From Alphaproteobacteria bacterium (lineage in GTDB: Bacteria; Pseudomonadota; Alphaproteobacteria; RF32; CAG-977): a stretch of DNA of 26,441 bases. The translations under genes and the position numbers were made by a program. Positions 1-26,441 of the stretch are shown one piece after another (positions within the stretch are counted from its first letter, which is position 1; each line of letters opens with the position of its first letter). The stretch spans positions 1 through 26,441 of the forward strand of contig JAFVEJ010000220.1 of the NCBI GenBank assembly GCA_017476085.1, in the 5' to 3' direction. The notes under the pieces are model-generated. The model had not been told where the DNA came from and did not search any database. It was given only the letters and a program-made list of their open reading frames with translations.

Positions 1-210
1 ACTACTTGTCCTTTTTATCTGATAAACATCGAAAAAAATCAAGTCCTTTCTAAAAAAGGAGATGCCATTCCGAATAAAACAGAAACTCGTCATTTTTACG
101 CTGAACACAAGATGAGTCAGCTCCCGTCCCAAGAATTGAAAAAAACTCATAGACTGCTAAAAAAGAAAAAACATCTTTCGCGCGCTCAGCACAGAGTTCT
201 CCGGTTATAA
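1..210 (+). CDS. C-terminal end of an unidentified protein (partial, enters from the left)
   Basis: Frame 1 is open from the first base to a TAA at 208-210, giving about 69 residues with no start inside the window. The stop is followed at once by an intrinsic terminator hairpin, as expected at the end of a real gene. The tail is strongly basic, with a KKKKK-like stretch, several His and Arg, and a final VLRL. I recognise no domain in the visible part. It could also be a chance open frame, since 69 codons is short; the terminator right behind the stop is the main support. Orientation is convergent with the next gene. Confidence 0.5.
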   Translation, partial: TTCPFYLINIEKNQVLSKKGDAIPNKTETRHFYAEHKMSQLPSQELKKTHRLLKKKKHLSRAQHRVLRL

Positions 211-240
211 AAAACGGAGCCAAACGGCTCCGTTTTTTTT
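211..240. terminator. Bidirectional rho-independent terminator
   Basis: Stem AAAACGGAGCC (211-221), loop AAAC, stem GGCTCCGTTTT (226-236), followed by T's on the plus strand. A matching A run on the left gives a T tract when read on the minus strand. It sits between the stop at 210 and the minus-strand stop at 242, so it can serve both convergent transcripts. Confidence 0.85.
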
Positions 241-241
241 A

Positions 242-988
242 TCAAAGCATATGTCCGAGGAAATACGGCAGCTGAACACGCCAGGCCGGCCAATCATGCG
301 GCACGTCATAGCCCCAATAGTCAACCCAAGCGTTAATGCCTTTGGAACGCAAAATGCCATCCATAACGCGCGTATCGTGCAGACATTCGTTTTCCCACGC
401 GCCTTGTCCGACGGAAATCACAATATCGGAACGATTATAAAGATCTATTGTGTCCCGATCATTCATTCCCGGCAGGTATTCCATCGGAGAATTAAAATAA
501 ATCCCCGGTTCATCACAATCGCCGAAGAAAGAACGAATACTGTACAATCCGCTTTGCGCAAGCACGGCATCAAAAATATCCGGACGACGGAAAAAGAAAT
601 TCGCCGCATGCAAAGCGCCCATAGAACACCCTGTCGTCATCATACCGCCGGCGCGATAGTTGCTGCACATTGCGTTCATATCCATCGCCCAAGGAACGAC
701 TTCTTCACAAACATAGTTGAAATACTGTTCAAAACGCCACAAACGGTCTCCGGGCCAATCGGCACAGACGAATGTTTCCCAATCCAAACCGTCAACGCAG
801 AAAAACTGAGCGCGTCCTTCCTCTATAAATCCGGACGCGGCATCAATCATACCGAAATCTTCGTATTCATAGAAGCGGCCGCACTGAGACGGAAAAACCA
901 GAATCGGCTTTCCCGCATGTCCATAGACCTTCAATCTCATATCACGTCCCAAAGACGGACTGTATTCCTTATAGTATTCAATCTTCAT
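242..988 (-). CDS. Alpha/beta-hydrolase fold protein, putative esterase (COG4947-like)
   Basis: 248 aa, no signal peptide. The nucleophile elbow G-C-S-M-G lies at residues 120-124, making Ser122 the likely nucleophile. His231 in a V-P-H-D-W context near the C-terminus fits the catalytic His. The overall order (short N-terminal strands, VFPSQ near 31-35, elbow near 120, His near 231) matches the putative esterase superfamily of small cytosolic hydrolases; the substrate is unknown. Its ATG overlaps the stop of the upstream ATP-grasp gene by one base (TGATG), so the two are translationally coupled and probably act on the same metabolite, for example one forming and one cleaving an amide or ester. 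That last step is inference. Family call fairly sure, specific activity not. Confidence 0.75.
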   Translation of the reverse strand: MKIEYYKEYSPSLGRDMRLKVYGHAGKPILVFPSQCGRFYEYEDFGMIDAASGFIEEGRAQFFCVDGLDWETFVCADWPGDRLWRFEQYFNYVCEEVVPWAMDMNAMCSNYRAGGMMTTGCSMGALHAANFFFRRPDIFDAVLAQSGLYSIRSFFGDCDEPGIYFNSPMEYLPGMNDRDTIDLYNRSDIVISVGQGAWENECLHDTRVMDGILRSKGINAWVDYWGYDVPHDWPAWRVQLPYFLGHML

Positions 989-2172
989 CAGTATTTTTCC
1001 TGAACAAACTTAATAATTTCGTCCGTTTTCTTCTGATTATCGGCGCGCATCAGATACATATGATCCCCCATAACAGGAGCGAAAATCGCATCCACATCAT
1101 GGTACTGCATCAGATTTTCCCCATACTTTTCCAGAATTTCTTCATGAGAATGAACGTAATTAAAGTTGTCTTTTCGAGCAACGTAAATACCGATGTACTT
1201 TTTATCGGTCGGCTGATACAGCTTGTCGTGGACAATCATATCGGCATACATCTGATAAACATCGGTGTCGTGTTCATAATTCATCAATTCGGGCATACAG
1301 CCGCCGGGCGGACGCATATTGACTTCCAACGCGACGTAATCGCCTTTTTTGCCGAGACCTTTTTTATCTTCATATAATTTGAAAAATTCAAAATGGAAGA
1401 AACGAGCCGTCGTGTTAAAAGAAGCCAATACAGCTCTGCCCGCTTTTTCCAGCTTCGGATCAATTTTCAAAACGGAATAATAACGCAAGTCATCTCCGGC
1501 GTTGACTGTTTCGGCAACATTTTCCGGGAAAATATGGCTGGTCATAAAGATCGGTTCGTTTTCATAGTTTGCGATACCGTCGAACGTGACAATCAAACCG
1601 TTGACGAATTCTTCCATCACATACGGGACGGAAGGATAATTATCATAAAAACGGTTAAACTCCTCGTCATTATGGATGGAATAAGACGCATACGCTCCGA
1701 CACCGATATCCGGCTTGACGAAAACAGGGTAACCGACTTCTTTGACGAACTTTTTGCCTTCTTCGCGTGTTGTCACACAATGGCAGCGCGCCGAAGGAAC
1801 GCCCGCTTTTTCAAAGTGGTTTTTCATCAAATACTTGCGTTTGCTTTCAAGAACTTCAGGATACTTTGTTCCTTCGATATTAAAGTCCGTGCGTAAACGG
1901 GCATCCGTTTCCAGCCAGTATTCATTAAAAGATTCAAGTCTGTCGATTCGGCCGTATTTGTGAATAAAATAAGCGACGGCACGCATCACTTCATCATAAT
2001 TTTCCATATTATCAACACGATAATATTCGGTCAGGGATTCTTTAAGCTGCGGCGTTAAAGAATCATACGGGGAATCGGCGATTCCCAAAACATTGACGCC
2101 CATTTTTTTCAGGCGATCCGCAAAGTTCACATAATGTGTCGGAAAATGCGGAGAAAGGAAAACAAAATTCAC
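988..2172 (-). CDS. ATP-grasp domain carboxylate-amine ligase-like protein
   Basis: 394 aa. A Rossmann-like N-terminal region (residues 1-110) precedes an ATP-grasp core. The core has V-F-V-K-P with Lys153, a glycine loop at 155-160, the adenine-contact segment V-M-E-E-F near 185-189, F-H-F-E-F with Glu262, and the metal-binding A-L-E-V-N-M-R-P-P-G-G with Glu283 and Asn285. Such proteins join a carboxylate to an amine or thiol with ATP through an acyl-phosphate. The substrate cannot be read from sequence. The start is GTG at 2172, supported by AGGAG eight bases upstream; no ATG fits as well. It is the first gene of a two-gene unit with the hydrolase and is divergent from galU. Confidence 0.8.
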   Translation of the reverse strand: MNFVFLSPHFPTHYVNFADRLKKMGVNVLGIADSPYDSLTPQLKESLTEYYRVDNMENYDEVMRAVAYFIHKYGRIDRLESFNEYWLETDARLRTDFNIEGTKYPEVLESKRKYLMKNHFEKAGVPSARCHCVTTREEGKKFVKEVGYPVFVKPDIGVGAYASYSIHNDEEFNRFYDNYPSVPYVMEEFVNGLIVTFDGIANYENEPIFMTSHIFPENVAETVNAGDDLRYYSVLKIDPKLEKAGRAVLASFNTTARFFHFEFFKLYEDKKGLGKKGDYVALEVNMRPPGGCMPELMNYEHDTDVYQMYADMIVHDKLYQPTDKKYIGIYVARKDNFNYVHSHEEILEKYGENLMQYHDVDAIFAPVMGDHMYLMRADNQKKTDEIIKFVQEKY

Positions 2173-2381
2173 GATATCAACTCCTGATTTTTTTCAGTTC
2201 TTTGATTTTAACTTTTTGCATTTTTCCCTTTAAGGGACAATATTTTTATCCGGTTTTTTTTCAACCACGCTTAAATTGGCAATCTCTAAGGCTGTTGTCA
2301 ATTTATTTTTATATTTTCTTTATCTGAAAGAATAGGGTAAAACAAAAAAAATCTCTCTTCACTTCTTATAAGGAGTTACTA

Positions 2382-3254
2382 ATGACCGTTCGTATTCGCA
2401 AAGCAGTCTTTCCCGTCGGCGGATTGGGAACCAGATTTTTACCGGCGACTAAAGCTATGCCAAAAGAAATGCTGCCGGTTGTGGACAAGCCTTTGATTCA
2501 ATACGCGGTCGAAGAAGCCGCCGCCGCGGGAATCGAACATTTTATTTTTGTTACGGGACATGGCAAAACGGCGATCGAAGATCATTTCGATTCGAATGTT
2601 AATCTGGAAACGTTGCTTAAAAAGAACGGCAACACGGATCTTCTGAACTTTTTAAAAGACTGCACGTTTGATTCGGGCAAAATATCTTATACCCGCCAAA
2701 GCGAACCTAAAGGTTTGGGACATGCCGTCTGGTGCGCGCGCGATCTGGTCGGGGACGAACCGTTCGCCGTTCTGCTGCCGGACGATTTATTCCACTGCAA
2801 AACGCCTTGTTTAAAGCAAATGATTCAAGAATATCCGAAAACGGCCGGCAATTTGGTTGCGATTGAAGAGGTTCCTCAAAATCAGACTTCCCGTTACGGC
2901 ATTTTAAGCATTGCTTCCGATGACGGCAAACTGGTACGGGTTAATGGCATGGTCGAAAAACCGGCTCCCGAAAAAGCCCCTTCGCGATACGCCATTATGG
3001 GGCGTTATATTTTGTCACCGGAAATTTTCACGGAACTGAACAAACAGAAAGCCGGCGCAAAAGGCGAGATTCAGCTGACGGACGCAATGGCGGATACATT
3101 GGACAGAGTGCCCTTTCATGGAATGCGTTTTGAAGGAAAGCGCTTCGACTGCGGGAACAAGATCGGATTTTTAATGGCCAATATCGAATTTGCGCTTGAT
3201 CGCCCCGATTTGGCCGACGAATTTAAAGCGGCGCTGAAAACGTTGTCTTTTTAA
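2382..3254 (+). CDS. galU: UTP--glucose-1-phosphate uridylyltransferase
   Basis: 290 aa, the usual length for bacterial GalU. It makes UDP-glucose from UTP and glucose-1-phosphate, feeding cell-envelope polysaccharide and glycolipid synthesis in the cytosol. The nucleotide-binding signature runs through residues 9-30 (V-F-P-V-G-G-L-G-T-R-F-L-P, then T-K-A-x-P-K-E-M). The lower part has V-E-K-P and G-E-I-Q-L-T-D, typical of the sugar-phosphate pocket. The ATG is preceded by AAGGAG about seven bases upstream. An MFS gene follows after 13 bases, so the two are probably co-transcribed. Confidence 0.95.
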   Translation: MTVRIRKAVFPVGGLGTRFLPATKAMPKEMLPVVDKPLIQYAVEEAAAAGIEHFIFVTGHGKTAIEDHFDSNVNLETLLKKNGNTDLLNFLKDCTFDSGKISYTRQSEPKGLGHAVWCARDLVGDEPFAVLLPDDLFHCKTPCLKQMIQEYPKTAGNLVAIEEVPQNQTSRYGILSIASDDGKLVRVNGMVEKPAPEKAPSRYAIMGRYILSPEIFTELNKQKAGAKGEIQLTDAMADTLDRVPFHGMRFEGKRFDCGNKIGFLMANIEFALDRPDLADEFKAALKTLSF

Positions 3255-3267
3255 AGAAAGTAAAAAA

Positions 3268-4416
3268 ATGTCATTTTTTTCAAATAAGGACTTGAATTTC
3301 CTGAATGCTCATTACGGCATGCGCGCAATGGGCTGGGAAATGTGTTCAATGTTCACATTGGCTTATCTGTATAAACAGGGGTTGTCTTTACCGCTGGCCT
3401 TTATTGTTTACGCCGGTATGCTGTTGGCTCGCCCGCTGACCAGACCGTTGTCCTTGTGGCTTTGCCTGAAAAAGGGGACTCATTTCACTTTGATGATCGG
3501 GACGATCGCTTTCGCCTGCCGTTATCCCGCGATGTTGCCGATCAAAGGATTGAGCTGGGCTTTGGTGCCGTTTATGCTGATTTCCGGATTGGCGGATTCG
3601 CTGTATTGGGTTCCGTATCACAACTATTTTGCTTCTGTCGGCGATACGAAAGACAGAGGTTCCAGCGTTGGCATCCGCGAAGCGATCGCCACCGTCGTCG
3701 CCGTTATCGGCCCCGTTTTCGGCGGCCTTTTGTTGGCCGTTGATCCGCTTTACGCGTTTATGCTGCCGTTCGTTCTGACGCTTCTGTCCGTTCTGCCTTT
3801 GATGAAAACGCCGTCCCTACCGGTTCCGGCAAAACCGACAAAGGAAGAAAAAAAGAATATCGATCCGTTCGGCTTCATCGTCTTCATCGGCGATGGCCTG
3901 TTCTTTCAGGCCGGCACGGTATGGCCATTGATCGTCTTTATGATTCTCAGCGAAAATTACGGGAATTTCGGTTTCATTCTCGCTTTGGCGGCGTTTTTCA
4001 GGGCGACGGGGTGTATGTTGTTCGGCAAACTAATTGATAAAGGAAACGGTTCTCTGATCTGCTTTATCGGATACGGACTGCATATCGTCGTTCTGACGGT
4101 TCGCGGATTTTTCGCCTATACGGTTCCCGTCGTCATCGCCTGCGACTTTTTCGCCGCCATCGCGTATTGTTTTTCGATACCGGGGCTGATGACGGCCGTT
4201 TACAACGCCACGAAACGCACGTCCCATCCGCTTTATTTCACCTATCATACGGAATTCGGATGGGATATCGGTGCCGTTTCCGCTATGCTGATATGCGCCG
4301 GATTGACGGCCGCCGGCATCAATCTGCGCTGGGGACTGGTTATTGCCGTCGCCGGTGCCGCGCTGAAAATATTCGTTCTTGACCGTTATTACCGGAAACG
4401 GAACATTCCTTCTTAA
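3268..4416 (+). CDS. MFS-type transporter, substrate unknown
   Basis: 382 aa, almost entirely hydrophobic, with about ten to twelve predicted membrane segments in two halves. The halves are separated by a charged loop near residues 185-200 (PAKPTKEEKKN). The loop after the second segment has L-A-R-P-L-T-R-P, resembling the MFS motif-A position but not canonical. The sequence G-L-A-D-S-L-Y-W-V-P-Y-H near residue 110 is reminiscent of MFS proteins with a YW-P motif. Substrate cannot be inferred. It follows galU by 13 bases with a weak AAAGAAAG Shine-Dalgarno. Its stop TAA and the TAA of the opposing RDD gene share the palindrome TTAA at 4413-4416. Confidence 0.75.
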   Translation: MSFFSNKDLNFLNAHYGMRAMGWEMCSMFTLAYLYKQGLSLPLAFIVYAGMLLARPLTRPLSLWLCLKKGTHFTLMIGTIAFACRYPAMLPIKGLSWALVPFMLISGLADSLYWVPYHNYFASVGDTKDRGSSVGIREAIATVVAVIGPVFGGLLLAVDPLYAFMLPFVLTLLSVLPLMKTPSLPVPAKPTKEEKKNIDPFGFIVFIGDGLFFQAGTVWPLIVFMILSENYGNFGFILALAAFFRATGCMLFGKLIDKGNGSLICFIGYGLHIVVLTVRGFFAYTVPVVIACDFFAAIAYCFSIPGLMTAVYNATKRTSHPLYFTYHTEFGWDIGAVSAMLICAGLTAAGINLRWGLVIAVAGAALKIFVLDRYYRKRNIPS

Positions 4417-5390
4417 TTTTCCGCCGCCGGAACCGAAGTTAAAAAAATCTGCAGCTGTGTCATATAATTATCATACTGGCGAGCCATTTCAGCTTCTTCG
4501 AAAACAGGGCGGCCGTTGATAATCTGATATTTGTTTTTCTCTTCAGATTTAAAAAAGTCCAAAATATTTTCAAACAAGCCGACTCTCATGCTTTCCGTAA
4601 ATAAAAACCTGTCCAGCTTTTCAAAAAACAGATCGGCCTGATCCTGCCGGAGTTTTTTCCATCCGCCTTCAGGCATTTTGTCAACTTGCGTTTGCACAGC
4701 GTCTTTTAACAGAATGATTTCCTCTCGTTGATATTGCAGCCGTTTTTGAATAGCCGACAACGCTTCTGCCGTCTGTTCGGCGGCCTGAGGAGACAAAACG
4801 GATTCTTCGGACAAAGCCCGCACCATTTGCGGACGGATTTCTTCAAAATACGGCGTTAAGATATTATTTTCCAAAGAAGCAAAGTCCGGCTCTCTGTATA
4901 AAAAAGCTATTCTGGCAGTCATAAAATATCCCGAAGCCAGAAAAATCAAAAAACAAGCCAGCACAATTTTATCCGCCAGCGTTGTTTTTACAAACCGAAC
5001 ATCATCGGGAACAGCAGAATCCCACGGGATTGATTTGCCTTTAACCGCCCGAAAAAAAACATAAGCGGGCAAAATCAAAGAAATATACGGCAGGAATAAT
5101 CCCATTCCGACGCCAAAAACCAAAAAAGCCCGTTTAAAAGACTTTAAAAAAGGCAGCTTTTCACCGTTTTGACCAAAAACATAAATTCCCGTCAATCTTT
5201 TTCCCGCCGTCGTTGCAAAGCAAGAAATCAACAAAGCTTCGATAAAAAGATATATCCAAAACGCCGCATAAAAAATCAGGGACGGATTTGCAACGCTTCC
5301 GATTTTGTCTCCCAAAACGGAAACTGTCAGCATTCCCCAAAGTAAATAATCAATCAGGCGGGCTATGGTGCGCCGCAAAAAACAAACCAT
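4413..5390 (-). CDS. RDD-family membrane protein with long cytosolic tail
   Basis: 325 aa. Residues 1-150 carry the RDD domain: R-R-T-I-A-R-L-I-D near residues 6-14, then T-T-A-G-K-R-L-T-G-I-Y-V near 61-72, with about four membrane segments. A further hydrophobic segment lies near 140-160, followed by about 165 mostly polar residues with helical, coiled-coil-like character (many Gln and Glu around 195-240). The tail is an unusual extension over a typical RDD protein and has no domain I know. Function of the family is unsettled; some members are proposed ion exchangers. It lies 51 bases downstream of the ClC gene on the same strand, with GGGGAG before its ATG, so it is likely co-transcribed. 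Confidence 0.7.
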   Translation of the reverse strand: MVCFLRRTIARLIDYLLWGMLTVSVLGDKIGSVANPSLIFYAAFWIYLFIEALLISCFATTAGKRLTGIYVFGQNGEKLPFLKSFKRAFLVFGVGMGLFLPYISLILPAYVFFRAVKGKSIPWDSAVPDDVRFVKTTLADKIVLACFLIFLASGYFMTARIAFLYREPDFASLENNILTPYFEEIRPQMVRALSEESVLSPQAAEQTAEALSAIQKRLQYQREEIILLKDAVQTQVDKMPEGGWKKLRQDQADLFFEKLDRFLFTESMRVGLFENILDFFKSEEKNKYQIINGRPVFEEAEMARQYDNYMTQLQIFLTSVPAAEN

Positions 5391-5441
5391 TTTTTCTCCC
5401 CGTTTCTTGCTTTATCGGAAACAGAGTAGCGCTTTTTGGTT

Positions 5442-6758
5442 TTATCCTCCAGATTTTTGTTTGCTTTCCGAATTTGGAATCGGATTGATACGCCAACTTT
5501 TTTTGTCGTGCGGATCGGCTAAAACAAAATCATCCGATTTCGGCCGAACAAGAATTTGCGTCGGATACAAACTATGCGCTCCGGAACTCATATAACTGAC
5601 GATGCAAACCACTCCGGCGAACGGCGCGACGGAAGCTCCGAACAGCTCTGTTGCCAGAAAAACCGCCGCGATCGGTGTGTTGACCGCGCCGGCGACGCAT
5701 CCGACAAACCCCAATGCGCCGAAAAAAGCGATATCCAATCCGAAAAGCTGAGCAAACAAAGCTCCCGCCGCAGCGCCGATATAAAAAGTCGGCGTCAGTA
5801 CGCCGCCCGATCCGCCGCCGGAAAGCGTCACGCCCAATAAAAAAGATTTGAGAATAAAGGCATACCAAACAACCGATTTTCCCGACAAAACGGAATTTAA
5901 GCCTTTTTCCCCCATTCCTAACGGAGCGTCGCCAAAGAAGAAAACAACCGTCAGAATCACAGCTGAAGCAATAAGACTTTTTCCCCAATCCGGCAAAAAT
6001 ATCTTTTTAAAAAGAGACATCACGCCGTCTGTCAGCTTGATATGGCAAATGCAGACCGCTCCGAAAAAAATCGCGGCCAAAAGACACCATTCCAGCACCT
6101 CCGGTGTCAGGGAAGGAATGACAATATTATATAGAGTGTACGGAACATGCATTTGAAGACAAACCATATAAGAAACGACGGCACTGATCAAAGCCGGCAG
6201 CAACGCCGGATAAAATACTTCTCCGACGAACAAAACTTCCACCCCGAAAACGGCCCCCGCGACCGGCGCGCCGAAAACAGCGGACAAAGCCGCCGATACG
6301 CCGCAGACAACAAGTTTTTTTCTTTCTTTGACCGTCAATTTAAACAAACGGGACAATTCCGACATCAGGCCCGCTCCGACTTGAACGCTGGGCCCTTCCG
6401 TACCGACGACGGCGCCCGGTGCCAAAGTAAAAATCGTTGAAAGAATTTTGATCGGCACAACGCAAAAAGGAATAAAGGCTTCCTTATAATGAATCGCCGA
6501 AATAACTTTGTCCGTCCCATGGCCCGCGGCCTGAGGCGCCAAATACTTAATCGAAAACAAACTTACCAGCAATCCGGCAGGAATTAAAGCATACCGCCAT
6601 TCCGACAAAGAATCGACCCAATCAATCGCCCGATATAAAATGATTAAAAACAATCCGACGGCACAACCGACGACAATGCCGCAGACAACAGCCAAAAACA
6701 GCCATTTTATGAACCCTCTGAACAAAATTTCTTCGTCGTATATTTCCTGATTGTCCAT
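5442..6758 (-). CDS. ClC-type chloride channel/transporter
   Basis: 438 aa, the length of a bacterial ClC without CBS domains, with the expected run of hydrophobic helices. The G-T-E-G-P motif at 119-123 supplies the gating glutamate (Glu121, equivalent to Glu148 of E. coli ClC-ec1). G-G-G-S-G-G-V-L-T-P near residue 315 is the second chloride-binding loop. Aligned to ClC-ec1 by eye, the inner proton glutamate (Glu203) falls on Val in the segment V-F-G-V-E-V, and the G-S-G-I-P loop reads G-H-G-T-D. The first change is shared with channel-type ClCs, so exchange stoichiometry should not be assumed. It is the first gene of a unit with the RDD protein and is divergent from the gene at 7024. Confidence 0.9.
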   Translation of the reverse strand: MDNQEIYDEEILFRGFIKWLFLAVVCGIVVGCAVGLFLIILYRAIDWVDSLSEWRYALIPAGLLVSLFSIKYLAPQAAGHGTDKVISAIHYKEAFIPFCVVPIKILSTIFTLAPGAVVGTEGPSVQVGAGLMSELSRLFKLTVKERKKLVVCGVSAALSAVFGAPVAGAVFGVEVLFVGEVFYPALLPALISAVVSYMVCLQMHVPYTLYNIVIPSLTPEVLEWCLLAAIFFGAVCICHIKLTDGVMSLFKKIFLPDWGKSLIASAVILTVVFFFGDAPLGMGEKGLNSVLSGKSVVWYAFILKSFLLGVTLSGGGSGGVLTPTFYIGAAAGALFAQLFGLDIAFFGALGFVGCVAGAVNTPIAAVFLATELFGASVAPFAGVVCIVSYMSSGAHSLYPTQILVRPKSDDFVLADPHDKKSWRINPIPNSESKQKSGG

Positions 6759-6951
6759 AGCGTTTCCCCCGTTGAAACAAATTTAGCCGAATCACCGAAA
6801 ACGACAAAGATGGCATTCCGGCCATAAACAGAAGCTGTCGCCGGAAACAAATCCTTTTTCGTTAAACAAAAAAATCGTATATTTGGCTGAAACAAAGGAA
6901 TTATTAAAAAATACTTTCTAAAAATTTTTTCACATTTGTCTAAAAATTCCT

Positions 6952-6980
6952 TGACTTTTTACAAAGACCGCTTCAGTATG
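6952..6980 (+). promoter_or_regulatory. Candidate promoter for the large zincin-like gene
   Basis: TTGACT at 6952-6957, a 17-base spacer and AGTATG at 6975-6980, overlapping a TATGCAAATATAG stretch. The gene starts 44 bases downstream at 7024. The -35 is good and the -10 is mediocre. Confidence 0.45.
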
Positions 6981-7023
6981 CAAATATAGTTAAATTTTTG
7001 CTGTAAACAGGTTAGGAATCGTT

Positions 7024-9378
7024 ATGGCTGAAGAAGTTAAAGAAGAAGTAAAAACACCGTTGCTTGACGCCTTTATGAAGGCCGGAAAAATTTCAGTTTT
7101 TGAAAGCGGATTGGATCGCCCGGATCACTTGCAGGACCGCCCGTTCTTTAATTTGCTGCCGAAGGGGGAAACCACCTTCATTAATATGAGCGAAACAGCC
7201 GACAAGCTGTATGTCAAATCCGCTGCGGAACAGGCCGAATCGCCTGCTTTGGATACGGAAGCTCACAAATTTTTTGAAAATATGGAAAAACGTTTCCGCA
7301 CGGTTATGCCCGGCGTAACGCTGTTTATTATTGATCCGGACGCCGTTCAGGGACGTTACCTGATGGATCAGTCCGCCGACCGCAGTCTGGGCAAGTCCCT
7401 GTATATGCATGTCGAAGAAAAGTTGCAGAAAGCCGCTGCCGGAAACAATCAGACCTTCCTGACGCAGGAAGATATTTTGAAATCCGTTTCCGAAGCCGGC
7501 ATCACCGACCGCAATCCGTTTTCGATGCGCGCCGCCGTTGCGCCGACGCTGGAAAATCTGGCCGGTTTGGGCAATGTCAATTTGGTCGTCGGCGACAACC
7601 CCGACGCTATGGAAGCCAACGTATTGGGTATGGTTGTCGGGGCTGAGGAACGCCGCTTGAAAGAAGGCATTTCCCGTGACGAATTCCGCCGCTTGGTTTT
7701 ATACCACGAATTAGGTCATGCGACCGACCACAACTACGCTTCCGCTTATAATTCCGTTGAAAAAATTGCGGAAACGGAACTGGATAACGTGATGTGCCGC
7801 CACCGTACGGAATGCATTGCGGACGCGCACGCCGTTTTACAGTTGGCTCGCGATTTCGGAACGACGAAATGCGCCGAACTGTGGGGCGATTGCCGTATCG
7901 AGTATTTGCGTATATGTGTTGACCGTCGTTTGGAAGACACGAAATACGACACCGAATTTATGAAGAAGCTGCGCGAAGCCGAAGAAAAATCTCATGCGCA
8001 GAATCCGAACGATCCCGACTATGAAAACGATTTCAAGCGTTTGATGGCCGACAAGCAGATTGCCGATACGGTCAAAAAACTGGGATCGCCGTTAGCTTAC
8101 CATACAACGGACGTTATTGACGCGACGGTCAAATGGGCCAAGGAGCATTTAGCGGACGGTTCTTTGCAGAAAATGACGGATTTGGAAGTCATTAAGCAGG
8201 CGCAGATTATGTCCGAAACTTACGGTCTGACACGTCAGCAAATGGCAGAAATGTCGATTGCTTTGGCCAAAGGCGACAGATCTCATCCGAAATATCAACA
8301 GATGATGGAACGCGTTCAGGAATCCCGCGATCGTATGCCGATCAGCAACAAAAAGCTGGAACAGGAATACGAAACGCAGCGTGAATTGAATGCGTATATG
8401 GAAGCCGCTCAGCTGTCTGCCGGTTTGGGACTGCCGATGCCGGAGCAGAAATTTTCTCCCGCTCTGAAGAAAAAATTGATTCAGCAGCAGATTGACTCCC
8501 AGAAAATGGAAATGTTGGGACGGTTGAGCGTTGCCCAGTATCAGCAGGATTTGTTGGACAAGCTGGAAAAAACGACTTCCCGTGAAGAAATGCATGCCAT
8601 TTTGGGACAAGAAAAGGAAGAGCTGCGCACCGCCGGCAAGAATGACGCGGGTGAAAAAGACCTGTTCGCCGGTTCCAAGCTGAAAGTCGTTGACGCCGTG
8701 ATTGACCAGGCGCCGAATGTCGAAGCCATTTTGACGGCGAACAAATCCATTAAGAAACAGTTGGATGAAATCAAATCTTCGACAGAGGTTTCCGGGGATG
8801 AGGCGATCGTTCATTTCATTAAAAACGAATTGAAAGTCGCAACGGCGCTGAGCGATGCCTTGCTCAAGTCTTACAAACGCGAGCCGGAAAACATGACGCC
8901 GGAACAACAAATCAATTCCCTGCGTGCCGAACACAAAGATTTCAAGAAAGCTTTGTTGGCCGAAAAGGAAACGCAGATCGCGGCTTTTGCCATCCGTTCC
9001 GACAAGGAAGCCTGGGCAAAGGTTTCTCAGGATCCCGTTTTGGCTCAGCTGATTGATCAAAAGGCGAAGCAAAAACCGACTGCGGCTTTGGGACAATACC
9101 AAATGAACTTCGGAACGGCGGATAAAAATGTTATCGCTTCTCTGTTCCAGGATGTTGCCGAAACGCACAAGTATCTGGTAGAAACGTTTACCGGAAATCC
9201 GCAGACCGCGGCCGCGTTGGAGAAAAAAGACCTCCGCACGTTTACTTCTATGAAAAAATATGCGGATCAACTGAAAAAGACGGAACGCACTTCTCCGTTA
9301 AATTTGAAAAACTTCAAACTTGAACAGAAGAAGTCTGCTTTGGATGCCGTGATCAGCGCGAAGAAGCAAAGAGTATAA
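7024..9378 (+). CDS. Large cytosolic protein with a zincin (HEXXH) metallopeptidase-like centre
   Basis: 784 aa, no signal peptide or membrane segment, highly charged. The motif L-Y-H-E-L-G-H-A-T-D-H places HEXXH at residues 228-232, with another His at 236. About thirty residues later comes E-C-I-A-D-A-H (Glu263, Asp267), resembling the third-ligand ExxAD segment of gluzincins such as M48 and related peptidases. The rest, especially about 300-784, is rich in Lys, Glu and Gln and probably helical; I recognise no other domain. A peptidase role is inference from the motif. The ATG has AGGA seven bases upstream. A degenerate copy of its last ~30 codons sits at 11654-11745, marking a duplication. 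Shine-Dalgarno and codon use look native. Alternative: a structural protein with a degenerate zincin fold. Confidence 0.6.
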   Translation: MAEEVKEEVKTPLLDAFMKAGKISVFESGLDRPDHLQDRPFFNLLPKGETTFINMSETADKLYVKSAAEQAESPALDTEAHKFFENMEKRFRTVMPGVTLFIIDPDAVQGRYLMDQSADRSLGKSLYMHVEEKLQKAAAGNNQTFLTQEDILKSVSEAGITDRNPFSMRAAVAPTLENLAGLGNVNLVVGDNPDAMEANVLGMVVGAEERRLKEGISRDEFRRLVLYHELGHATDHNYASAYNSVEKIAETELDNVMCRHRTECIADAHAVLQLARDFGTTKCAELWGDCRIEYLRICVDRRLEDTKYDTEFMKKLREAEEKSHAQNPNDPDYENDFKRLMADKQIADTVKKLGSPLAYHTTDVIDATVKWAKEHLADGSLQKMTDLEVIKQAQIMSETYGLTRQQMAEMSIALAKGDRSHPKYQQMMERVQESRDRMPISNKKLEQEYETQRELNAYMEAAQLSAGLGLPMPEQKFSPALKKKLIQQQIDSQKMEMLGRLSVAQYQQDLLDKLEKTTSREEMHAILGQEKEELRTAGKNDAGEKDLFAGSKLKVVDAVIDQAPNVEAILTANKSIKKQLDEIKSSTEVSGDEAIVHFIKNELKVATALSDALLKSYKREPENMTPEQQINSLRAEHKDFKKALLAEKETQIAAFAIRSDKEAWAKVSQDPVLAQLIDQKAKQKPTAALGQYQMNFGTADKNVIASLFQDVAETHKYLVETFTGNPQTAAALEKKDLRTFTSMKKYADQLKKTERTSPLNLKNFKLEQKKSALDAVISAKKQRV

Positions 9379-9416
9379 GAACTCCGTTAAACAGAGTTGT
9401 CTTAAATATCAGAAAC

Positions 9417-9451
9417 CCCCGTTGATTCTTTTTTCAACGGGGATTTTTTTT
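9417..9451 (+). terminator. Rho-independent terminator of the zincin-like gene
   Basis: Stem CCCCGTTGA (9417-9425) pairs with TCAACGGGG (9434-9442) around an eight-base loop, followed by A and eight T's. Confidence 0.9.
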
Positions 9452-9647
9452 GCAAATCGAAAACAGGCGCTCACATACAGATCAAATCGGAAAGATTATC
9501 CGGCGATTTTTTTATTCACATCTCTAAAAATTCAAAACAGTCGGCACATTTTTCCGATTCGTTTTCAAATCGCGACAAAAAAAATCATCAATAAAGTGAC
9601 GATTTATTACATTAATGTTACATATATACAACTGTGCCACATTTCTT

Positions 9648-9676
9648 TTGTAAGATTTTCCTTTTGGTGATTTAAT
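9648..9676 (+). promoter_or_regulatory. Candidate promoter of Cys-rich gene pair A/B
   Basis: TTGTAA, 17 bases, TTTAAT. A TG one base before the -10 makes it extended-type (TGATTTAAT). The same arrangement is kept upstream of the second copy (12035-12063, TGCTTAAAT), although most of the surrounding spacer has diverged. That conservation is the main support. Confidence 0.45.
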
Positions 9677-9713
9677 AGATATTAGGCAATCTTTTTTAAA
9701 GGAGGGTTATACC

Positions 9714-10226
9714 ATGAAAAAAACCTTATGTTTAACCGCAGTAATGCTGTCTGTCTTTGCCTTTTCCGGCACGGCAAACGCCCTGCAAGCGGATGTGATG
9801 AGCTCAGAGCTGAATACTATTAGAAACTTTGAGCAACAACAATACTTAATTGATGATGTTGTCGCTTATGAAGGCGGTACCGGTGGCGGAACGATTGTCG
9901 GCAATTCTTGCGCTTCCACCTGCGGCGGGGCTTCAACTCAATCGGCTTGTCAGGCCGGCGGCTATGTCTGTAGAAGCAGCGGCGGATGTTGGTGTCCGAC
10001 CGGTACGCCCCTTGGTTCCGGCACCTTAATCGATCGCGATCTTAGTGATACTGTATTAGTCGATCGTCTCGATCGTCTCGATCGTTTCGATGGTGACATC
10101 GCAGCAGCAGACATCGGCTCCATTGTGGACGGCGGTTCGGGTTCCGGCACGACGAAGAAAGTCAGCGGCAACTGCCCGGAGGGAACGTCTTTATCCAGCG
10201 ATAAATGCTGCTGTGTCGCCAACTAA
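9714..10226 (+). CDS. Small exported cysteine-rich protein A (copy 1)
   Basis: 170 aa. A signal peptide covers residues 1-23 (MKK, hydrophobic core, cut after T-A-N-A); there is no lipobox. The mature part has ten cysteines. Six are in a conserved Gly-rich block containing C-A-S-T-C, S-A-C, Y-V-C and C-W-C, and four are at the C-terminus, ending D-K-C-C-C-V-A-N. Between them lies a variable, Asp-rich linker with a D-R-L repeat encoded by a 9-bp DNA repeat. Fold and function are unknown to me; exported disulfide-rich proteins are a reasonable reading. AAAGGAGGG precedes the ATG. Gene B follows after 21 bases, so the two are one transcription unit. The second copy is at 12099. Confidence 0.8.
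   Translation: MKKTLCLTAVMLSVFAFSGTANALQADVMSSELNTIRNFEQQQYLIDDVVAYEGGTGGGTIVGNSCASTCGGASTQSACQAGGYVCRSSGGCWCPTGTPLGSGTLIDRDLSDTVLVDRLDRLDRFDGDIAAADIGSIVDGGSGSGTTKKVSGNCPEGTSLSSDKCCCVAN
10061..10090 (+). repeat. 9-bp tandem repeat inside gene A
   Basis: Three units of CGATCGTCT (the last with a T for C) in frame, each encoding Asp-Arg-Leu or Asp-Arg-Phe. Copy A' has no counterpart. In-frame units let the linker length change without a frameshift. Confidence 0.8.
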
Positions 10227-10247
10227 GAAATGAAGGGAGCCCTAATC

Positions 10248-11504
10248 ATGAAAAAATATCTCTTCATTTTAGCGGGGCTGTTGTGTTTGTTGGGACAGGG
10301 TGAAGCCGAGGCGAGAGCCGTTAAATTGGGCCGCGGCACCAGTATTGGTGGTATCCGCCCCGGTCCGGAGCCTTGCACAGGCAGCAACTGTTCCGGGCCC
10401 GGCCCGACTTTCTGTCCCGCGAATTGCGCGTCCTGCAACGGTTCATCCTGCAGCAAATGCAAAAGCGGTTATTATCTGAAAAACGGGGGATGCACCCCAT
10501 GTCCGGCGAACGCAACATGTTCCGGCACAGAGACGATTACCTGCAACACCGGATTCCATCGTTCGGCAACGGGAACAACCTGTACGGAATGTTCCGACAT
10601 TACCGTTGCGAATGGTACATGCACGGCTTGCCAGGCAGTTGGCAATACCTGTACAAACGTGTCCTGCTACTACGGATACGTCAAATCAGGCACAACGTGT
10701 TCCGCAATCAGCTTCTCCGGCATGAGCTGCGTGTCCGGTTATAGAAAAGTTGTTTCTTCCGACAGAGCATGCTGCGTTCCGATGTGTCAGGGAGTCAGCT
10801 GCGTGTCCGGTTACACACCGACGGCCACTTCGACCGGTTGCTGCTGTCAGGCAAATACGACACCGATCGCGAACTGCGCGACACAAAGCGGCAATACCTG
10901 CACGAAGTGCATTACCGGCTATAAACTGAGCGGAAACAGCTGCGTAAAAGATCCGACTGCATGCGGCACCGCACAAGTATATCATCCTACTTTGAAAAAA
11001 TGTGTGGCCGCCGTATGCCCGTCAAATTGCGCGGATATGTGCACCCAAGGCTATTGCGCAAGCTGCAAAGCCGGATATAAGTTGAACAGCAATGGCACGT
11101 GTGACAGTCTTTGCACAGCTTTGCAGGTATGGCATCCCACTCTCGGCAAGTGTGTTTCGGCTACATGTCCGATAAATTGCGCGGATATGTGCACCGGCGG
11201 ATATTGCACAAGCTGCAAAACCGGCTATACGTTGAACAGCGATGGCGGGTGTGACCTAAAGCTTGTCAAACCTTCAACTGGCAGCGACGCTTGTGACGGA
11301 ACGTCCAGCACTCCGCGCTTCTGCGATAACGGATTGATTCGTGTCGAAGGCAGAGGATGCTGTCCGTCCGATTATGCATCGAAGCCTAACTATGCATGCT
11401 ATCAGTGCCATGTCGCTACCGTCCAACAAGAGGCTGTGAGTGATAATCTTTTTGGAGGAGACTTGGATTGGGAGACTAATAGTGGTCGCCTGAATCTGAG
11501 GTAG
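10248..11504 (+). CDS. Exported protein B with many cysteine-rich, EGF/furin-like repeats (copy 1)
   Basis: 418 aa from the chosen ATG at 10248, which has AAGGGAG eight bases upstream. An in-frame ATG at 10230 lies ahead of that Shine-Dalgarno and would add residues before the signal peptide. The signal peptide is about 24 residues (MKKYLFILAG..., cut near G-E-A-E-A). The mature chain has about fifty cysteines, mostly as C-x(2,3)-C and G-Y-x-L-x-x-x-G-x-C units like growth-factor-receptor/furin-type Cys-rich modules. Order: a Cys module (about 45-75), a segment unlike copy 2 (about 80-155), a near-identical S-G-Y-R-K-V-V-S-S-D block (about 160-200), two 50-residue tandem repeats starting Q-V-Y/W-H-P-T-L, and a C-terminal domain with G-R-G-C-C-P. 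The tail after Y-Q-C is about 26 residues longer than in copy 2. Likely surface or secreted; binding role is inference. Confidence 0.8.
   Translation: MKKYLFILAGLLCLLGQGEAEARAVKLGRGTSIGGIRPGPEPCTGSNCSGPGPTFCPANCASCNGSSCSKCKSGYYLKNGGCTPCPANATCSGTETITCNTGFHRSATGTTCTECSDITVANGTCTACQAVGNTCTNVSCYYGYVKSGTTCSAISFSGMSCVSGYRKVVSSDRACCVPMCQGVSCVSGYTPTATSTGCCCQANTTPIANCATQSGNTCTKCITGYKLSGNSCVKDPTACGTAQVYHPTLKKCVAAVCPSNCADMCTQGYCASCKAGYKLNSNGTCDSLCTALQVWHPTLGKCVSATCPINCADMCTGGYCTSCKTGYTLNSDGGCDLKLVKPSTGSDACDGTSSTPRFCDNGLIRVEGRGCCPSDYASKPNYACYQCHVATVQQEAVSDNLFGGDLDWETNSGRLNLR
10977..11276 (+). repeat. 150-bp tandem repeat in gene B (two units)
   Basis: Two 150-base units beginning GTAT(A/G)(T/G)CATCC at 10977 and 11127, each encoding a 50-residue module with eight cysteines and the core C-A-D-M-C-x-x-G-Y-C-x-S-C-K. 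The same two-unit array occurs in B' at 13269, with the same period. Confidence 0.8.
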
Positions 11505-11545
11505 TTTCCTTCCTCAATACCTCACATTTTTGATGTGTTAAAAGA

Positions 11546-11576
11546 AAACCGCGAAGTCATCTTCGCGGTTTTTTTG
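11546..11576 (+). terminator. Rho-independent terminator of pair A/B
   Basis: Stem AAACCGCGAAG (11546-11556), loop TCAT, CTTCGCGGTTT (11561-11571), then T's. The stem is identical to that at 13745-13770; only the loop differs. Confidence 0.93.
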
Positions 11577-11653
11577 TGTTTCGTCTTATGTATCAAGCGG
11601 CCGTTATATTTTCCGCATCATTTTCCGATTTGTGATATTTGTCCCGTCCTAAA

Positions 11654-11745
11654 GCGGATCACGAAGAACACGGAACGCACTTCTCCGTTGAATTTGAAAA
11701 ACTTCAAGCTTGAACGGAAGGAGCCTGCTTCGGATGCCGTAATCG
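11654..11745 (+). pseudogene. Degenerate copy of the 3' end of the zincin-like gene
   Basis: From GCGGATCA onward this stretch matches 9262-9352, the last part of the gene at 7024. It carries the same CGGAACGCACTTCTCCGTT run, and its translation T-E-R-T-S-P-L-N-L-K-N-F-K-L-E agrees with the C-terminus of the 784-aa protein. A 2-base gap near its start and about a dozen substitutions are visible. It has no start or Shine-Dalgarno and no longer resembles the parent after about 11745. It is a relic of the duplication that made the second Cys-rich pair. Confidence 0.88.
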
Positions 11746-12034
11746 GTGCCTTTGATTGTTTGCATCGTTAACAATCAAATTTATGTTCAATATTTTTTAT
11801 CCCTTTAAAAACTTTTGCCGTTTTTATCCTAAATGCCGCTCGCAACTTTCAAAACGGCCAAAAAAAATTCTTTTTATTTTACAAAATGATTTTCAGTTGA
11901 ATTAAGAATATTTTCTTTCATTTCCGATTCGTAAAAAAGAATAAAACATAAAAAAATCCTGTTCATATCCCTTCATATATTTATATCTAATGTGTAATTT
12001 AACAGTATATACTATTTGTTCTTTGATAAATTAC

Positions 12035-12063
12035 TTGTTTTTATTTTTTTAGTGTGCTTAAAT
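12035..12063 (+). promoter_or_regulatory. Candidate promoter of Cys-rich gene pair A'/B'
   Basis: TTGTTT, 17 bases, TTAAAT, with TGC directly before the -10 (extended type). Position and spacing match the candidate upstream of copy 1; the following (A/T)AATAG is also shared. Confidence 0.45.
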
Positions 12064-12098
12064 AGTATTATAGTATCTTTTAAAAGGAGGGTAATATT

Positions 12099-12524
12099 AT
12101 GAAAAAAAGTTTATGTTTAATCGCAACAATGCTGTCTGTTCTTGCCTTTGCCGGAACGGCACATGCTTTTTTGGAGGAGCATCAGCATCTTCAAAACCAA
12201 CTACAGTTATATGAAGGCGGCGGTGGCGGCGGCACGATCATCGGCAATTCATGCGCTTCCACCTGCGGCGGGGCTTCAACTCAATCGGCTTGTCAGGCCG
12301 GCGGTTATGTCTGTACGAGCAGCGGCGGATGTTGGTGTCCGACCAGCACACCTCTAGGCAGTATCATAACTCCGGGCGACCTAGGTAATCATCAAGTCAT
12401 AACGAATCCCCCCTCTGTTGTTCAAAGCGGCGGTTCGGGATCCGGCTCGACAAAGAAAGTCAGCGGCGACTGCCCGGCGGGAACAACCTTATCCGGCGAC
12501 CAATGCTGTTGTATTGCCAACTAA
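12099..12524 (+). CDS. Small exported cysteine-rich protein A' (copy 2)
   Basis: 141 aa, paralogue of the protein at 9714. The signal peptide is about 23 residues, cut after T-A-H-A. The same ten cysteines are kept. The central Cys block is almost unchanged: 53 consecutive bases (12252-12304) equal 9909-9961. The N-terminal mature segment and the linker between the two Cys clusters are different in sequence and shorter (29 residues fewer overall), with no D-R-L repeat. It keeps the G-S-G-S-x-T-K-K-V-S-G stretch before the final C-C-C. AAAAGGAGGG precedes the ATG. B' follows after 21 bases, the same spacing as in copy 1. Confidence 0.8.
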   Translation: MKKSLCLIATMLSVLAFAGTAHAFLEEHQHLQNQLQLYEGGGGGGTIIGNSCASTCGGASTQSACQAGGYVCTSSGGCWCPTSTPLGSIITPGDLGNHQVITNPPSVVQSGGSGSGSTKKVSGDCPAGTTLSGDQCCCIAN

Positions 12525-12545
12525 GAAATGAATGGAGCCCTAATC

Positions 12546-13709
12546 ATGAAAAAATATCTATTCATTTTAGCTGGGCTTTTGTGTTTGTTGGGACAGGGCG
12601 AAGCCGAGGCGAGAGCCGTTAAATTGGGCCGCGGCACCAGTTCGGGAACCGCGTCCGGCCACCAGTTTCAACCGGCCAACAGCGGCTTCGGCGGACCGAC
12701 TTTCTGCCCCGCAAATTGCACGTCCTGCAACGGTTCATCCTGCAGCAGATGCAAAAGCGGTTATTTCTTACGGGACGGTTCCTGTGTTTCATGTCCGTCC
12801 AACGCAAGTTGCGACGGTATAAATGCCGTCTGCAACAACGGTTACAGCTTTGGTAAAGGCGGAACATTCGGCGGCTGTATCAAATGTCCCGACGGATGCG
12901 AATCCTGTACTCCGACCTATGCCGGAACGTCTCAATCCGGTATGAGTTGTACAGCGTGTAACCGCGGTTACACCAGATATTACAACACCACAGGCACCAA
13001 CGCTTTGTGTTGCGCTACAGGATATGAGCTTGCCGACGGCGGTCAGGGCAGCAACGGTTCCAGATATGATCAATGTGTCAAAAAGGCTGTCAGCTACGCG
13101 AATATGAGCTGTGTGTCCGGTTATAGAAAAGTCGTTTCTTCCGACAGAGCATGCTGCGTTCCGATGTGTCAGGGGGTCAGCTGCGTGTCCGGTTATACGC
13201 CGACGGCCACTTCGACCGGTTGTTGCTGTCAGGCGACAACAACGCCGACCACATGCGGTCCGATGCAGGTATATCATCCCACTTTGAAAAAATGTGTACC
13301 CGCAGTATGTCCGGTAAATTGCGCGGATATGTGCTCCGGCGGCTATTGCGCAAGCTGCAAACCCGGATATACGATGAACGGCATCGGCGGGTGTGACAGT
13401 CTTTGCACAGATTGGCAGGTATGGCATCCCACTTTGAAAAAATGTGTACCCGCAGTATGCCCGTCAAATTGCGCGGATATGTGCTCCGGCGGCTATTGCG
13501 CAAGCTGCAACCCCGGATATACGCTGAACAGCGATGGTGGGTGTAGCCGAAAGCCTTTCGGACAGCTAGAAGAACCGGGAGATGCTTGTGACGGAACGTC
13601 CAGCACTCCGATTTTCTGCCCTGCCGGCTTGATTCGTATTGAGGGAAGAGGATGCTGCCCATCCAATGCATCTCCCAGCCAAGCATGTTTTCAATGCGCA
13701 GTCAGATAA
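12546..13709 (+). CDS. Exported protein B' with many cysteine-rich repeats (copy 2)
   Basis: 387 aa from the ATG at 12546, with TGGAG eight bases upstream; an in-frame ATG at 12528 lies before that site. The signal peptide is identical to that of B (MKKYLFILAG...). The first Cys module and the block around 13108-13234 (S-G-Y-R-K-V-V-S-S-D through G-C-C-C-Q) are near-identical to B. The segment between them (about 12780-13100) is not alignable by eye to the corresponding part of B; it has its own C-P-D-G-C-E-S-C and C-N-R-G-Y units. Two 50-residue repeats and the G-R-G-C-C-P domain follow, but the chain ends soon after F-Q-C. Export and disulfide richness are supported; role unknown. Confidence 0.8.
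   Translation: MKKYLFILAGLLCLLGQGEAEARAVKLGRGTSSGTASGHQFQPANSGFGGPTFCPANCTSCNGSSCSRCKSGYFLRDGSCVSCPSNASCDGINAVCNNGYSFGKGGTFGGCIKCPDGCESCTPTYAGTSQSGMSCTACNRGYTRYYNTTGTNALCCATGYELADGGQGSNGSRYDQCVKKAVSYANMSCVSGYRKVVSSDRACCVPMCQGVSCVSGYTPTATSTGCCCQATTTPTTCGPMQVYHPTLKKCVPAVCPVNCADMCSGGYCASCKPGYTMNGIGGCDSLCTDWQVWHPTLKKCVPAVCPSNCADMCSGGYCASCNPGYTLNSDGGCSRKPFGQLEEPGDACDGTSSTPIFCPAGLIRIEGRGCCPSNASPSQACFQCAVR
13269..13568 (+). repeat. 150-bp tandem repeat in gene B' (two units)
   Basis: Units start at 13269 and 13419, an offset of exactly 150 bases. They are much closer to each other than the two units of B are, sharing long identical runs such as ACTTTGAAAAAATGTGTACC and GCGGATATGTGCTCCGGCGG. This points to recent homogenisation or a recent unit duplication. 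Confidence 0.85.
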
Positions 13710-13744
13710 TAAGATATCGTAACATTCTATAATGTGTTAAAAGA

Positions 13745-13774
13745 AAACCGCGAAGAAATCTTCGCGGTTTTTTT
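13745..13774 (+). terminator. Rho-independent terminator of pair A'/B'
   Basis: Stem AAACCGCGAAG (13745-13755), loop AAAT, CTTCGCGGTTT (13760-13770), then T's. Duplicate of the hairpin at 11546. Confidence 0.93.
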
Positions 13775-13881
13775 GTGTATGACACAATCTTTATATTTTT
13801 CATATCATTTTCCGATTTGTGATGTTTACCCTCTCCTAAAGCGGATATTGTTCTTTATGGCGAAACGTTTATATTGATATT

Positions 13882-14712
13882 ATGGAAAAATTGCAAAAAA
13901 CAAAAACAATCGCTTTACCTTCCGGCCGCGTCATTCCGGCTTTGGAAATAGGCATGTGGTATCTGGGCGAAGATGCCGGCGCCTATTTCAAAGAAACCGA
14001 CTTGATCCGCAACGCGTTGGATCTCGGCTTTCGGGCGTTTGACACGGCGTAAATGTATGTTCACGGCGGCGCGGAAGAAGTATTGGGCGAAGCGGTTTCC
14101 GATTGTCGGGACGAAGTGTTTTTAACATCAAAAGTTTCCCCCGTCCTTTCCGGTTATGATGAAATCATCGAAGCTTGCGATAAAAGTCTGGAACGGCTGA
14201 AAACGGACTATTTGGACATGTATCTGCTGCACTGGGGAACATATCGCAGCCGGCCGGAAGAAGTATTGGAGGCTTTTACCGATCTAAAAGAAGACGGGAA
14301 AATTTTGGATTTCGGCGTTTCTCACTTCGATCTGCAAGATTTCAAAGAATGGCTTTCTTTTGAAAACGCGCAAGAAACCGCTATGAATCAAGCTTTTTTC
14401 AACCCGTGCCATCGCCAAATGGAAAAAGACCTGCTGCCGTTCTGTCGAAAAAAGAAAATTCCTTTAATCGCCTATGCGCCGCAGGATGTCTGCGCTGTCG
14501 CTTATCAAAACAGCGTTGTGTGCAAAATAGCGGAAAACCATAAAACAACGCCACGCCAAATCGTTCTGGCGTGGCTGTTGGCGAAAGACAATGTCGGCGT
14601 TTTGGTCAAAGCCCTGTCAAAAAAAGATCTGAAAGACTGTTTTGCTTCACAGTTCATCCTTTTGCGGATTGAAGAAATTGACGCTTTAAACGCCACTTTT
14701 CCGCTGTATTGA
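13882..14712 (+). pseudogene. Aldo/keto reductase interrupted by one in-frame TAA
   Basis: From ATG 13882 the frame encodes an aldo/keto reductase of 276 positions, the family length, except that codon 57 (14050-14052) is TAA. The family motif D-T-A-E-x-Y reads D-T-A-stop-M-Y, so one G-to-T change of GAA explains it. The tetrad is otherwise intact: Asp54, Tyr59, Lys84 (L-T-S-K) and His117 (L-L-H-W). An ATG directly after the stop (14053) could allow reinitiation, but the product would lack the first strand and the catalytic Asp. Later family features (G-V-S-H-F near 140, T-P-R-Q-I-V-L-A-W-L near 220) are present with no other lesion. Either a recent nonsense mutation or a base error. No clear Shine-Dalgarno before 13882. 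Confidence 0.85.
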
Positions 14713-15462
14713 TTATTCGACGTGCGCCGCGGTCAACCGTTTTGCGACAGCATCCGCCGCTTCGGCAGGCGTTGGCGTCGAAGCCAAAATCGTATTGATG
14801 TCGTCTTGTGTCAAACCGGAAAACCGCGCCAAAGCCGCAATATATTCCTGTTCGCCTTTAGCCAAACCGGCATAATTCTTCAAAACAAACTTTTTCACCT
14901 GCATTTTAAAAGCGTCAAAAATTTTTGTCTTTGAAGCGTTAAGAGGCATCATCTCGACATAAAACTGATTTTTATCATAGGCAAAATAATAACCGAACGG
15001 ATTAAATTCGGTTGTAAAACTGAACGGCAACGCGACCAGATCAACTACGAATTTTCCCAAATTGTAAACAAGCTTTACCGTTGAAGTCGGGCTGGTCGTC
15101 GCAGCGTCTGCGCCCAAATCAGACAGATTGGATGTGATATCCCCGCTTTCCTGCGTTGTCCAGACAACAGAACTTTGATGCGAAGTCACATTTCTTTTTT
15201 CCGGCTGACTGCGATAAACAATCACGCGCGCTTCATGATACCCGCCGGCTTTTAAAGTGATGATATCCATACCGGTTTGTTTTAAAATATGTTCTTTAGC
15301 GGCGTTTTGAATTTTTTGGCCGTTAATCCAGATTTCAGCCGGCACGTTTGATGAAACGGAAATATCGGTTTCCGGCTTTTGGTCCAAACTTTCATAGTGA
15401 GTCAAGGCGCATCCGCCGAGCAAACACAATCCGAAAGTTTGTAAAACGCGTTTTATTTTCAT
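14713..15462 (-). CDS. Putative lipoprotein of unknown function (PEGA-like segment)
   Basis: 249 aa. The N-terminus is a lipoprotein signal with lipobox L-G-G-C, placing the lipidated Cys at 18. Residues about 35-85 (V-P-A-E-I-W-I-N-G-Q-K, then L-K-A-G-G-Y) resemble a PEGA-type beta domain: a surface or periplasmic carbohydrate- or protein-binding module. A hydrophobic stretch near 130-150 (F-V-V-D-L-V-A-L-P-F) could sit in or on a membrane. The C-terminal part is helical with an Ala-rich end. AAGGA lies nine bases before the ATG. The gene is convergent with the aldo/keto reductase; their stop codons abut (14712/14713). Confidence 0.65.
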   Translation of the reverse strand: MKIKRVLQTFGLCLLGGCALTHYESLDQKPETDISVSSNVPAEIWINGQKIQNAAKEHILKQTGMDIITLKAGGYHEARVIVYRSQPEKRNVTSHQSSVVWTTQESGDITSNLSDLGADAATTSPTSTVKLVYNLGKFVVDLVALPFSFTTEFNPFGYYFAYDKNQFYVEMMPLNASKTKIFDAFKMQVKKFVLKNYAGLAKGEQEYIAALARFSGLTQDDINTILASTPTPAEAADAVAKRLTAAHVE

Positions 15463-15637
15463 GAAAAATATCCTTCAGTTGATAAACAGGAGTTTATTTT
15501 TATAGCATTTTTTCCATAAAAAAGCACGCTTCATCTCTCCGGTTTGCAAAAAAATCGGCAAATAACATTTTATCCGAATGAAAGACTTGCTTTTTTTTAA
15601 ATTTGTGGCAAATTAACAATGCTTTAAAAGTTCACTC

Positions 15638-15670
15638 GGACGCTTTGAAGCTATTAAGAGGCGTCCTTTT
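15638..15670 (+). promoter_or_regulatory. Hairpin in the leader of gap
   Basis: GGACGC (15638-15643) pairs with GCGTCC (15661-15666), followed by TTTT, 28 bases ahead of the gap start. The loop is 17 bases. It could be a leader structure or a weak terminator; nothing shows which. Confidence 0.3.
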
Positions 15671-15698
15671 AAAAACTTATATTTTAAGGAGAAAATAC

Positions 15699-16709
15699 AT
15701 GGCAGTTCGCGTTGCGATCAATGGTTTCGGCCGTATCGGCCGTTTGGCTTATCGTGCTTTGGCAGAATCCGGCCGTACGGATGTTGAAGTCGTTGCGATT
15801 AACGATTTGGGTTCCCCGAAAGCTAACGCTCATTTGTTGCAGTTCGATTCCGTTCACGGCCGCTTCCCCGGTGAAGTTTCCGCGACCGACGATTCGATCA
15901 CGGTCAACGGCAAAACCGTTAAAGTTTTGGCTGAAGCCGACCCGACCAAGCTGCCCTGGAAAGAATTGGACATCGACATCGTGTACGAATGCACGGGCCG
16001 TTTCACCGATGCGGACAAAGCGAAAGTCCATCTGGATGCCGGCGCTAAGCGCGTTCTGGTCTCCGCTCCGTCCAAAGGCGCCGATCTGACGGTTGTTTAC
16101 GGCGTCAACGACGACAAACTGACCGCCGAACACAAGATCGTTTCCAACGCTTCCTGCACGACGAACTGCCTGTCTCCGGTTGCCAAAGTCATTCATGAAA
16201 ACTTCGGCATCGTCCGCGGTTACATGACGACGATTCACTCCTACACGGGCGATCAGCGCACGGTTGACACGCTGCACAAAGATTTGTACCGCGCTCGTGC
16301 CGCCGCTATGTCTATGATCCCGACAACGACCGGCGCCGCGAAAGCCGTCGGCCTGGTTCTGCCGGAATTGGCCGGTAAGCTGCAGGGTTCCGCGATTCGC
16401 GTTCCGACTCCGGACGTTTCCGTCGTTGACCTGAAAGTCGTTCTGGAAAAGAACACGACGGAAGAAGAAGTCAACGCCGCGATCAAGGCCGCTTCCGAAT
16501 CCGCCCGCCTGAAAGGCATTCTGGGCTACAACGATCTGCCGCTGGTTTCCATCGACTTCACGCACACCAGCTACAGCTCGATTTTCCACGCCGACCAGAC
16601 GAAAGTCATCGACGGCAACTTCCTGCGCATCATGAGCTGGTACGACAACGAATGGGGCTTCTCCAACCGTATGTCCGACACGGCTGTCGCTATGGCGAAG
16701 TTCCTCTAA
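15699..16709 (+). CDS. gap: Glyceraldehyde-3-phosphate dehydrogenase (type I)
   Basis: 336 aa. It oxidises glyceraldehyde-3-phosphate to 1,3-bisphosphoglycerate with NAD and phosphate in cytosolic glycolysis. The Rossmann motif I-N-G-F-G-R-I-G-R is at residues 7-15, the catalytic Cys153 in S-N-A-S-C-T-T-N-C, and His180 in M-T-T-I-H-S-Y-T. The C-terminal W-Y-D-N-E-W-G-F is complete. The start is at 15699 with AAGGAG seven bases upstream; an in-frame ATG 96 bases earlier lies in the leader and adds residues unlike the family. pgk follows after 78 bases on the same strand. Codon use is strongly biased, as expected for high expression. Confidence 0.97.
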   Translation: MAVRVAINGFGRIGRLAYRALAESGRTDVEVVAINDLGSPKANAHLLQFDSVHGRFPGEVSATDDSITVNGKTVKVLAEADPTKLPWKELDIDIVYECTGRFTDADKAKVHLDAGAKRVLVSAPSKGADLTVVYGVNDDKLTAEHKIVSNASCTTNCLSPVAKVIHENFGIVRGYMTTIHSYTGDQRTVDTLHKDLYRARAAAMSMIPTTTGAAKAVGLVLPELAGKLQGSAIRVPTPDVSVVDLKVVLEKNTTEEEVNAAIKAASESARLKGILGYNDLPLVSIDFTHTSYSSIFHADQTKVIDGNFLRIMSWYDNEWGFSNRMSDTAVAMAKFL

Positions 16710-16723
16710 GAATTTCAACAGGA

Positions 16724-16761
16724 AAGCGGCTTCCTCCCTCAAAGGAGGGAGCCGCTTCTTT
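16724..16761 (+). terminator. Strong hairpin between gap and pgk
   Basis: AAGCGGC (16724-16730) pairs with GCCGCTT (16751-16757) and TCCCTC with GAGGGA, with a TTCC bulge, followed by CTTTTAT. The stem is long, the T tract short. It may end part of the gap transcript or protect its 3' end, giving more gap than pgk mRNA. Confidence 0.65.
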
Positions 16762-16787
16762 TATGTACAAACAAAGGAAAAATACAA

Positions 16788-17978
16788 ATGTCTAATTTCA
16801 ACACAATCAAAGATTTGGACGCGGCCGGCAAAGTCGTTTTCGTCCGCGCGGATTTGAACGTCCCCTTCAAAGACGGCAAAGTCACCGACACCACCCGCAT
16901 TGACCGCTTTGTCCCGACCGTAAAGGCCTTGACGGATAAAGGCGCGAAAGTCGTCATCGCTTCCCACTTCGGCCGTCCGAAAGGTCAGGTCGTTCCAGAA
17001 ATGTCTTTGGGACAGATTGTCGCGGATGTCGAAAAAGCGCTGGGTCAGAAAGTCGTTTTCGTTGACGACTGCATCGGTGCAAAAGTCGAAGCCGCGATAA
17101 AAGCCATGAAAAACGGCGATGTTATCATGCTGGAAAACCTGCGCTTCTACGCCGAAGAAGAAAAGAACGACGCCGATTTCGCCGCTAAATTGGCAAAAGA
17201 CATTGATATCTATGTCAATGACGCGTTCTCCTGCGCGCACCGCGCCCACGCTTCCACGGAAGGCATGGCCAAATTGAAACCGAATGCCGCCGGTCTGCTG
17301 ATGCAGGCGGAATTGGAAGCTTTGGATGCTGCCTTGGGCAATCCCGTCCGTCCGGTCGCCGCGATCGTCGGCGGCGCGAAAGTGTCCACAAAGTTGGATT
17401 TGCTGGGCAATCTGGTTGCCAAAGTCGACAAGCTGGTCATCGGCGGCGGTATGGCGAATACGTTCCTGTTCGCTCAGGGCGTTGATGTCGGCAATTCCTT
17501 GTGCGAAAAAGAAATGGCTGACACCGCTCGTGAAATCATGAAAAAAGCCGAAGCCGCAAAATGCGAAATCATTCTGCCGGTTGACGTTGTCGTCGCGAAG
17601 GAATTTGCCGAAAACGCCGAGAACAAGACGGTTGACGTAAACGCCGTTCCGGCCGACATGATGATTTTGGATATCGGACCGAAATCCGTTGAAGAAATCA
17701 ACAAAAAACTGGCTGAATGCAAAACAGTGATTTGGAATGGCCCTGTCGGCGCGTTCGAAATCAAGCCGTTCAACAAAGCGACGTTCGCAATCGCCGAAGC
17801 GGTTGCCGATCTGACAGCAAAAGGTCTGAAATCCATCGGCGGCGGCGGTGACACGGTTTCCGCACTGAAGAAAGCGGGCGTTGCCGAAAAATTATCCTAC
17901 CTGTCCGCCGCGGGCGGCGCTTTCCTTGAATGGATGGAAGGCAAAATCCTGCCAGGCGTTAAAGTTTTGGAAAAATAA
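16788..17978 (+). CDS. pgk: Phosphoglycerate kinase
   Basis: 396 aa, full length. It transfers phosphate from 1,3-bisphosphoglycerate to ADP, the step after gap. Visible motifs in order: R-A-D-L-N-V-P near residue 20, S-H-F-G-R-P-K-G near 60, E-N-L-R-F near 115, D-A-F-S-C-A-H-R near 148, G-G-A-K-V-S-T-K near 195, W-N-G-P-V-G near 315, and the nucleotide loop G-G-G-G-D-T near 350. S-A-A-G-G-A-F-L-E lies near the C-terminus. AAAGGA precedes the ATG. Its own terminator follows. Confidence 0.97.
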
Positions 17979-17996
17979 ATTTTTCAACTAAACAGC

Positions 17997-18029
17997 AAAA
18001 GCCGTGTTTCCCGTAAACGCGGCTTTTTT
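17997..18029 (+). terminator. Rho-independent terminator of pgk
   Basis: AAAAGCCGTGTTT pairs with AAACGCGGCTTTT (one T-G wobble) around a five-base loop, then T's. Confidence 0.9.
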
Positions 18030-18100
18030 GTCCACTTTTTCACAAACCAATGAGAAAATCGATTAAAACGGCCTCTTTTTTTTCAAAATTTTGTCATATC

Positions 18101-18128
18101 TTTTCAGAAAAAAGTGTGGTAGTATAAT
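18101..18128 (+). promoter_or_regulatory. Candidate promoter of the gene at 18156
   Basis: A perfect TATAAT at 18123-18128 with TTTTCA 16 bases upstream (18101-18106). The -10 is convincing, the -35 weak. The start codon lies 27 bases downstream. Confidence 0.55.
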
Positions 18129-18155
18129 GGAAATTTAACTATGGAGGAACCGACT

Positions 18156-20036
18156 ATGGCAGAAAGAAAAATCGCGGAAAGTCAATATGAAAAAAGCGAA
18201 GAGATTGAACGTGAGGACGGCGTCACAGTCGTTCGTTGGAATAATAAAGAAGACAAGACCCTCTCTCATGAAAATTATTTCAAAGGCAAAGGTCAAGATA
18301 GTGTATATCTTGGAAAAAAAGAATTTTATATTGATGACAACGGAAACAAGTGTGCTCGTGAATATAACGGTCAGAATGAGCTTGTGACCGAAGGGCCTGT
18401 TGATGAAAACGGAGCGTTTATTGAACAAGCTCAGGTACGGGTTGCTGCTAACGAAAGAGAAGCTGGTGGTGCTGGCGGTCCTCCCCCTCCTGATGGTCCT
18501 AATGGTCCTAACGGCCCCAGAGATCCCAACGATCCTAATAGCGGTGCAGCTGCTGCTGGTTCTAATGGCCCTGATGGTCCCGACGATCCCGATAATGATA
18601 AACCGGGAAAAGAAGACGGATTTACCTTCGGCGAACATCTGGGTGAAGTAAAAGACGGCAACCTGACCGAATTAGAAGAGGAACTGTGGAGAACAGCTTG
18701 GAAAAACAAGCTTTTGGATTTTGATCATACCGAAAAGGATCCTGAATTTCCGCTTTCTCAATGTCGTCCGGGCACCATACACACGATACGCAAAGATCCG
18801 CCTATTGTCGGCATGGATTTGGAAAGCGGCGCAAAATTGCTGAATTCTTCCAATAAAGTTTGTCTGGATCATAGCGAAGATCTGAAGGAATCGGATGTGA
18901 TGACAATGGTTCGCCTGGGCAAGGAAAAAGGCATCACTTCCGCAAAAATTGATCCGAGCGCATCCCCCGAATTCAAAAGATTGACTTATATAGAAATGCT
19001 TGCTCAAGGCATTGCGGTTGAAAACGCTGGTCAGCTGGGCTTTACTAAAGAACAATTAGAGGAACTCCAAAAAGCGGCTGAAAAGAAGAAGGAAACATAT
19101 GAAAAAGATTTCCAGCGTGCCGAAGAATTGGATGGCAATTATTCGAAATTGGGACTGGAAAACGACGCTGAAAAATTCGAAAAGTTCGAGAAAAAAGACT
19201 ATAAAAAGTTAAAAGAAGGACTGACTCAGGAAACAACCACGGAAAGAGAACCCGCGGCCGAAGAACAGGAAATCCTGAATGACGTTACGGTAGAACGCGT
19301 TGATAAAGAAACAGGCATAACCCATCTTGAAACGTTCAAAAACGGAAATGTCGTTTCCGATTCGACCTTTGATAAAAACGGAAAGGCTCTTGAGGATAAA
19401 ACCTGGGACGAAAGCGGGAAGCCATTGTCCGAAAAGACTTATGCTGAAGACGGCATTAATCCGGCTAAAGAAGTTGTTTATGACTATGACGGCGACAAAT
19501 TGACCGGACGCGTAGAAACAGTATATAATCCGGATGGTACTCATAAGACCACCGTATATGATGCGGAAGGAAAAGCTGTTCCCGATAAACCCAAAGAACA
19601 ATCTCAGGAACAAACTGTTGAACCTCAGACCACGCAGAAAACAGCCGTACAGCAAATGGAAAACTTCCAGAAAGAAGTTGCTAAAGAGGCCGGCCTGAAG
19701 AAACAAGAAGGGCAAGAGGGAAAGGACTATGACGCGGCTCAGGTAGAAGCGGGTTATCAAGGTCTCAGCGATGACAAGAAGAACAAGCTGTCTCAAAAAT
19801 TTGGCACGATTGTTCTGAAATTCTGTGAACAGTATCCTGAACAAGCCAAAGCTTTGGCTGAAGATCTGAAAAAGCCTGAAAACGCCAGTTTTGCAAAGAA
19901 GATGCAAACCTTGGGAAATGCGTTTAATGCCGTCAAAGGACAGGAAGTGTCCGGAAGGACTAAGGCTGAAAAAGAAGATTTGAAACTTCGAGCCGACATT
20001 ATGAAATCTCTGCAAAGTAGTCGAGGCAAGGATTAA
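18156..20036 (+). CDS. Charged protein of unknown function with Gly-Pro-Asn low-complexity region
   Basis: 626 aa from ATG 18156, which has GGAGG eight bases upstream. An earlier in-frame ATG (18141) overlaps that site and is unlikely to be used. No signal peptide or membrane segment. Regions: an acidic N-terminal part with Y-I-D-D-N-G-N-K (1-100); a low-complexity linker at about 104-151 of G-P-N, G-P-D and D-P-N triplets, P-P-P-P and A-A-A-A; a middle helical part; an Asp/Gly/Thr stretch at about 378-475 with short repeats such as F-K-N-G-N, F-D-K-N-G-K and Y-N-P-D-G-T, resembling MORN-like variant repeats; and a Lys/Glu/Gln-rich helical end. I recognise no catalytic motif. It resembles the zincin-like protein in charge and style, not in sequence. 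Confidence 0.65.
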   Translation: MAERKIAESQYEKSEEIEREDGVTVVRWNNKEDKTLSHENYFKGKGQDSVYLGKKEFYIDDNGNKCAREYNGQNELVTEGPVDENGAFIEQAQVRVAANEREAGGAGGPPPPDGPNGPNGPRDPNDPNSGAAAAGSNGPDGPDDPDNDKPGKEDGFTFGEHLGEVKDGNLTELEEELWRTAWKNKLLDFDHTEKDPEFPLSQCRPGTIHTIRKDPPIVGMDLESGAKLLNSSNKVCLDHSEDLKESDVMTMVRLGKEKGITSAKIDPSASPEFKRLTYIEMLAQGIAVENAGQLGFTKEQLEELQKAAEKKKETYEKDFQRAEELDGNYSKLGLENDAEKFEKFEKKDYKKLKEGLTQETTTEREPAAEEQEILNDVTVERVDKETGITHLETFKNGNVVSDSTFDKNGKALEDKTWDESGKPLSEKTYAEDGINPAKEVVYDYDGDKLTGRVETVYNPDGTHKTTVYDAEGKAVPDKPKEQSQEQTVEPQTTQKTAVQQMENFQKEVAKEAGLKKQEGQEGKDYDAAQVEAGYQGLSDDKKNKLSQKFGTIVLKFCEQYPEQAKALAEDLKKPENASFAKKMQTLGNAFNAVKGQEVSGRTKAEKEDLKLRADIMKSLQSSRGKD

Positions 20037-20046
20037 AATGATACCC

Positions 20047-20079
20047 AAAACGCCCGATAAAAAAAATCGGGCGTTTTTC
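20047..20079 (+). terminator. Rho-independent terminator after the gene at 18156
   Basis: AAAACGCCCGAT (20047-20058), a seven-A loop, ATCGGGCGTTTT (20066-20077), then T. It lies between the stop at 20036 and the next start at 20095, so read-through is needed for co-transcription. Confidence 0.88.
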
Positions 20080-20094
20080 CTAAAGAGAAAGACA

Positions 20095-20628
20095 ATGGAA
20101 AATAACACGGTTTCAAAAAAACAAAAAAAGGAAAATAACGCAAAAAACAGAGATGTTATGCGTTTGAAAAGAGCTTGGGAACGGTTAAAAAACCGTCAGG
20201 CGTTTGTTCCTTTAAGAAAAGCTAAAATTTATTCTGTAGACGTTATTGATGACGGCAACGGTGGTAAAACGCTTCAGGTTCGCATGTCTGATGGCGGCAA
20301 ATTCAATGATAACGGTGATAAACGAAACGTTTTTCATACAATAGTTCACAAAAGAAAGCGCGGTTTTTCCCGCTTAATGTCCTTGGTTGAAATTGCACGC
20401 GTTGCCGGCGTCGATACCGTATCCTCATCGCTTCCTCCGGACCTCAGAAGAGTTTTTATGCGGATTTACAAAAGACAAGTAGGAAATGAAAATCCGGCAC
20501 AACAAACAACACCTGAAAAGAATGAAGAAAAAGAATCTTTTAACCAAAAATTACAGCAGGTTGCAGCCATTCGCCACAAACGCTTCATAGACAGCTCTGT
20601 TGTTCAAAATTTAATAAAAGAACATTAA
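20095..20628 (+). CDS. Basic protein of unknown function
   Basis: 177 aa from ATG 20095. An in-frame ATG at 20038 would place the preceding terminator hairpin inside the coding region, so it is rejected; AAAGAG lies shortly before 20095. The chain is Lys/Arg-rich, begins with a K-K-Q-K-K stretch, and has no signal peptide or membrane segment. Residues about 45-90 look like a small beta-rich unit (V-D-V-I-D-D-G-N-G-G-K-T-L-Q-V-R), followed by a helical part (R-G-F-S-R-L-M-S-L-V-E-I-A-R-V). The charge would suit nucleic-acid or protein binding, but no family is recognised. Downstream of the 18156 gene on the same strand. Confidence 0.6.
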   Translation: MENNTVSKKQKKENNAKNRDVMRLKRAWERLKNRQAFVPLRKAKIYSVDVIDDGNGGKTLQVRMSDGGKFNDNGDKRNVFHTIVHKRKRGFSRLMSLVEIARVAGVDTVSSSLPPDLRRVFMRIYKRQVGNENPAQQTTPEKNEEKESFNQKLQQVAAIRHKRFIDSSVVQNLIKEH

Positions 20629-20635
20629 ACCGCAA

Positions 20636-20660
20636 AAAACCCTCCGACAGGAGGGTTTTT
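20636..20660. terminator. Bidirectional terminator between convergent genes
   Basis: AAAACCCTCC, loop GACA, GGAGGGTTTTT. An A run on the left gives T's on the minus strand, so it can serve both the gene ending at 20628 and nth ending at 20679. Confidence 0.85.
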
Positions 20661-20678
20661 GTTAAACTTTAAACAATC

Positions 20679-21320
20679 CTACTTTACGCCGATTTTAGGG
20701 CACAAATCCGTCACAGGACATTTATCGCAGGCCGGTTTTTTGGCCGTGCAGATATAACGTCCGTGCAAAACCAACCAATGCGAAACGTTTTTCAAATCCT
20801 CATCGGGGATAACGCCTGTCACAGCCTTTGCCAAAGCTTTTTCAACTTCCAGCGGCGTTTTCCCTTTTGCCAATCCGATCCGATTTCCCAAACGTAAAAC
20901 ATGCGTATCCACACCGAATGTCGGCGCTCCGTACATTGTATTTAAAAAAACGTTCGCCGTCTTGCGTCCAACGCCTGCCAACTTTTGCAGTTCGTCAACG
21001 TTTTGAGGAATTTCACCATTGTATTTTTCAATCAAATCTTTAGACAGAGCAATAATATTTTTCGCTTTGCTGTTAAACAAACCGATCGATCGAATATATT
21101 CTTTCAGCTTTTCCTCACCCAAGGCAACCATCTGTTCCGGTGCAGAAGCGACTTTAAACAATGCGGGCGTAGCTTTATTAACGTTTTTATCCGTTGTTTG
21201 CGCGGACAAAACAATCGCCACCAATAAAGTATACGGCGATTGAAAATCCAGTTCGCATTTCGGATCAGGATCCGCTTTTTTCAAGCGGGAAAAAAATTCT
21301 TTAACATCGGCCGATTTCAT
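20679..21320 (-). CDS. nth: Endonuclease III (DNA glycosylase/AP lyase)
   Basis: 213 aa, full length. It removes oxidised pyrimidines and cuts the abasic site in base-excision repair. The helix-hairpin-helix L-A-G-V-G-R-K-T-A carries catalytic Lys120, and V-D-T-H carries Asp138. The C-terminal iron-sulfur cluster ligands C191-x6-C198-x2-C201-x5-C207 are all present. The ATG lies three bases after the stop of the kinase-like gene and has no good Shine-Dalgarno, suggesting coupled translation. Confidence 0.96.
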   Translation of the reverse strand: MKSADVKEFFSRLKKADPDPKCELDFQSPYTLLVAIVLSAQTTDKNVNKATPALFKVASAPEQMVALGEEKLKEYIRSIGLFNSKAKNIIALSKDLIEKYNGEIPQNVDELQKLAGVGRKTANVFLNTMYGAPTFGVDTHVLRLGNRIGLAKGKTPLEVEKALAKAVTGVIPDEDLKNVSHWLVLHGRYICTAKKPACDKCPVTDLCPKIGVK

Positions 21321-21323
21321 TTT

Positions 21324-22199
21324 TTAAAATCCGAAACGGGTCAAAACAGCATCAATACGCGGCAGACATTCCGCCCCGAACAATTTGACATTCAACAACA
21401 AAGGATACAGATTGTAAATGCTTTGCCGATATTCAAAAAATCCCGGTCTGAAAGGCCTGAGCACACTATAACGATCGAAGAACGCTTTGCTCAAAGAAGA
21501 ACGTTCGCCGCCAAAAACAAATTCAAATTCGGGATCGCCGAAGTAAATCGCCGGATCGACAAAGGCTTTGATTTTTCCATGATGGCAAAGAACCGTACTG
21601 GACGTAATGTCGCCGTGCAGCAAACCCGGTTTTTCCGGTTCATCCAAATAAGCATCGGCTTTTTCAGCGAATTTTTCGATTCTTATCATCATTTCCGCGG
21701 GCAAACGACCGCTTTCCAAAGCCAAAATCGCCATATAAAGCAATCGATGCTGAATAAAAAACGGCACCCACTTTTGAGTTTTGGGGTTTGGCTGACGCAC
21801 GCCGGCACGCAAAGTATCAAATTCAAATCCGAAAGAATCGGAAGTTATTGAATGCAATTTGGCCAAATGTTCTGCCGCTTCCGGTTCGCTGTCAACGCTT
21901 AAAGTCCCGTCAGCGACAATATATTCATGCACTAAAGCATCCGCGCCCGAATAAAACACTTCCGGCATCGGCAGCTGTGTGTGCCGTTTCAGATAATCCA
22001 TTGTCGCGCCTTCAATCGCCAGATCGCTGTTCGTATCTTTAAACAGCTTTACAACAACTTGCGACCCGTCCGACAAAACGACGTGCTTGGCATCGGCGAA
22101 ACCGCCGGCCAAAGTCGCCGCGGAAACGACCAGCTTTCCCGTAGAAGATTCCACAATGCGCGTGACTTGGGCGGATAACGGATTATTTTCAACCTGCAT
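21324..22199 (-). CDS. Fructosamine kinase-like protein (altered catalytic loop)
   Basis: 291 aa, the family length. The family phosphorylates ketosamines (fructosamine and relatives), helping remove sugar adducts from proteins; the true substrate of bacterial members is often uncertain. Visible: V-V-V-K-L-F with the ATP lysine Lys51, H-E-Y-I near 91-94, the catalytic loop L-L-H-G-D with Asp197, and the metal-binding F-V-D-P-A with Asp215 followed by Y-F-G-D-P-E. In the family the loop reads H-G-D-x-x-x-x-N; here the Asn position (202) is Thr. The start overlaps the phosphatase gene by 11 bases, with GGGAG before it. Fold call fairly sure, activity doubtful. Confidence 0.75.
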   Translation of the reverse strand: MQVENNPLSAQVTRIVESSTGKLVVSAATLAGGFADAKHVVLSDGSQVVVKLFKDTNSDLAIEGATMDYLKRHTQLPMPEVFYSGADALVHEYIVADGTLSVDSEPEAAEHLAKLHSITSDSFGFEFDTLRAGVRQPNPKTQKWVPFFIQHRLLYMAILALESGRLPAEMMIRIEKFAEKADAYLDEPEKPGLLHGDITSSTVLCHHGKIKAFVDPAIYFGDPEFEFVFGGERSSLSKAFFDRYSVLRPFRPGFFEYRQSIYNLYPLLLNVKLFGAECLPRIDAVLTRFGF

Positions 22200-22680
22200 A
22201 CCCTTGCTCCCGTATAAAATTCAAAAGACCTTCACATGCTGATTCTATCATATCGAACACATTTTGAAAGCCTTCTTTTCCTCCGTAAAACGGATCGGGG
22301 ACATCTTCCGTCCCGTACTGCGGCGCAAAACGCATCATCAAATCGAGTACCGCTCTGTCATGATCCGGAGACCTCTCCGGACGCATTTCTTCCAGTGCCC
22401 TTAAATGCGTTGAATCCAGAGCGATTATCAGATCGAAATCCTTAAAATCGTCCCGAACCACTTTCCTTGCGCGAAGAGACGCGATGTCCACTCCGTTTTC
22501 CAAAGCCGTATCAACCGTTCTGGCATCCGGCGGTTCGCCGACGTGCCAGCTTTCGATTCCCGCTGAATCCACGGAAATAACGTCCCCCAGTCCCGCGTGT
22601 CCGACTTTTTGTCTGAATACGCCCTCGGCCGTTGGAGAACGGCATATATTTCCCGTGCATACGAACAAGACTTTATACAT
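22189..22680 (-). CDS. Low molecular weight protein-tyrosine phosphatase
   Basis: 163 aa. The P-loop C8-T-G-N-I-C-R14-S15 near the N-terminus has the C-x5-R signature with the nucleophile Cys8. The general acid is Asp129 in D-P-F-Y-G-G near the C-terminus. It dephosphorylates tyrosine residues, or arginine in some members; which one cannot be told here. It is the first gene of a three-gene minus-strand unit with the kinase-like protein and nth. It could be linked with protein repair or signalling, but the linkage alone is weak evidence. Confidence 0.92.
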   Translation of the reverse strand: MYKVLFVCTGNICRSPTAEGVFRQKVGHAGLGDVISVDSAGIESWHVGEPPDARTVDTALENGVDIASLRARKVVRDDFKDFDLIIALDSTHLRALEEMRPERSPDHDRAVLDLMMRFAPQYGTEDVPDPFYGGKEGFQNVFDMIESACEGLLNFIREQGYAG

Positions 22681-22798
22681 AGCTTTATCTGATCATAAAA
22701 AAGTTAATAAAATCTTTTGCCTCATCCGTTGTTTATCTGTTTTTTTGACTTATTTTATGGTATAAGAAAATTTAAGTTTTTTATGTGGAGGCTTTAAA

Positions 22799-23533
22799 AT
22801 GTCTTTTGATTCGAACAGAGATTTCATTATTTCCCGCTCTTCTTCCGCAGTGGAAATGGATGAGGGACTGCGTCAGTATATGCTGAAAGTTTACAACTAT
22901 ATGACGATCGGTCTGCTGATTACTGCCGGTGTCAGTTATTTATTGGCAAATTCGGCGCTGGGCGCAATGTTCTTTATGCCGGAAACGGGCGAACCGAATC
23001 TGCTGGGCTGGATAGCGATCATCGCTCCGCTGTTTTTGGTATTTATGATGAGTTCTGCCGTTACTTCGGGCAATGCCGCTAAAGCGTTTACGCTTTTCAT
23101 TATCTACTCCGGATTAATGGGCATTTCTTTAACAACGATTTTCTGGGCTTACACAGGATTAAGCATTTTACGCGTTTTCCTGATTACTTCGGGAATGTTT
23201 GCCGCAATGAGTCTGTACGGCTATACAACGAAACGCGATTTAACCAAAATGGGTTCTTTTATGACGATGGGATTGATCGGCATTATTATTGCTATGATCG
23301 TCAACATCTTTTTAAAAAGCCCGGCAATGTACTTTGCGATTTCCGTATGCAGCGTTATTGTTTTTGTTGGCTTAACGGCTTGGGATACTTGGAAAATCCG
23401 CGAAGTTTACAGTGAACGCGATTCTGAAAACATGATGACCAGCAAAGCCATTTTCGGCGCTTTGCAGCTGTATTTGGACTTTATCAATTTGTTTATCACG
23501 CTGCTGCGCTTCTTTGGAGATCGCAGAAATTGA
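22799..23533 (+). CDS. Bax inhibitor-1 (BI-1/YccA) family membrane protein
   Basis: 244 aa with seven hydrophobic segments from about residue 33 to 190 and a final one near 215-240. The family's acidic pair is visible: Asp196 in T-A-W-D-T and Asp227 in L-Y-L-D-F-I-N-L-F. In the Bacillus YetJ structure these form the pH-sensitive calcium gate. Expected in the inner membrane as a calcium leak or a protease-interacting protein. GGAGG sits seven bases before the ATG. It is divergent from the phosphatase gene. Confidence 0.92.
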   Translation: MSFDSNRDFIISRSSSAVEMDEGLRQYMLKVYNYMTIGLLITAGVSYLLANSALGAMFFMPETGEPNLLGWIAIIAPLFLVFMMSSAVTSGNAAKAFTLFIIYSGLMGISLTTIFWAYTGLSILRVFLITSGMFAAMSLYGYTTKRDLTKMGSFMTMGLIGIIIAMIVNIFLKSPAMYFAISVCSVIVFVGLTAWDTWKIREVYSERDSENMMTSKAIFGALQLYLDFINLFITLLRFFGDRRN

Positions 23534-23555
23534 TAAAAGCGAAACAACACAATGG

Positions 23556-23584
23556 AAAACGGAGCTTAGGCTCCGTTTTTTTTA
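23556..23584 (+). terminator. Rho-independent terminator of the BI-1 gene
   Basis: AAAACGGAGC, loop TTAG, GCTCCGTTTT (23570-23579), then T's. Confidence 0.92.
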
Positions 23585-23693
23585 TATGTTTTCACACCGA
23601 ATATACGAAAAAGTCCGAAGATGTTTTTGCCCGAAAAAAAGACCTGTTTAATTAACTCTCAAGTAATTTAAGCATCAATAAAACTACTTACAG

Positions 23694-23918
23694 TTACTTG
23701 TCTGACTTTATGCCGTTGCATTTCCGGCAGAGCATTTGGCAATTATCCGCCGTTGTTTTACCGCCTTTCGACCACGGGACGATATGATCGCCCGCCATTT
23801 GCTCAAACTCAAAGTGCTGTCCGCATTTTTTGCAGATACCGTTTTGCCGTTCGTAGGCTTCGCGTTTCATCTTGTCGGTAAACGCGCGGAGGTCAAATTT
23901 ACCTTCCTCGAATTTCCA
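23694..23918 (-). pseudogene. C-terminal remnant of a DUF262-type/HNH nuclease gene
   Basis: 75 codons open between TGA (23919-23921) and the TAA at 23694. The translation has the zinc-ribbon pair C-K-K-C, the HNH core A-G-D-H-I-V-P-W-S-K-G-G and a second C-R-K-C-N. It is preceded by F-D-L-R-A-F-T-D-K-M. This is the C-terminal end of long HNH proteins that in most cases carry an N-terminal DUF262 (GmrSD-like ParB/Srx fold) domain. No start codon with a Shine-Dalgarno is present, and the upstream part is replaced by the DUF6602-like gene, whose stop is 16 bases away. Read as a truncated, dead gene. A 60-residue standalone HNH protein from the internal Met cannot be fully excluded. Confidence 0.8.
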
Positions 23919-23937
23919 TCACAATTTATTATAATCA

Positions 23938-24624
23938 TTAAAATCCTTTAAAATACTTAGAAATATCCATTGCAGGAACCGTACCTAACAGCCGTAACTG
24001 ATCGATGAACGCCATAAAAAAGGTCAATAAAGAATCTTTTTCATCTAATGATAAAATATATTTATTTTCATGCCATACCCAGCTTTTTCCATTTACACAA
24101 CACCCTAAATCAAGAAAATCCACGGCACTATACACACCTTTTTTTTGGATTAAATTATTTTCCCACGCTTTATTTGTCGTAAGCAAACCAGCTATAATAT
24201 GAGGGGGTTCACGACCAGGCACCAAGCTTCCATTACAATAAACAGGAGCAGTTGTTCTTCTTAATTGACGGACTGATTGCGCTTTTTGTTGTGCGTATTC
24301 AAAATTCTTCAGAGAGAGTCTTTGTTTAACTTCAAAAACAGCATAAACACTTTCAACTGGTACATATTTAACCCCACCCTGATTAAAAATGAATGGGGAA
24401 AAATATTCATCATATATTACAATATCTATCTGATCGCTTACATTACTATCACAATCAACTATAAAAGCCTTATCACATGAATATCTTTTTGGAAGATATT
24501 CATTAAAGAAAACACGCCAAGCTTCTTCTGTAATATCACCTTTTGCCAGAGGATGTGTACACTTTTGCTTCATTTTCCAATACATCTGCTGTTGTAATGT
24601 ATTAAACAGCTCCGACAAAGCCAT
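23938..24624 (-). CDS. DUF6602-like protein, possible PD-(D/E)XK nuclease-type fold
   Basis: 228 aa from the ATG at 24624, which overlaps the nucleotidyltransferase stop by one base (TAATG) and lies ten bases after AAAGAGG. Upstream in-frame ATGs at 24630 and 24645 are possible. Visible: H-P-L-A-K-G-D near 24-30 with acidic residues following, S-D-Q-I-D-I-V-I-Y-D at 63-72, and V-F-E-V-K at 96-100. Asp67 and Glu98-x-Lys100 have the spacing of a PD-(D/E)XK site. I believe this is the DUF6602 family from memory of its G-D-E / Q-I-D-I / E-V-K pattern. Nuclease activity is inference. Base composition is clearly more AT-rich than the core genes. Coupled to the nucleotidyltransferase. Confidence 0.65.
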   Translation of the reverse strand: MALSELFNTLQQQMYWKMKQKCTHPLAKGDITEEAWRVFFNEYLPKRYSCDKAFIVDCDSNVSDQIDIVIYDEYFSPFIFNQGGVKYVPVESVYAVFEVKQRLSLKNFEYAQQKAQSVRQLRRTTAPVYCNGSLVPGREPPHIIAGLLTTNKAWENNLIQKKGVYSAVDFLDLGCCVNGKSWVWHENKYILSLDEKDSLLTFFMAFIDQLRLLGTVPAMDISKYFKGF

Positions 24625-25400
24625 TACCATATTACCTCTTTCCAATCTTTTGCATCAAAAAATTTTTGAGCTTGTTTAATGACCTTTTGTTTTTCATATT
24701 GTGTCATATCGTTAGAAATGACATTCGCAGAATTAAATGGATCTATTAAATTATCTATGGAAAAACTACCAATAAAATAATCCATAATTTTAACGAACCC
24801 TTTCTCAAGATCCATATCATGATTGCATCCATATAATGCTTTTAAGACTGATAATTCAATATTCATTGATGGAAAATCAAGTTGATGACAATCTCTCCAT
24901 ATTTTAATTAATTTTATGAAATTTTGCCGACCAGAATCTTGAATGTGCTTAATGTGTCCTTTTACATTCGTTTGTGTCCAAGTATTCTGTTTTGATTTAT
25001 AAAGGCTATGAAAATTAGAATTAATTTCTTGTTGCTTAGCAGGTACAATATCTATATCTATTTGTCTATTTTCATATTTCAGCCCTTTAATCCCTATAGA
25101 TACATTTTGCTGATGTACAGAAAAATCTTGTTCTTTCCCTAACTCATTCAATTTATTAAACAATGAAATATAAATATCTTTAAGCGAAACAGTACAAGAA
25201 CTCTTAATTGAAACAAAAAGATCAACATCCGATTTTCCTTTGATAGCAACTCCTTTCGCAGAAGAGCCTGCTATGAAAAACTCATTCAGATAGTCATTAG
25301 CCCATTGAGATATTGAGGGGTAAAAAAATCTTTTTACCTCATCTCCTAGCATTACACTATAATTACTTGTTTTATTATTCAATACCTTCCGTAGATACAT
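24624..25400 (-). CDS. Nucleotidyltransferase of the Pol-beta/CD-NTase-like type
   Basis: 258 aa. Active-site pattern G45-S46 (A-G-S-S-A-K-G), D58-V-D60-L, and a third carboxylate at D115/D117 in Q-I-D-I-D-I-V-P, which is the Pol-beta NTase arrangement. The following helical part has W-T-Q-T-N near 141, S-G-R near 156, L-I-K-I-W-R-D near 164 and F-P-S-M-N-I-E-L near 176, as in bacterial oligonucleotide-cyclase-type NTases. A CBASS-like signal synthase is one reading; a MazE/MNT-type or tRNA-modifying NTase is another. AGGAGG lies nine bases before the ATG. First gene of the two-gene unit with the DUF6602-like protein. AT-rich, unlike neighbours to the left. Confidence 0.7.
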   Translation of the reverse strand: MYLRKVLNNKTSNYSVMLGDEVKRFFYPSISQWANDYLNEFFIAGSSAKGVAIKGKSDVDLFVSIKSSCTVSLKDIYISLFNKLNELGKEQDFSVHQQNVSIGIKGLKYENRQIDIDIVPAKQQEINSNFHSLYKSKQNTWTQTNVKGHIKHIQDSGRQNFIKLIKIWRDCHQLDFPSMNIELSVLKALYGCNHDMDLEKGFVKIMDYFIGSFSIDNLIDPFNSANVISNDMTQYEKQKVIKQAQKFFDAKDWKEVIW

Positions 25401-25794
25401 AATCTAAAGCCTCCTAGTTTTTTTTTAAATACTTTATATTTAACACCTATTTTAAACGAATATCAATATACCCTCTAGAAATAATCTAAATATTTTATTT
25501 TTTCTCTTATCAATTACATATCAAAACACCTAAAATATATCAAATTTCAGCCAACAATCATCAAATATCTTTACAAGATATATATATTAGACAAAATTTT
25601 ATTATCAACAATTTATTGGAAGAACTTAAATATAAAACAATTATAATAACGTTTATAAACTATATTTATCATTTAGACTACATTAAAAGAAATCTCTTTT
25701 TAAAGAAGTTCCATATAGAGAATCTAACTTAATTTTTTCTCTTCACTTTTTACATACTCATGCTATATTTGCTAAAATTTCTTGGAGGCACACA
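25401..25794. other. 394-base extremely AT-rich divergent intergenic region
   Basis: No open frame of note. It holds the Shine-Dalgarno of the nucleotidyltransferase (AGGAGG on the minus strand), the promoter and GGAGG of the PH-domain gene, and long A/T stretches with very few G or C. No tRNA, array or clear operator repeat is visible. Confidence 0.6.
25742..25769 (+). promoter_or_regulatory. Candidate promoter of the PH-domain gene
   Basis: Extended -10 TGCTATATT (25761-25769) with a weak TTCACT (25742-25747) 16 bases upstream of TATATT. Transcription would start just before GGAGG at 25784. Confidence 0.5.
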
Positions 25795-26270
25795 ATGTCA
25801 AACTACATTGAAAAAAATTTATCCAAAGATGAACATATTCTCGTAACCGAAAAAACAATCCATGGTGTTATATTCCTTTATCTTGTTTAGCCGTTTTATT
25901 GGCACTACTTATGTTAATTGGTGGCATGGTATCAGATGATACTTCTGATACCCCATATATCATTTTTTGGATTATCTTTTTCGGGTGGTATGCATTATGG
26001 AATTTTTTAAGATACAATTCAGTTGAAATGGTTGTAACAAATAAAAGAGCTGTCCTAAAAAAAGGTATTTTTATTCACGATACCAATGAACTTAGGTTAG
26101 AAAAGATAGAATCTGTTAATATTAAGAAAAGTCTTTTTGGTCTTATTTTTGGTTATGGAGATATTATTTTTACTGGAACAGGTGGAAAAATAGTAAAATT
26201 TCAAGCTATATCTCAACCACAAAAAATTAAAAATGATATCGACGAAATCTTTGAAAAATATACAAAGTAA
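25795..26270 (+). pseudogene. Bacterial PH-domain (bPH2/YdbT-like) membrane protein, frameshifted
   Basis: GGAGG six bases before ATG 25795 opens a frame of 31 codons (S-N-Y-I-E-K-N-L-S-K-D-E-H-I-L) that ends at TAG 25888-25890. The rest of the protein continues in the -1 frame: membrane segments L-A-V-L-L-A-L-L-M-L-I-G-G and I-I-F-W-I-I-F-F-G-W, then the PH-like part with V-T-N-K-R-A-V-L-K-K-G, I-E-S-V-N-I-K-K-S and Y-G-D-I-I-F-T-G-T-G, ending at 26270. The N-terminal piece is exactly what this family has before its first membrane segment. The shift lies around 25850-25865, at or just after an A6 run. One missing base (an A, or net loss of a CCAT unit) would explain it. Disabled gene, sequence error, or less likely programmed frameshift. 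Confidence 0.8.
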
Positions 26271-26310
26271 AAAAATATTAACACTTAAATCATTTTTTGT
26301 ATACAACGAG

Positions 26311-26343
26311 CAAGCCCCCCGCAATTTAATGCTGGGGGGCTTG
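26311..26343. terminator. Strong GC hairpin between the PH gene and the 5S rRNA
   Basis: Perfect 10-bp stem CAAGCCCCCC / GGGGGGCTTG around a 13-base loop. Neither side has a good T tract, so it may be a structure ending or protecting the rRNA transcript (minus strand) rather than a textbook terminator. Confidence 0.6.
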
Positions 26344-26403
26344 ATAGGTAAAAAAGAGAACAGGAACGCCGCTCATTTGAGCTTATCGTTAGTATTGTTA
26401 GAT

Positions 26404-26441
26404 CCGGCAGCGACCTACTCTTCCGTGTCTTGAGACAAAGT
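26404..26441 (-). rRNA. rrf: 5S ribosomal RNA, 3' end only (continues beyond the window)
   Basis: CCGGCAGCGACCTACTCTTC followed by CGTGTCTTGAGACAAAGT is the reverse complement of the conserved 5S 3' region (GAGUAGGUCGCUGCCGG). The gene is on the minus strand with its 3' end near 26404 and the rest outside the window. The upstream 23S and 16S genes should lie to the right. Confidence 0.85.

Follow-up and report, generated by a model that had tools for sequence, protein, structure and literature searches.

We found that a pair of genes coding for Cys-rich proteins, A and B, is present together with its terminator as two tandem copies (9262–11653 and 11654–13846) between a zincin-like gene and an aldo/keto reductase (AKR) frame in the analyzed stretch of DNA (26,441 nt, hereafter the window) of a rumen-type bacterium. 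A tandem duplication that joined a GCGGAT site upstream of the AKR frame to a GCGGAT site in the 3' end of the zincin gene is strongly supported by the sequence comparisons described below. The whole account that we propose, in which an A–B pair entered this locus, was duplicated in tandem via microhomology and diverged, as part of a family whose members exchange modules, is in our judgement probable. The features of the locus are listed in Table 1.

Table 1. Features of the duplicated A–B locus (window coordinates).
Feature	Position	Strand	Basis or remark
Zincin-like gene, 784 aa, HELGH	7024..9378	+	ORF; 3' end is the left breakpoint region
Left breakpoint microhomology GCGGAT within zincin gene	9262..9267	+	Sequence
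Zincin's own terminator	9415..9453	+	By eye; missing from unit 2
A1, 170 aa, 11 Cys, C-terminal tag CPEGTSLSSDKCCCVAN	9714..10226	+	ORF; signal peptide by eye
B1, 418 aa, 53 Cys (from ATG 10248)	10248..11504	+	Signal peptide by eye, then RAVKLGR
Unit 1 terminator	11533..11579	+	96% identical to unit 2 terminator
Copied AKR-upstream tail ending in GCGGAT junction	11586..11659	+	78% identical to 13773–13846
Zincin 3' end relic; hybrid junction at 11654–11659	11654..11749	+	Alignment
Unit 2 distal spacer, probably replaced	11750..12020	.	Unalignable with 9360–9640
A2, 141 aa, 11 Cys, tag CPAGTTLSGDQCCCIAN	12099..12524	+	ORF
B2, 387 aa, 49 Cys	12546..13709	+	ORF
Unit 2 terminator	13732..13778	+	Repeat comparison
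Native AKR upstream region; right breakpoint GCGGAT at 13841–13846	13796..13881	+	Aligned to relatives, clear in 3 of 5
Aldo/keto reductase frame, one in-frame TAA at 14050–14052	13882..14712	+	Pfam Aldo_ket_red on 14053–14709

Both copies run base for base as the original prediction had claimed, each in the order zincin 3' end, A, B, terminator and AKR upstream sequence, and the three predicted boundary sites (9262, 11654 and 13841) all lie at exactly these bases. GCGGATCA is present at 9262 and 11654 and nowhere else on the forward strand of the window. GCGGAT recurs at 13841, and the microhomology (6 bp) is found at both parental breakpoints and once at the hybrid junction at 11654. At this middle junction, AKR-upstream sequence is fused to a decayed zincin 3' end, so that the left side resembles the downstream flank and the right side the upstream flank. 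The tail on the left matches the tail before the GCGGAT at 13841 (78% identity over 74 nt, z = 14.4 against shuffled sequences), as had been predicted. On the right, the homology of 11654–11745 to the zincin gene was likewise borne out: the relic at 11663–11749 and the zincin 3' end at 9273–9359 are identical at 76 of 87 positions with no gaps (z = 19.1 against shuffles), and the best other match of the relic stretch (positions 1–9260 and 14001–26441, both strands) was 40 of 87. The relic ends at 11749, so that unit 2 lacks the final 19 nt of the zincin gene as well as the zincin terminator. If equal base frequencies are assumed, microhomology of at least 6 bp is expected at about 1 in 750 random junctions. 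These features point to one breakpoint in the 3' end of zincin and another upstream of AKR, and illegitimate recombination via the microhomology, or replication slippage, would be the mechanism. We also considered that the tandem structure might have arisen when two strains or two loci were wrongly assembled together, given the likely metagenomic source and the frequent position of family loci at contig ends in relatives. However, the two units are too different for a simple repeat artefact (alike 20-codon windows are 80–97% identical, and the distal spacers are unalike), the decayed relic at the junction has acquired substitutions of its own, and several such genes in a row also occur elsewhere (G002, L104); misassembly is the least probable of the readings considered here.

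Comparison with genus relatives suggested that the pair is a later addition to the locus. The zincin-like gene, whose HELGH we take to be an HExxH motif, had no match in Pfam or NCBIfam and had a relative in all seven genus genomes; hairpin-like sequence directly 3' of its stop was seen by eye in relatives too. In all five genus genomes that show both genes, zincin and AKR are directly adjacent with a spacer of 58–536 nt and no A–B pair, so the pair is probably a newcomer at this site. None of the ten zincin loci of relatives contained a match to A or B at an E-value of 1e-4. The order zincin–A–B–AKR, which the original prediction had expected to find in related genomes, occurred in none of the five, and the single-copy stage with the pair in place would be an inferred intermediate. 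Further, the right-hand tail aligned with the AKR upstream region of pair-free relatives in three of five cases (L051, z = 6.1, from 13809; L049, z = 5.2, from 13796; L001, z = 4.7, from 13839), with a weak result for L048 (z = 2.0) and no alignment for L047 (z = −0.9). Sources of L001–L005 included rumen (2) and horse faeces (1).

The zincin–AKR spacer appears to accept other DNA as well. GC-rich, repetitive-looking DNA was observed in the 536-nt spacer of L001, and an ORF after zincin in L050 resembles an IS200-type transposase gene. Such insertions, together with the dissimilar distal spacers before A1 and A2, would agree with two independent insertions of A–B pairs into the spacer, the second of which would have brought a zincin fragment along or inserted next to one. 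This explanation seems very unlikely to us, as it accounts neither for the copy of native AKR upstream sequence to the left of the relic nor for the join on the common GCGGAT. Under the tandem duplication that we favour, zincin and AKR would have been neighbours in the genus ancestor, as the comparison supports, and A–B–terminator would have entered their spacer behind the zincin terminator in the window lineage. The duplication would then have produced unit 2 and left the dead zincin fragment between the units.

After duplication the copies would have diverged by about 20–24% at silent or relic sites. The alike blocks of the two units differ at 30 of 125 fourfold sites (24%), and the relic at 6 of 29 third positions (21%; Fisher p = 0.81). 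Silent sites of the coding blocks are thus no younger than the relic, and gene conversion of whole blocks between units 1 and 2 was rejected. The original prediction had offered selection or gene conversion as the reason why coding blocks stayed alike; the first part is sufficient, since the two rates are similar, and the cysteine blocks would have been kept by purifying selection. Short tracts may nevertheless have been converted between the copies, for example in the codon window at 9894, where 1 of 12 fourfold sites differs. As a measure of the age of the duplication, the values for alike blocks and relic compare with larger fourfold differences between the window and four relatives, 42–54% for zincin and 37–63% for AKR. 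Those of GAPDH were only 17–32%, possibly because of codon bias; with a difference of only 17% to L051, GAPDH alone would not date the duplication after the split from this relative.

A different picture was obtained for the distal spacer before A2. No clear similarity was found between 11750 to approximately 12020 and 9360–9640 (z = 1.9), whereas spacers simulated with 22% substitutions and no indels gave z values of 22–33 (n = 20), and ordinary substitution was rejected on this indel-free control. Because this spacer is unalignable even though the adjoining relic is 87% alike, it was probably replaced; the earlier statement that spacers had diverged understates this difference. This bears on a simpler history, that is, plain tandem duplication followed by ordinary divergence and selection only, with no segment exchange at the locus. 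The agreement of alike blocks and relic, which makes conversion between the copies unnecessary, fits such a history. Nevertheless, we consider it unlikely in view of the unalignable spacer and of the middle modules of B1 and B2, which differ strongly from each other and recur in homologues in other combinations. Duplication followed by exchange of the A2-preceding spacer and of the variable A and B modules with family members is the reading we prefer; such exchange is seen in homologues and would apply to these copies by extension.

By its sequence features, the A–B pair is part of a dispersed two-gene family of predicted disulfide-rich signal-peptide proteins. Family B proteins have a signal peptide followed by KAxKLGR at the start, and family A proteins typically have a CCC tag at the C-terminal end. 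A search for KAxKLGR in 12 family genomes gave 30 matches, all within 6 of the genomes, against 1 match for the reversed control, and the other 6 genomes had none; in 5 of 12 related genomes the B motif occurred at 2–10 places. Of 32 ORFs bearing the motif, 16 have an A-type CCC end 10–43 nt before B (14 of the 30 ORFs outside the window); under this strict rule, no A-type partner was found upstream of the remaining 16. Many family copies look like complete genes. No relative of B2 was found in viral contigs, and no description of the family among the listed titles and abstract openings of literature on RF32, Cys-rich rumen proteins, mosaic genes and conversion.

Segment exchange was evident among homologues. 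All five B homologues examined alternate between stretches like B1 and stretches like B2, with fewer runs than shuffled data (p of 0.00025 or less). The poorly aligning variable parts of B1 and B2, and the probable mosaic nature of these two genes as well, can inflate this result. For example, P0003 is B2-like at 17 sites, B1-like at 52 and then B2-like with three single exceptions, and P0002 is B2-like at 59 sites and then B1-like at 30 of 40. The test was significant in only two of eight A homologues. Near-identical, sharp-ended segments are shared by non-allelic copies within one genome: two L094 copies are 99.3% identical over 456 bp, and beyond this segment the compared stretches have just a 37-bp repeat in common, and shared 3' ends were found in G010 (L070/L072, 101 bp at 98%; L071/L075, 96 bp at 99%; L069/L074, 167 bp at 98%). 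Similarly, the B gene of L054 is 90% like that of L089 in nt 4–280, and its final ~20 nt together with ~200 nt of 3' flank match L058 at 89%. Exchange in the family mainly consists of swaps of variable modules. Since these alternate with constant blocks (the B start to KLGR, a 43-residue block ending in GCCCQ and the A C-terminal tag), recombination between paralogues would generate new combinations.

Structural comparison gave weak likeness to disulfide-rich domains. The predicted structure of A was unusable (mean pLDDT 38), and that of B was moderate (pLDDT 70, pTM 0.31), with weak fold matches to disulfide-rich domains, many of them EGF-, furin- or TNFR-like. Likeness to EGF/furin/TNFR/ephrin-receptor-like repeats is also indicated by a profile match of B to R-spondin-2 (E = 0.0023) and by three A-type genes of G001 (L054, L057 and L058) that match PF07699 above cut-off. 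In contrast, whole-chain TM-scores are low, and A and B of the window are below every Pfam and NCBIfam cut-off. The most likely use of the family, judging from sequence, would be as varied surface or secreted binding proteins aimed at hosts, protists or competitors.

Taken by itself, the duplication is unremarkable. It resembles known bacterial microhomology-mediated tandem duplications in its direct copies, its hybrid junction with one short shared sequence and the truncated flanking gene between the copies, and does not differ from them in kind; the unit duplicated here is itself a newcomer to the locus. The family to which this unit belongs is unnamed in Pfam and NCBIfam as far as the window proteins are concerned, is present in genomes of several related Alphaproteobacteria from gut or rumen, shows DNA-level segment exchange, and may account for the contig ends at these loci. 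Surface-protein families with gene conversion or mosaic structure are known from antigenic variation, for example Neisseria pilE/pilS, Anaplasma msp2 and Mycoplasma vlhA. The family described here is similar in having several paralogues, constant blocks flanking swappable modules and segmental identity within one genome. However, those systems have silent cassettes, a single expression site and switching, whereas this family, known from sequence, has many complete-looking genes and a two-gene pair as its unit. With Giardia VSPs (PF03302) it shares Cys-rich repeats, and the likeness is one of Cys-rich make-up in bacterial proteins rather than of membership: two homologues scored below the cut-off of 31.4 bits (P0006, 18.0; P0049, 24.2) and the window proteins had no match. 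A tentative and rather doubtful extension is that A–B units form a genome-wide diversification system in uncultured rumen Alphaproteobacteria. In it, A would be secreted and variable apart from its constant C-terminal CCC tag, B would be modular, EGF/furin-like and constant at its KAxKLGR start, and the two would be partners at the cell surface. Constant blocks would provide crossover anchors for the reshuffling of modules among copies, whether dispersed or in tandem, much as in the coat families of eukaryotic parasites. If so, this shuffling surface repertoire would be a gut-bacterial counterpart of the Cys-rich variant coats of eukaryotes.

The three GCGGAT sites lie where they had been placed, at 9262, 11654 and 13841, and the DNA around the middle one has two sources. 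To its right it repeats what lies right of 9262, and to its left what precedes 13841 (78% over 74 nt). Such an anatomy is what a tandem duplication leaves when its two ends have GCGGAT in common. The right-hand copy begins with a relic of the upstream zincin-like gene: 76 of 87 positions are identical to the zincin 3' end, and the best match of this stretch elsewhere in the parts of the window tested was only 40/87. The tail left of the junction is, on alignment, upstream DNA of the aldo/keto reductase (AKR) gene. Three related loci, L051 (z 6.1), L049 (z 5.2) and L001 (z 4.7), have an AKR upstream sequence that aligned with the window's; the alignment was weak for L048 (z 2.0) and absent for L047 (z -0.9). 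An unguided search for direct repeats recovered A, B, terminator, tail and relic, all in the same register and spaced by about 2.2-2.4 kb. The probability of a chance junction with at least 6 bp in common is about 0.0013 at equal base frequencies, a rough guide only since GCGGAT was found 23 times on the window + strand. A tandem duplication that left a relic is strongly supported, and the original prediction was right in its observation and good in its reading of the breakpoints.

Features of the duplicated locus and of other parts of the window
Feature	Position	Strand	Remark
Zincin	7024-9378
A1	9714-10226
B1	10248-11504		Followed by terminator
Zincin relic	11654-11749
A2	12099-12524
B2	12546-13709		Followed by terminator
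Aldo/keto reductase frame	13882-14712
In-frame TAA in AKR frame beside unit 2	14050-14052		Single; frames of five relatives uninterrupted to the end; either pseudogene or sequence error
Gene with LPD7 match below threshold	18141-20036		22 bits, cut-off 27; 28% identical to L001 counterpart over matched part; nearby GAPDH 99.7% identical
CBASS-like defence pair	23938-25400	-	CD-NTase (PADLOC Cyclase, E 1e-70) and NucC endonuclease effector (E 2.4e-76)

Related genomes had been expected to show the order zincin-A-B-AKR, and this was not found. A zincin relative was present in 7/7 genus genomes, and all five with AKR on the same contig have the two genes adjacent and without the pair, separated by 536 nt in G001, 120 in G006, 58 in G008, 92 in G009 and 249 in G010. 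In G002 and G007, the contig ended less than 0.5 and 0.9 kb from zincin. No AKR match was found in the stretch covered for three out-of-genus genomes (L003-L005), and no match to A or B at E 1e-4 in any of 10 zincin loci. The pair is thus a newcomer at this site, and its arrival between zincin and AKR is strongly supported. The proposed history keeps its duplication step, and an earlier stage without the pair must be added; we infer the single-copy stage (zincin-A-B-AKR) as well as the manner of the pair's arrival. Other material has entered the spacer in relatives, and the site seems to take insertions. The G001 spacer is filled by GC-rich DNA, repetitive-looking by eye (L001 12440-12830). 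A transposase-like ORF, read by eye and presumably of IS200 type, lies immediately 3' of zincin in G007 (L050 8342-8794).

Similarity of the coding blocks had been ascribed to selection or gene conversion. Fourfold sites differed at 30/125 in the blocks that stayed alike, taken as 16 windows of 20 codons or fewer with at least 80% nucleotide identity (chosen by that identity and summed by hand), and the relic differed from zincin at 6/29 third, 3/29 first and 2/29 second positions. Block fourfold sites were similar to relic third positions (Fisher p 0.81); against all relic sites (11/87) p was 0.051, in the direction of older, not younger, blocks. Whole-block conversion between the units was rejected because the blocks are not younger than the relic. 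Selection on the cysteine blocks is supported and conversion is unneeded overall; short converted tracts are possible, and single-window fourfold differences vary widely on small counts (0/4, 1/12, 3/5). Between the window and four relatives, fourfold sites differed by 42-54% in zincin and 37-63% in AKR. These values exceed that of the blocks, which places the duplication later than the splits from those relatives. The corresponding GAPDH difference was 17-32%, by which a post-split duplication was not evident for L051; codon bias is perhaps behind this low divergence.

Upstream of A, 9360-9640 and 11750-12020 gave no clear alignment (z 1.9), whereas 20 simulations with 22% substitutions and without indels yielded z 22-33. 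The whole-spacer comparison gave z 3.7, with some similarity left in the final 70-80 nt 5' of A (z 4.4). The A2 spacer was probably replaced; unit 2 is the changed one, since unit 1 retains zincin's own end and terminator.

Neither A nor B had a Pfam or NCBIfam match above cut-off. Searches returned 37 proteins for B2, 64 for B1 and 9 for A1 (A1 itself included). In the species compared, the A proteins end with a tag like CPxGTxLSxDxCCC; in the B proteins a signal peptide (by eye) precedes KAxKLGR, often with a CxGVxC...CCC block as well. Six of the 12 family genomes contained KAxKLGR, with 10, 7, 6, 4, 2 and 1 occurrences (30 in all), and the reversed motif matched once. With a slightly wider motif, 32 distinct ORFs were found in 48 sources (the window and 47 of 107 loci, mostly chosen for B matches). 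An A-type CCC end lay 10-43 nt 5' of 16 of them (14/30 outside the window). L090 and L099, two of the 32, had at most one cysteine, and in L103 the motif reads KLGS. In G002 (L104), A-like and B-like genes alternate in a row: position and Cys content define four couples, there is one further A-like gene, and the CCC tag is present in two of the A-like genes; tandem layout is therefore not unique to the window. Ephrin-receptor-like repeats (PF07699), best known from animals, were observed in A-type genes of G001 (L054, L057, L058; up to 148.5 bits).

Mosaics in this family are strongly supported. Among nine aligned B sequences, a 43-residue block (MSCVSGYRKVV...GCCCQ) had one variable position and its flanking regions switched type. 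Sites discriminating B1 from B2 were grouped in blocks in all five B homologues tested, of seven aligned (all but P0007 and P0001, which nearly copies B2). In P0003, 17 B2-like sites are followed by 52 B1-like ones, after which the type is B2-like again but for three single exceptions; in P0002, the middle is B2-like (59 sites) and 30/40 of the informative sites after it are B1-like. The same longest-contig figure, 60,428, is reported for both; if they share one contig, they would be two B genes with middle modules swapped relative to B1/B2. Among A homologues, the blockwise signal was significant in two of eight (P0040, p 0.0025; P0044, p 5e-5) and non-significant in six. A block of 456 bp, 99.3% identical, is common to the two G008 copies. 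It starts about 270 bp upstream and reaches 186 bp into the gene; beyond it, the stretches compared had only a 37-bp repeat in common. The copies are in L094, near 3547 and 11456 (- strand), and the block's final 37 bp reappear (89%) downstream of one of them, perhaps as a crossover mark. In G001, nt 4-280 of the L054 B match the L089 B at 90%, and the final 20 or so nt of the L054 B together with roughly 200 nt of 3' flank match L058 at 89%. Among G010 loci, the 3' ends of genes agree over about 90-170 bp at 93-99%, and the DNA beyond mostly differs; many of these stretches lie at contig ends, as expected where an assembler meets repeats. Homologous recombination is the probable agent of exchange.

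The matter of greater interest is a recombining gene-pair family without a name in the libraries searched, for which a surface or secreted binding role is plausible; A and B are probably partners. The B structure model had a mean pLDDT of 70 and its structural matches were weak (best Foldseek match E 7.9e-4, TM 0.10); R-spondin-2 was matched in the B profile search (E 0.0023). The best 50 of 169 model matches were mostly EGF, furin, TNFR and other disulfide-rich proteins, and together the structural and profile matches describe B as disulfide-rich beads on a string, nothing more.
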